Assembly: GCF_000417875.1 (NCBI RefSeq)
Contig: NW_006920872.1
Location: 852,594-916,593 of the forward strand
Length of the DNA stretch: 64,000 nucleotides
Origin: Pseudozyma flocculosa PF-1
Lineage: Eukaryota > Basidiomycota > Ustilaginomycetes > Ustilaginales > Ustilaginaceae
Direction of reading: 5' to 3'
This document shows, one piece after another, positions 1-64,000 of the stretch. Position 1 is the stretch's first letter, and every line of letters begins with the position of its first letter. The position numbers and the translations under genes were made by a program. Below the pieces are notes generated by a model, which saw only the letters and a program-made list of their open reading frames with translations, made no database searches and had not been told where the DNA came from.

Positions 1-842
1 CCTTTCGCCGCTTGGCCCAAACGACGAGCGCAGACAATGCCTGGCACATCGCAACCGGTCCGATGTCCCCTGAAAATCGGCAGCGGTGCAGACCATCCTT
101 CGATCCCACGTCGTCGCCGCTCCAATCCGCTGGCGCTGTAGGCGGAGCGCTCGCCTCGCCGCTGCCAGGTCGCTGTTGACTCGATCGGACCCATTCCGAA
201 GCCAGCCAGGCGGCCAGCGAGAGCCGATCGACGACGCTTCGGGCCGACAGGCCTCGCTCCGAGAGGCAGGACGACGGCGACGGATGGACAGTGCGTGGAG
301 ATGCAGGGACGAGCCCCTCGGTGGCCGTCATGCGGAACGGAGCCAGCAAAGGTCATCCTCGCGTCGCGTGGCACACCCGGAATGCGTATTTTTCCAGCGG
401 ACGCCTTCCTGATCCGAGCCGACCGAAGGCCATGCAGCCACGCCACGCGGCCTGCCAGGAACGCTCGCTGCGCGTTGGGCTAGCCGAGTCGAAGGCGATC
501 CCCTTCCAGACAGGCAGGCAGCGGGCAAACAAGCAACAAACACGGACGGCAAGCCATCCAAACACCAGTAGGGCCACTGGCCCACCTCGCAACACGACGG
601 CGGTCAGACGGCGAAGCCAGGCACGCACTCGCGCCAAGGCAAGCCAAGCCAAGCGACAGCGAGCCAAGTCCGAGTGAGTAGAAACGAGCGTGTATCCATT
701 GCAAAGGCGAAGAAGGCAGAGTCCGAGAGGCAAAAAAGGACAGACTAAAACGAGGGGAAAAAGATAGTAGCGGCAGGACGACGCGCCGAGGCCACCGCCG
801 ACCGCCACCACCGGACAGCCAACGTCTACGGGCGGACGCGCG
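1..842. other. intergenic, no gene seen
   Basis: Open frames on both strands here are Arg/Ala/Ser-rich and overlap one another, as expected by chance in GC-rich DNA. No domain, signal peptide or splice pattern was recognised. The right edge is probably the 3' untranslated region of the minus-strand gene that ends at 843. Confidence 0.5.
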
Positions 843-3173
843 CTACGACAACGTGGGAAAGGCGAGCTTGCAGCGGTTCGCCAGCTGCTTGATCTCCTGG
901 GCGCGGCTCTTGTGCATCACCAGGAGCGCGTCCTTGGTATCGACGATGACAACGTCCTGGAGGCCGATGCAGCCGATGACGCGGCCGGAGCCGGGTACAA
1001 TGAAGCCGGTGGCATCGTCGAAGAAGACGCTCGACTCGTCGCCGAGGACAATGACGGGCTCCTCTTCGAGGCTGGCGGCGGCTTCGGAAACTGCCTCGGC
1101 GGTCGTCTTGGGGCCGGGGCCGGACTCGATGGGGGCGAGGGGCGGCAGCGGGCAGAGAGGCGATCGGGGCGAGGGCGATAGCGATGGCGTCCACGCCGAA
1201 GTCGCGCTGAGCGGGGGAGTCGGCAGGCCGCCTGCCATCGAGAGGGGCGATCGGGGCGTGCTGGGAGCCGAAGACAGCCGGCGCCATTCCGAGAGGCTGG
1301 CAAAGTCGCCCAGGTCCTTCCAGACGAGGGGCGCGGGCACCACCATCATGTCGCCGCTAGCGGCCGCAGGCTCGGCGATGGCGTGGTCGATGGAGATCTT
1401 GAGCAGCGTCGGCCACACCTTTGCCAGCTCGGCCGCGTAGCCTTCGGTGCCGTGCAGCTGGGCAAGGCCGTCGAGGCCGCGGTAGAGGTCCGGCTGGTGC
1501 CTCTGCAGCATGTCGAGGAGCACCCTGGCGCTGGCGACAAAGATGCCCGCATTCCAGCAGTGCTGGCCATCGGCGATGAGGCGGGCGGCCGTGGCGGCGT
1601 CGGGCTTCTCCTTGAACGACGAGACGCGGAAGGCGCGATCGCCGGTGGCGGCCGTGGTCGTCGTCGTCGTGTCCGCTGTCGCCGCACTCGTTGCAGCGCC
1701 TCGGTCGGACTCCGAGGCCGGCGCACCGATGTGGATGTAGCCAAAAGCGGTCGACGGCTCGGTGGGCTGGATGCCGATGGTGACGAGGACGTCGTGGGCC
1801 TGCGCCACCCGGACCGCCTCGCGCACCGCCGTGTAGAATTGCGGGTTCTGTTGGCAGAGGGGGCCAGAGGAGAAGAGGGGGCAGGGCAAGAAGCCGGGTG
1901 GTCAGAAGGCCGATCTACACCACTCAGGAATCCGAAGCCAGGGCCAGGGGTCGCTCGCCCCCTCGGGCTGGCTCTCAACTCCAAGACGCGGGGATCGAAA
2001 TCGCAACGACAGGCAGGCCCACCGCCAGCGCGCCCAGTCCAGCGGCCAGCCCAGCTGCCAGGCAGAGAGGAGCGCAAATTCGGCGAAGGCTGGGTTCGAA
2101 AACAGGCAGGCTAGAGCAGGCCAGCGACGGCTCTCTCTCTCTGCCCCCAGCGAGGCACAGGGCGAACGAGCGAGCGAGAGAGCGAGCAAGTCGGTCGGGC
2201 CGGAGCCTCTGAGTTTGCACGTCCAACACTGCGTCCAAGCCGATACTGCGCTCTCGCTCGCTGGCCCCTCTCCTCGCAGGCCAGCCAACCCTCGCCCTGC
2301 CCTGAGCCCCTGCTTGCATGGCCCTTTTCGCCTTTGCTGCAGCTGCGAAACAGCAAGGACCCGACTTCTGATGCTCACCTTATCTTCTGCTGGCATGACA
2401 TGGTCTGCGGCAAAACTGCCGACGATGGCGTCGGGGTCGCGCTTGAGGCAGATGGCCGCAGCGAGGCCGATGGCGGCCATGCTCTCCTTTGGGCAGGGCT
2501 CGGTGACGAGGTTGTCGCCTTCGAGCTCACCCAGGAGCTGCTGGCCCACCTCGGAGGCATGCGCGTTTCCGGTGACGACGACAATGTTGGAGCGGTACGA
2601 GAGCGGGCGCAGGCGGTTCCAGGTGTTTTGCAGCAGCGAGCCGCCGTTGCCCTCGAGGTCGAGCAGGAACTTGGGTCGAGCGTCGCGCGACAGAGGCCAC
2701 AGCCTCGTCCCGGACCCACCGGCGGGGATGATGCTGTAGAACGAGGGGATGGGGCCGGTGTGGATCGGGAGAGGTCGTCGTCCCGTCATCGCGCCCGTCG
2801 ATGGAGGGAGGCGCGACAGGGGAGGGCTAGCCCGCAGCCCACCCATCGGGTCGTCGACGGCGTCCTCGGGCGTGGTCAGCGTCGAGCTGCAGGCGCTGTC
2901 GACCTGGAAGGTGTAGTCGTCCAGCGACATGGCCGTCTGCTCCGCCGCCGATCGCAGGCAGGTTCCAAGAAGCAGGTAGGCATGGTCAGTCGGGCCGGCC
3001 AGCAGGCAGAATCGTGTCTGCATCAGCGGCGATGCCAAGGCAAGGCGGACACTCACAACGTTGTTGAGCTGGTCCAGGGTTCCAGTGGTGTCCGCAGCGG
3101 CGTGAACGGCGTCCTTGCCGACGGCGTGCTCGCCGGCCATGATGGCGGTGATGACTCCGTTGACCGACTCCAT
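843..3173 (-). CDS. Mannose-1-phosphate guanylyltransferase, ManC type
   Basis: Makes GDP-mannose from GTP and mannose-1-phosphate, the donor for protein and lipid mannosylation. Exons on the minus strand: 3173-3057, 2936-2379 and 1847-843. All junctions are phase 0, giving about 559 residues. Residues 107-130 carry the nucleotide-binding signature (IIPAGGSGTRLWPLSRD, then PKFL). FAADHV follows before intron 2. Exon 3 has GYIHIG, FKEKPD, the WNAGIF segment and WKDLGDF. Near the C-terminus are DVVIVDTKDALLV and HKSRAQEIK, as in bacterial-type ManC. Odd points are a roughly 100-residue N-terminal extension, a Ser/Pro-rich insertion of about 60 residues after the DLGDF segment, and a 531-nt second intron. 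The first exon is the weakest part; translation could instead begin inside exon 2 (Met about residue 89). Confidence 0.85.
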
Positions 3174-4044
3174 GTTGGTCGGACGAGCAGGCAGGCAAAG
3201 ATGAGGGAGCGAGGAGGAAGCTGTTGAAGAGGGGTTGACGAGATGGGGAGGGGAGGGGAGCAAGGTGATGTCTTGAGGCTTGGGGAGAGGTCTGGAGGCA
3301 GAGGAGGGGTCAAAGGGACGATGATCGAACACCCGCTTGGTCGTCGTCCTTATGTAGCCTCACCTTGGTCGCTCTTGGTCTTCAAAGGCAGGCGAGCAAT
3401 ACACGAGGTCAAAGGAAGGGGGATGTTGAAGATATGCAGCGGGGCGGCCCAGCGTCGACCATCGCGTTGAACGCTCGACCAGGCACGAGGCTCGAATCGA
3501 CGGCGAAGGCCGGACTGGCGAACAAGGTTTCGACAAGACATGGTCCCGAGAAGGTCTCTGATTCGATCGGCCGCCCCAGCGATGGAAGGGTGGGAACGTC
3601 GTTCCGCTTTCGGCGGTGGCGGCGGCGGCGAGGGGAGAAAGAGTGGCGCCGGGTCCGGGCTGCTAGCGTGCTGCGCCACAGTGAGTCGACGGGAGCGATG
3701 CATTGAGGAGGCAAACGAGCTAGATGGCCGCAAAAGGACCGGCAAGCGCGGGGGAGGCAGGAGAGGCGCGGCGGTAGACGATGACGAGAAGGCGGTTTCG
3801 GGCCGCGGGACGGTGGGACGCGGTCGATGGGCAGCCGGACGAGAGGCGTTGGCGTCCCCTCGCCACGGAGGAGGTTCCTTGTTGGCTCGACGACGACGAC
3901 AAAGACGAGATGCTGGGCAGGGCAGGCAGGAGGGAGACGGGGATCGACCCTACGTGACGATCCAAAACGCCGGAAGCGAGCGAGGGAGTGCAGCGGAAGC
4001 AGGAGAGCGAGGTGAAGCATGATCTATCTATCGAGCAGCAGCGT

Positions 4045-4076
<32 letters not shown>

Positions 4077-5817
4077 AGAAGGGGTGCCGAGACGAGAGAA
4101 CGATGGCAAGACGAGCAGCAGGCCGGCCTGGGCAGCCATGCGTGGCTCACCCAGAAGTGTCAGGCGCACAACCGAGCGAGCTTTCTTGCCTCTGCGCGGC
4201 TGCTTCCCACGCGTCCCTTCTCGCCCCTCCCCACCACCACCACCGCCGCCGCCATCCTCGCCCCTCTGACGCGCCTCGGGCCGCCGCACCCCAGCAGCGC
4301 AGAGTCGAAGCGTGCTGATCTCGTCTCGTACCCACCTCGAGGGCACCACCCCCCTCGCCCTTGGCCCCCTTCCGCCTCTCGCCTGCAGTCGCTCGGCCTC
4401 TCCCGCAAGCGATCGAAGTATCTTCCGGCGGTCGCAGCAGCAGGTCGGTCCTCTGCGTCGGCCGCACTCAGAGATTCAACATCTCCCCCTTCCGGCGCAT
4501 CCTGACACCCTCTCGCCCTCTCCCGCCCGCCAAGCCACCGCCGTCCGTCGCATCATCGTCGCAGCTCGACGTCGGTGCCCGCCCCTCTCGGCGCCGCACA
4601 TGCACCCATATGCCCGCACCCACGAGCTCGAACCTTCGTCCCAATGCGGCTTCCGCCGGGCACGCTCCCGTCCCTACACCTTGTCGCCTCGCTTCCGCAG
4701 GATGTTTGTCGATCCCCCTCTCCGCGCCCGCCTCCGCCTCCCGCGCCGGCTCACCTTAGCAGCAGCTGAAGGGGCACCACAGCGGCATGCCGGCTTGGAT
4801 TTCCACCGACCCTGCCATCACCGCATCATCGAACGACCTGCGCCGACCTCCGAGCTACGTCCGATGACGAGCGGCTCAAGTCCGCAACATGAGCAGGATC
4901 TGCGCGCTCCTGCCAAGAGCCCATGGGCATAATCCTCCGATGCAGCAACCCTACTCGTACCGGCGTCCTCGGCGTGGCGCACTGCGACCGGACCGAGGCA
5001 GCACATGTGGACCTGAAAGCACGCTCCGTGTGCTTCCGGCGGGCACAAAGGCTGCAGCATCACCGCCGTCTGCCGCTTTGTTCCCACACCTCCTCGTGAG
5101 CTGATCCTGAGCTTCGTCCACGGCGTTGTCAGGTGGGAGAAGATGAGCTCGCAGCAGCGTCCATCCTTCCGCTTCCGGTGCGTACTTTCCATCCAGGCCA
5201 GTTTTTCCCTCCTCGCACGTCCGTGGAAGCGGGCATCTCCGTCCACTGGTACCCTTCGATGCCGATCGATTGAATCAATCAGGCCCCTGTGTCGCTGGAG
5301 CCGATAGGGCAGACGAGAGGACGGGACGCTGCCTTGCGGGTACTGCGTTGATGTACCGCCGTCCGTTCTTCCTCATGCCAACGTAGAGTTGTCCGCCACG
5401 CGCCCGTACCAATGAAGCCGCTCCTTTGTGCCGTCTCGGCGGGAGGTACCGCCATGTTTGCCCCTGCATCGAGCCTGACACCTCTTCTGCGGCGAGGAAC
5501 GTTGCGGCAAAGGTCTGTTCGGCCGAGGCGGCCGCGTCTGTCTCCCCTTGTTCGCCTTCCTGCCGGGCGCTGACCGCGCCGCTTCTTTGTTTCCCTCCCA
5601 GTCTTCCCCTATTCTTTAGGTCCTTCTCCATCCTGCTCTCCTGCTCCCTTCTTCCAGGAGACCCTGTTCCTTTACCATCTAGCCGCACCTTCTCTCTCAC
5701 CTTGGCAGGCCTGAGTTCGCTGCCCCTTCATAACAGCAGCCTTATCGCGTCTAGAGGACGCTCGGGCACCTACAGACCTCCCTCCCCATCACTGCCGCGC
5801 CCGTCGACCAAGGAGCC
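3174..5817. other. 2.6-kb intergenic region, no gene recognised
   Basis: This lies between two divergently transcribed genes. It contains a pure AGC trinucleotide run and C/T-rich leader sequence before the gene at 5818. Several open frames of up to about 200 codons occur on both strands, but they are low-complexity (Ser, Arg, Pro) and mutually overlapping. Confidence 0.5.
4045..4074. repeat. (AGC)10 microsatellite
   Basis: Ten uninterrupted AGC units lie in non-coding DNA between divergent genes. Poly-Ala, poly-Ser or poly-Gln frames across it are by-products of the repeat. Confidence 0.9.
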
Positions 5818-8286
5818 ATGTCGGACCAGCGCCACCAGCAGCAGCTCGAACAGCTCTTCAACGGCATGGAGCTCGGCGACACACGGTCCCGTCCATCTTC
5901 GAGCTCCTCGCGCCGTTCAGGAGCTGACCGATCCGCAAACCGCTCAGACGAGCGCAACGACAGCCCAACCGATACCGAGGCACCCGCGGCGCGACCAGAT
6001 GCTCGCCCCAGCATGGAGCAGCCAGAGTCAGAAACGCCCTCGGCCTTCGCCATCATGCTGGCAGGCAACCGGGCTCCCCGCCCTAGGCCGCTGCAGTTCT
6101 CGCACGTGCTTCGACGGGATCGGCGCCTCGACGCCGCCGCTTCAGCTGTCAACGAGCACCACCAGACTCCGGCTGGGGACCACGGCAATGGCAGCAATGC
6201 CGAGCCGACCGAGGAGCTCGACGACGACATCATCCTACCCTACATGGACCCGAGCCAGCCACGCACGCCCTGGAGCCCCCATACGCCTCGAACGCCTTGG
6301 AGCCCGCAGCCGCCTCGCGGACCCATGCCGCCTTTGTCCTACATGTCGGCGATGCCGACGATGCCACACACGCCCATGACGCCCGCCACGCCCCTTCCCG
6401 GCTACGGCAGCCGCACGCCCGCGGACTCGACCGACGTCTCGGGCGAGTCGACGCCGCACAAGGTGTCGTTCTCCAAGGACGACTACAAGGCGCCCGACGA
6501 GATCAAGCGCGCCTCGCTCCGCCTCAGTCCTGGGAAAGCGTCGCGCCTGTCCAAGTACCGCGAGCTGGTGGGCGAAAAGCCCGACGACAAGTTCACCGTG
6601 TACAAAAAGGTGCGGCAGGCTTCGAGCGCAAGCGAGGTCGTCGATGTGGAGCCAAAGTCGCCGATGGACGGCGTGTTTGTGGTGCCCGCCTCGCCCAGGT
6701 CGAGTCGTTTCAAGCTGCCCAAGCTGCCGAAGATGCCGGCGCTGCCCAAGCTGCGCATCGGCCCGCTGCCCGAGATGCCCGCGCTCGAGCTGGGCCTGCT
6801 GTCGAGAATAAACCCGTTCCTCTCGAGCAAGAAGCGCGAACGCCACCTCGACGGCCTGAGGCTGCTGGCGGCGGTGCTGGTGCTCTCTTCGACCGTGGTC
6901 GGCAGCGTGCCGAGTGACTCGAAGCTCTCGCGTACCCTCCTCTACCCGATCAGGTCCGATTTCGGCCTGATCCTGTTCTTTGTGCTCTGCGGACGAACCG
7001 TCGGCCTGCCGTGGATCAAGCCGCGCGCGCTTCCTCCCAGGTCGCCGCCGCCACCAGTGCTAGACGCCAAGGCCGGGAAGAAGGGCGAAAAGAGACACGA
7101 CCAGGACAAAGAACAAGACCCGAAGCAAGAGCAAGGAGGGGAACAAGAGCAGCGCTACGAAGCGCCGCCGGTCATCCCGGCCAAGGTGCACTACTCGACC
7201 GAGCCCATGTTCCAGACGATGGGCAAGTCGATCGTCTCGCGGCCGTTCCGCTTCCTGCTGCCCGCGCTCATCGTCTCTGCGATCCAGTACCGCCTCTGCA
7301 AGACGACCAACATGTCGGCCAGCCACGCCGACTTCCACGCCGTCTTTTCGCGCCCCTTTGCCACCGACTGGTGCCTCGAAAACGCCGTCGACTGGCTCAC
7401 GACGTTTGTCAACCTCTTTACGATGGAGACCATGTCGCAGGTGCTGCGGCAGCAGACGTCGATGCTCTTCACGGTGCCCTGGCTGCTCCAGGGCAGCTAC
7501 TACGCCTACGTCATGGCCATGTTTGGCGAGATGCTGGGCAAGGACACGCGCCTCTTCTTCTACTTTGCCATCGGCGCCCTCAACTGGGCGTCGTGGTCCT
7601 ACCTCTCTCCGTTTGTCGCGGGCATCTTTCTCGCCGAGCTCGACGTGTCCGGCCGGTTCGCGCGGCTGCTCCGTCCCGTCGGCGGGCCCGAGACCAAGGT
7701 GCCGGCCTTCTTCCGGGCTCTGGCGAGCTCCAACGTGCTCGGCTTCTACGCGCAGCTCGTGTCGGCGGCGGGAATGGGCCTGATGCTCTTCCTGCCGAGC
7801 GTGCGCGACAACACGACCGAGGCGCTGTCGCAGCTGCACACCCTCAACCCGCCCTTCTCCAAGGACTTCTGGTCCGGCTACGATATGGTGCGCTTCGCCG
7901 ACCTGGCCGCGGCCTTTTTCCTCGTCGCCCTCGTCGACATGACGCCCGTGCTGCGCTACGTCTTCAACCTGCGTCCCATCTCGCTGCTGGGCCAGCACCT
8001 CTCCGCGGGCATCACCGTCATGCATCCAATCGTCTTTTGGAACATTGTCCCGCGCCTCGTCTCGATGCCGAGCGAGGCGGACCGCGCCATGGGCAAGGGC
8101 ACGTCGTCGACGGTCGCGACCGTGTGGATCGTCTGCCTGGCCATCTCGACGGCCCTTGCCGTCCTGTTCCGCCTGCTCCTCGAGTACCCCTCGAGCCTGC
8201 TGGGCGAGCTGTTTGTCGCCCTCTGGTTCGGCAAGGGCAAGTACCTGCTCAACCCGAGCAGCGTCAACCGGTCTTCTCCCCGGTAG
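5818..8286 (+). CDS. Acyltransferase-3-like integral membrane protein
   Basis: A single-exon protein of 822 residues; the ATG sits in good context (gccATGtc). Residues 1-340 are hydrophilic and rich in Ser, Pro and Thr-Pro repeats, so they are probably a disordered cytosolic arm. At 342-348 the family opening RHLDGLR begins, followed by a hydrophobic helix, a segment ILFFVLCGR, a charged Lys/Glu/Gln insertion (about residues 420-450), and then many membrane helices to the C-terminus (for example LLFTVPWLLQGSYYAYV and TVWIVCLAISTALAVLF). The order matches the acyltransferase-3 family, which transfers acyl groups to sugars or lipids across membranes. The catalytic His normally found in the first helix of that family is not evident here, so substrate and activity are uncertain. 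Confidence 0.75.
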   Translation: MSDQRHQQQLEQLFNGMELGDTRSRPSSSSSRRSGADRSANRSDERNDSPTDTEAPAARPDARPSMEQPESETPSAFAIMLAGNRAPRPRPLQFSHVLRRDRRLDAAASAVNEHHQTPAGDHGNGSNAEPTEELDDDIILPYMDPSQPRTPWSPHTPRTPWSPQPPRGPMPPLSYMSAMPTMPHTPMTPATPLPGYGSRTPADSTDVSGESTPHKVSFSKDDYKAPDEIKRASLRLSPGKASRLSKYRELVGEKPDDKFTVYKKVRQASSASEVVDVEPKSPMDGVFVVPASPRSSRFKLPKLPKMPALPKLRIGPLPEMPALELGLLSRINPFLSSKKRERHLDGLRLLAAVLVLSSTVVGSVPSDSKLSRTLLYPIRSDFGLILFFVLCGRTVGLPWIKPRALPPRSPPPPVLDAKAGKKGEKRHDQDKEQDPKQEQGGEQEQRYEAPPVIPAKVHYSTEPMFQTMGKSIVSRPFRFLLPALIVSAIQYRLCKTTNMSASHADFHAVFSRPFATDWCLENAVDWLTTFVNLFTMETMSQVLRQQTSMLFTVPWLLQGSYYAYVMAMFGEMLGKDTRLFFYFAIGALNWASWSYLSPFVAGIFLAELDVSGRFARLLRPVGGPETKVPAFFRALASSNVLGFYAQLVSAAGMGLMLFLPSVRDNTTEALSQLHTLNPPFSKDFWSGYDMVRFADLAAAFFLVALVDMTPVLRYVFNLRPISLLGQHLSAGITVMHPIVFWNIVPRLVSMPSEADRAMGKGTSSTVATVWIVCLAISTALAVLFRLLLEYPSSLLGELFVALWFGKGKYLLNPSSVNRSSPR

Positions 8287-8752
8287 TCGAGCCACACTCC
8301 CTCTTTCTCTCTCGCTCTTCCTTGCACGATGGCTCGGCGGTTTCCACCGCCCTTCACTCTCTTCCCTCTGCCCTGCTTGGGCTCACACACTCTCTTTTCT
8401 CGATGATAGACACGCAGCTAGCTAGCTACGATAGACTAGCGGACGAACAGCAATAGAATGGACAATCGCCCTTGCGCCTCTGAGTCCCCGACCGAAGGCG
8501 TGGCCGCCAGATGGACGAGGCGACAAGGCCGCGCCTTCTGACGAGCAAGGGCAGGCCGGGCCCGGGAGCTGGACACGACTCGAGGGTTCCTTTTTTCTGG
8601 CACGCGACGCCTCTCGCCTGGCGTGGCCTGGCCGACTCGAGCAGCGCCAACCGAGACTCGCCGCTCTCTTCTCCGGTCCACCACCACCATCGCGCCAGGC
8701 ACTATCCAAGCTCCTCCTCCTTCCCCGTCGACCCGCCTTCTGCCCGCTCACC
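8287..8752. other. intergenic spacer before the small-protein array
   Basis: C/T-rich 3' sequence follows the acyltransferase-like gene, then a C/T-rich leader immediately before the ATG at 8753. No gene or RNA was recognised. Confidence 0.5.
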
Positions 8753-9340
8753 ATGTCAGGACCGACAGCCAACGAGCCGGTGATCGTCGTCAGCCCAGAG
8801 AGCAGGGGCACCGTGTACGGCCAGCCCGCCACGCTCGTCGACGTCTACCTGCCGGTGCACTACGACGCCTACGAGAGAACGCTCACGGCCTTTCTCCCGC
8901 GCTGGCTCGACGAGCACCTGACGCTGGACAAGCAGTGGTTCTTTGTCGACGTCTTCAAGTTCGAGCCTGCCGGTCTGGCCGGCACGCCGCCGCCGCCGCT
9001 GTCGCTCCTCTCGGCCAAGGTGCTCAATATCGTCGTCCGACCCATCTTTGTCGATCCAGACCACTCGATCACGGCCTTCGTGCCGCCTCGACACGAGCTG
9101 GTGCTGCTTCAGGCGTACAGTGAGCAAGAGCTCCGCCGCGCTCACGAGAAGTTGAGGGCGACGTCGGACCTCTTTGAAGCCAACCTGCTCCGACCCTTTG
9201 CCTACGAGCTCTACGTCGCCGAGCATTCGAGGCTCCGCCTTATCGCAATCGCCGATGCGCTCAATCGAGATTACTGGAAGTGGGCGCTTTACGTCCTCTG
9301 CCTCGATGCCGAGACGTACCGCGATAGCCTGCTCGCCTAG
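8753..9340 (+). CDS. Small array protein A1 (unknown family)
   Basis: 195 residues, single exon, no signal peptide or membrane helix, so probably cytosolic or nuclear. It is the first of nine same-strand relatives between 8.7 and 27.2 kb. Shared marks are a beta-strand-like VDVYLPV (29-35), LPRWLD (48-53), LTLD, DVFKFEP (66-72), a strand IVVRPIFVD and a C-terminal YELYVAE followed by amphipathic helix. It diverges from A3-A5 by lacking the PSGL-GQM segment and having Pro-rich sequence in its place. I do not recognise the family and assign no function. The ATG is the first in frame after a C/T-rich leader and puts the WLD motif at the same distance (about residue 51) as in its relatives. Confidence 0.8.
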   Translation: MSGPTANEPVIVVSPESRGTVYGQPATLVDVYLPVHYDAYERTLTAFLPRWLDEHLTLDKQWFFVDVFKFEPAGLAGTPPPPLSLLSAKVLNIVVRPIFVDPDHSITAFVPPRHELVLLQAYSEQELRRAHEKLRATSDLFEANLLRPFAYELYVAEHSRLRLIAIADALNRDYWKWALYVLCLDAETYRDSLLA

Positions 9341-10141
9341 GTCGACCTGGACCAGACAAAGGCCCGAGGGCAGCGGCTAGGTACGTCGAGATGCATCCGC
9401 CGTGGTCGCGCCCAGACGGCAAAGCCTCTGACGCTTCAAACACATTCCCCCCTCTCTGTCAATCTGTTCCGACGGCAGATCCGGACCTTTCTGCGTTCTC
9501 CTGGTGACCCGATGGTCCTGCCCTCAACCTGTCCGCGGATGCGTGTCGATGTCGCCTGGCCAGCACACGAGATCACAAAGCGACGGCAATACAAGGACCA
9601 GCTCGGCCAGTGACCTCGTATCCTGGTCTGAAGCGAATCGATCCGGCTCCCGTCTCCTCTCGGCCGGTGAGGGGAGCATCTCGGGCGAGATCGGGGCGTA
9701 GCCGCGCCATGGCCGTCCACGCTGGTTCCGGCTCGGGGCGGCGTTGTCGAGCTCTCTTGAAGGGGTGGACTAGCCCAGGAACCACCGGGGCGGTCTGCAC
9801 CGTTGCAAATAAAGTGCAAACGGACCAGGGTGCGGCATAGCTGCTGACCTGATGCGGCAGGGCACAAAGGGGATGAGGGGGCCGGCTTCACGTCTGCGCT
9901 AGTCTGCGTCGCCTTTTCGTCCCAGCGTTGGTCTGCACGAGACAGGTCGTCTTCTAGCCCGCTCGGGCGGAAGACCTGCAGCCTCGCCGTTGACCTGCTG
10001 CGCAGCCCCGTCCTTCTGCTCCCACAGGATAAAAAGGCAAACAGCGCACGCCTCCTCCTTCCCTCTCTTCCGCCATCTTCGCCACGCATACCTCTCTCCA
10101 CGTCGCTCGACTTCATCGCCCGGACATCAAAGCTGCTCGCC
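9341..10141. other. array spacer A1-A2
   Basis: Non-coding spacer with no convincing reading frame and no relic of the array family seen. Its right end carries a TATA-like motif and a C/T-rich leader for the next copy. Confidence 0.5.
10028..10037 (+). promoter_or_regulatory. TATA-like element of array gene A2
   Basis: GATAAAAAGG lies about 105 nt before the ATG at 10142, followed by C/T-rich leader. The spacing suits a fungal core promoter with a short 5' leader. Assigned by motif only. Confidence 0.45.
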
Positions 10142-10696
10142 ATGTCCTACCTTGCCTGTGAACATGATCCCGTCGTCAGCGTGCGACCGTCGAGCGGCGG
10201 CATCGTGTACCGGCACACCTCAACACTGATCCTCGACGTCCATGTGCCGATCCACTTTCGCGAGCTCCAAGGCACGCTGGCCAAGCTTACCCGTTGGCTG
10301 GATGAGTATCTTACCCTCGACGTGAACAAGTTCTTCCAGGACGTATTCAAGTACGTGCCGGCTCACTCGCCCATCCCGGCGACCAACGATCCTAAGACTG
10401 TCATACACATTGTCGTCAAGCCGGTCTTCGTTAGGGACGAGCTTCGAATAGCTTGGCGCGAATGGCCCAAGCTGCTCGCTTACCCTCAGGCCACGGTTCA
10501 GGCGGCATACGTCGCCCGCCGCCAAGCGACAGACGCGTTGAAGACTCAGCTCGGCCTGTTTGTCTTCGAGGTAGTGCTTACCCCGGACAGCAAAGACAAG
10601 ATCGAGGATCTGGCAAGGGCCATGTCGGCGGCCTCGCGAGCGGCTCTTGACAATCTCCGCCGCGCTGCGGAAGCGTGCCGCGACCGCGCCTATTGA
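10142..10696 (+). CDS. Small array protein A2 (unknown family)
   Basis: 184 residues, one exon. The family core is clear: LDVHVPI (31-37), RWLDEYLTLD (51-60), DVFKYVP (67-73), then the strand HIVVKPVFV and the C-terminal VFEVVLTPD in place of YQLYLAEP. It ends with an Ala/Arg-rich helix. It lacks the PSGL-GQM segment of A3-A5, as A1 does, and shares with A1 the N-terminal pattern V-V-S/-P-S-G-VY; these two look like the closest pair. No signal peptide, membrane helix or known domain was seen. Confidence 0.8.
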   Translation: MSYLACEHDPVVSVRPSSGGIVYRHTSTLILDVHVPIHFRELQGTLAKLTRWLDEYLTLDVNKFFQDVFKYVPAHSPIPATNDPKTVIHIVVKPVFVRDELRIAWREWPKLLAYPQATVQAAYVARRQATDALKTQLGLFVFEVVLTPDSKDKIEDLARAMSAASRAALDNLRRAAEACRDRAY

Positions 10697-11759
10697 GCGT
10701 GCCCAGCTTGAGCAACGTAGGTCGGCCAAAGTAGGGCGGCCCTCAGTGTGTCCTATCAAGCAACTTCCCCCCTCAGCCTTGGCATGAGCACCGACTTGTT
10801 GATTTTCCGTCAATACCGTGTGATTCGACACGGGTCGAAAGTGGCTCGGCGAACTCTGGCTGACCCCTTCGTCGCTCCGCGTCCGCCACACGACCGCACA
10901 TCGCAGCCGCCGGACTGAGCGCTTATGAATGCCGCCGGAACATGACCCACAATCCGCTACAAGATCGCCCAGGCTCGGCCGTCATCATACGGCACGCTTC
11001 AAGCCCTAGCAAGTCATTCAGCTGCGACGTGCGCTGCGATCCGTCATGCAGAGCAGCTCGTTCGACCTCCCAGTCCCTCGTCAGTCGCTCCCCGAGAGCG
11101 CGATGCTTTGCTCCCATGCCCGTCGACTGCACTGCCTCTGTTGAGACTGCGCACACCGTCCAAGCACGAGTATCGTCGTAGGACAGCCACGCGACGCCAC
11201 ATTGTATCCTTTGTCTTCCCGCCTCGGTCTCTCCGCCTCAAATCAGATCTGACCGTTTCGCGTCCAAGCTTGCGCTAGCAGCTCGTAGCTCGCTTCCGTC
11301 CTTTGACTTACCGCATGTCGAGCCCAAAGCCCCTGTTTCAGGCACTGAAGTTGCCGCGCTGTAGTCGTCGCCCTCCTCTTCGGGTGTCGTTTTCCGCACC
11401 AGCTTCCGCTCCCTCGCACGCCATTTGCCGCTCCACCGTCGCCCATCGATTGAGGTACGACATCCTGCGAGCGGAGAGCGATTTGAGCACGCCCTGCCGA
11501 TGGAAACGTGACCAGTCACTTTTGGAGGTTCCTGAGATGCGGCGCCGATGATTCCAGCGTCGAGCGAAGGTTCCGCCTCTGAACAGACGACGTCTCTGGT
11601 TTCCAGGCTGTACAAGGGGACGCACAAAGCCAACAGCCAGCGGCCGGGAGCGGCGTTGACGGATCTAGCGCCGAAACAGGCCGAGCCGCAGGGAAGGTTG
11701 TGATCGGCTTGGTCCTTGCAAACGCCCCGAGATGAGGTCCACGTCAGCGCCAGCCTTGC
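10697..11759. other. array spacer A2-A3
   Basis: Short overlapping frames only and no family relic recognised. The last 40 bases lead into the C/T-rich leader of A3. Confidence 0.45.
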
Positions 11760-12563
11760 TTGCACTGGGTCTCGTCTCGCCTGGCTTCCGTCCTTCCTTT
11801 CATTCCTTCCTCTCTTCCTCTCTTCCTTCCGTCCTTCCTTCTGTCCTCTCTCTCTCTCTCTCCCATCATCCCGTCCTCCCCGCCGCTTCCGTCCCTCCAG
11901 TCATCCCACGCCGCTCATGACGCCCTACTGCTTCCTTCCGACTACTTCATCAGTGTCGACCCGTCCAGTCTCTGTGGCAGTCGATTCAAGACGGTCATCA
12001 AGGTCTGTCTTCCCATCTCCGTCGCCTCCAACCAAAACCCGTACGCCATACAAGCGGTGCTTCCAACTTGGCTTGACCAGCATCTCAAGCTCAACAAGGA
12101 GGGCTTCTTTCATTCCGTCTTCAAATTTACACCCTCAGGACTCAACGAGCAGATGAGCAGTAGCTGCCAGCACATCGTCGACATCGTCATCAGACCGGTC
12201 TTCGTCCCAGTCCCACCTTTGTCGGGGTCGTATGTCAGCCGCGGTATCTATGCCTATAGGCCGCAGAAGGTGACAGAGGCGGTACTTGCCCATGGCGGGG
12301 TCGAGGATGTCCTCTCGACTCGACTTGGCGATGTCGTTTTCCAAGTCTACCTCTGCGATGATGCTGGGCAGCGCATCGCCGAAATCGCGCGGGAAATGCG
12401 CAGCGAGTGGAACGCCAGCCTCGACGTACTGAAGAAGCGGGCTGTCGACTTCAAGCAGGCAGACCTTCCCGACATTGTGCAGACTATCAAAGGCCGGAGG
12501 GCCGTTGCTCCGACTGCCTCTTACGTTCTTGTGGCCTGTCCTCCTCGCGACAAGGTGCTATAA
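11760..12563 (+). CDS. Small array protein A3, start codon probably displaced
   Basis: The family core runs from about 11919: FKTVIKVCLPI, LPTWLDQHLKLN, VFKFTPSGL-EQM, then HIVDIVIRPVFVP and the C-terminal FQVYLCDDAGQR. It groups with A4 and A5. The only in-frame ATG (11760) adds a 52-residue leader translated from C/T-rich DNA (Leu/Ser/Pro runs) that looks like untranslated sequence. An ATG at 11917-11919 sits exactly where the relatives start (it would put WLD near residue 52) but is one base out of frame with the core. So either the gene now uses the long hydrophobic leader, which could act as a membrane or secretion signal, or it is a fresh pseudogene. It also has a C-terminal extension of about 25 residues. 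Confidence 0.65.
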   Translation: MHWVSSRLASVLPFIPSSLPLFLPSFLLSSLSLSPIIPSSPPLPSLQSSHAAHDALLLPSDYFISVDPSSLCGSRFKTVIKVCLPISVASNQNPYAIQAVLPTWLDQHLKLNKEGFFHSVFKFTPSGLNEQMSSSCQHIVDIVIRPVFVPVPPLSGSYVSRGIYAYRPQKVTEAVLAHGGVEDVLSTRLGDVVFQVYLCDDAGQRIAEIAREMRSEWNASLDVLKKRAVDFKQADLPDIVQTIKGRRAVAPTASYVLVACPPRDKVL

Positions 12564-13578
12564 TGTCTCCCCCGACTCGTGCTGCAGATGTGAGTTGGGT
12601 CTAGGCTGCAGGGGACCTCTGCAGTCTGGTTCTCGACGGAGCTGACCTGGTATGACATCTCTCGACCATCATCTGCGGGCTCCTCTTTCTGGCCATGCGC
12701 AGGCCTATCCTTTCGGCCAGACGAGAGCTCCGTCGACCCACTTCTCTTCATTGCAACGAAAGCGACAAGCGCAAGAGTCCTCGACCGCCGCCGTCTTCTG
12801 CTCATCCCTCCGCTACCCGACGCTTCCTTCCGCTGCCTTCCCATCGTCTCGGAGCAGATAGGCTTGGCTCGGCCTGGCTCCCTCTGTACCTCAGTCACAC
12901 CCAGTTGTGTCCATGTTGACTTGCTCCATCTCCTTCACGCCACGGCTCTGTGCCAGAGCGGTACGACCTTCTCCATTTCCTGCTGATGTAGACCTCGTTG
13001 GCTCTGTGGAGAGTTCCGCCACCACCCCTCTACTGAGGAAAGGTGGGGACCTTCCCTCATCGTCGACAAAAGCCGAGCGGAATGAGACGCCTTGTGTTCA
13101 TGTGCCTACGTTGCGAGAACGTCCGCAGACGTGGTAGGACAGCCAGGAAGGGAAGCCTGCGGCCGATTCGCTCCGCGCGTGCTCGACAGCAACCGCCGCC
13201 CGCGCCAGCATTAACCTGACTAGCTGTTGCTCGCGCGTCGTGAGTTGAAGGGAATCTGCATCTGCGCGACCGTCTGCGTGGGTGCAGGCGGCGAGGTCGC
13301 GCCAAAGAGACGCCGGCCGGCGCCCGCAGGAAAATCGCCAGCGAGGACAGGGTCGCGTGCGAGTCCCTTTCTCCCTTGGCACCGCACCACCACCACTAAC
13401 GACAACAACAACAGCAGCTCCGCCAAGCCAGCCTCCGCCCCTCATCTCGTCGAGTCTTCTCGCCGCTTCTGGCATCGACCGCCACGCTCGCTGCATCTCA
13501 GCCCCAATTGTCGCACACGCTCGCCGCTGCGCCCGATCTCCACGCCATCGCTCGCGTCGGCGACCGCTACTCGTCACG
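12564..13578. other. array spacer A3-A4
   Basis: Spacer without a recognised gene. A C/T- and CAC-rich leader precedes the ATG at 13579. Minus-strand frames here are Arg/Ala-rich shadows. Confidence 0.45.
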
Positions 13579-14157
13579 ATGAAGCGTCTCGCGCAGTCGA
13601 GCCTCTACATCGACTACCGCACGGAGAACACGGGCGACCTCGCCTGCAAGACCGTCATCGAGGTGCTCGTGCCCATCGCCCTGGCCGACAACAAAAAGGG
13701 CCCGCCCAGGGTGACCGAGGCTCTCCCGCGATGGCTCGACGAGCGCCTCTACCTCGATACGGAAACGTTCCTCCTGGACGTCTTCCACTTCCGTCCGTCG
13801 GGCCTTGAGGGACAGATGAGCATGTACTGCCAGCGCGTCGTCGACATCCTCATCACGCCCGCGCTCGTCCCCGCCGAGTCCCTCCCCTTTGCCTCCGGGG
13901 GAAGTCGGGCGCTCAAGCTCGGCAGCGACCAGTTTGATGCTGCTCTGGCCGCATACTCCGAGGGCGCCCTCTCCAAGCAGCTCGGCAGCAACGTCTACCA
14001 GCTCTACCTTGCCGAGCCCGCCAGGCAGCGCCTCAGTCAGGTCGCGGCGGCAAAGTCCAAGGCGTGGAACTCGAACCTCGAGGCGCTCGAGGCGCATGCC
14101 ACCAAGTTCCACGACGACGTCCTCCCTGGCATTCTGGAGACCCGTCGAAGGCAGTGA
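13579..14157 (+). CDS. Small array protein A4 (unknown family)
   Basis: 192 residues. The start is the ATG at 13579 (cacgATGaag), although the frame is open further upstream, because it matches the relatives in length and puts RWLD at 51-54. Core features are KTVIEVLVPI (24-33), LPRWLDERLYLD, DVFHFRPSGL (67-76), GQM, VVDILITPALVP, and YQLYLAEPARQRL in the C-terminal third, followed by a helix ending in basic residues. It is very close to A5 (shared LPRWLD, DVF-FRPSGL, YQLYLAEPARQ). No signal peptide or membrane segment. Function unknown. Confidence 0.85.
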   Translation: MKRLAQSSLYIDYRTENTGDLACKTVIEVLVPIALADNKKGPPRVTEALPRWLDERLYLDTETFLLDVFHFRPSGLEGQMSMYCQRVVDILITPALVPAESLPFASGGSRALKLGSDQFDAALAAYSEGALSKQLGSNVYQLYLAEPARQRLSQVAAAKSKAWNSNLEALEAHATKFHDDVLPGILETRRRQ

Positions 14158-15435
14158 AGCATCGCTGCAGCCCCTCGCCGGCATCTTGCGCGGTAGGTGC
14201 GCATGCAGGCGACCAATGCCGATCCGCGCTCGAGAGAGGTGGCGCCGTCCGGATCTCGACTGATCTGACCTAGTCCTCCCTCCGCCGGGCTCTTCTCCGC
14301 CGCCTTCCAGTCTCGAGCAGACATCGAGGGCCGTTACAACCAGCCGGAAAGGCAGTCGGAATCGCTACGAGTCCAAAAGTCGTTGCACCGCGGGCGAGCA
14401 ACGCGAGCAAGAGCGTCGCTAAGCCCAGCCCGCAGTCGGTCACCTCCCCCTCTCGAGTACAGCCGCTAGCCCTTTCCATCGCCGGCCTGGATGTGGACCC
14501 CAAGAGGTCGCCTCTGCCTCTATTGGCAACCCTTCCGCGTCGTGCCGTCTCGAACCCGCCTCCGCTACACGCAGAGCGGCGATCAGCGCGCCCTGTCCTA
14601 GATTCCCCCGTCCCGTTGTGGAAACACGGCGACATCCCAAACGTCGCCTCGCATCTCTTCCGATCCCTGGATTGAACGCAGAATCATCTGGATGAGATCG
14701 TGGGCGCATCAGACTGCCATGAGACGGGTAGAATGAGGCAGCTGTGTGCAGGGGAAAACAAGCAGGATCGGGGGCCGGTGAAGCGCCAGGGCGTCCAGCA
14801 CGCGGCGTGGCAACGAAGGTCGGCGGTGAATGCCCAGCAGGAGGTCGCGCTCTCACGTGCAGAACCGACAGAGCCAGGCCCGCCTAGCGAGACGGGCGAG
14901 TTTGGCAGGGAGAGAGGGCGGGCAGGGAAGGACGCTCGATCGGCCGAGTGGCTCACAGGCGAGGCCGCTCGCACGGTGGGCCCAGACCGTGGCTGCGTGG
15001 CTTGTTGTGGCTGGGTGGGCCTCGTCGTCGTCGAATTCTTGCCCTGCATGGAAGCCAGGCCAGCACCAGCCCTCTGGCAGGCCGGACCCAGGCCCAGCCC
15101 AGCCTAGCCTGGCTCAACCCAGCCAAGCCCAGACGGCACGCAGCTCGTCAGCCCGCCTGCCTGCTCACCTGCCCGCCTGGGGGTCTGGCCGCCCGCCCTG
15201 CCTGGCCGCCCGCCCTGCCACGCCGGCAGGCCAGGGTGAACTGACTGGCGCGCTCCCGCCTGCCCCCTTCCGTCCCGCCACCACTGCACGGGTCTAAACG
15301 TGCTATCATATCCGGCGAGTATCGCAACCCCAGCGCACACACTCTCGCTCTCTCTCACACACACACACACAGACACACACCAAGATTCCTCGCCGAGCTT
15401 TGTTGCCGACGGGGACTTCTACAGATACTGAAAGT
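14158..15435. other. start of the 7-kb island inside the array
   Basis: After A4 the array is interrupted. This part has GGCCA/GCCCA-type short repeats near 15.06-15.24 kb and a CA run. No gene was recognised on either strand. Confidence 0.45.
15356..15381. repeat. CA dinucleotide run
   Basis: A nearly perfect CA repeat with one G interruption lies just before the 15-bp minisatellite. Confidence 0.8.
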
Positions 15436-17304
15436 ATGCGCCTTGCCTTTGTTTGGTTGTTCTTGGTGCCGGTCGCCCTCGGGCGGCTGGCTACAGGGCG
15501 ACACGACAAGACGGCGGCAAGCGTGACGGGCGACAAGACGACGGGTGACAAGACGACGGGCGACAAGACGACGGGCGACAAGACGATGAGCGACAAGACG
15601 ACGGGCGACAAGACGATGGGCGACAAGACGACGGGCGACAAGACGACGGGCGACAGGACGACGTACGACAAGACGATGGGCGACAAGACGACGGGCGACA
15701 AGACGATGGGCGGCAAGACGATGGGCGACAAGACGATGGGCGACAAGACGATGGGCGACAATACGACGGGCGACAAGACGATGGGCGACAAGACGATGGG
15801 CGACAAGACGACGGGCTCAAGGCGATTGCTGACGTGGCGGGGGGTCAAAGACCCAACGGTCATCCTGCTCCCCATGCTATGGGAGCACAGGCGAGTAGAT
15901 GTGGTTGCTCCGTCGCTGTGGTCCGTCCGGGCCGTGTTCATGCTGTTCTTCGCTTCGACCTTCTGCCGGGACGACGCCTCTGGCGCTGCTCCAGTGGATG
16001 GCCGGGGTGATGCGGCGGTGAATGCGGGTCCGATGGGCATATGCAGACGTTGGCGCTCGGGTGTCGCCAATGCGGGCGATTGCTTCGGCAGCGTCGTCAT
16101 TGTTGATGGAGGCTTTGGGGCGGATGAGGAGGAGGCAGGGCAGTTGGCAGATGTGGCTGCTCGTCGATGGACGCGCAGGGAGCATGCAGCCGCGGCTGCT
16201 CTGGCTGATGGCGGCGTGGACGACTCTGACCGCAAGGCTAGGGAACGCCGAGAGGCTGACCTCGTCCTTGCTGTCGAGGACTCTGCTCGTGGTTGTCAGA
16301 TCGGGATCCGCGGTGTCGAGCGTCGAGCAGCAGCCGACGCTCACGCTGCTGAGGATGTCGAGCGGGAAGGGCGGTGGAGATGGATGTTGTTTGGTGGCGA
16401 GGAGAGGGGGATGCTTGCCCCCGAAGATGCCGCTCGCCGTCGTCGCCGTCAGAGAGGGGTCCGGGCTGCTGAGCAGCGACTCGTGGCGCCGGATGCCCCA
16501 GGCGGCGGCGTCGTGGTGGAGAGACGAGCCGGCTACGAAGGTGAGGGCGCTGTCAGGTGTGCCTGGTCCTCGCGTTTGAGGAGGCACGTCGACGCAGTCG
16601 ACGTCGCCATCAGGCAGCCGACAGCAGCCGCGAGGCTGAGGTCCGCCCCAGGCAGAGCGAGAGGCTTCGACGTGGCTTCTTGGCATGGCCAGGACGAGGG
16701 GCTCGGGCCGGTGGCCCTTTGGGTCCGTGAGACCGTGCCGGGCCGAGTTGAGGACAGACTGATCTACTTCATCGCCTCCTTTTCAGCAGCACGCAGGAAC
16801 CTCGACAACATCAAGACGACGACGAGATGGCAAGACCAAGACGACGACATCAAGGCGACGACGGCGGGACGGCAAGACCAAGGCGACGACATCAAGGCAA
16901 CGATGGCGGGTCGACAAGACCAAGGCGACAACATCAAGGCGACGACAGCGAGACGGCAAGACCAAGACATCAAGGCGACGACGGCGGGACGGCAAGACCA
17001 AGGCGATAACATCAAGGCGATGATGGCGCGACGGCAAGACGAAGGCGACGACATCAAGGCGACGACGGCGGGACGGCAAGGCGAAGGCGACGACATCAAG
17101 GCGACGATGGCGAGACGAAAAGGTGAAGGCGACGACATCGAGGCGACGAAGGCGATACGGCAAGGCAAAGGCGACGACATCAAGACGACGAAGGCGAGAC
17201 GGCAAGACCAAGGCGACGACATCAAGACGACGACGGCAAGACGAAAGGTGAGTACCGCCGGCACGCGCGCTGCCTTCCAAGACGACGTCGTCGCTGCGCG
17301 CTGA
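15436..17304 (+). CDS. Possible secreted tandem-repeat protein (uncertain)
   Basis: A frame open from 15400 to 17304. From the ATG at 15436 it begins with a plausible signal peptide ([16 protein letters not shown]), then 19 five-residue repeats of type [10 protein letters not shown], a unique middle, and about ten 14-residue repeats of type [14 protein letters not shown]. Both repeat units are multiples of three, and one shortened unit (36 instead of 42 bp) also keeps frame, which argues for translation. Against it, the middle is Arg/Ala/Gly-rich with weak GC3 bias, and the opposite strand over 15877-16686 has more gene-like codon use. Treat as a candidate; the two readings exclude each other. 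Confidence 0.3.
15526..15810. repeat. 15-bp minisatellite, 19 units
   Basis: Nineteen head-to-tail copies of a 15-bp unit (ACGGGCGACAAGACG and point variants), with no length changes. On the plus strand each unit reads T/M-G-D-K-T. Both strands stay open through it. Confidence 0.9.
15877..16686 (-). CDS. Unrecognised minus-strand reading frame
   Basis: A 269-codon frame opposite the middle of the plus-strand repeat ORF. Its codons are strongly GC-ending, like the confident genes nearby (for example runs of GAC ATC CTC AGC), and its composition is mixed rather than Arg/Ala-rich. This makes it a candidate exon of a gene or of a decayed element. I recognise no domain, motif or splice partner, and it ends close to the 15-bp minisatellite. 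Low confidence. Confidence 0.2.
16802..17248. repeat. 42-bp minisatellite, about ten units
   Basis: Degenerate tandem units of about 42 bp (core GACATCAAGGCGACGACGGC) with one 36-bp unit. Plus-strand translation of a unit is [14 protein letters not shown]. Conservation falls toward the right end. Confidence 0.85.
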
Positions 17305-17380
17305 CCACCAGCCTGAGGCCCCCTCTTCGGCCCCTCGTCGCAGACATCAAGATTGGGCGTCAAGATTGGGCTTATAATGC

Positions 17381-17430
17381 TTTGGGATCCGGGGGGATTT
17401 TGATATTTGGGATCCGGGGGGATTTTGATA
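17381..17430. repeat. 25-bp perfect tandem duplication
   Basis: Two identical adjacent copies of a 25-bp unit beginning TTTGGGATCCGG and ending in TTTTGATA, followed by a partial third copy (TTTGGG). This is unlike the surrounding sequence. Confidence 0.85.
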
Positions 17431-17770
17431 TTTGGGTCGGGGGTCGCCGTCAGCCCCTTGGCGTCGGCCCCTGGCGGGAAAAGGGCGGGCTTCGCTCGGC
17501 CTCGTCGCTACTCTTTCGGCGGTGCCACCTCGCCCGCGGCCGGACCCGCTAGATGCGGGGTTAGCCGCGGCAGGTGCGCGACCAATGGGGAGTTCAAGGC
17601 GTCGGGGCTGGGGTCGTCCCGCCGGGGTCGCCCTGTTGCAACAATCGACCCCCCCGAGGCGGTGCCCGTCTGCAGTGCTGGGGAGGGGTACCTCGGCGTT
17701 GCAGGCGGGCTGAAAAGCCGCCTTGGGCGCCGGCAAAAACGTTGTTCCTCGTCGACACCATCATGACGAG

Positions 17771-17875
17771 ACATCCTCGCATGCGGACTCGAACGCAGGG
17801 CCTCGGACCAGCCAGAATTCGCGGCAGTTCGGTCAACGCGGTCGCAAAACCGCTAGGCCAAACTGGCCTCGAACA
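17771..17875 (-). ncRNA. tRNA-like or tRNA-derived repeat (tentative)
   Basis: Read on the minus strand, the segment has TTGGCCTAGCGG, which fits a polymerase III A box, and about 65 nt later GTTCGAGTCC, which fits a B box. Small GC-rich hairpins lie between them. The T-stem does not pair as in a functional tRNA and no clean acceptor stem forms, so a degenerate tRNA or a tRNA-derived short interspersed element is more likely than a working tRNA gene. Confidence 0.25.
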
Positions 17876-19175
17876 ATTTGATTAACTTTTTACCGCTTAT
17901 GTAGCTTTGCTGCGCCCCTGCATTTCCCGCTGACCAGACAACGGACGCGCGAGCGTTGGTTGCCCTGCTGGACGGCTCCACTCCCCCTTTTTCCATCCCA
18001 CTCGGCCGCTGCAAGCCCCGACCTCGCTTCCTTTCTCACGGTCACCTCTTTCATCGTCACTCGCCGCCAGCATCGTCGCCGCTCGCGATCACCCACGTCC
18101 GTCTCGTCTCCCTTGCACTGACCCCCCAGTCGACTCCTTCGAATGCCCGTCCCACTGGCAGACCACTGAGCCGGCTGGCCGAGGCATTCGCCCGATCCAG
18201 GTGAAGGGCTTGCGATCGCGCTCCGTCGACTATCGCGGCTGCCGAGCGGAGCTGACGTTCCCCTTCCGATTCGGCGTGACACCTGGCAGTTTCTGCGCAT
18301 GGTGCTCACCCAGATGCACCTCGACCATGCACTTTGCATTTCGCCGAAGGTCCAGGGTCCTGCAGTCCGCTTCGTGACCGGACGACTGCCGACGGCCAAT
18401 CGATCCGCCGACCAGCGTCGCGCGACACTTCCCTTCCAAGCCGGCACGCCGCGCCCATCGCCCGTCCCGACTGCTGCTACATATCTCGAGCACTTGCAAC
18501 TTGCTGCAACGCTCATCGATCCTGCCTCGCGATCCGTCCACCTCGATGTCCATTCGCCTGCTCGACGGGCGCTCTGCGCAGCAGACCGAGGTAAGCAAGG
18601 TAAGCAGCAGGCCCAGATCGTCTTGCCCCCATTTTGCAGTCGTCGTGCAGGTCAGATCAGAGGCTGGGCGCTGTCCGGCCCGGAACCGCATCAGTCTCGG
18701 TGCCTCACAGCGGTCGGAGCAGGCCGTCTCGGCGCTATTCGGCAGAGAAGCGCTCATTGCTGTCCGTCACCGTGCGATATCTCGACGTCATCGTCCCTCA
18801 CCTCGGACCATGCGGCGGAACATCGGCGAGCTGGCGTACCAACGATGAAGGATGACCACAGCAACGACCACGAGCTCGAAGGCCGCAGCCCCCTCAGACC
18901 ATCAAGACCCGTCAAGGTCACAGAGCGAAGGCCTCCGCTGGCATTGAAGGTATTCAGGTGAGTGAGATTGATTGCAGAGCGAGCGTGGGGGTGGTGAGAC
19001 GAGCCGGACTTCGATGAAGCGGAGAGAGCGAGAAGATGGCGCAGGCCGGGTCATCTACGGAGCGGGAAAGAGCGTGGAAGAAGTCTCCGACTACGGCGAC
19101 GAAATGGAGGGCGGAGCGAGGACCGAGCGTCGAGGCGGTGTCTGCAGCGGCTGACGGCAGCCTCAGCTCGCCCTA

Positions 19176-20390
19176 CTACTGCTGCTGCACCTCGTCGCCG
19201 GCGACCTTCTTGTCGCTCTCGTCGTCCTTCTTGTCGCCCTCGTCCTTCTTGTCGGCGTCGCCCCCGACCTTCTCCTCAGCGCCGCCCTCGACCTCCTTGT
19301 CGGCGTCGCCCTTGGCGACCTGCGACTCGCTGTCGTGGTCCTGCTTCTTGGCAGACTGGCCCGTCTGCGCCTTGTAGTCGTTCTTGACAGCGTCCTTGGC
19401 GCGTCCAGGGAGCTTGACGATGTAGTCGAAGAAGTCCTTGGTCTTTTCGACCTTGGTCTTGGCCTTGTCCTTGCCCTCGTGCCACTTGTCGTCGACCTTG
19501 TCCTTGCCCTCGTCCCACTTCTCGTGGACGTTGTGGCCGAGGTCCTTGGCTGCATCCTTGGCGGCGCCCGTGGCCATGCCCAGGCCGTAGCCGAAGCGGA
19601 AGCCGGGCGAGGCGGTGTCGGGGGCGTCGGAGCCGTCCTTGTCGTCGCTCTTGCTCTTCGACTTGTCGACCTGCGAGTGGGCCGGGGTGACGGGTGTGAC
19701 CTGGGTGAGATCCTGGTCCTCAAAGTCGCCAGAGTACGGGTAGCTGAGCTCGTCCGACTCGGGGTACAGGTCTACGTAGTCGTTGCGGTCAGCCTGCTGC
19801 TCGCCGCGCTTCTGGCTGTACCTGTCGTTGATCACCTGCGGCTGGTTCTCGGGCTCGTCACGGAGCGCAGGGGCGTCAAGGGCGTCGTCTCCGTCGTCGA
19901 GGGCGTCGCCCTTCCTCTTGTCGATGCTCGAGTCGGACTGCTTGGAGGTGAGGCGCTTGCAGACGGCGTCGATGGGGCTCCACTCGGACGCATCGTCGCC
20001 GAGCATGCTCCACTGTCCCTTGCGGTCGATGCGGAACATGCGTCCATCGGCGGCCTTCATGAAGCTGGCGTAAGCCTTGGCCCACTCGGGAACGTCGGCA
20101 GCGGAGGTCGACGAGAGGGCATCGTACTGCTCGCCGCAGGGCGAGGCAGTCTCCTCCCAGTTTCCCGCCTGGCCGCGGTACCACACGCCGTTGGTCGGCA
20201 TCAGAGAGCAGCCGACGCCGTGCTCGGCGGTCTTGTCGGCCGAAGAGTCCAGGGCGTTCTTGGAGCGCCTCGAGAAGCTGCGGCCTCGGCCCTGAACGGA
20301 CGAGCGAGCCTCGACGCCGGCGTTGCCGGAGATCGACACAGCCACGAGGACCGTGGAGAGGAGGAGCGAAAAGGCGGTGCAGGTCTTCAT
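19176..20390 (-). CDS. Secreted Lys/Asp-rich protein with LEA-like helix (unknown)
   Basis: 404 residues on the minus strand, single exon. The ATG at 20390 gives a clear signal peptide (MKTCTAFSLLLSTVLVAVS, cleavage near residue 28); an ATG seven codons upstream is less likely. The first half has three Cys (GVGCSL, SPCGEQ, AVCKRL) and three dibasic sites of Kex2 type (SFSRR, IDKR, YSQKR). The second half has a glycine-rich patch and a highly charged helical stretch with repeated KWDEGKDK / KWHEGKDK, like late-embryogenesis-abundant proteins, then a Lys/Asp/Glu tail ending EVQQQ. Likely an extracellular or cell-wall protein or a Kex2-processed peptide precursor. It is the only well-supported gene in the island and opposes the array in direction. 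Confidence 0.75.
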   Translation of the reverse strand: MKTCTAFSLLLSTVLVAVSISGNAGVEARSSVQGRGRSFSRRSKNALDSSADKTAEHGVGCSLMPTNGVWYRGQAGNWEETASPCGEQYDALSSTSAADVPEWAKAYASFMKAADGRMFRIDRKGQWSMLGDDASEWSPIDAVCKRLTSKQSDSSIDKRKGDALDDGDDALDAPALRDEPENQPQVINDRYSQKRGEQQADRNDYVDLYPESDELSYPYSGDFEDQDLTQVTPVTPAHSQVDKSKSKSDDKDGSDAPDTASPGFRFGYGLGMATGAAKDAAKDLGHNVHEKWDEGKDKVDDKWHEGKDKAKTKVEKTKDFFDYIVKLPGRAKDAVKNDYKAQTGQSAKKQDHDSESQVAKGDADKEVEGGAEEKVGGDADKKDEGDKKDDESDKKVAGDEVQQQ

Positions 20391-20546
20391 GTTGGCGAGC
20401 GGGCGTGGCAAGAGAGGGAGAGGGTGCGAGAGTGAAGGACGGTGTTGGTGCGGGCTGAGGATTAAAGGGACGAAGAGAGGGTGAGGGAAAGGAGGGTGAG
20501 TGGATCGATGAAGAGGAGGGGTCGAGGGAGGGCGACGAGCGGCGAT

Positions 20547-20554
20547 GTTTTATA
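20547..20554 (-). promoter_or_regulatory. TATA box of the secreted-protein gene
   Basis: TATAAAAC on the minus strand, about 157 nt before the ATG at 20390. It is the cleanest TATA element in the window, suggesting a strongly regulated gene. Confidence 0.6.
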
Positions 20555-21313
20555 CCTCGCCGTGAGATGAAGCACGGATGAAGCATGGCAGCCTCCCTCT
20601 GTTCGCCTGGCAGCGTCTCAACGCTGCCGTCGAGCAAGCTCCTCGGCTGAACGAGCTGGCGAAGCCGTTTCGGGGCGTTGATGGGGGCGGCCGCGTCGAT
20701 GGAGCCACCAGCGACGATGCGCCGAGCCGGCAGCGATGGCTTGCCGGCACGCCCTCCGGTCAGCCCCGAGGTGGTCAAGGTGGGTGGGCGATTGGTCAAG
20801 GTATGTAGCCTGCCTGCTCTCGGTGGGCGATGGCAGTGCACCTCTCTGCTCGTCCCCACCCACCTCACCAAGCTTGCCTTCACTCGACGCCCCCTCGGGG
20901 CGTAGGGCGCGGTCGAGCAGCCGTACGTGGCGATGCTCTGTCTCTCCCGGTGGCGGCAGACTCTCTCGTCGGACAGACGGCCGAGGCCGGCGCGATTCAG
21001 CACAGCCTGCACCGCTCACGTCGTTGTCGCAGCCGTCGAGGCCCTGGTTGCAGCACCGTCAGCATTGCTTGCGTGATCAGCCGGGCCAAGCAGAGGACGC
21101 AGGGCAGCTCGAGTGGCCGGCCGCTCCAGCCAGGAGAGGCGCCTGCGAAAATGGCCGCGGCCGAAATTCAGAGGGCGAGGCTGGCTGTCTGCCCCCTCTC
21201 GCCCTTTCTCGCCTCTCTGCACCCGACCACCACAGCCTCCCTTCCCAGCATCAACGCCCCGACGCCCTTTCGCACACACAGCTCGCCACCAATCACTCTG
21301 AAAGTCGCCCAGC
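20555..21313. other. spacer between the island and array gene A5
   Basis: A divergent spacer between the secreted-protein gene (minus) and A5 (plus). No gene or family relic recognised; the A5 leader is C/T-rich. Confidence 0.45.
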
Positions 21314-21925
21314 ATGGAGTTGGCAGGACAGCTCGAGCGCTGGGACCTCTACGCCGCCTACCGCACAAAGGATCTGCCCGACGGGGGTCGCCAGACAATC
21401 ATCGAGGTCTGCGTGCCTATGACCGTCGACCGCTGGCCCAACGAAGCGCCCCTCGTTCCACAGCTACCTCGTTGGCTCGACCACCGCCTCCGCCTCGACG
21501 CGGCAGAGTTCCTGATCGACGTCTTTCGGTTCCGTCCCTCGGGCCTCGACGGCCAGATGACTGCATTCAGCCAACAGGTCGTCGACATTGTCATCACGCC
21601 CGTCTTTGTCCCCTATCTGTCCTTCAGCAGTGTGGACCCGGGCGTCGTACTGGAAGCGTTCGAGTCTCGCGAGCTCTGCGCCGCCCTGCTGCACCATGTC
21701 GACCACCACGACATTCTTTCGACCTCCTTGGGAAGCCTCAAGTACCAGCTCTACCTCGCCGAACCGGCAAGGCAGCACATCGCCGAGCTCGCGGGTCGTA
21801 ACGCTGGGAAGTGGCGCAGAAAGCTCGATCTTCTCAAGACCCACGCCGCCTGGTTCCAGGACGAGATTCTGCCCGAGCTTCTCGAGGTGCGCGGCATGAA
21901 GCGCAAGGCCCGCCGAGGCCAGTGA
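21314..21925 (+). CDS. Small array protein A5 (unknown family)
   Basis: 203 residues, single exon, starting cagcATGgag. Core features are TIIEVCVPM (28-36), LPRWLDHRLRLD (51-62), DVFRFRPSGL (69-78), GQM, VVDIVITPVFVP, then a variable loop (about 110-140) and YQLYLAEPARQH. It finishes with an amphipathic helix and a basic tail. It is nearest to A4 although 7 kb of unrelated sequence separates them, so the island was probably inserted after the A4/A5 duplication or carried between them. No signal peptide or known domain. Confidence 0.85.
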   Translation: MELAGQLERWDLYAAYRTKDLPDGGRQTIIEVCVPMTVDRWPNEAPLVPQLPRWLDHRLRLDAAEFLIDVFRFRPSGLDGQMTAFSQQVVDIVITPVFVPYLSFSSVDPGVVLEAFESRELCAALLHHVDHHDILSTSLGSLKYQLYLAEPARQHIAELAGRNAGKWRRKLDLLKTHAAWFQDEILPELLEVRGMKRKARRGQ

Positions 21926-23013
21926 AGGGTCGGAGCAAGGAATGCGTCGGTGGCCTGCAGCGCTCGTGTTGCCGTCTTCCGCCCTTTCCGGACCTGGGTG
22001 AGTTCGCTCGAGGTCGCAGTCGCTCGCAGCACACCCACACCGGCTGACTCGACTCATCTCTTCGACATCTTAGGCGCATTTTCTACCTGCGCAGAGCGTC
22101 TCGCACCCCTACATATCCGTCACCAAGCACTGTTCCCCTCACCACGATTTCCTTCGCGCCTTTCACGCCGCGCAACGGTCCCTCGCGACGACCTCCCCGC
22201 AGCCTCGATCGATGTTGTCGAGCACTCGAGCAGCGACGGGCCACAGGAGATCGAATGAGCAGCAGACTTTCCGCACCTCGGGCAAGCCTTTCGACTTTCG
22301 AGCAACCTCGGTCGATGAGTTGCTCCTGACCTCGCCAGTCTGTCGCAACCCTTCACCATCCCTCCAAGTCTTTCGAGCCATCCTTCCCACGCTCGTTCCG
22401 TGTCGCAAAAGCCTGAAACCGTCATTGTCTCGCAGTCGTCGCGCCCGCTGCACTCGCTCCACGCTTGCCGGTCCTGGACTGCAATCAGAGTGGCTGCTCG
22501 GGATTCCTCTCGAAAGCATATCGGGGGCCGATTCCAGCGTTGCTGCTCATGACAAGATGGGTTTTGGACGAGCCCGTGTGTGCGTGCTTGTCGCCACTTT
22601 GGCAAGCGGCGTTCAGTCCAGAGCTCAGGGGCGAAGCACGCAGACCGACGAGAGCCCGGCGTCGGCTTGTTTCGATTCCTCGCCGCCATGGTCAGCCTAG
22701 GCTGTTCAGCGGCCGAACGGTTCTCGAGCCATGGAAATGGCCATGGCCAACGGGAGCCAGGTTCGCCCGTGTGCGGAGCAGGTGGCAGGGCCGCCGCCGC
22801 TCAGCAGCAGGGGCAAGCAGCCAAAAAAGCGGCAGGCAGAAAAGGCGCGCTTGCTGGCGACAGTTCCTCGTCCTTCCTTTCCACCACCACCGCCTCCACC
22901 ACGACCGCCTTCACCCACACCTATTCGTGCGGCCCCTCTTTGTCTCCGCACGTGCACGGCAGCATCGAGCCAGACACCACCTCCACCGCCGCCAGGACTC
23001 GCATCTCCCCATC
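21926..23013. other. array spacer A5-A6
   Basis: No gene recognised. A low-complexity frame (Pro/Ser) leads into the ATG at 23014 and probably is the leader of A6. Confidence 0.45.
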
Positions 23014-23613
23014 ATGTCCATGTTCCTGCCCGAGGGTCCCGTCGTCACCCTGCCGTCGCAGCCTCCCCCCAGCGGCACGACCCAGATCACCCTCATCGAG
23101 GTCTTGCTGCCCGTCTCGATCAATCTGTCCAGCCACACCCTGTCAGCTCATCGTCCCCGATGGCTCGACCCGTACCTCGATCTGGACAAGGGCAAGTTCC
23201 TCCTCGACGTCTTCCACTTCAAGCCGGTCGGCTGCGATGCCGAAGCCGTGCCTCAGAGCCATGCGCACCTCGTCAGGGTCCCCATCAGGCCCGTGTGGTT
23301 CTCGAGCACCTCGCGCGAGGAGGTCGAGAATTGGATCCTCGCCTACCCGAGCCGCAGCGTCGCGATCGCCTGTCGAAGCTACCCGAGCGCCACCAACGTC
23401 CTCAGGACCCAGCTGCACGACGTCGAGCACGAGCTGTACCTTGCCATGCCGTCTTGGCAGGAGCTCAAGAAGAGGGCAGAGGGACTGGCAAGGCAGTCGC
23501 GCCCCGACCTCGAGAACCTCACGGCTTGTGCGCAGAGGTTCCAGCAGCAACTGCGCACCTTTTTCGAGGGCGGCAGCCGTCAGTCGAGCGTCTCTGACCT
23601 CGGCCATCGCTAG
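23014..23613 (+). CDS. Small array protein A6 (unknown family)
   Basis: 199 residues. The frame is open upstream, but the ATG at 23014 (atcATGtcc) matches the relatives and places RWLD at 49-52. Core features are TLIEVLLPV, PRWLDPYLDLD, LLDVFHFKP (64-71), a strand VRVPIRPVWF where others have ITPVFVP, and ELYLAMPSW in the C-terminal third, then a long amphipathic helix. More diverged than A4/A5. No signal peptide or membrane helix; function unknown. Confidence 0.8.
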   Translation: MSMFLPEGPVVTLPSQPPPSGTTQITLIEVLLPVSINLSSHTLSAHRPRWLDPYLDLDKGKFLLDVFHFKPVGCDAEAVPQSHAHLVRVPIRPVWFSSTSREEVENWILAYPSRSVAIACRSYPSATNVLRTQLHDVEHELYLAMPSWQELKKRAEGLARQSRPDLENLTACAQRFQQQLRTFFEGGSRQSSVSDLGHR

Positions 23614-24745
23614 CCTTGCAGCTCGACCATGGCAGACGGCAATCTAAGCGGGCGTCCACCCTCAACTAGCCTGGCCCAAGCTACAACACTCAGCACGTGC
23701 CCTTGTGAGTCGTGTCCGAGCCTCGACGTCGCCACTCTCGACGCTCGCTCGCTGACCCTGCCTGGTCGTATCGGTCCTCCCAGCACAGATGATGCAAGGC
23801 ACCGCATCAGCAAGCCACATGCAGCAACTCAAAGCGTCTCAAAGCCAAGCCGAAGCAGCAGCACAGCGAATCCAAGTCCCTCCTCGATCGGCCTCGAGCC
23901 AGGCCACGCCACTCAATTTCGATGTTCACAAGAGGCTTGGTCGATATCCGTCGTCCGACTCTCCTTGATCGCCAACGCAGCACTCCTCCCAGTCAGCTCT
24001 ACGAAATCACCTCACGTGTACCCTTGCGGGTAGCTCCAATCGCGACCGGCCTGCACCGCCTCTTGCGCTGCGCCCACCACGATATGCAACGTCGGCCCAT
24101 CCAGTATTTCCGGGTGTGAGGATATCTTCGGCGTCGTATCTCGCCTCACGAGAAGTCTGGTGCGGCAGGCCAGAGCGAGAGCTGTACGACATGCGTTAGA
24201 GAGGACCGCACAAGACCGGTAAGCCACAGCCGGGTGGCACGCCGGAGAGCAGGACAGCCTTCGCCGAATCCTACCTGCACTCGGCGTTGTGGCCGCGGTG
24301 GCTGCCCGGCTTTTAGTCGCGGCCCACACTCTTCGGCGAACGAAGGTTTGCATCCAAGGTTCCACGTTCCGGGGCGTAGCTGCTGCGCAGAAAGCGTGCG
24401 CGGTCGATTGCCACTGGATGCCCAGCTCGACGGGAGGAGCGCAGCCGTCGACGACCGCATGGGTCACCAACCGAGTGCTCGCACGCAGCCTTTGCGTCGC
24501 CCGCTGTGTGGCACTTGGCAGGTTTTTGCCAGCGTTGTGGTAGGCCAAGCGTCGCAGCCGGCTACACAGTACCTGAAAGACATATAAAGGACGACTCTCG
24601 ATGTGTCTCAGGCAGTCCGGAGCCCTCCTACCGACGCCTTCATTCCCACTCGACCACCCATCAAGACCGTTCACCCGCCTTTTCTCGCTTCTCGCAGTGC
24701 AACCGCTGGCCTTCAGTCTTCGCCTATCCGCTTTCGCTGCCTACA
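23614..24745. other. spacer between subfamilies A and B
   Basis: No convincing gene on either strand. A TATA element sits near its right end. Confidence 0.45.
24583..24590 (+). promoter_or_regulatory. TATA box of array gene B1
   Basis: TATAAAGG about 160 nt before the ATG at 24746, with a C/T-rich leader between. Confidence 0.55.
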
Positions 24746-25351
24746 ATGACCGTCACCACCGACCCCACCTGTCTCCACGGCTTCCGCGTCGTGATCAACC
24801 ACGAGCTGTTGCTGCATTCGCGAGCCCAAGTGATCATAACGATCCCGGTGACCATCGACAAGCTCTCGTCCACCGTGCGCGCCCACCTGCCCCGCTGGCT
24901 GGAACCGAAGGCCGACTTCGACGTCCTCTATTTCGCCCACAAGGCCCTCGGCCTCCCCTGTGGCCTCGAGCTGTACCACCCCGAGCTGTACTCGACCGTC
25001 GGCATGCGCAAGAGGGAGCGCGAGGTCGGAATTGTCTGGAACGTCCACTTCGCCATCGCCAACGTCGTCGAGCAGGACTCAGACCGCTACGGCACCGTGC
25101 TGCCTTACTGGGACCGCAGGACCGTCCTCGACACGCTCCGTGCGCAGAAGCTCGACGACGACTGCTTCGTGCAGCTGCCTTGGCTTAAGTCCAGGCAGCC
25201 CTGGAACAGCTCGACCTGGATCCTCAGGAGCATCGTCCACCGCATGGAAAAGGCGATCAACAAGCCGGAGATGGAAATGGTCTCCGCCAAGTTTGAGGAG
25301 GATCTCGTGTCTGCCACGGCGGCCTGGCGCGACCGCCTCAAGAGCTGCTGA
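24746..25351 (+). CDS. Small array protein B1 (subfamily B, intact)
   Basis: 201 residues, single exon. The N-terminal half matches subfamily A in order and spacing: VIITIPVTI (29-37), LPRWLE (48-53), then FDVLYF. After that it has its own signature: KALGLPCGLELYHPELY, WNVHFAIANVV, YGTVLPYWDRR, LPWLKSRQPWNSS and a C-terminal helix ILRSIVHRMEKAI. It is the only intact member of subfamily B here, followed by two broken copies. No signal peptide, membrane helix or known domain recognised. Confidence 0.8.
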   Translation: MTVTTDPTCLHGFRVVINHELLLHSRAQVIITIPVTIDKLSSTVRAHLPRWLEPKADFDVLYFAHKALGLPCGLELYHPELYSTVGMRKREREVGIVWNVHFAIANVVEQDSDRYGTVLPYWDRRTVLDTLRAQKLDDDCFVQLPWLKSRQPWNSSTWILRSIVHRMEKAINKPEMEMVSAKFEEDLVSATAAWRDRLKSC

Positions 25352-25890
25352 AGACGCTAAGGCCGGACCTTGCCCGGGATGGTGAGTAGGTGTCGGCTCC
25401 GCGCCAAGTTCGTGCGAGGTGGACTTTTGCTTACGGACGACCTCGTCCGGGCCCAAGAAGCCCTGTCTCATTCTTCAATTGTCCCATCTAGTTGGTAGCA
25501 CCGTCTCAAAAGCAGGGGCTTGAGCTGGCCAACGCCCCGACGGTTTAAGGCTTGGAGCTAAGCTCGTGCGCCGCGCTGACCATGTGCTGGCCACTCCGCC
25601 GCCCCCGGTGCCCCGAGAAAACGGGGCGAGAGGCCGGGGAGTCAGCCACATGGTTGCTTCTCGCTCTCGTCGACCTCATTTTCGTCGCGGCACATCGACC
25701 CTACACGATCTTCTTGGTCGTGTTTCCTGCTCTTCCCTCTTCCCTCTTCTCTCGTCGCTTCTATCATTTCCTCGCCGTCCTACTGCCACCTCCTCTCTCA
25801 CTCGGCTCTGCCGCATCGCTTCCCTTTGAATCGCTTTTCCTGCCCTCTCGACCACCCTCGGCGCCGTGCCGACCGCATCAATCTGCCACG
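25352..25890. other. array spacer B1-B2
   Basis: Spacer with a C/T-rich leader just before the broken copy B2. Nothing else recognised. Confidence 0.45.
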
Positions 25891-26504
25891 ATGGCCACCT
25901 TCGTCGACTCGGGGGTCTTGCGCGACTTCAAAGCCCGGATTACTCCTAGAGGCCAGCGTCCAGACCCGCGCGACCATCTTTTTGTCACTATTCCGGTCAC
26001 CTTCGCCTATCAGACCGGCACAGTGCGAGCTCAGTTGCCGACCTGGCTCGAAGTCGACGGTGGTTTCGACGTGCTCTACTTTGGAAAAAGGCCTTGGGGC
26101 TGCCGAGCGCTTTGGACCTCTACCACCACGAGCTCTGGTTAACTCACAAGGGCAGGGAGGCTCGCGAACTTCGACTCCAGTGGGATCTCGAGTACGTCGT
26201 CACCAGGATCGCCAGGGTCGATAGCGAAGAGTACGGCACCAAGCTCCCTTTCTGGGATGGCAAAGACGTCGTCATGATGCTCCACAAGCCACCAAACAGC
26301 ACCGGCCGCATCGTCCTCCGCAGACCTCTCTGTTGCTACCACTGAGGGTCATCTTTCTTCATCCTGCGAAGCGTCGTCGCACGGATGGAGAGAGCTATCG
26401 ACAGAAACGCGCGCAAATCGGTCTTCAAGGATTCCGAAAAGGCCATCAGGACGGCCACCCAGAAGTGGCTGGAGATCCTGGAACGTGCGAAACAGCAGGA
26501 GTGA
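25891..26504 (+). pseudogene. Broken subfamily-B copy B2
   Basis: Starts at an ATG in a good leader and reads family sequence (FVTIPVTFAYQTGTVRA, LPTWLEVDGG, FDVLYFGK). The frame is lost at the five-A run near 26086-26090, where the relative has one more base. Subfamily-B sequence then continues in the next frame (LGLPSALDLYHHELW, VVTRIARVDSEEYGTKLPFWD). Around 26310-26345 the frame is disturbed again, with a stop at 26343. A last matching segment (ILRSVVARMERAIDR through KWLEILERAK) ends at 26502-26504. At least two frame lesions, so a pseudogene unless one is a sequencing error in the homopolymer. Confidence 0.8.
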
Positions 26505-26835
26505 TCCTCCGCAGACAACGATGGACGGCCGCATGCACATTCCCAGGCTATCGTTGGACGACAGAGGCAGTCCAGCTCGTAACATGGCGATCTATAGACG
26601 AAAGCAGCGGCGGGTGGCGTCCAGCGGCCCTGACAAGACACCGGGCGCAGCATCGGCTGCGCGCGCGACCGCTTCGTTTCGTCGACAAGAGCAAAGACAA
26701 CGCGGCGCCCCTCGTTGAAGCTCAAAGTCTGACCAGGCTTTGTCAAGGAGGCGCTTGACCAGCCGAGCACACTGCCAGTCCATCCACAAACCTCTAAGTG
26801 GGCGGCGGAAAGCGACCGTCCTGGTGGGTTGACAC

Positions 26836-27153
26836 GTCGAGGTCGCCGTCAACAGGATCGTGGCCGAGGATGGCGAAGAGCTCGGCACACAGCTGCCCTT
26901 CTGGGACACCGCCGAGGACTCTGAGGCACTCTTTGCTCACTGCGCCGGAAACACATGGGCTTTTCTCCCATCGCTGCCCTTCCGACAGCCCTGGATGGCG
27001 TCTCAGCACGTTTTCCGCACGGTCGTCGAGGATATCCAGCGGGCCGTGGCGGAGAAGGAACGAGTCGACGCGTGCGACGAGCTCGACTGGGCCGTCCAGA
27101 CAGCGGCACTCGAATGGCGCGGCGCTCTCCGCAGGTCTGACGTCGCAGCGTAG
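26836..27153 (+). pseudogene. 5'-truncated subfamily-B copy B3
   Basis: Family sequence begins abruptly at VEVAVNRIVAEDGEELG, just after a stop codon, corresponding to about residue 95 of B1. It continues LPFWDTAED, LPSLPFRQPWMAS, HVFRTVVEDIQRAV and a C-terminal helix to a stop at 27151. The first half, including the WLE region, is absent. The remainder is open without lesions, so the truncation may be recent. There is no plausible start codon near the left edge. Confidence 0.7.
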
Positions 27154-27398
27154 TGAGCTCGTCGCTCCAATCCAGCGAGCTAGGGAACGATCGGCAAGTC
27201 AACAGGAGCGGGTCGACTGCGGGAGCCTACCGAGAAGAGGCCCTCAAACGGGGCGCATCAGCCGGTACATCCACACGACCCTCGCCCTCTTCGACATGCT
27301 GCAAGAAGGTTGAGTCTGCTTGTTCGACTCGAGCTCGCGACACGGCCATATGGATGGTGGCCACGGTGGTGAATGGTGGACGGCGTCGGCACGATTGA

Positions 27399-27443
27399 AG
27401 TCGAGGTCGAGGTCGAGGTCAAGGTCGAGGTCGAGGTCGAGGT
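27399..27443. repeat. (AGGTCG)n hexanucleotide repeat
   Basis: Seven units of AGGTCG/AGGTCA in tandem, in non-coding DNA next to the truncated copy B3. Confidence 0.85.
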
Positions 27444-27538
27444 CCGGGCGGGCAGCGCAAGGTGAAACGAGCAATCATGTTTTTGTGCACCCAAGTGCTT
27501 TTTTTGCACGTAGTAGTCTTCTTTTAGGCCAAAAGTAG

Positions 27539-27573
27539 AATTCAAAAAGTCGAAGAATCAAACTTTTTCGAAG
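27539..27573. repeat. imperfect hairpin in AT-richer block
   Basis: TTCAAAAAGT and ACTTTTTCGAA form an imperfect inverted repeat with a loop of about 12 nt. It lies in a block that differs in base composition from the flanks. Confidence 0.5.
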
Positions 27574-28222
27574 GGCCAGACTTTGTCCGCGGTGGGCAAG
27601 GCTGGTTGGACCCCGTTGTGACCCTAGCCCCTCCTCGAAAACTGCCCATTTCGGGGGGTCAACCGGTGATGCCTCAAATCCGAGACTCGAAGGAGAAGAT
27701 TGTGATGGCGAAAATCTGAAACTTTCCGCGCATGCCCGATTCGGGTGTCTGCTTGACTCGGTCAGCGTTGCAGCCCCGACGCCTGGCCGCTTTGTGGCCG
27801 TGGCAGCCCCTGAGTGGCGGCGATCGGATCGGCTTGCGTCGGCCCGATGCATTGTCGTGCCAGTTGCGCCCACCCGCCGGTCAGGCCAGGCCAGGCCAGA
27901 CCAACACAAGCCTCACCGCCGCCGCTGGCCCGCAGTGTTGACCGCCTTGCTTCATCTTTGGATGACGACGACCACCACCACCACCCCCTCTTGCCACCAT
28001 CCTCGCACCCAAGTCAGAGTCGCGGCAGCGCAAGCACAAGGGCCTCGGGAGGCGTCCACCTGCCTCTCGACATCATCCCTCGCACCAGCACCGCCTCCCC
28101 GCCCAGACTGCCTGCTCTCAACCACAATGGCCACCTAGTCGCAGCGACCACCCCCGCCTTTCGGTCGTCTACGCAGCGCTTCCGAGGCCAGGCTGCACCT
28201 CTGGCCCCAAGTCAGCGCAGCC

Positions 28223-31015
28223 ATGACCAAACAACCACCGCCCCGCATACCTGCCCCCGTCTACAGCCAGGACACCTGGACGACGCTGGCAGAACCTCCT
28301 GCCGCCGACGAACCTGCCCAGAACCAGCTGCTGCAGCATCGCCGCCGTCGCAGCCACAACAAGCACGACCTCGCATCGATACGACCCGCGGAAAATGATG
28401 GCAGCCCAAAGTCTAGGCTGCGCTCCCGCGACGCCACTCCAATACGCTGGTCCACCTGCACCCTCGCCGCCGACCTGCCCGACGACACCTTTCCCTTTTC
28501 GCCCCTGCGACCAGAGGAACCGGCGCAGCGTGCCTCGTCTCTTGCTTCTCCGCACGCCGAGGGCTCGGATGACGCAGACGACTACCGCGCGGACCTCGAA
28601 GACGATGACGACTACGACGATGACGGCCAGCGGACGCATTCCTCGGCCTCGACCCGTCCCACGTCGCTCGAGGCCGAAAAGCAGCCGCACCGCAGACTTC
28701 TCGACCTGCACACCCCTGCCCGCCTCTCCTCGCTAGCCGGCAACCGACCTCGATCGGCAGCGTCGCCAGTCTCGTGCACTACCACCCTCGCAGAGCCCGA
28801 GCTGGCTGCCAATGCCGGGATCGCCGCCACATCCCCTCCCGTTCATCGCAGCAACGATGATGGCTGTGACAGCGACGACAGCGATGAAGAGGACGAGGCA
28901 GACCCACGCCTTGATGCGCTGATCGCGCAGACGATGCGTGCGCTCGAGGTGTCCAACAACCTACTTCTCTCCACGCTCAACTCACGCGCCAAGTTTGCCC
29001 AGCTGCGCGCCATCGAGGCGAGCATCGACATCGGCCTCGACCGACGCGAGCGCAGCGTACGCCGTCAGCTTCACGCCGTCGAGCAGATGACCGACTTTGT
29101 CGGCGCCAAGTCCGACGAGCTGCGCGACCTGCTGGCCAGCGGCTCGGCTACCCGCCCCTACACTCTCGCCCGCGCGCAGACGGCGGGGGCCAATCAGGCC
29201 GGCCTCGCATCGCTGCCCTCACTGGAGACGTTGGCATCCACCTCGTCGGGCAAGGCCAAGGCCGATGTCGGCGTCGGGATCGTTGAGGCACAGGATCGCG
29301 ATGCCACAATCGGCAAGACGGCGGCCAAGCGGCTAGAAAAGATGCTGCTCGATTCGGCCAGGTCTAGCCCGACGTCGAGCCGCGGCGCCGGTGATGGTGA
29401 GAGCGGCGGTGTAAGCGGCAGCTCGAGCGGGACCGCAAGTAGTAGCATTGGACGGCTGCGTGCGGTTTCTGCCGATGGCCATCTCAGCGTCGGCGAAGGC
29501 CATTCTGCGTCCAACAATGCGTCGCCGTCGTCGCGGCGGACGTTCTCGCTCTCCGACTTCGCCTTCCTCGATGTCAGCTCTGCTCCCAAGGCATCGACCT
29601 CGCACGACAAGACGAGCGCTGCTCCGACGGACCTCTCCGCGCCGGTAGACGGTGCCGCTCCTTCGTCCCGCCCACCGTCCGCGATGCGCAAGAGGAGCAG
29701 CCGCGGCTCGTCGCTCGCCAGCATCGTCGAGCACGCCTCGCGCCAGGATGCCCGTCCCTCGTCGCAGCTCGGCTCGCGCTCTCGAGATTCGCCCTCATCC
29801 TCGCGCCGCAATTCGTTCGCATCGAGCAGCCAGCCTGGCGATGCGAACGACTCGAGCGGGGCTCTCGTCGAGGCCGAGGAAGAGCCCATCGGCACCTCGC
29901 TCACGACCACCTCGCGCCTTACGTCGTCCTCGTCGACAGGGACCATCCGGGCTTCCGCCAGGGCTGCAGCCGCTACCCCAACGCAGAAGCGGGCCGTCAG
30001 CAACTACGAGACGAGTGCTAGCCGCAGCCTGTTCCGGGGCAGCGCTGCTGCCTCGTCCCTGTCGCGCCTGGTCACTGCGCCAGTCGCACCCGCGGCCACG
30101 GCCTCTGTGCAGAAAGGCACGCTGGCCGACGACTTTGGCTTCAGCGCAGAGCCACCATCATCGTCGTCAGCCGCTTCGAGGGCCCGTCGATCACGGACAA
30201 CGACGGCCGGCCTGCCGAGTGGCAGCGGTGATTTTGAGAGCGGTTCGACGTACGCCGCGCTGGTGGCTTCCTCTTCCGCCCATGATCCTTCTGCAAGCCT
30301 GTCGGGCCACGACGACTGCGACGACGCCGACATTAGCGAGGCCAGCACCACCTCGCCTCGGCCGGGCACCTCGATGCCACGCCGCTATAGCATCACAAAG
30401 CGGTCGTCGTTTGGCGGCGCATCGTCGTCGGACCGCGAACGGCAGAGCGTCGCAGCGCAACTCAAAGCCGAGGACGTCGTCTGGCGCGCCGCCGAAACAG
30501 GAGGCAGTGCCGCGGGCGGCGGCAGCGTCGGTGCGCTGCGTGCCCTGCAGAGGCTCAACGAGATGTCGTCCAGCAGTGCAGCCGGTGCTGCGGCCGATGC
30601 GTCGAGCTCCTCCATCGCGGCAACATCGGGCACGGGCGCAACAACCGAGTCGAAGCGTCTCTCCATCGGCTTGGGCCTGCCCAGCTTTGCGGCATTCAAG
30701 GGCATCGCGCCGACAGCATCGGTGCCGAGCGAGGGCGATGCGACGACCGGCGCCACCACCGAGCCCAGCAGCACCGACTTGCAAGCGCCAACCGAATCGC
30801 CGAGCACGGGCTGGCGCACCTGGACGCCCTGGGCTTCGCCTGTCGTCCCGGCTACGGCCACCACCGCAGCCGGCCAGCAGGCCTCTGCTGACCGATCCGC
30901 TGGCAAATCGCACGGCAGCAGTGGCGGCGGCGCTTCAACCAGCCGCAAACCGAGCCTGGCATCGCTCCTCGCCGTCAAGGCCACGCCCACGACGGCCACC
31001 GTCATCGGCACCTGA
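28223..31015 (+). CDS. 930-residue Ser-rich protein with a short helical module
   Basis: Single long frame starting cagccATGacc. Most of it is disordered: Ser/Ala/Thr-rich, with acidic patches (DDDDYDDD near residue 130, DSDDSDEEDE near 215). The only clearly structured part is at about residues 230-300 (LIAQTMRALEVSNNLLLSTL, then RAKFAQLRAIEASIDIGLDR and EQMTDFVGAKSDELRDLL), which looks like a pair of amphipathic helices. I do not recognise the product. The organisation (one small helical module in long low-complexity arms) is common in fungal scaffold or regulatory proteins, but no function is assigned. Both strands are open here; the plus frame has GC-ending codons, a good start context and a helix with regular heptads. 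Confidence 0.65.
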   Translation: MTKQPPPRIPAPVYSQDTWTTLAEPPAADEPAQNQLLQHRRRRSHNKHDLASIRPAENDGSPKSRLRSRDATPIRWSTCTLAADLPDDTFPFSPLRPEEPAQRASSLASPHAEGSDDADDYRADLEDDDDYDDDGQRTHSSASTRPTSLEAEKQPHRRLLDLHTPARLSSLAGNRPRSAASPVSCTTTLAEPELAANAGIAATSPPVHRSNDDGCDSDDSDEEDEADPRLDALIAQTMRALEVSNNLLLSTLNSRAKFAQLRAIEASIDIGLDRRERSVRRQLHAVEQMTDFVGAKSDELRDLLASGSATRPYTLARAQTAGANQAGLASLPSLETLASTSSGKAKADVGVGIVEAQDRDATIGKTAAKRLEKMLLDSARSSPTSSRGAGDGESGGVSGSSSGTASSSIGRLRAVSADGHLSVGEGHSASNNASPSSRRTFSLSDFAFLDVSSAPKASTSHDKTSAAPTDLSAPVDGAAPSSRPPSAMRKRSSRGSSLASIVEHASRQDARPSSQLGSRSRDSPSSSRRNSFASSSQPGDANDSSGALVEAEEEPIGTSLTTTSRLTSSSSTGTIRASARAAAATPTQKRAVSNYETSASRSLFRGSAAASSLSRLVTAPVAPAATASVQKGTLADDFGFSAEPPSSSSAASRARRSRTTTAGLPSGSGDFESGSTYAALVASSSAHDPSASLSGHDDCDDADISEASTTSPRPGTSMPRRYSITKRSSFGGASSSDRERQSVAAQLKAEDVVWRAAETGGSAAGGGSVGALRALQRLNEMSSSSAAGAAADASSSSIAATSGTGATTESKRLSIGLGLPSFAAFKGIAPTASVPSEGDATTGATTEPSSTDLQAPTESPSTGWRTWTPWASPVVPATATTAAGQQASADRSAGKSHGSSGGGASTSRKPSLASLLAVKATPTTATVIGT

Positions 31016-33351
31016 ACACAGGCCGCCCTCGCCATCGCCCTTCCATCTTCGCTTCTGTGTCTCTTGTCTTCCATCATGCACCGTCCCCCATACCCCCACT
31101 TACTTTACCCCTTCGTCCTAGCAATCTCCCGCTCGCCGTTGTATTCCTATTACTATCTCGCCGCCGCCGCCGTTGTCGTCATCGCGTGGCGCCACCACAC
31201 TCTCTTCCTCTCTGCCCCTCGACTCGGACCGTCATGGCTCCTCTTGTCCATCTTGTCCTTTCCATTCCGTTCTCGGACCCCGCTTCGCTCCGTTACGGAC
31301 CTTTGCCCTCGTCGTCCTTCCGCCCTCTGTCCCAGCCCCAATGCCTTCCTGCCGCGCGGTCCTGGAGCCTGCCGCTGTATTCTAACCTTGCACGCCCCAA
31401 CTGAGGTCACGAAAGAACGGACAGTCGCACGCACTGGGGCCTCGTCCCCCCATTCTTCGAGGAGCCTCGTCTCATTTGCCTACGAGGCCTTCGCCTATCG
31501 ACATGGTCATCACACGACGATAGCCTCGCCGGAGCTGCTGATACGCACCTTGCAGCTCGACGATCGGCGGAGAGGGAGGCAAGAAGGACGCCACCCGAAA
31601 CGCCACTTTTGTCATGTTCAAGTCCGGCTTTCATTCATCGACGACGAAGACGCCACAACGGAGGGTAGCACGTGTTCCGGCCCCTCGTGATTGAGGTAGG
31701 GGCGCAGAGCGGTCCGATTCGACGAAGGTCAGCGCAGGACAAGGGAGGGGGGGCCAGGTGTGAAGCGGCCCAAAGCCCTGTTTCAGCGACCGCGCCCCAA
31801 GAGCCCTCTTTTGGGCATCGTGCCAGACTCGTGGATGAAAGAGAGGGAGAGAGTGGGTCTGGTGCCCTGTCTCTGCCAAAGACAGCGTCTGCATCTCCGG
31901 CGCAAAGAGCAGACGAGGAGGGGAGCGATGGAAATGGAGATGGAGGGAAAGAATAATGCGCCTCGGCGACGGAGGTTGAACGCATGCAGACGACGACCGA
32001 GACGCGTCCAGGGCTGCGCTGCGCTGCGCTGCGCTGGCTGTCAGACACTGCAGGCCCAGCGCCAGGCCAGGCCAAATTCGCCCCGCGGTCCCTCTCCCCG
32101 CCTTGCCTCTCGTCGTCCATCTCCCTCGGTCCCCTTCACCCATCCCTCTCCTGCCCCTCCTCCTCGTCCAGGCCCTGGTCTCATGGACGATGTCGGAGCA
32201 GCAAAACAAGGTGTCGCTCGGTCAACTCAGCTTCTGCCGAGACCCTCACCGACCGCATGCTCAACGGGTGCACCCGTACAGGACTTGGCCCGCGCTGCCT
32301 CTTGCCTGCCCGGCTCTGCATGGTGCCTACTGCCTCTACCCTCGCTGTCCTGCGGAGCGTCTAGCCTAGAGATCGTCGCAATCAGTCTCACAGGCCTTGG
32401 CGGTCTCAGCGCGGCAGGGCCTCGACGACCACGAACGCCGTGCCTCTCTGCCTGCCTGAGTCGCCGCTCTACCTGCCTGCAACCGCCTTCTTCCTTGGCC
32501 TCGGGCGCTTGCCCCTAGCTTGCGGGCGGGCCAGATCGCTACCTCGGTCGAGGCCAGGTCTGAGCGCGCCCACCACGGGGACCTACGTTCAGCCCAGCCC
32601 AAACAAGACACGCCGCTCGACGCCCAGACAACCCGGTGATACGAGTTCCAGCCTCGAGATCAACAACAGCGTCTTACCCTTCCCCGCTCCGGGCTCGCAG
32701 TCACCGTCTTAAAGAAGACTGCCCGGCTGTCGACGGTGTGGAACGGCCAACTCCTTTGGTACCGCAATCAGCCAAGGTCTCGCATCGCCGTCCGGCTCCC
32801 TCTTTCTGACATCTTCCCGCTCCTCGCCCGCCTTCGCCGGTCCAAGACCGCCCTCCCTCTCCTTGACGTTGGCATCATCGTGCTCCTGGCGCTCGCATTG
32901 TCTCACGGGCTACACACGTCACAAAGGAATCATCTTCAAGGAGGAGGATCGACAACGTCAAGCAAGCTGCAAGCACACTCGATTGCGCCCAGCCCGGTCA
33001 CGTCCCAGCCTGATCTCGCCTCTGTCTCGTCTCGGGAATCGATTCCGCCCGGTTCGCCGTACCGCCGCCGTCATCAGCCGGCCCCCGCCTTCCGCTCGAC
33101 TTGCGCTTCGCTTCCCGGCGCTGTCAAGCCACGTATCGGCAAGCAGCCGAGCAAGCCTCGCCGCCACCGCCGTCGCCACCACTGGTCCGCGCGCCCCGTC
33201 GACCTCGTCAAGCACCCGAGCCAGCAGGCACAAGCGCCGGCCAAGCTACGCAGAGCTAGTCCCGGAGGACATCGCCGTATCGCAACATACTCGTCGTCTT
33301 CGTCGACACCCCAGCCAAGGCTATAAGAAGCACTCGCCCTCATCGCCCAAG
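31016..33351. other. 2.3-kb intergenic region
   Basis: 3' flank of the Ser-rich gene, then DNA with only overlapping low-complexity frames. No domain recognised. The open frame of the downstream gene extends back to 32863 but lacks a signal peptide or recognisable sequence there. Confidence 0.45.
33322..33327 (+). promoter_or_regulatory. TATA-like element before the GH26-like gene
   Basis: TATAAG only about 25 nt before the ATG at 33352. If used, the transcript would begin at or after that ATG, pointing to the next in-frame ATG (33508). Confidence 0.35.
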
Positions 33352-34554
33352 ATGGTGTCGATATCAGCACCCCACCCTCCCTCCACCCCACCTTCCCTGT
33401 CCCAAGCGGATCCCTCCTACCCGCTCTCCCACCTCTACCACCGAGTCCGCCGCGACACCGACACCGACACCAACACCAACACCAACGCGGACCCCGACAC
33501 AAACCCGATGAAGCTCCCCATCGTCCCGTCTCTGATGCTCGGCGGCCTGCCGCTCGGGTTCGTGCCGTCCAACTACGGCGCGAGCTCGATGTCGCAGCTC
33601 AACACGCTGCTGGGACCGGCGGCGGGCAAGGCGGCCACGTACGGGTGGTACGCGCAGACCTACCCGGACCAGCCGTTCAACGGCAACCAGCTGCTGTGGC
33701 AGATGAACGACATTGTGCAGTCTGGCGCCATCCTCGAGGCGGCCGTGATGCCCGTCGGGGGCTGGGCGGGGCTGACGGCGCAGGACAACTCGCGCGCCGT
33801 CGAGATCTGCAACGTCATGAAGCGCTTCACCGACTCGGGCGTCGAGGTGCGGCTGCGCTTCGGCCACGAGGTCAACTGGTACGTCCAGGAGGGGCGGTAC
33901 GAGGGCGGCGCCGACCAGGGCGTGGGGGCGTACAAGGAGGCGTTTGCGACGGTGGCCAAGGCGTGCCGCGCGGCGGCTCCCAAGGTCAAGATGTGGTACT
34001 CGCCCTCGTGGGCCGACCTGGCCACGTATGACCGGTACGCGCCCGACCTGCAGTACGTGGACCTGGTCGGGCTCGACTTCTACCCGGACAAGCTGGCCAA
34101 TGCCAATGTCGAGTTTTTCATCTCGCAGTTCAAGCCCTTCCACGACAAGTACACGTCTGGGGGCCGGATCAAGTTTGCGATTGGCGAGACGGGCCTGCAC
34201 CTCGACGCCAACCTGGATGCGCACCTGGCGTGGCTGCAGATGGTGTGCTCCAACGAGGTGCGGCGGGCGCTGCCCAACCTGCTGAGCGTCACCTACTTCA
34301 ACGTGATGCAGACGGCCGAGCAGAACGACTACCGCATCCTCCAGCTCGACGGCAACGCCACGACGCCGGCCAATGCCCAGACGCTCGGGGTGCTGCGCGA
34401 CGCCAAACGGCGCACCTCGCTCGCGGCGCCGCGCGGCCTGCCAAAGGGCAGCGCCAGCGACGCAAAGAGGCAGTACGTAGTCCGTCTTTCCCTCCACGCC
34501 CTCCTGGGGCTCGAGGCGCTGCTGGGCCTGGCCTTGGCGTCGCACTGGCTCTAG
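33352..34554 (+). CDS. GH26-like glycoside hydrolase with hydrophobic C-terminal tail
   Basis: About 400 residues from the ATG at 33352; a second start at 33508 is possible. The fold is a glycosidase TIM barrel of the GH26 type: VRLRFGHEVNWY gives the proposed acid/base Glu (about residue 173), KFAIGETGL gives the proposed nucleophile (about 279), and VDLVGLDFYPDK is a typical strand between them. GH26 enzymes mostly cut beta-mannans. The C-terminus ends in a hydrophobic stretch (LLGLEALLGLALASHWL) after a small-residue segment, like a GPI-attachment signal. Oddly, neither start gives an N-terminal signal peptide; the Asp-Thr repeat at about residues 38-50 is low complexity. An upstream exon may be missing. 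Confidence 0.7.
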   Translation: MVSISAPHPPSTPPSLSQADPSYPLSHLYHRVRRDTDTDTNTNTNADPDTNPMKLPIVPSLMLGGLPLGFVPSNYGASSMSQLNTLLGPAAGKAATYGWYAQTYPDQPFNGNQLLWQMNDIVQSGAILEAAVMPVGGWAGLTAQDNSRAVEICNVMKRFTDSGVEVRLRFGHEVNWYVQEGRYEGGADQGVGAYKEAFATVAKACRAAAPKVKMWYSPSWADLATYDRYAPDLQYVDLVGLDFYPDKLANANVEFFISQFKPFHDKYTSGGRIKFAIGETGLHLDANLDAHLAWLQMVCSNEVRRALPNLLSVTYFNVMQTAEQNDYRILQLDGNATTPANAQTLGVLRDAKRRTSLAAPRGLPKGSASDAKRQYVVRLSLHALLGLEALLGLALASHWL

Positions 34555-35507
34555 CCGTAGACCAAGCCACGGGGCGCTGACCGCTGCCGCTTTCTTGTCG
34601 TTGCCCGTCGGTCTCTCTCTCTCTCTCTCTCTCTCCCTCTGTCCCCCTTTTGCGCTTGAATTTGTCCTATTGCAGCTTTACCAGCTCGTCGACGAGCAAA
34701 AAGGCAAAGGTGGTGGCGTAGTCCGCCTGCCCCGCCGCCTCTGGTCGTCCTAGCTGCCCTCGTCGCCCTCCTCCCTTTTTTGGACACTACCTAGCTTGTG
34801 CCTCTTGATTGCAAACATACCCCCTGCCACGTCTCTTTGTGTCTGTCGCGGTGTGCATGGATTGAGGGGAGCGTGACGGCATCGCACGACACGATGCAGT
34901 CTTGTCAAACGAGCCGGTGCGAGGATGGGAGGTGGCGAGGGGTGGTCGAGGTGGTGGTGGCGGCGGTGGCTGTGAGTCTGTTTGAAATGGTGCGTGGAAT
35001 TGCGGGTGAAAATGCGAGCTGCCGCCCGCCCTTTGGGATTTGAATTAGTTAGGCCAGGGCGATTCTGAATACAAAGCCTTGCGCGACGGGGGGACGCGTT
35101 GAATGCAACCCAGAGTCGAGGCAGGCCAAAGCGGCAGGGGAGCGTGTTGTGGTGTTGGACGGAGTTGCGCCGACGGATGGGGGACGCCCAACGTTTGCGC
35201 TGGCCCCCTCCCTCCACCTGGTCCGGGCTCTCTCTCTCTCTCTCTTCTTCACCTTCTCCCTCTCCATCTCCTCGCTGGTTCGACCTCTGACCCCTGCCTC
35301 CATCATCCGGCCATATCGCATGCCGTCCTTCTCCTAGAGCGGCCCACTGCGGCCTCGATCCTAGACCCCTACCACTAGCTGCAGCGCGGCGCAGACGCAA
35401 GACGGTCACGCAAGCCCACCAGTGTAGCAGCATAAGCTTCGACTTCGGCCAATCACCCTCTCCGATACCACCGCCCCGCTGCCCTGCTGGCAGGGCCCTG
35501 CCTCACC
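34555..35507. other. intergenic region with CT run
   Basis: Includes a CT dinucleotide run and C/T-rich leader for the downstream gene. No gene recognised. Confidence 0.5.
34612..34635. repeat. CT dinucleotide run
   Basis: About 12 uninterrupted TC units in the 3' flank of the GH26-like gene. Confidence 0.85.
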
Positions 35508-38500
35508 ATGCCGCCTCGCGCTCTATCCCGTCCACCCTTTGCCGGCATCGGCAGCGGATCCGTCCAGTTCCCATCGCCCCAACGACCCGCTTCCTCCCAG
35601 GGCAGGCCACACACGCCCTCGTTCGACACGCCATCCTCCGCCACTCCCTCGTCCTACCACCGCCGCGGCACCACCACCAGCGCATCGCACCCCACTCCCA
35701 CCGCATCCAGTCGCATCGACTACCGCATCGGCAGCTCCGCCGTCAGCGAGAGCCTCTCCAAGGCCTACTTCTACGACGTCGTCCTCGAGGCACAGTCCAC
35801 CTCGGCCTCGATCGACCAGGACCAGCCAGGCGTACTCCTCCCCTGGCTCGGAAGCGTCGTCGTAGACCACACCGGCGTCACCGACGACGATGACCCCACC
35901 GGATCCCCCGACGCCATGCCCAGGTCCGGCAGCGGATCCAGCATCAACGCCATCTCGCCCGCCATCGACCAACAGCCCCGCCCAGACTCGGCGACCCAGT
36001 TCGACCCCGCCCGCTTCCAGGGCCGCGTACAGGAGCTCATCGACACCGAGCGCAGCTACATCCGCCGCATCGAGGCACTCCACCAAAAGTACGCCGTGCC
36101 CCTCCGCAGGCTCGCAAAGGACCGCGACACGGCCATCATCCCCATCTACGAGGCACAGCGCCTCTTTGGCAACATCGGAGAGATCGTCGGCGCAAACCAG
36201 GCATTTCTCAACGACCTCGACGCCCTCGCAGCATCCGGGCCCGACGCCATCCGCGCAGGCCTCGGCGACGTCGTCTACCGCCACATGAGCTGCTTCAGCT
36301 GCTACACCGACTACCTCGCCAACTTTGAAAAGGCAAAGCACATCGAGCGCACACTCGCAAAGCACCGCGGCTTTCAAGAGTTTGCCGACCGCACAAAGTA
36401 CGCCATGGTCGGCCTCGGCAATGTCGGCATCCGCGACCTCCTCATGGAGCCCGTGCAGCGCATCCCGCGCTACAAGCTCCTCCTCGACGGCATCATCAAG
36501 CACATGGGCCCGCGCGACCCGCAGCGCGGTCGCCTCGAGGACGCCGTCGTCCTCGCCAGCCGCATCGCCAGCTGCGAGGCCGACGACAAGACCAAGCGCG
36601 CCGCCGTCCTGTGGAGCTTCAGCCGCAACGTCGACGACTTCCCCGCCGGCCTCATCAGCGTCCACCGCCAGTTTCTCGACTGCGTCGACGTCGACGACTT
36701 TCCCCTCGAGGCGCTCGCGGCCATGGGCGGCGCCACCTCGTCCACCGGAACGCCAGCGGCACCGGCAGCGGCGGGCGGCAAGACGATCCACTGCACCCTC
36801 TTCCTCTTCGACGACCGGCTCGCCATCGCCAAGCGCGCCAGCTCGTCGATCTGCGGGCGCAAGGCCGTCGGGCTCGACGACCTCAACCGGCTGGCGGACC
36901 AGATGAAGACGTTCACCGAGCGCAGCAGCGGCAGCGGCGGCGGGAGCGGCGGTGGAGGTGCTAGCGCACTGCTCGGCACCAGCCGCAAGGGCGACCTCAG
37001 CTTCCGCGGCGTCGTCGACATCCTCGACCTCGAGGCGCTCGACCTGGGCGGGTCCGACTTCCAGCTCAACTTCCTGCGGCCGCCGAGCCTCGTGTCTGGC
37101 GACCGGTGGACCGGCCGGCCCGTGCGTCAGTACGTCACCGTCGACACGGCCTCGGCCGCCGCTGCCGGCAGCAACGGACGGGGCACGCCGCGTGGCTTTG
37201 AAAGCGGTGGTGGCAGCGACATGGCGGCGCGGCTGGAAAAGACCCGCTTCCTCGAGAGCCTGTGGCGAGCCAAGGCGCTCTTCAAGGCCAAGGAGCACCG
37301 CAGCCACGTGCGGTGCCAGGTGTTGCCGGCCATGCGACCCCACCAGCAGCAACAGGACCGGCCCGACTTGGACGCTGCGGCCGACCACGGCCTGGATGCG
37401 CTGGCCGCGCGCGAAGCCGAGGCGCGGCGTGTCGTCTACTGGAATGTGTACACGCGGCGGTCGTACCTGACGGAGCCGCACAAGGCGCCGCTCGCGCTAC
37501 ACGTCAACTTCCAGCGCGAGGCCGATCCGCTGCCGCTGGGACCGGAACTGGCGCCCGCCCACGCTGCACTCGAGGTGGTCCACGTCGACGACGCCTACGG
37601 CGAGTGCCAGATGTCGACGCGGTCGAAGCTGGTGGACCCGGAGCGCTCATCGGAGGTGACAGTGGTGCAGTGCAGCGACCTGCCGCTCCGGATGGCGCAG
37701 CTGGCCGCCGAGACTGCCAGGCTGATGGGCGGCCAGATGCGGGTGCATACCCTGTCGCAGCCGGCGACGCCGTCGTCGTCGGGCAATCAACACCATCGTA
37801 CCGGCCGCCTGGAGCAGTTTGGCCGGTCGCTGCTGTTTGGCGGCAGCGCAGGAGGAGGCGGGTCAGGAGCGTCCGACGTCTTTGGCTCGCCAGCGCGCCG
37901 CACCAAGAGCAACGCCTCCAAGAGCACCTCGGCGTACAGCAGCAGCGATGCGCCTTCGACTTCGAGCCGCGCCATGACGTTTTCCACCAACGCCACCAGC
38001 GTCAGCAGCCGCGCCGGCATGCTTGAGAGCATCATGACGGGCGGCAACGACGGCAGCATCAGCCGAAACCACCGGGCCGGCCTTGCCGTCGACTCTCCCG
38101 AATCGAGCGGCGGCAGCGGCGGAGGCTTCCTCGGCTCTCCGCGCAGGCTGATGAAGAAGCGGCGGTCGTCGTCGGTGGGCCCACCGAGCATGGCCGCCTC
38201 GGAACGCAGTCCAAGCCGCGGGCCGCCCGAGCGCATGTCGCGGACGCGCGGGCCTACGCCGGAGCCAGGCTATATCTCGACTGCGAACGGCCACCTCGAT
38301 GTGCACGGCAGCCCCGCCACGCCGTCTTCGCAGCAGGGTCATCTCCGATCGAGCCGGTTAGGCGGCGGAGGTCATCAGAGGGCCAAGACGGAGAGCTTTT
38401 CGGCTTCGATTCGGTCGCCCCTGGCTCTGGCCGACGCCGAGGATGTCGCCTACCGCGCCGATGTCAGCCGCGAGCCCAGCACCAGCACGCAAGGGTCATC

Positions 38501-39894
38501 GGCGGTCGCGGCTCATCGGCACGCGAGGTCCAGCTCGAGCGCAGGTCATGCCGGGCCGGTACGGGCAACCACTCCGCTCAATATACGGCGCAAGCCGCCG
38601 CCGCGAGAGGACGAGAGCGAAGACGAGGAGCGGCTCGGCGTCAGCACGCCTGCCCACACGCGGACGCCATCTGGGCCTCGAGGGTTGCCGTCGGCCAACG
38701 ACGCCACGCCGACGGCCTCCCGGCCGGCGACCAAGAGGGACTCGCTGCGGATCGACGGCGCCGAAGCTGCCTCCGATGCAGAGGAGCTCAACGCTGATCC
38801 GGCCGCGAACGGCGAGGCGCCCGGACGGCCCTCGCTATCCGAGAGCGAAACCTCGACGGAGCGCGGGCACGGTGGCGGTGATGCAGTCGTGATGCCGCCC
38901 GCATCACCGCAGAAGCCGGGCGAGCAGGTGATACCGAAGCGGTCGACGTCGTCGGTGTCGCGGCAGCGGGGCGTCGAAGAGGCGCGGAAGCGAGCGCGTG
39001 CAGTCGAGGACTCGGTGCGGTCCATCAGGGACGAGGTCAAGCGGCTCAAGGTGGAGAATGTTGGCGGTGCCGAGGCGGGGACGGCGTCGATGCGCCGATC
39101 TGTCCGGGTCGGCGCGATGCAGGAGGCGGACCTCAATGTGAGTGGCTGCCGAGTGGCCTTTGTTGATGCCGACGTGCCGGACGTCGCTGACAATTCCCCT
39201 TTGTTTAACTGGCCCTGGGTTGCACATGCGCAGACGATCACCGATGTGCACACGAGCTCGGTCGACCGGCTGCTGACGCTGATTGCGGACCTCGAGGCGC
39301 GGCTATCGTCTTCGATGCGGATGAACGAGCGCCTGCTTGTCCATCCTCCCCCTCCGGCAGGCAGCAGCAGCAGCAGCAGCAGCACCGGCGCCGCGACCGC
39401 AGCGAGTGCGAGTGCGACGGAGCTATCGTCGCTGCGAGCGCAGGTGGCGACGCTGCAGCGCAAGTGCGACCTGTTGACGACGCTCGAGACCGACGGGCGG
39501 ATGGAGAACACGGAGCTGCACAAGGCGTTCAACGAGGAGCTCGACGCCATGTACGACGACACGCAGCGGCCCGAGAGCGACGAGCTGGCGCGGCTGCGCG
39601 ACGAAATCAAGCGCGTCAAGCGCCAGCGCAACGAGGTCAGCGTGGCCAACAAGTGAGTGCGATGCGCGGTGCCGTTGCTGGCGTTGCTTTGGGTATGGAT
39701 GGGTGTGGCAAGCAAGCAGGTGCTGCTGCCGTAACGACAATCGACTGACGCGTACCTTGCCCCTTTCTTCGCTTTTATTGTACCTGCCTGCCTGCCTGCC
39801 TGCGCCGTCTAGGAAGCTGCATAGGGACCTGGAGCTAGAACGTGTCCAGTGCGCAGTGTACCGCGAGATGCTCGAGGAGAACGGGCTGCTCTGA
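35508..39894 (+). CDS. Rho guanine-nucleotide exchange factor (DH domain)
   Basis: Activates a Rho/Cdc42-type GTPase to direct polarity or septation. Exons 35508-39137, 39234-39652 and 39813-39894 give about 1376 residues. The DH domain spans about 168-365 (ELIDTERSYIRRIEAL, then LLMEPVQRIPRYKLLLDGII, the most conserved helix). A PH-like region follows to about 600 (TLFLFDDRLAIAKR; LNFLRPPSL; RQYVTVDTA). Residues about 730-1200 are disordered and Ser/Pro/Arg-rich. The last 150 form a coiled coil ending in LEEENGLL-like sequence (MLEENGLL). Intron 1 is 96 nt and in frame, so it could be retained without breaking the protein. The short last exon restores a coiled-coil tail that reading through would lose. 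The early DH domain and long disordered tail resemble fungal Bud3-type GEFs, but I cannot decide the subfamily. Confidence 0.85.
39783..39803. repeat. CCTG repeat in the last RhoGEF intron
   Basis: Five CCTG units shortly before the 3' splice site at 39812. Confidence 0.8.
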
Positions 39895-40381
39895 CGACCT
39901 ACCTACAGCCGGTGCGATGACAGGAGGCACTCTGTACGTACGTACCGCTCCGAGGGGCAGCGCCGATCCTCTTTCCATCCTCGCTTTCCTCCCCAGGCCG
40001 GCCGGCCGACCCGGCCATGGCCGCCTTTACCTTCTATCCGGTGCCTGCCTATCCGGTCCTCGGTCCTTGCTCCATCATCACTGCCTTTACCCGCCTGTGC
40101 TCGGTGTGTTTGTTGCGCCGGCCGGTTTTTCCTCTCGAAGATCCGAGCTGGCTTGGCTTGGCGTGGCAGCCTGGCATGGCACGGCGCGGCATGGAACGGA
40201 CAGGTAAGTGAAGGGTTATTTGATTGCGCCAAGGACGTCGATCCGCCCCCGAATCGAGACCATGTGGTTCCCGCCCTGCCCCTGGCCCTGGCCTGTCCTG
40301 GGGGTGACAGTCCGTTGACAACCTTTATGAAGGCCCTCTCCTCTGTCCAATCCTCGGACGTTGTCAAGCCCAAAATGAGGC

Positions 40382-40410
40382 GCGTGCGTGCGTGCGTGCG
40401 TGCGTGCGTG
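40382..40410. repeat. (GCGT)7 microsatellite
   Basis: Seven uninterrupted GCGT units. Confidence 0.85.
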
Positions 40411-41721
40411 GCTGCAACACGGTCCAGACACCTAAGTGTTACACGAGGATGATCGAATGCCAAGACGACGACAAAGGAGGAGGACAGACAAGACAGGCCC
40501 TCGAGGTTCCTGTGGCCCAGACAAGGGGGAGTTCCTGAACCAGCCACAGGCGGACGGACGGGCGGACGCATAGGCCTGGCTGGCGTGGCAGGGACGGTTG
40601 GCCCAACCAGGCAGGAGGTGCAAAGCAAGGTTGCCAAGACGGCGTCTGGTTGCGAGAGAGACGGAGCGCCGACCGACCGCGTGTACATACCGTACCACCT
40701 ACCGTTGCACCGAACCTCGAAACCTCGACCTGGCTTGTCCCTTTCTCGCCCGCGTACAAACCTCTGGTTACACCCCCAGCCACTTCGGTACCGGATTGAC
40801 AGATCGCCATCTCATCCGCCCCCCTCTCTCTCCCTCTCGCTTTCGCTGTCGATGTGGATGTGCATGTCAGTGAACCGATAGAGTCGGGACGAGGAGGGAT
40901 CGAATCGCGATGGGTCTTGATGAAGAGCCAAATGCCAAGATGCAAGGGGGCGGGCGGGCGGACCGGCGCGCCCAAAAAAGACGGGGGTCGGTCAGGGTCA
41001 TGGTCAGGGCGGACGGGAAAGGCTTCGATGTTGGCGGGTCCGGCGAGGAAGCGCGCCCTGGCCCCCGGTCGGTCGTTCGGTGGGTCTGCAGCGCTCGGAG
41101 TTTCTTTTTTGAGCGACAGGTCGGCATGCAACCGCCGCCCGCCGTGCTGTATCGGTAGCCGCCTGGCAGGCATGCATCCACGCGCGTCGGCAGGCGGCAT
41201 GGGCAGCACAGGCCGGCCAGGCCACAAAAGCCAAGCAAGCCAAGTCAAGCCTCGGCGCTCGGTGGTCGCGCCTGTCCTGGCTGGCCTGTCTGTCTCCTCC
41301 GCTCGGGAAGCAAAGGCAGGGCGAACCAACCAGACCCGCCGCACCGCGCCGCGCCGCGCTGCGCCTCGCCTGGCCTTGCCTCGGGTCTTGGCTTTGGCCT
41401 TGGCTTGGCACCGCTCCATCTCTGCGCGCGCACTCTTCGTTCGTCCGTCCCACCGGTATCGGGTACCGTCGACACGATTCGGTTCCAAGGACGGTACGGT
41501 ACGGTCGCGCAATCAACGCTCTGCCCCTGTAAGTGGACACAAGAACACGGCTCGACATCAATCACGCTCGCACCAACACCGCACGGTAGGTAAGTGTTCT
41601 CTACCAAATCCCCAACTCGGCGAGCGGGCCTGCAGACGTGCGCCCGTCTGTCGTGCGGCGGGCGACCACCGACGGAGGCGCGCGCGCATCGATCATAGGC
41701 AGGTCCAAGGTCTTCGGGCTT

Positions 41722-41764
41722 CCTTGCCCTTGCCTTGCCTTGCCCTGCCTTGCCTTGCCTTGGC
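41722..41764. repeat. CCTTG-type pentanucleotide repeat
   Basis: About eight CCTTG/CCCTG units in tandem. Similar CCTGG/GGCCA repeats recur elsewhere in the window (about 15.1, 27.9 and 62.65 kb). Confidence 0.75.
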
Positions 41765-42120
41765 CCTGCCCGCTGCCTTCGATGCACACCTGCCGACTTG
41801 GCCTGGCCCTGCCTTGCCACATCTGCCCGCGCCGGACGTGGGCCTTCTGGCCTTGCGTGGTCCTGCCTTGGCGGGCGTGGCGTGCGTCGTCTCCTGCCCG
41901 ACTGCAGCGCCGCGCCGTGCCAAAGTCGGTAGCTACCGGACCTCGACGACCGTTGCTCGCCCATGCCCCCGCCTCGCCCCCGGTCATCTTCATGCCTGCC
42001 AAGCCAACCCTACCGGTATCGCACAGCGAGTCGATCTGTCCGTCGGTCGCGGACTGCTCGCTCGCTCGCCTCCTCGCCTCGCCTCGTCTCGCCCTGCCTT
42101 ACAGTAGCTCGTCTCCTACT

Positions 42121-42160
42121 GCACGCACGCACGCGCGGTCGTACATACGTGCGTGCGTGC
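42121..42160. repeat. 12-bp perfect inverted repeat
   Basis: GCACGCACGCAC at 42121-42132 is the exact reverse complement of 42149-42160, with a 16-nt loop. A cruciform or RNA hairpin is possible, about 530 nt before the GH16 start. Confidence 0.8.
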
Positions 42161-42439
42161 GTCCGTCCTCATCGTCCACCACGATGCTCGTCGTCGCGCC
42201 CCTCGCCTTGGCCTGCCCCGAGGGCCGCTCCGCTCCTCTTTGTGTGACGACCGACCGACCGACCCCCTTCGTCCATTCTTTAGCCCCATTGCATCCCCTA
42301 TCGCTCCTTCTTTCCTTCTCTCCATTACCATCACCTCCATCCTCACCCATCCCCGTCCCTCTCTCTCTCTCCCCTCTCCCCCGTCACATTCCACACCGTT
42401 CTGCGCGCTCTCGTTGCTGGTCAACCCCGTCCGCAGTTC

Positions 42440-42447
42440 TTTATATC
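42440..42447 (+). promoter_or_regulatory. TATA-like element of the GH16 gene
   Basis: TTTATATC about 250 nt before the ATG at 42695, followed by C/T-rich sequence. Confidence 0.4.
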
Positions 42448-42694
42448 ATCGCTCGTCGCTCGCAATCGCCATCCTCCTCGCCTTTGCCCCTCCCCCTCTG
42501 CCCCTACCCTCTCCCCTCTCCTTCCATCGCGCTCCCCCCTCCCTCTCCATCCTCATCGCTCTCTCTCCTCCTCTCTCGGCCTCTGTCTCTTCACTCGGAA
42601 TCGCAGCATCGGATCGCATCAGTCCACCTCGCACCGTACCACCTCGCACCACACTTCATTCCAACACCCCACCCCGCCCGCCCCGCCTGCAGTA

Positions 42695-44248
42695 ATGAAG
42701 GCCGTTACCACCATCGCCGCGGCGCTCGCCGCCACCCTGGCCCTGTCGTCGTCCACCACCCTCGTCTCGGCTGGTACGAGCGAGGCGCTCTCGTTCCCCC
42801 CGGGCCAGGGACGCGCCACGCGCGGCATCCGCAGCGTCATTACGGGCCAGAAGATCCGCAACCACGCCCGCCGTCGCTCCCACGGCGGCAACGCCACCAG
42901 GGCGGTCGACGCCGACGACGTCGACATCGACGAGGCCGACGAGGCCGCGTTTGAGAAGCGCGGCGCCCACGCCAAGACGTGCACCGCCAAGACTGGAAAG
43001 CACCACAAGGCCTACCGCGCCCACAGCGGCGGCGGCGACGACAGCTGGCAGCAGCAGTCGTCGTCCAAGAACGAGGAGCACCACAGCAAGAGCCAGTCGC
43101 ACGAGGACAAGCAGTCGAGCAAGAGCGACAGCAACCAGTCCCACTCGTCGACGTCGTCCAAGGGCAAGGACGGCTCGTCGAAGGACTCGGAGTCGAACTC
43201 GTCGTTGTCGTCGTCCGAGTCGTCGTCGTCGTCCAAGGACTCCAAGTCCGAGTCGTCGTCGAGCAGCTCTTCGTCGTCGTCGTCGTCGTCGTCGCACAGC
43301 AAGAGCGCGTACAAGCTGGTCAAGTCGTACTCGGGCAACAACTTCTTTGACGACATGTTTTTCTTTACGGGCAACGACCCGACCAACGGCATGGTCGACT
43401 ACGTGTCGCGCGACCAGGCCAACCAGCTCGGCCTGACGTGGCACGACAACGGCAAGGCCAACCTCAAGATTGGCAACCCGCAGGGCGACCACGCCAAGTC
43501 GGTGCGCATCTCGACCGAGGACAGCTTCACCACGGGCCTCTTTATCCTCGACGCCGAGCACATGCCCACCGGCTGCGGCGTCTGGCCCGCCTGGTGGTCC
43601 ACCCCCGAGGACCCCGCCGGCGGCTGGCCCAACGGCGGCGAGATCGACATCATCGAGGGCGTCCACGACTTTAGCCTCAACACCTACTCGATCCACTCGA
43701 CCAGCGGCTGCAACATCCTCAAGCACGAGCTCGACATGGTCGGCAAGCTCGCAGAGACCAGCGGCATCGCCACCAACTGCGCCTCGCTCGAGACCGACAA
43801 CAAGGGCTGCGGCGTCGCCTCAAACACCCGCGGCGACTTTGGCGTCGAGTACAACAAGAACAACGGCGGCGTCCACGCCCTCTTCTGGGACCAACACGAG
43901 GGAATCAGCATGTTCTTCTTCCCAAGAGGAAAGATCCCCCAGGACATCACCCAAGGATCCCCCGACCCCAAGAAGTGGGGAAAGCCCCAGGCAATGTGGC
44001 CCGCGACCGATTGCGATATCGAACGCTACTTTTCGACCCATGTGTCGGTATTTAGTAACACTCTTTGTGGGACGTGGGCTGGCAGTGGCGCCGTATGGTC
44101 GACGCCCATGAAAGGCCAGGAAAAGTCCTGCGCGGCCAAGACCGGTTTCTCAAGCTGCTACGACTACATCAAGAGCGGGCCGAAGCTGGATGAAGCGTAC
44201 TGGACGATCAACTCTCTGAAGGTCTACCAGACGCGCCGACGCCAGTAG
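42695..44248 (+). CDS. Secreted GH16 endo-beta-glucanase
   Basis: 517 residues, single exon. It has a signal peptide (MKAVTTIAAALAATLALSSS, cleavage near 26) and a basic pro-region ending in a Kex2-like EKR at 87-89. A Ser-rich linker spans about 112-203, and the GH16 catalytic domain runs from about 205 to the end. The active-site motif GEIDIIEG gives nucleophile Glu316, Asp318 and acid/base Glu321, with WPAWWS just before it and TYSIHSTSGC after. Enzymes of this subfamily hydrolyse beta-1,3 or mixed beta-1,3/1,4 glucans of fungal or plant walls. The long linker suggests display on the outside of the wall, or O-mannosylated spacing. No GPI signal or carbohydrate-binding module seen. A relic of a close relative lies at 59.9 kb. 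Confidence 0.9.
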   Translation: MKAVTTIAAALAATLALSSSTTLVSAGTSEALSFPPGQGRATRGIRSVITGQKIRNHARRRSHGGNATRAVDADDVDIDEADEAAFEKRGAHAKTCTAKTGKHHKAYRAHSGGGDDSWQQQSSSKNEEHHSKSQSHEDKQSSKSDSNQSHSSTSSKGKDGSSKDSESNSSLSSSESSSSSKDSKSESSSSSSSSSSSSSSHSKSAYKLVKSYSGNNFFDDMFFFTGNDPTNGMVDYVSRDQANQLGLTWHDNGKANLKIGNPQGDHAKSVRISTEDSFTTGLFILDAEHMPTGCGVWPAWWSTPEDPAGGWPNGGEIDIIEGVHDFSLNTYSIHSTSGCNILKHELDMVGKLAETSGIATNCASLETDNKGCGVASNTRGDFGVEYNKNNGGVHALFWDQHEGISMFFFPRGKIPQDITQGSPDPKKWGKPQAMWPATDCDIERYFSTHVSVFSNTLCGTWAGSGAVWSTPMKGQEKSCAAKTGFSSCYDYIKSGPKLDEAYWTINSLKVYQTRRRQ

Positions 44249-45031
44249 TCAGCGGACTGGTTCCGCTGCCGTCGACGGCGACCACGCTCTCCACCACGGC
44301 CTTCGTCCTTTGCTCCCTCCCTCCGGTGCGATCCGTCGCATTGGTCCTGTCCATTCCTTTCGCCTTCTCCACTGCGGTGTGGATCTCTGTCCTCCTGGTC
44401 GCTTGCTGCTGTGCTGGTCCAAGTCGCGCCCGGTCATGTCAAGAGATAGAGATCATCGTGACACCGATTCAAATTCATGAGCTTGCCATATCGATCCACC
44501 ACAGGATAACGCCCGGCATCCACACGGCAGAATCCTCGCTATCCTCTTGATACCAACACAAACGGGGTGAGAACTTGCCCTTCAGAAGTACTACGTACTG
44601 ATGCGCATCTGTCGATTCGGCACTCGGAGAGGAGGAGGTGTGCGGTGCCGCCTGGCTGTGTGGGGCTGCGCCCACGGGCCGGCTCCCGCTGCGCCGACCA
44701 GAGCCGCCACGACGCAACAGCATTCGTTCAGCATTGCATGGCAGCGCAGCATCGCAATGGCCCCCAATCTCACGAGATCAGCTCGACACGAAGTATACAC
44801 AGCCATTGCCGTTGAATTGGCCCCGAGAGTCGGCCTCGACGACCGCAGATGGGCCTGGCTGGTCCACAGCCGTGTCATGGCATCCACCGGTGATTGTTCC
44901 GCTTTCCGGCCGGGTCGAGAGCGCACAGGCCGCGCTGCAGAACCTTCGCCCACTCAACCGTACCGGGCCCCGACAGCTGCACCTGCGCATGCGCCGCCCT
45001 CAATTTTCCAGCCAGGCGCGGCGCGCACCCC

Positions 45032-45038
45032 TATAAGG
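45032..45038 (+). promoter_or_regulatory. TATA-like element before the 45.3-kb relic
   Basis: TATAAGG followed by a C/T-rich leader, as at expressed genes in this window, although no intact gene follows. Confidence 0.3.
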
Positions 45039-45270
45039 CTTTCTTCCGCTGCAACCTCAGCAGGTCAACGCCCCACCGCTCTTTCCCTCTCACCTTCATC
45101 ATCGTCTATTGCTTGAGTCCTGCCTCCAATCTACTTTCGACTCCTTCGCTGATGTCTTTCTTCAGTCGTCTTCGGTATCGTGGCTCCTGTTAGGATTCGT
45201 GCAGGACTCTGACGGCGCCCGCTGCTTTCTTCGGGTCCTCCGACGCTCTCACCGCTCGCCCTGGGTCACA

Positions 45271-45799
45271 ATGCATTCTATCGACTCCATCGCGCCGCTT
45301 TCTGATGCAGCTCTCATCACTCTGACCAAGCCATATGACCTGGCTTCGGCCTCGGCCGTGCGCCGCATGTGCCCTGTCCGTGGCCGTCGCCAAGCCACTG
45401 GTCAGGAAAGCGCATCGAACCACCCTTGTCGTTTCCAGCGCCACCTGCCGGATTGTGTCGCTCCTGGCCTCCAAGCACCAACTTTTCGTCACGTCACCGG
45501 CGCTACCGACGCCAACGACCGCATCGTCGGCCAGCATCGTTTCCGACCTCAACCAGTCATCGGTGCCGCCATTTTCGCCGTCACAACGTATCGATGAGAC
45601 AGCCATCAGCAACGCCGCCCTGCTTGCGACGCTGCCGACCAGCCGCCGCCCCGCCGTCCTTTCTGCTCCATCGCCTGACTCTCAGCAGCACGGTCGTATC
45701 CATCGCGGCAATAACATCGCCCGACCTTACGAGGTCTCACCGAAAAGAAGTGTACGTAGACAGTCGTCAGTGCTCCTGATTTGGCAACGTACGAATTGA
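45271..45799 (+). pseudogene. Possible decayed gene (F-box-like opening)
   Basis: An ATG at 45271 opens MHSIDSIAPLSDAALITL, then DLASASAVRRM. The sense then seems to pass to the next frame near 45365 (CALSVAVAKPLVRKAHRTT, SLLASKHQLF) and decays into low complexity before a stop at 45797-45799. The pattern of a leucine-rich start, then 'DLAS-S-VRR', then 'PLVRK' recalls the opening of F-box proteins, but this is a loose impression. Could be chance. Confidence 0.2.
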
Positions 45800-46935
45800 C
45801 CAGAACGGCGGTGCATGGGCTGATCTTGTTCAAGCGCCGTAGGGCAAGCATCGGCGACGAGGCTAGGCGTGACTGAACCTTGCTGGCCGCGTTTTGGTCC
45901 GACCGGAAGGCGAACCATGCTGCCAACCTGCCGCCCAACCTGAGTGGGTTTCGGGGAGGCCTTCGACCGCTCTGGCTAGGGATGTCGGCTTTTCCGACAC
46001 CCCCACCGCTCGGCCCTAGCCGAAGCGCATCCTATCAGCTTCGCCACGGTACTCCCGATGCGGGCCTAGAACAATCCTACACAGCCATGCGGTCCAGCTT
46101 CGGTTCTGCCCGTGTGTTGCTTGTGCCCGTGGCCGTCAACAAGCGAATAGCAAGCAGGATAGATCGAACTGGCCGAACCCAAGCCTCGCAGTAGAGAGCA
46201 TCAAGCCGTCGCGTCCTCACCGAGGCGCTCCTTCAGGCCCAAATACCATGCAACTTCACGCGCCAAGTGGTGAGCCTGACCTCGAGCCTGTCTTGGCCGG
46301 TGCTCGGAGAAGAGTAAGCGAGATGCTGACGGCTCCACGCGTTGCTTCCGGTCTCGACCGCCGGCCTTCTGTGTGGCCTATCGGTCGTTCGCCGAGGAGC
46401 CTGACCACCTTCTACAGGCCGATGCGACGCCGTCTGCTTGGTGTGCTCGGCAAACAATGCCAAAGGTACCAATCACACTCGAGCTGGCGTGTCCAAGAAA
46501 GCCTCGAGCCCATGTTGGCAGCGTCGTCCGTGCCTATTCGTTTCAGCAATTGCGACCAGAGGATGGGCCGCCAGACCATCGTCCTCCAAAGAGCGTGCGA
46601 CACATGTGGCGGCCAGGAAACAGCACCGTGTCAGTGAGCTGCTGGCAATGACGAGCAGTCCGTCATCGCCGCTCCGAGGCTTGGCCAGAACCAATCAAGA
46701 TGCGAAACACCACGCCAGGCTAAGCGATTGCTATGTGAACCGGTATCCTACGGCTAATCCGATGCTGGGCAGAAAGTGTTATCAGCAGCTTAGCCAGCTG
46801 TCGACAATCAAGAGCAGATGGAAGCGTCTGGCCAGGTCAGGATGTCGCCGCACAGCTTCTCATCCGGCCTCCGCCGACACAGCTCACGCATGCGGTTCTT
46901 CAACGAGCAACGAGGATAAGAGGAGATGAGTTGAG

Positions 46936-46991
46936 TGGCAAAGTCGTCTTGATTCGAACCGCCACCATCCCACCATTCCTCGACTTTGCCA
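46936..46991. repeat. 11-bp perfect inverted repeat
   Basis: TGGCAAAGTCG at 46936-46946 and its exact reverse complement at 46981-46991, separated by 34 nt. It ends 60 nt before the ATG at 47052, so it could form a hairpin in the promoter or leader of that gene. Confidence 0.75.
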
Positions 46992-47051
46992 CAGCCTTCT
47001 GTTCCTCACCGTCCGCCCTCCTTCCAACATTCCCGCACACACCACACACCA

Positions 47052-49648
47052 ATGACGCATCGCAGGCTGCTGTACGACGTTCGTATCGTCGCGCTTTACG
47101 CAGGGAGCCCAGTTGGCGCCCCTTTCAGAAAGGCGTCATTCTGGTGCAGATGTGTGCGCAGCTCAGATCCCGGCGTCATCCCGGACATCCCTTACGAGAC
47201 CAAGATCAGCATCGCATTCAGCGAGGCGGATGTCCAGGCGGTTCTGGACTGGACCATGCCTTGGCGAGACCCCAATGACGTCTCGGGCCGCGCTGTGGTG
47301 AACGCCATCAAGGCCCACATCGAGGTGCTTGCCCCTCACCTGGCGACGGTCGAGGACGAGGTCACCAAAGAAGATCTGATCGCTGCCATGATCGCAGCTG
47401 GCTGTCGCCTCTCGACGCCGTACACCCTGATCCCCCGCATCGCTTTGGTGTTCGAGACTGATCGCATCGCCCTGGGCCGCAACGAGCGCGTGGCCACGCA
47501 TCGCAGCCTCGTGCCGGTGTACCAGCGTCTGGCCCGCGTCTTTCGCGGCGTCTATCTGGCGGAAGGCACCAGGCTCATCGACAATACGTTGAGGATCCAG
47601 AACCGCGTCACCTTCGCGATCAGGGTACATACCTCGAGGATCAACGACGACGTCCGCGCAGTCTTCGAGGAGGTGGCGATGCGACCCGACATCCAGACAC
47701 GGTCCGACCTCCTCGACTTCCTCTTCCGTACGGTCAGAGCTCAGGACGTGATCGTTCCGCCGCCGCCGTACCCAGCCATCTACTACGGCTCAGACGGCGA
47801 GTTGCTCCTCTACATCAAAGGCGTCGACGACCACCCGCACCAGAAACACAGCTTCAGGTCGGGAGATGCCGACCTGCTCAACAAGGCTCTTCTGTCCTTT
47901 CAGCGGCTCCTGGCAGAACACAGCGACACCTGGCACGAGGACGGTGGCGCTGGGCTTCTCGTCGCTTGGAAAAAGGCCATCGAGGACGCCGCCCGCGACA
48001 AGTATGGCGAGGTCGGCCGCAACGTCAAGGCGCCCTCGGCCAATCCGGGCACGGCGTTCGAGTTCTCGGCTAAGGCGACCGTCTATCGCTGGACCACTCG
48101 CTTCTCAGAGGAAGATATTCGAGCCACCCGTCTGCCCGACATCAACCGGTACGACGAAAGGTACGCCGGGAGGCCCTCGGCGCTCACGGTCTACGACGTC
48201 CTCGCAGCGCCCAAGGTCGCCACGTCGCTGGATATGCCTCTCACTGTGAGGGGCGACGATGTGATCAGCTACATCAAGCGCCCGAATGGCCCGCTGCCAG
48301 CCGGACTGGAACAGCTCGAGGTGTACAGAGATCTTCTGGCCGTCGGCCCCATGGAGGCGATCTTTGCCAACATCTCTGGGACCATCAGCGCGATCGGACC
48401 TGCTATCGACCTCGGCGCCTGCTACGAGGTGCAAGATGGCGCAACCGTGCGGAAGAGGCACGAGGCCGACAACATCAGCATCGTGCCCAACTGGCTCAAC
48501 ATGGCCAAGTTGACCCATTCGGCCGCGACGGCGCGCCTCTGTCTCCTGGCGATCCACCTCAACCGTCAGGAGGGATTTCGCCCTCTGCTCGACTTCATCG
48601 ACAAGCTGATGTGGCTGTTGTATCCCCTCGACGTCTTCAGCAGCACCGGAGCCTTCTCGAGCGGCAACAACAGCGACTCGATCGCTGTTCTCCAGACGAT
48701 CGCCGCCTACGTGGACGGAACAACAGCGCAGCTGCCGGCCGAGGCTGAGACTCTGCTCCGAACAACGCCACCCCGCCACGAGATGCAGCCTGCCGCCTTC
48801 GCAGCCCTTGCGGGCGTCAACAGCGAGCACGCCGCCCTGCTGGTCGACGATGGCGACGAGCCCCAGGATGCTCGTCCTGAGGCTGCCGACGCCGCTTCGG
48901 CCCTGTCGTCGGCCGAGCTGGCTGAGATCTTCGAGCGCGATGCTCAAAACCGCGTCCAGCCGTGCCAGGCCTACGGACAGCTTGACTTTCCGGCGCTCTT
49001 CGAGGGATTGCCGTGGGCGGTCGACGAGGCACTCGCCCTCTGCCTTCGCCTCTACATCACCTTCATCACCGAGTGCGACTTCACCGCTTGTATCGTCATT
49101 GGTGTGCTCGTGCCGGACTGGGTGCGAGTCGGCGGCAAGCCTTATCCCGAGCTGGCGATCCTTGTCGTCATCAAGCGCTTGCTCGCCGCCGGGTACAAGG
49201 ACCCCCTCACCGGCCTCAGCATCGGTCTCTACCCCCGACATCATCCTCTACGCCTCTCCATCGGCCATCGCACGCACCGCTCGATGCAGGCTGCTCTGCC
49301 AGCGTCCGCCACCGCCGATGACGACTTCAACATCGAGTGTCAAAGTTCCCGGGGCAATTGGCTGATCAAGGCGTATACACAGGCAAGCATAGCAGCTATC
49401 TTGAGGGCCGAGTACACCTTCAACGATGCTCTCGTCACGCGTCTCTGCCGAATGGCGGGCCTCGGCCGAGCGACACTGCCCTCACTCGCCCAGCCGACGC
49501 TCGCTCTTGTCGATGACCTGCGCCGCAACCGTGCCGTCGCACCAGCTGAATCATACACGCTGTGTGAGTGTTACCTATGCTCGCGAATCCGGTCTGACCC
49601 TTTACTGATCAGTCTTCACCTCCTCACATCTCCTTTCACCGCTCAGAA
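47052..49648 (+). CDS. Large orphan protein of about 840 residues
   Basis: One long frame with GC-ending codons and mixed, globular composition, so very likely a real protein, but I recognise no domain. It starts at the ATG at 47052 (an in-frame ATG at 46986 is possible). Recognisable stretches are YETKISIAFSEADVQAVLDW, PRIALVFETDRIALGR, a Pro patch PPPPYP, DVISYIKRPNGPLP, PNWLNMAKLTHSAATARLCL, an acidic low-complexity linker (about residues 595-635), and a hydrophobic ITECDFTACIVIGVLVPDW. No signal peptide. After SYTL a donor GTGAGT stands at 49564. Splicing to the AG at 49646 would make a stop (T+AA) at once; splicing to 49612 would extend it. Unspliced, the frame runs to 50162, antisense into the next gene, which is less likely. 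Confidence 0.7.
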
Positions 49649-49990
49649 CGTCGCCAGTCGAGAGGCACCGCAACTCTACGCTGCCGGGCAGTCCGGGCCA
49701 GTCAGAGACGTGGCGTCGTCCGGCAGACAAGACAACAGGTCTCAAACGCAATCTGCCTGCTCGTCCGTCGCTCACCAATCAGCCTTGGCTCTGTCCGCCG
49801 CTACTGTCACTTCCGACAATGATGTCCGAACCAGACGTGTTGACCGTCCCCAACGACGCTCTCACGGCGATACCGTCAGTCGGCTTGATCGACACCGGGG
49901 CGGCATGGATCGCAAGATGGCGTGGAACGGGTATCGTTGCAAGAACGGGAGTCTGGAAACGGACCGGGGACGCGACGCGACGGGGCGACG

Positions 49991-51298
49991 TTACAGGAGT
50001 CGGATACGGCCCTCGCCCTCCTTGCGCCTCTGCACAATCTTTGCCGGGAGAGCGACGAGGGAGACGATGCCGCGAAGCAGCAGCCACATCGACAGGCTGA
50101 CGGCGAGGCTGGTGGCGAGCATGCCGCCAAACTCCTCGGACCTCAGCCCGCCGAACGTATAGAGCACGCGCGCCCAGGTGTGGCGGGCGGCGTCGGGCAC
50201 AAAGGCCAGCTGCGGCGTGCCGACATACTTGCCAAACACCTTGAGCTGACACGCCGGGTCGATCTGCATGTGCACGCCGTGGCACACTGTCGCCGCGCAC
50301 AGCGAAAGGAAGGAGGACGAGTCGCGAGTCAGCGGAGCTCGTGGCGTCAAGGGGCATGCTCACGGCACGACAAGGCGAGGCGCCGCTCGGCCACACTCAC
50401 GCTCCATGACGAGGCCGCCGCGCTTGTCGAGCTGTTTGAGCCCGATCCTGTCCTCGGTATAGATGACGCTTTGGCGCAACGGCGTCGGCTCGTCGTCGCC
50501 GCCGTGGTGGCCGTTGCCCTCCTCGGGATCCGAGGCGTTGCGGATGGGGTACGAGGCGAACCAGGAAGACTGCTTTGGCTCGACGGTGACGTCCTTGTCA
50601 AACATGAGCATGACGAAGTTGTCGAGCTTGGCGAGATTGCGGGCGTAGGTGCGGTTGACCGAGGGGCCCTCGTTGTTGATGTCGAGGATAAAGTCGTTCT
50701 TGGCGAGGTAGTTTGCAAACGCCGACGGGTCGGTCGGGTTGCGGTAGTACTGGGCCGATACGAGGTGGGACTGGGCGTAGTCGGTGTAGATGCCGCCGCG
50801 GAGGGCGGTGGATGCGAGGCGGCAGAGGAGGTCGGTGGGCTGGCAGGCGGGCAGGTCGGCGATGCCCATGTGCTGGCTGCCAAAGGTGACGAGGTTGCGC
50901 ACGCGCGGGGTGTTGCACCTCTGCACGTAGGCGCGGAGGAACTGGCCGCCCTGGGAGAAGCCGATTGCGTCGAAGCCGTCCTGGAGCTCGGGGATGGCAG
51001 CGAGCTGGTCGCACGCCACCTGGATCTGGTCGTTTACATGGCCAAAGAAGCCCTGCTTGCGGTCGTCTGCGTCGCTGTCGCCGCCGAGGTTGACCGAGTG
51101 CACAAAGAGACCGGGGAACGCCTCTTTGAGCTGCGAGATGAGCTCATCGATGCCCTGCGAGTGGGCGCTGTCGCCGAGGCCGTGCCAGATGACGAGCGGG
51201 TGGGGCTTTGGGGTGAGCGAGAGCGGGATGGCGGCGGTGGACGAGGCGAGGCAGGCTATGCCGAGAGCCAGCAACGCGACAAAGGCGAGCGGTTTCAT
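49991..51298 (-). CDS. Palmitoyl-protein thioesterase with C-terminal membrane anchor
   Basis: Removes fatty acyl groups from S-acylated proteins, normally in the lysosome or vacuole. Exons on the minus strand are 51298-50401 and 50286-49991 (phase 1 junction), about 397 residues. Signal peptide 1-23, then VIWHGLGDS. The nucleophile Ser115 is in GFSQGG, the catalytic Asp is about 236 (KDVTVEP) and His about 305 (CHGVHM, created across the intron). IYTEDRIGLKQLDKRGGL is the typical C-terminal region of PPT1. Unusual for PPT1, which is soluble, exon 2 continues for about 90 residues with a hydrophobic helix (MLATSLAVSLSMWLLLRGIV) and a basic tail ending RIRLL. It is likely tethered to a Golgi, endosome or vacuole membrane. 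Confidence 0.88.
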
Positions 51299-51974
51299 GG
51301 TGGATGGGTGAGGGGAGCGACAAGGGGGGGAGGGAGAGGGGACGGAGATGGAAGCGGGGCTGGGGATGATGGTGGCGGTGGTGGCGGTGGCGATAAGCGT
51401 CGATGGCAGGGATGAAAGGGGTCAGGTGGTTGGGTGGGCTGATGATGGCTGAGGCAACCAGCAGGCTAGCCACCCCGCGCCAGAGCGGCCCTTGAAGGAT
51501 GCAGGGTCCAGGCCTCGCTGCGGCCCAACGGCTTCAGATCGGGCCACCTCACTCTGGCTCCCCGATTCCACCTCTCCTGCCCGGCCATCTGGCGCTCGGG
51601 CCAGCCTGCGAGGCGGCCAACCGACGAATCGACCCACGGCCATGAGGACCCATCCTCTCCTCCTCTCCTACCTCGACTCCTCGCTCCTCCTTCCTCGACG
51701 CCGCCACGGCCAACCACTTACTCCCCCCCTGTCGGCATCACATCGCCGTTGGACACCCACTCTCTCCCCTCTGCTCTTCAGCAGCGGCTTGCGACCCACA
51801 CGGACCGCGACCTACCCTTCAGCACCGCCCTTCTTAGAACAGACGCCCCTCCTGCCCATCCGGCCAATCCGAGCCAAGAACTCTTGCAAGCTCTTGCCCT
51901 TGGCTACCTACCCTCCACCTGTGTCCAATCGCCGGAACCATACACCGCCGGCCGGCCACGGCACGGCCGCAGCC
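51299..51974. other. shared promoter region, divergent genes
   Basis: A divergent spacer of 676 nt between the thioesterase and the Rab GAP. C/T-rich leaders on both sides and no further gene. Confidence 0.55.
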
Positions 51975-54623
51975 ATGCCGCCTAGAGCCTCCCACCAACA
52001 TGCCTCTTCTTCCACCTCGCACGAGCCAGGCGACTTCGACGACCAGGCATGGGGAATAGAATCCGACGACGACGACTTTGTCTCCCGCGTCGCCCCCCGC
52101 ACAAACGTGCCTCGCAGCCTCAAGAGCAACTCGCGGTCCTCGAGCTATCTCTCCCAGTCCAGCCAACAACAGGCAGGATCCCCAGCGGATTCCCGTTCAC
52201 CTTCGCTGCCCCGGCCCGGCGCGTCGACACCAGCCATCGCCATCGCCGTCCCGAGCCGCTCAAGCGCGGGCTCGGGCTCTTCGACCGCTGCGAATGCGAT
52301 CTCAACGCCGGGCAGACCCCCTTCGCAGTCGCCGGCAGGCATCAGCGCCACCGCCGATGGCGAACCCTCGAGCCTGCACAGCACGTCTTCCGGTCAGCGC
52401 GGCACCAGCTGGACCATGGTCGACAACTTCGCAGCCCGAGGCAGCTCACCAGCGAATGGCGGAACCGAGGCGCCCATAGTGGGAAGTCCGCCAACCGACG
52501 TGGCAGTCGACCTCAGAAGAGATGGCAGCGGGACAGGAAGCGGCAGCGGGTTCCAGCTCGTGGCGAGCGAAGAAGCGGCGACGGGGGAGGGGACAGCGGG
52601 CAGCGAGGCCGGTCAGAAAGCCGCAGGCCGCGCGCAGGTGTATTCGTCTCAATCGGGAGCCTACCGGGATACGAAGCAAGACGACAGCGATGTCGAGGCA
52701 GAAGAAGTCGACCTGAACACCGGCAGGACGGTTCTCCGAAAGCGGTCGGCGAGACGTAAGGCCGAGTCAGGCAAGAGCGAGGCCGATGCTCTGACCGGGG
52801 CGATCCGTCCGGACCTCGACCATCTCATCAAGGACCCCACGCACGCCCTGGCGCGCCTCTCGCTCTGCTGGACCGGCCCTTCGAGCAGCGGCGACACGCC
52901 CATGACCGAAGCCGGCTCTGCGCCCGATTCGGCCACGAGCGAGAGGATGGCAATAGGTATCACGCCGTCAGCCAGCACCGACTTCCAGTTCGACCCGGTC
53001 GCTGCGGCCGGCGACGGCCTCATCATGGCTGGGCCCAGCTTTGCCGATGCCGAGCCGGCCGGGCAGAACGGGGTGGTGACGTCGATATCCGGAAGCATCG
53101 TGCCGGTGACGACCCCAGGCGGCCTGGGCAGCACGGTGCCGAACCGCAAAAGGAGCATCCGCACGTCACGAAGAAGGCAGCAGCTCCTCTCCTGCCTGGG
53201 CAAGCCCAGCATCGACATCTCGGTGCTGCGGTCGCTCGCCTGGGCAGGAGTACCCGACGAGCTCAGGCCGGTCGTGTGGCAGCTGCTGCTCGGCTATCTT
53301 CCGACGGTGGCGGCGGTGCGGGCGCAGACGCTATCGCGCAAGCGGGCCGAGTACGCGTCGGGCGTCAAGCTGGCCTTTGCCAAGGGCATCGCCGGCCTGG
53401 ACCAGGCCATCTGGCACCAGATCCACATCGACGTTCCGCGCACCAATCCGGGCATCCGGCTGTGGCAGCGCGAGGCGACGCAGCGCGCCCTGGAGCGCAT
53501 TCTCTACGTCTGGGCCATCCGCCACCCGGCGTCGGGCTACGTGCAAGGCATCAACGACCTCGCCACGCCCTTTTTCGAGGTCTTCCTCTCGGCCTACATC
53601 GACTCGGACCCGGAGATGTACGACGTGTCGCTGCTGCCGCCCGAGGCGCTCGAGGCGCTCGAGGCCGATACGTTCTGGTGCCTGTCCAAGCTGCTCGACG
53701 GAATCCAGGACAACTACATCTTTGCGCAGCCGGGCATCCAGCGGCAGGTGAGGCGGATGGGCGAGTTGGTGGCCCGCATCGATGGTGAGTACCCCGCCGA
53801 CGCAGCAACAGCAGCAGCCGTCGCGCGAGGTGGCGATGGAGTATCGCTCGCGCGTCGAAGGTCGTTCTTGCCATCTCACATCGTGTTTTCTCGCATCCCT
53901 CTATCGCAGCTCCGCTCCATGCACACCTGCAAGCGCAGGGGGTCGAGTACATGCAATTCGCCTTCCGGTGGATGAATTGCCTGCTGATGCGCGAGATGAG
54001 CGTACGCAACATCATCCGCATGTGGGACACGTACCTGGTGCGTAGCGTCGCGTCGCGTCCCTGCCGCGGGCCCTTCCGATAAGCGGTGCCGGGCCGAGCT
54101 GACCCCCATCTTGCACCTCGTCCCTCCCGCTACTGCTGCTGCTGCTGCTGCTGCTGTTACGACGACGACTCGCATCTTCAGGCCGAGGGACAAGATGCCT
54201 TTTCCGACTTCCACCTCTACGTCTGTTCGGTGTTTCTGCACAAGTGGAGCAAGGAGCTCATGGACATGGACTTCCAGGTGCGCCTGCGTCCCTGAGCCGG
54301 GGGCCTAGCTTCCGCAAACGTCCCACGTTGACCTTTGACGCTGACCTGACCGGTCCCCTCACCCTCTCCCCGCTTCCCTCTGGGTGCTGGCGCGCGCGCA
54401 GGGCATCATCATGTACCTCCAGAGCCTGCCGACGCAGGGATGGTCGGACAAGGACGCAGAAATGCTCCTCAGCGAAGCCTTTATGTGAGTCTGCACCGTG
54501 GTCGCTAGATGCGATGTCGGACAGGGCGCTCAGCTTCCTCCGGTCACCTCGCCTTTGCATCGCCGCCGTTGCCGGAGCAGGTACAAGACGTTGTTCGGCA
54601 ACACGGCGCATCTCAACAAGTAG
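51975..54623 (+). CDS. Rab GTPase-activating protein, Gyp1/TBC1D22 type
   Basis: Accelerates GTP hydrolysis by a Golgi Rab (Ypt1 in yeast). Five exons: 51975-53784, 53910-54037, 54182-54277, 54402-54484 and 54581-54623; every junction keeps phase, 719 residues. The N-terminal 400 residues are Ser/Gly-rich and disordered. The TBC domain starts at about 415 (LRSLAWAGVPDELRPVVWQL). It carries the arginine finger in IHIDVPRTNP (Arg about 487) and the glutamine finger in GYVQGIND (about 523). Further TBC motifs are MQFAFRWMNCLLMRE and IRMWDTYL, and the end is KTLFGNTAHLNK. Splicing is needed: the first intron would otherwise end the TBC domain early. Intron 2 carries a CTG repeat. Confidence 0.92.
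54133..54156. repeat. (CTG)8 in an intron of the Rab GAP gene
   Basis: Eight CTG units in the second intron, 25 nt before the 3' splice site. Length changes there could affect splicing. Confidence 0.85.
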
Positions 54624-54784
54624 CATCTTCCCACAGCATTGTCAGAGCGGACCAGCGCGTCCGGTCTCATTGGCCTGCTCACGGCCACGGTCAATCGAAG
54701 GTGCTTATAAAGATCATCCATCCGCGCGGACACTGGCCCCTTCTATGCGACAATGGCGGGAACGGGACGGCGCGCGCGCCGCTT

Positions 54785-56349
54785 CTAGATCTTGATGCCC
54801 TTGGCCTCGAGCTCGGCCTTTCTCTTTTCCGCATCCGCCAGGCGCCGCTCGAGCTCCTCGAGCTCGTTGGCCTTGGACTGGACGGCCGACTGGCGTTCCT
54901 TGACCCGCTCCTCGATGGCCGCGAGGCTCTCGGAGCTGCAATGGCGAGGCAGGAGGATGTGGTGGAGGACAGGAAAGAGGGAACAAGGGGGATCAGCATA
55001 GTGCTGGGGGGCGTGCAACGACGCGAATGGGGCGGTCCGACGTGTCTTCCGCCATACCGCCAGTCCCGGCGGTAGCGCTAGCGCATCGGCGTGCTACGAG
55101 CAGCGACGAGGCGGTGCGCGCGCGCAACACTCAACCCAAGCTCCGATCCGGTCCGGTCCGATCCGATCCCGACGCGCCGAGTCCCAAAGCCGAAGGAGGA
55201 GGAAGAGGAGAGAGGAGGAGGAACGAGGGGGACAGGGGGTGGGTTGCTTGTGGGATGCTTACGGAGCAGCAGCATTTCCGTTGCCGTTTGCGCCGGCGTT
55301 GGGGACGCCCTTCTGGTTTGCAATGTCGCCCGAGGTGGGCTCGACGCTGCCGCCCGTGGCAATGTCGCGGACGTGGACGAGGGGCGCCTGCTCGGTCGAT
55401 ACCGTGGCCGGATCGAACTGGAACAGCCGCACCTCGGCGTTCTTCCAGGGCTGCCGGTCGGTCAAACAAACGGAGCAGGCGCGAGTAGAATTGTCAGTGA
55501 GCTGGGCGCGGCTGTGTCGCTTCGCTGGGCCGTAGGATGGACTCGGTGGCCGGGACGACGACGACGACGACGACTCACGTATTGCTGTCCCGTGATCCTC
55601 CGGAGGATGTCGCCGTGGGCCATGACGACAATCTCCTGCTCGGGCCTGTCGCGGATGTACTGGCGCACCCACTGGGCGCGGGCGTTGAGCGAGGCGTCGT
55701 CGGCGGCGTAGAAGCCCCGCTTGCTCGTCCAGTCGGGCGTGAGGGGCGAAAAGTCAAAGCCGGCCAGCTCCGGGTCGGCCTCGAGCACCTCGCGGGCCGA
55801 GCCGGTGTCGCAGGGGAAGTCGTTGCATTCTGCAGGGCGGGCAGGTCGGAGAAAGGAGATAGCGGTGCCGCGTCAGACGTGAGATGCTGGGCGAAGAGAA
55901 AGGAACCCAACGGCCGGTCGAAGTCGAGGATCCCGGCGCCATCTCGATGTCACTCACCCTGCAGCTGGGGTAGCAGCACTACCTTGCCCAGGCCGCCGAG
56001 GCGCTCGATGGCGGGGGCATAGCCGATCTTTGTGCTCTGCAGCGTCCTCTTGAGGCCCGACGAGAGAATAACCTGGGCCGTCTGCTGGAGCTCTGGGGTG
56101 AGCGAGGGGAGGCGACCGGACTGCTGCTTTCCGAGCGGGGTGAGGGGCGCGTCGGGGATCGAGTAGTCGTCGGCGACATTCTGTGCGGGTGGCAGGCGAA
56201 GGAGAAAACGAGCGGTCGATGGACGTCAGAACGGTCCTTGTCGCTGGGACATGCTTGGTGACGAGTGCCAAGCTGCTGCGGCGGCGCCCACGACTTACGT
56301 GCTCTGCCTGCGAGTGGCGGGTGAGGTAGACTCTGCTGGTGGGCGCCAT
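54785..56349 (-). CDS. Histidine-phosphatase (phosphoglycerate-mutase-like) protein
   Basis: Five exons on the minus strand: 56349-56299, 56180-55958, 55829-55579, 55450-55263 and 54935-54785; phases agree throughout, 287 residues. Exon 1 ends in the phosphatase signature LTRHSQAEH (phospho-His about 12). Exon 2 has PLTPLGKQQ and SSGLKRTLQS. Exon 3 has DFPCDTGS, YAADDASLNARAQWVR and VVMAHGDILRRI with the second catalytic His. Exon 4 has WKNAEVRLFQF. The last exon adds a coiled coil (AAIEERVKERQ, ELEELERRLADAEKRKAELE) ending GIKI, which may mediate dimerisation. Substrate unknown; relatives hydrolyse small phosphate esters. It ends 161 nt from the end of the Rab GAP gene (tail to tail). Confidence 0.87.
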
Positions 56350-56826
56350 GACGAAGGGAGCGTCTATGTGTCTAGAAAGGGTGGGGGATGATTGGATTGG
56401 GAGTCTATGGAAGCGCAGCGCTGTAGGCAAGCAGGTGATGGTGGTTGGTGAGAGCGTCAGGGGCTTGGTCCGCAGCGGGCCAGGTGGGAAGGGCATCAAG
56501 ACGAGGTCCTCAACGTGGCCCTCAATTTCGGCGGATTTCGCTCGGGCAGGTCGGAAGCACAGACCATCGTCAGCGCGCAGGCCATGCCAGCAGGGCCGAT
56601 GGCAGCCAGCCCGACGTTCGGTCGCCGCACGTCAGTTGCCCACGGGAAAGTCGCCGAGATGAGGAGACCTCGGAAGTCGGGGACGAGGGGCGTTGCCGCC
56701 GAGCGCACTGACCCCTCACCACGACCCTCGCTCCTCCGATTGCTTCCTTCCTGCCTAGTCCTCTGTCTTCTCCCATCCCATCCCGGCACAGGCACCCTCA
56801 TCACCACCGTCAACAGCTTCATCGCC
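56350..56826. other. shared promoter region, divergent genes
   Basis: 477 nt between the histidine-phosphatase gene and the Vps51 gene. No further gene recognised. Confidence 0.5.
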
Positions 56827-57816
56827 ATGGCCGCAGCAGCAGCGACCACCAGCAGCGATGCAAACGGGCGCAGCGCAGCCACCCCGAAACCGCGCAGAGG
56901 CGCCAACCTCCTCCGCGACTACTACGGCCTCTCCAACCCGGGCCCGGGCCCTGGGCCCGACTCGCCCGCCGCCGCCTCATCGACCCCCGCAGACCCAACG
57001 GATCCCGACAACCCGGCCTTTTCCAAGGACGCCGCCCTCGCCGCACTGCTGCGCACAGGCAGCCTCAGTCAGCTCCTCGCAAAGGAGAGCACCCTCATCA
57101 CCGAGATCCGCGAGCTCGATGGCGAACGCCAGAGCCTCGTATACAACCACCACCACCAGCTCGTCGCCGCGAGCGATACGATACGCAACGTAAGTCTGAT
57201 CGCCCTGGAAAGGGCTCCACGTTGATGTCGAGTCCTGTACTGACGATCTGCTTGATGCCCCCCGGCCGACCTCTTGGCCACGCAGATGAAGCAAAAGTCA
57301 GAGTCGCTCGACCCCTCCCTCGACGCCCTCAGAGAGAGCTTCTCCCGCATCGCACAGCTCGAGACCAATCTAGAGACACTGCGCAGCCCGATCCCTGCCT
57401 CTGGCTCCGGCGACCCAGGCAGCTCGACAGTCGAGGCCGCGCGCGACATGCTGCCCGACCTGGAAGCCATCGTCACGCTACCCACCGCCCTCCGGGACCT
57501 CATCGAATTTGGCATCGCACCAATCGACGGCACACAGCCCGACGCTGCCAGCAGTCAGGGCCAATCGAGCCAAGGTGAGTCGGTGTGCACGACTCCTTCG
57601 AGCGGCGTGGCACTCGCTCAAACCCGAAATCGCGCCTTCTGAACCCCGCGACGATGCCCAGCAGGCCTCGCGCAAGCCGAACGCCTCTGGGGCCAGATGG
57701 AGGCGGTCCTGTCGGCCTGGTCCGACGCCGGCGTCCAGGGAGTGCGCGAGATCATCGCAGAATGTCGTTCAGTGCTTCGCGAAGGGAGACGAGCCGCAGG
57801 CGCCACGCAGACGTAG
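56827..57816 (+). CDS. VPS51: Vps51, GARP tethering-complex subunit
   Basis: Vps51 links the GARP complex to its SNARE at the trans-Golgi network, for endosome-to-Golgi retrieval. Exons 56827-57189, 57286-57574 and 57665-57816 give about 267 residues. The N-terminal signature is at residues 25-34 (ANLLRDYYGL). After a Pro/Gly-rich stretch comes AALLRTGSLSQLLAKES, LITEIRELDGERQSLVYNH and LVAASDTIRN at the first splice site, then MKQKSESLDPSLDALRESFSRI. This order is typical of the Vps51/Vps67 N-terminal region. The protein is short, like yeast Vps51 and unlike the animal form. The third exon could start three bases earlier without changing frame. It converges with the AlkB-like gene, 123 nt apart. 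Confidence 0.87.
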
Positions 57817-57939
57817 CCCCGGCTTCCGGGCCTGCATCGCTGTCCTTGCTCCGAGGTTTCGTGTTGGCAGTGCATACGAAGCAATAAGAAGATACCCCCC
57901 GCCGCTCCCACGTTGCTGTAGAGGGCCCACCCGCTCACT

Positions 57940-58917
57940 TCACCCTGGCACCGGTCCAGATGCGAGCGAATCGGCGTCCTCGTGGCCCACCACGTCTCCG
58001 CCCTCGCCCATCCAGCGTATCGTGACGCTGAGCCGAGTGCCCCTCTCGAGCCGCACCGCGCTGTCGTCGTCGTCGTCGTCGTCGTCGTCGCGGACCAGAT
58101 CAAACCTCCGCGCGGGTATGCCGTGCTTCCAGTCGTACCTCGCTTCGCCCGAGAGGATCAGGAGCGACCCGGACGGCAGGAAGAGGGAATGGACGATGGT
58201 CTGTTCGGCGTGCTGGTCTTGCGCAACGCGGGTAAACTCCATGACCACTCCGCGTTGAGGAGCGCCGAACGAGGCTAGCATGATGCCGTCGCCGAAGCGC
58301 ATCAGATCGACGTGCGACGAGAGGCCCTCTCCTGGTCTGTACAGGTTGAGGATGAGCTGTCGTGATCGCAGTGCCGTCTCGGCGTCCGTCTTGGCGTGCG
58401 TGCTCGTCCTTTCGGCGGGCGGACGGAGTCGCGGGGCAAAGAGAAGGCGATGCAGCTCGTCGTCGACCAGACCGTCCAGCTTGCGTTCGAGCTCTGCAAT
58501 CAGTCTCGTCACCCATGCCGGTAGTCCGCCGTGGTCGGCCTCGTCGGCCTCGCCTTCTACCTTGCGCCGTTTGCTTCTATCCCCCGGCGGGTCGATCGTA
58601 TCTCGGCGAGGGCGACACTCTGACGGCCGCGCCCGTGCAAAGAGCATGGCCTGGTTCCGTCCCACGACCTCGTCGGTAAAGTAGCCGCAGTCTGCGACCG
58701 AAGACACCACATCGGAGCAGAGCGAGGCGGAAAGGAGGTCCGGAAAGAACAAGAGACCCGGTACCGCCGGTGCTCGTCTTGATGCGATCCGGAACGATCC
58801 TTCCTCGGCCGTCTGGGCTGCGACGTCGCGGGGGGAGCCAGGGGCCGAGGACAAAGACGACGACGAGAAGAGCGAGTCGGTATCGCCGTCGCCGTCGCTG
58901 CCACTTTGGTCTGACAT
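57940..58917 (-). CDS. AlkB-like 2-oxoglutarate/Fe(II) dioxygenase
   Basis: 325 residues, single exon on the minus strand. The catalytic fold is in the second half: NLYRPGEGLSSHVDLMRFGDGI gives iron ligands His202 and Asp204, DWKHGI gives His265, and RLSVTIRW gives the 2-oxoglutarate-binding Arg (about 295 or 301). VPGLLFFPDLLS at 52-63 starts the core. Enzymes of this type oxidatively demethylate nucleic acids or proteins. It is nearest in pattern to the ALKBH7/8-like and fungal Ofd2-like groups, but I cannot choose. A run of nine Asp (about 277-285) interrupts the region between His265 and the Arg. The N-terminal 40 residues are acidic and Ser-rich. Confidence 0.82.
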   Translation of the reverse strand: MSDQSGSDGDGDTDSLFSSSSLSSAPGSPRDVAAQTAEEGSFRIASRRAPAVPGLLFFPDLLSASLCSDVVSSVADCGYFTDEVVGRNQAMLFARARPSECRPRRDTIDPPGDRSKRRKVEGEADEADHGGLPAWVTRLIAELERKLDGLVDDELHRLLFAPRLRPPAERTSTHAKTDAETALRSRQLILNLYRPGEGLSSHVDLMRFGDGIMLASFGAPQRGVVMEFTRVAQDQHAEQTIVHSLFLPSGSLLILSGEARYDWKHGIPARRFDLVRDDDDDDDDDSAVRLERGTRLSVTIRWMGEGGDVVGHEDADSLASGPVPG

Positions 58918-59885
58918 CGGAGGTGACGGGCTGGCCAGCGTCAGTTTGATGCGGCTTGAAATGGCATGATGTTGAGAGCCTTAAGGTTCGTGGAGGTTGG
59001 TGGGAAAGGGAAGATGGCAGGTCAAACGCGACGAGGCTGTCCCTCCATGCTGCGGCTCTGCATCATCTTAATCGTTTGACTGCAGCAGCCTTCTCGGCGG
59101 TGATCCGTACAACATAGTGTTGGTCTGCTGGCATTGCAAAGGAGGTCTTAGGCTGATAGCATCAAGGGGTGCAGAATGAGTTGGCAGATGTCAAGGACCA
59201 TGTCAGTGTGCCTGTCAACCACGAGGCAAATGCCATGGAGCCAGGGGGAGTGATTAGTAGCTTGCTGCTATGGTGCCCCCTGAGTTGTAGCAAGACATTG
59301 GAGGCATGGTCCTTGCTGCTCCCAGGAAGAGCTGCAGATGCCAGAGTACTAAGCATGTGCTTGTTGATGCTACTGCTTGTACAGGTGAAGCTGCTGGATC
59401 GAGTACTTGAGCCGCTGTATGGTAAGCCTCAACAGGCTTGAGACTCAGAGGAGCTGTATGACGCATGCTTCATACTTCAGCAGAGGTTCTTGGTACTCAG
59501 GGCTGTATCACGTACGCGTCGAGTCCATTTCTTGCCAGAGAGACAAAGCAGGCGCTCACAGGCACAGGCGCTGTAGCAGCGAGAGAGAGGGGGGAAAGGG
59601 GAGGGGCAGCGCCTCGGAGACCGGCTCCGGTCGGGCGCCCAGCGATTCGCATTGAACAGGGAGTAGGGTGGGGTGGGGAGGTGAGGGATGACGGCGGGCC
59701 GGCGCGCGTCCCCGGACCTCGACCTCGAACGACGAACAGATCCTTTGTATGTACATTGGTTCATGAAAGAATGAGGGTGTGGTCGGAGAAATCAGAAGGA
59801 TGTGTGTGTGTGTGTGTGTGTTGGTCTCTACCTAGGGCAGGGAGAGGAGAGGAGGTTGGCAACACGTCGGCGGAGGCCAGCGGGA
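58918..59885. other. lower-GC stretch, possible transposon remains
   Basis: From about 58.98 kb base composition drops and codon-like GC bias disappears. A plus-strand frame at 59169-59441 includes LLDRVLEPLYGKPQQA, faintly like the LYGLKQ motif of Copia reverse transcriptases, but it is short and otherwise unmatched. A GT run follows. Confidence 0.35.
59801..59820. repeat. (TG)10 run
   Basis: Ten uninterrupted TG units, 66 nt from the relic of the GH16 gene. Confidence 0.85.
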
Positions 59886-60068
59886 TCACTTGCGGCGCGA
59901 GGTCTGGTAGACCTTGAGCGAGTTGATGGTCCAATAAGCCTCGTCGAGCTTCGGTCCGCTCTTGATGTAATCGTAGCAGCTTGAGAAGCCGGTCTTGGCG
60001 GCGCACGATTTCTCCTGTCCCTTCATTGGGGTGCTCCAAACGGCCCCAGAACCCGCCCATGTCCCATG
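59886..60068 (-). pseudogene. C-terminal relic of a second GH16 gene
   Basis: On the minus strand, 59 codons from GTWAGSGAVWSTPMKGQEKS to QTSRRK-stop match the last 59 codons of the GH16 gene at 42.7 kb. There are only two amino-acid differences, but about half of the codons differ at silent positions. The match ends sharply at about 60068, where unrelated lower-GC sequence begins, and the catalytic domain is absent. So this is the tail of an old, formerly functional relative, cut off by insertion or deletion, not a recent copy of the intact gene. Confidence 0.85.
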
Positions 60069-60655
60069 GGGCAAAGGGGGCAGTGTTGAGGTCAATTGGC
60101 ACCAGAGCATGGCCTAATGGAATGGGCTCATGTTCAAGAAGCAACATGGTGGTGAGCATCATTGCCCTTTGATGGGTAGATCAAGGCAACTCAAGACAGA
60201 TGCAGAAGAAACAGGCCAGATGGCAGTCCAACAGGCCATGACAAGCAACAATCATGGGTAGTTGTTATGCCCTTGGGGTCTTGGGTACCGCGGGCGGCCG
60301 AGGACGGTAGAGGGCTTGCGCAGAGAGGTCAGGGATGAGGAGGAGTAAGGATATCGATGCTGTACCAGTCTCCAGTGGTAAGAGGATATAGTACATTCAA
60401 CAAGGAGCCTTTTGAGGGCTTCAACACGATTGAGATCAGACCAGCCCCATCTGCAGTCGTCTAGGTCGATTCATCGTCCTCTGACTTCAACGGCAATGTC
60501 TATGTACACTCTGTATCAATGTGCCCGCATGATGTCGGTCCCGATGCGACGCCACGATGCTACGGTGCTGCGCTGTCAATGCAATCCTGATGAAAAAAAT
60601 GCTTTTGCTTCGTGACGTGGTCGTTTCGAAACCAGAGCCGGGTCGAGAGCCTTCT
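60069..60655. other. lower-GC stretch beyond the GH16 relic
   Basis: AT-richer than the flanks. One minus-strand frame (HEPIPLGHALVPIDLNTAPF) adjoins the relic but is not GH16. No intact gene recognised. Confidence 0.35.
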
Positions 60656-62054
60656 TCACCGAGTCGCCACCATCGGAGGCGAGGGCGGGTTGGCCTTTAG
60701 CTCTCCGCTCTCGACCGAGGTGAGCTGGAGGTCCTCGCGCACCCTCTGTGCGCCCTTGTCGAGGAGGGTGCTGGGCCAGATGGCGACCCATGTGCCGATG
60801 GCGAGGATCAGGGGCAGGGCGTCGAGGAGGAACAGATAGACTGGTCGAGCCGGGCGGGCGAGGGGCGGAAGGGAGGAGCAGGGGCATGGTCAGGTTAAGC
60901 GGCCTGGCGAATGACTGCACGGCGACGACGCGGTCGACTCACTCTCGTGCCGGTTGAGGTAGCCGTCGTAGCCCTGGCTGAACTCGACGATACGGTAGAC
61001 GGAACGGATCTGTGGTGGAGGGCAAGGGCAACAGCGGGCCGGGCCAGGCGGTCAGTCGACGTCGAGCGATGGCGAGAGCGAGCGAGAGGAGGTGCCATGG
61101 GCGCCTGGGCCGCGGGCGCCACTCACAATGATGCAGAGGCTCGAAAAGAGAAAGAGGAAGAACATCTTCATGATGGGGTGGTTGGCGGGGAGGAAGCGGC
61201 TGCTGCGCTGCGCGCCGCCGAGCTTGCGCATGCGGAAGACGGCGACGACGATGAGCAGCGTAAAGACGAGGTAGCTGATGCCCTGCAGCGTCACACCGGC
61301 GAGGAAGAGCTGCACAGGCGGCGCCGCCAACGGGTCCGGGGATGGAGGTGCACAGAGTCAGCGCCAGAGTCTCCTCTCGCAACCCAGGGCATGGCGAGGC
61401 TACCACGCTGCGGTGTCGACTCACGTTGTCACCGAGCTGGGCCTTTTTGTAGTCGGCGTCGGCCGAGGCCTGGATGCCGCCGGCGGCGGACTGGATGAGG
61501 AAGGTAAAGACGTCGGACCAGATAAAGAAGCGGCCGACGAGGCGCGGGGGCAGGAGCGAGTAGTGGGAGCGCTCGAGGAGGGGGCCGTCGCGCCTGCGGT
61601 GGTACCACTTGCGGTTCTTTTGGGCCTGCCTGTCCGAGAGGGGCTGGCGTCCAAAGTCGGGGTCGAGTGCGGCGATCCAGCGGCCGTAGAGGAGGTAGTT
61701 GAAAGCGAGGAAGGCGGCGGGGCTGAGGACGACGAGGAGCATCATGGTGGCGTAGATGCCGGTGGTGACCGTGTCCGGGTCGAGGGCGCAGCGGATAAAG
61801 AAGCCGACGGCCGAGCAGGCTGCGCCGATGGGGAGGCAGAGGGCCCATTTCGTCTTGTGGCGCCAGACGTAGTAGAAGAAGACGGCGGCGAGGAGCGTGT
61901 AGACTGCGCCGATGACGGCGTTGCCGGGGATGCTGGGCTGGTACTTGAGGATGCCATTGTACTCTCGAGCGCTGACGGCCGAGGCCGAGGCCGAGGCGAC
62001 GAGCGCGACGGCGAGGGCGTGCGTCCTGGCGGGCGTCGATCTTCTGGCGGCCAT
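60656..62054 (-). CDS. RTA1-family multi-pass membrane protein
   Basis: Four exons on the minus strand: 62054-61425, 61309-61127, 61009-60943 and 60840-60656; phases agree, 354 residues. After a signal-like first helix comes YQPSIPGNAVIGAVYTLLA, then about seven membrane helices. RTA1 hallmarks are FIRCALD after helix 2-3, AFNYLLYGRWIA, RFFIWSDVFTFLIQSAAGGI, GVTLQGISYLVF, IRSVYRIVEFSQGYDGYLNRHE (the usual RxxxRxxEF-G-GY segment) and LFLLDALPLILAIGTW. RTA1/RSB1 proteins are fungal lipid-responsive membrane proteins tied to resistance to toxic lipids or drugs and to sphingoid-base export. The conserved segment around FRxxE is split by introns 2 and 3. Confidence 0.9.
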
Positions 62055-62640
62055 GGTGGCCGTGGCGGCGGGCAGCGGAGGCTTGGACGTTGACGGAAGA
62101 AGACAGGAAAGGGACGGAGGCACAGGAGGGGAACAGGACGGGGCAGAGAGGGGGGGGCGAAGGAGCAAGAAGCTGGCCGCGCTGGGCCTCTGATGTTATA
62201 CGAACGAACGGTCAGGCGAGGGGGGGGGCGGCGAAGCGCAGCAGGGTCGGAGCGAGCTCTCCGTGGTGACCGCGGTGGTGTGCCGGCGTCACCAAGCGGC
62301 CATGCATATGCCAGGCCAGGACGACGGTGGCGGCGAGCTTAGCAACGGCGGAGGGGCGGTGCAGAGGCTTGGCTAGGCGGCAGTGGACGTGGACCCTGGC
62401 TGGCGGCTGGCGTTGGGATGCCTTAGCTTGATGAGATGCAGGCGACGGCCACGTTGTTGTGCCGGCGTGCGTGTCGAGCGAGTTGCCATCTGGCGCGGGG
62501 GGGGGTTCGGTCAGGCCATTGTTCTCCCGTCGTACGTTTTCGTCAAGACGGGGCGAGGGGGGCCATCCCCGCGCTTGGTCATGCTGTGATGTGATGAGCA
62601 AAGGCGGATTCTCTTGTGGGCCTTGCCAGAGGCAGGCGGC

Positions 62641-62690
62641 GAGGGCAGGGCAGGGCGGGGCAGGCCAGGCCAAGCCAGGCCAGGCCAGGC
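62641..62690. repeat. GGCCA-type short tandem repeat
   Basis: Imperfect GGGCA and GGCCA pentamers in tandem. The same motif family recurs at about 15.1, 27.9 and 41.7 kb. Confidence 0.7.
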
Positions 62691-63184
62691 TGCCAAGACG
62701 CGGGCGGCCGAGCGGAGGCAGGCCAGGTGAACGACGTAAACGAGAAGCAAGCAAGCTAAGGCTGCGACGACGGCCGCTCGGCGTGGCCTGATCCGCCGCG
62801 GACAGCTGGAAAAACCCTGGCCCGCATCGTTTGGCCCGCGGGCGGCGGGCGGCGAGCGGCGAGCGGCGACGGGGCTGGTGCCTAGCCTGAAAGATGGGCC
62901 CACGTCGGCCTGGCCCCATATGGACATGGATGGACATGCATGTCCGTCGGACCGCGACAAGCAAGCAAGGCTTCGGCTGCGCACCAGAGAGGCCAGGGTA
63001 GGGTAGAATGCCAGCAGCAGACGCCCAGGCCAAACGGATGCCAGCCAGGGGCGTGCGAGTGCCAGGCCGAGGCAGGGTGGCCCTGCCCGTGGTTGGCCGG
63101 CCCTTTGCTTTTGCCTGGCCCGTCGTACTCCGTCGCACTCCGTCGCACTTCTCGTCGCAGCCGCGCAAATCCGCGTCGGCCTCT

Positions 63185-63221
63185 CACCACCACCACCCCC
63201 ACCACCACCACCACCACCACC
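63185..63221. repeat. CCA trinucleotide run
   Basis: Eleven or so CCA units with one C insertion, in the leader of the regulator gene. Poly-His or poly-Pro frames here are by-products. Confidence 0.8.
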
Positions 63222-63413
63222 GCCTCCTCCCCCTCCCCGTCCTCCTCGTCCTCCTCGACTGTGGCCGCGACGGCGACCCGCCACCAACAATCACTCTGCG
63301 ACAGCCACCGCCATCATCCTCATCGTCGCTCCCGCCCTTCCGCCCCGCCCCACCGTATCCCTCGCACGGTGGCTCACCCCATCTGCCCGCCGGCGCAACC
63401 ACCTCTGCCCGGC

Positions 63414-64000
63414 ATGCTGCCGCCCCGGGCCGCGGCGCATACCAACAACGGCTTCCACCGCCCCGCCACCGCAGCCTCCTCCTCGGCCAACTCTTCCACC
63501 GCCTCGTCGCCATCCTCGTCGTCCCATCCCATCCCCGCCCCTCCACCAGCCCACGCTGCCTCCTCGTCCTCGTCGTCTTCCGCCGCGCCCTCGTCGACCG
63601 CAAACCCGCCAGCCGCCCATCAACCGCCGCCGCAACAGCAACAGCAGCAGCGGCCCAAGCGCACCCTCGCAAAGCGCAGCTGCCTCCAGTGCAGGCACAA
63701 AAAGGCAAGGTGCGAGCTGCCAGACCTCACCGTACCCTCCTCGCAGCGACCCGTCGACTACGACAAAAAGTGCCACCGATGCAGAGTCCTCCACGTAGAC
63801 TGCGTCGTATGGGACGGCGACCGCAAGCGCAAACCAAAGATCCCAGCGCAGCCTCCCTCGCCGCCCGCTGCCCGCCCACCACCACCTCCGCAGCGTCCAA
63901 CGCCGGCCACGACCACGGCCACGTCGACTCAGTCGGCTCGCAAGCGCGCCCGCACCGGCCCCGCTGATGCCGACACCGACCACCCCCGGCACTTCCGGCC
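63414..64000 (+). CDS. Zn2Cys6 transcription factor, N-terminal part (cut by window end)
   Basis: The frame opens at the ATG at 63414 and runs past the window. Residues 1-80 are Ser/Pro/Gln-rich. The DNA-binding zinc cluster spans about 90-130: KRSCLQCRHKKARC (Cys-x2-Cys-x6-Cys), a 19-residue loop, then KCHRCRVLHVDC (Cys-x2-Cys-x6-Cys). The loop is longer than the usual 5-12, as in several basidiomycete members. After it comes VVWDGDRKRKPK, a basic nuclear-localisation-like segment, and Pro-rich sequence. Only the first about 195 codons are visible, so the regulatory domain and target pathway are unknown. It is divergent from the RTA1-family gene, 1.36 kb apart. Confidence 0.82.
   Translation, partial: MLPPRAAAHTNNGFHRPATAASSSANSSTASSPSSSSHPIPAPPPAHAASSSSSSSAAPSSTANPPAAHQPPPQQQQQQRPKRTLAKRSCLQCRHKKARCELPDLTVPSSQRPVDYDKKCHRCRVLHVDCVVWDGDRKRKPKIPAQPPSPPAARPPPPPQRPTPATTTATSTQSARKRARTGPADADTDHPRHFR

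Follow-up and report, generated by a model that had tools for sequence, protein, structure and literature searches.

Tandem gene families that are lineage-specific and evolve by birth and death are a general phenomenon and the closest described counterpart of the locus presented here. Like them, this locus is a single site with same-strand copies, distance-dependent similarity, and intact as well as decayed members; unlike them, its unit has no assignable known family, domain, or fold. Another comparison is offered by the PD-(D/E)XK superfamily (e.g., herpesvirus UL24 and R.SwaI), to which the likeness consists of recurrent non-significant Foldseek matches and conserved acidic residues. Tandem clusters of rapidly diverging orphan genes are also typical of effector clusters. 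With confidence slightly above even, we read the locus as a single-locus tandem family of probably intracellular alpha/beta proteins of ~190 residues, evolving by birth and death and carrying a putative charged working site.

The analyzed window is a 64-kb stretch of DNA (contig C4, positions 852594-916593) from a 23.05-Mb assembly of 33 contigs. A homology search within this window finds nine related copies between positions 8753 and 27153, all on one strand. This arrangement had been reported in a preliminary description of the DNA and is recovered by BLASTP, tblastn, and profile search. The copies are as follows.

A1, 8753..9340, plus strand: intact, 195 aa
A2, 10142..10696, plus strand: intact, 184 aa
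A3, 11917..12563, plus strand: body frame open to 12563, ATG at 11917 out of frame
A4, 13579..14157, plus strand: intact, 192 aa; the copy used for the structural model
A5, 21314..21925, plus strand: intact, 203 aa
A6, 23014..23613, plus strand: intact, 199 aa; the best match of B1 among the A copies
B1, 24746..25351, plus strand: intact, 201 aa; N-terminal stretch in common with A
B2, 25891..26504, plus strand: broken, with a frame change in mid-copy and a TGA further downstream
B3, 26833..27153, plus strand: remnant reduced to the C-terminal half, with 106 open codons

Five A copies (A1, A2, A4, A5, and A6) and B1 are intact, with complete frames of 184-203 codons each, and damage or truncation affects A3, B2, and B3, so that intact and dying copies do lie side by side, as had been described. 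The accompanying statement that all copies are single-exon stands for the six intact ones, but not for A3, B2, and B3 (affected in the start, in frame and stop, and by reduction to a remnant, respectively). The body frame of A3 spans 11736-12560, and its first in-frame ATG comes only at 12153; the segment 11881-11995 contains a single ATG (11917), which is not in the body frame.

The array of genes is broken at 14.2-21.3 kb by stretches of tandem repeats and one minus-strand frame, which has no match to the family profile. Among the repeats are a 15-base unit at 15525-15816 (19.5 copies, 91% matches) and a 42-base unit at 16815-17243 (10.4 copies, 84% matches), the latter detected with a 120-base period as well. 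The minus-strand frame (19176-20390) encodes 404 aa with a secretory-type N-terminus and a repetitive tail; it has no Pfam family, and its single match in the genome is itself.

Long chance frames are common at ~64% GC (58 ATG frames of at least 90 aa overlap 8000-28500), and homology rather than frame length is therefore taken as evidence. According to BLASTP comparison among eight sequences, with A3 represented by its open body, pairs within A1-A6 have 26.9-44.4% identity over 93-189 aligned residues (E-values from 6e-48 to 7e-11). A profile built from the six A copies was compared with the 1231 stop-to-stop frames of at least 25 residues in the window. It recovers its own members with E <1e-70, followed by B1 (1.8e-5) and the N-terminal frame of B2 (0.006), with nothing else below 2.9. 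As for B3, it is tied to the family via B1 and not via A (tblastn E-value of 1.8e-10, or 1.4e-9 against the whole genome).

The part common to A and B comprises ~45 N-terminal columns around PxxxxxxxTLxAxLPRWLD/E (hhalign P-value of 1.9e-5, probability 77.5%), and the best single pair, A6 and B1, matches over 29 residues with a BLASTP E-value of 1.2e-6. Homology between the C-terminal parts of A and B is not detectable by hhalign (E-value of 0.41). The common core proposed previously for all copies accordingly holds for the RWLD/E N-terminal stretch, whereas the V-I-x-P-V-F-V strand is a feature of A. Within A, pair identity reaches 0.61 in the PRWLD block vs 0.17 in the loop at residues 99-115; substitution scores, too, reach their minimum in this loop (mean BLOSUM of -0.22), and identity is lowest, at 0.13, in segment 37-46.

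Regarding the rest of the genome, protein searches were run with one query per copy (for A3 the body, for B2 the N-terminal piece, and for B3 the remnant). Scoring in these searches is limited to top candidates, and exons are not joined; all nine queries give matches only at C4:861346-879743, apart from two weak ones obtained with the A3 body (E-values of 0.115 and 1.78), which were rejected since they do not fit the family profile. No credible relatives were found outside the locus by the nine queries, and a DNA search of the genome with A1 matches A1 itself only. Within this genome and at the sensitivity used, sequence comparison thus shows a family confined to this locus. A mobile element family was also considered and rejected, since neither the protein searches nor the A1 DNA search reveal dispersed copies or near-identical DNA elsewhere in the genome.

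Similarity between the copies declines with distance along the array (Spearman coefficient of -0.53): for A1-A6, 14 of 720 gene orders are as extreme, and with B1 added, 10 of 5040. In the tree, A3 clusters with A4 and A5 (support 88/95), and none of the 4 inner branches has full support. Inter-copy DNA matches reported by blastn at E 1e-3 are confined to coding parts; in the spacers, no inter-copy match is found at this threshold, the remaining matches being due to the tandem repeats and to a single short inverted repeat. Since these matches are coding-only and synonymous sites are near saturation, the duplications are taken as old, and since similarity tracks gene order, the array appears to be an old family shaped by local birth and death.

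At the codon level, A pairs are 45-64% identical at second positions and 34-55% at third positions. Second-position identity is the higher one in 13 of 15 A pairs, with the reverse for A2-A4 and A4-A6. GC3 varies from 0.71 to 0.90 across copies and is lowest in A3 and A2. Judged by these comparisons, the divergence is demonstrably underlain by constraint at the protein level. The dS values equal 0.71-2.50, and NG86 dN/dS, given by a method that saturates on these copies, ranges from 0.34 to 1.22, exceeding 1 for A4-A6; saturation and GC bias render this ratio uninformative, and with synonymous sites near saturation it is no test of positive selection.

These observations bear on the notion that the copies are neutral leftovers, i.e., an old duplicated orphan family that is mostly decaying and has no present role. 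The state of A3, B2, and B3 fits such a view. However, six copies retain frames of 184-203 codons and GC3 of 0.73-0.90 despite near-saturated synonymous sites, and neutral copies of such age would not be expected to keep either, which makes this explanation very unlikely.

A different explanation is a recognition or conflict array, in which intracellular proteins would have diversified for non-self recognition or to follow a changing partner; the preliminary description had named conflict, recognition, or dosage selection as candidate pressures on such a locus. It is consistent with diverged copies arrayed locally with decayed ones among them, with the variability of loop 99-115 compared with the PRWLD block, and with a C-terminal half of the B copies that is not detectably related to A. 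The signature of positive selection, however, is unreadable because of the saturated synonymous sites. Among nine neighboring frames, 3 have a Pfam family, none of them related to mating or incompatibility, and 6 have none at E 0.01, so the neighborhood speaks neither for nor against recognition. Overall, we consider a recognition array unlikely, though the least so among the alternatives.

The window itself has a GC content of 60.5-68% in 4-kb steps, and its genes assigned by Pfam to palmitoyl-protein thioesterase and RhoGEF are of eukaryotic type. The presence of long genes with few introns is suggestive of a basidiomycete resembling Ustilaginomycotina. A plus-strand frame of 1036 aa at 47052-50162 has no Pfam family at E 0.01; its residues 644-746 match a frame on contig C8 (E-value of 4.6e-7), and residues 699-746 match a frame on contig C25 (7e-4). 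Judging by these matches, it possibly belongs to another orphan family.

As for localization, the six intact copies show N-terminal hydrophobicity peaks of at most 1.67 (Kyte-Doolittle, 12 residues), vs 2.65 and 2.85 for two comparison genes of the window. By this crude hydrophobicity test, no signal peptide is seen in any of the six, as the preliminary description had also concluded, and the array proteins are probably intracellular. The same result bears on the suggestion that the locus is an effector cluster of a smut-like fungus, with export that does not depend on a classical signal. The tandem arrangement of fast-diverging orphan genes is what such clusters typically show, but the six intact copies have no hydrophobic N-terminus, and we regard an effector cluster as extremely improbable.

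Searches of Pfam, NCBIfam, PHROGs, and PDB sequences provide no credible match, and as far as these libraries go the family is indeed unrecognised. The best PDB sequence match, the methyltransferase domain protein 9sm3 (profile E-value of 0.014 over 91 positions), is isolated and was not accepted as credible; single-sequence searches of PDB sequences with B1 and A5 found nothing. Structure prediction followed by fold comparison, proposed together with the first account of the array, was carried out for A4 and B1. The AlphaFold model of A4 (pLDDT of 74.7 and pTM of 0.72) is of alpha/beta type, with a long helix at the C-terminus, but has no significant match among solved structures, which leaves the family unrecognised at this level as well.

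The non-significant structural matches nevertheless suggest that the A copies could be divergent nucleases or nuclease-derived binders, having a PD-(D/E)XK-like fold whose active site is non-standard or dead. Among the best 50 of 158 viral Foldseek matches of the A4 model, 4 are UL24 proteins, including the first-ranked one (E-value of 0.035), 5 are PD-(D/E)XK nucleases, one is Cas4, and one is YqaJ; none of these names appears among the best 50 of 163 viral matches of the B1 model. The best 50 of 57 Foldseek matches in the PDB contain R.SwaI (2), Wolbachia CidB/CinB (3), and tRNA splicing endonuclease (2). We take UL24, Cas4, YqaJ, R.SwaI, CidB/CinB, and tRNA splicing endonuclease to contain restriction-endonuclease-like parts, and the A family does have a conserved acidic set. 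The strand order of A4 is partly compatible with an alpha-beta-beta-beta-alpha-beta core, with no significant structural match. On the other hand, the PD...(D/E)XK motif is absent from the alignment of six A copies, which has no conserved PD and no lysine two positions past the acidic column 28. A nuclease origin of the A copies is, in our estimation, decidedly unlikely.

Most columns conserved within the A family are non-polar. Charged residues occupy five columns that are kept in all 5 intact A copies (E/D28, R51, D54, D60, and D67), four of which sit in the RWLD-x5-D-x6-D stretch. A3 retains D54 and has K, T, N, and S at columns 28, 51, 60, and 67, respectively. Relative to the columns common to the intact A copies, it loses 4 of 5 charged vs 1 of 18 non-polar ones (Fisher test p-value of 0.003), in a test that involves one copy and 23 columns and addresses a pattern noticed beforehand.

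A first control, with A3 among the references, left just 1-2 charged columns and had little power. In a control that omits A3, each intact copy compared with the other four loses 0-2 of 5-7 charged columns (p-values of 0.55-1.0); by design, this control can reveal losses only in columns beyond the five, which are always kept. Compared with each set of four intact A copies, A3 loses 4-6 of 5-7 charged columns (p-values of at most 0.007). The loss looks derived, since A3 groups with A4 and A5, which retain the residues.

In B1, columns 51, 54, and 60 hold R, E, and D, respectively, but columns 28 and 67 are not acidic; acidic residues at 28 and 67 are therefore no mark of the whole family. Column 51 is T in both broken copies that retain it (A3 at 11979-12488 and B2 at 25891-26100) and R in the six intact ones, numbers too small to carry weight.

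From this conservation pattern we infer that the five charged residues form a functional site, either catalytic or binding. The plain reading of A3 is then of a copy that would have lost function at this putative site and kept its fold. Its out-of-frame start might stem from an error in sequencing, or the copy might start in an unusual way, and A3 may for this reason be a live, changed paralog. A more specific proposal is that the A copies constitute a new family, made up of enzymes or binders with an acidic site and expanded at one locus in one fungal lineage. This family might be a branch of the restriction-endonuclease-like fold that lacks the motif, and A3 would be a natural dead-site paralog that kept the fold; we grant this proposal the same low credence as a nuclease origin.

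According to the birth-and-death reading that we favor, local duplication at one locus would have multiplied the ~190-residue alpha/beta proteins, with birth and death of copies thereafter. The charged residues would form the working site, conceivably an acidic pocket that binds either a cation or a partner that is basic or carries phosphate. Differences in partner between copies might come from the variable loop (residues 99-115) and the tails. Catalysis by the acidic site is conceivable as a further and weaker suggestion.

In compact form, this one locus shows how an unannotated protein family multiplied and lost part of its copies, and the broken copy A3 hints at the residues that matter. 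If the charged site is real, its five residues and one natural loss would provide a direct, testable handle on this family. If the family turns out to serve recognition or to be nuclease-like, a fungal system that the searched libraries lack would be gained.
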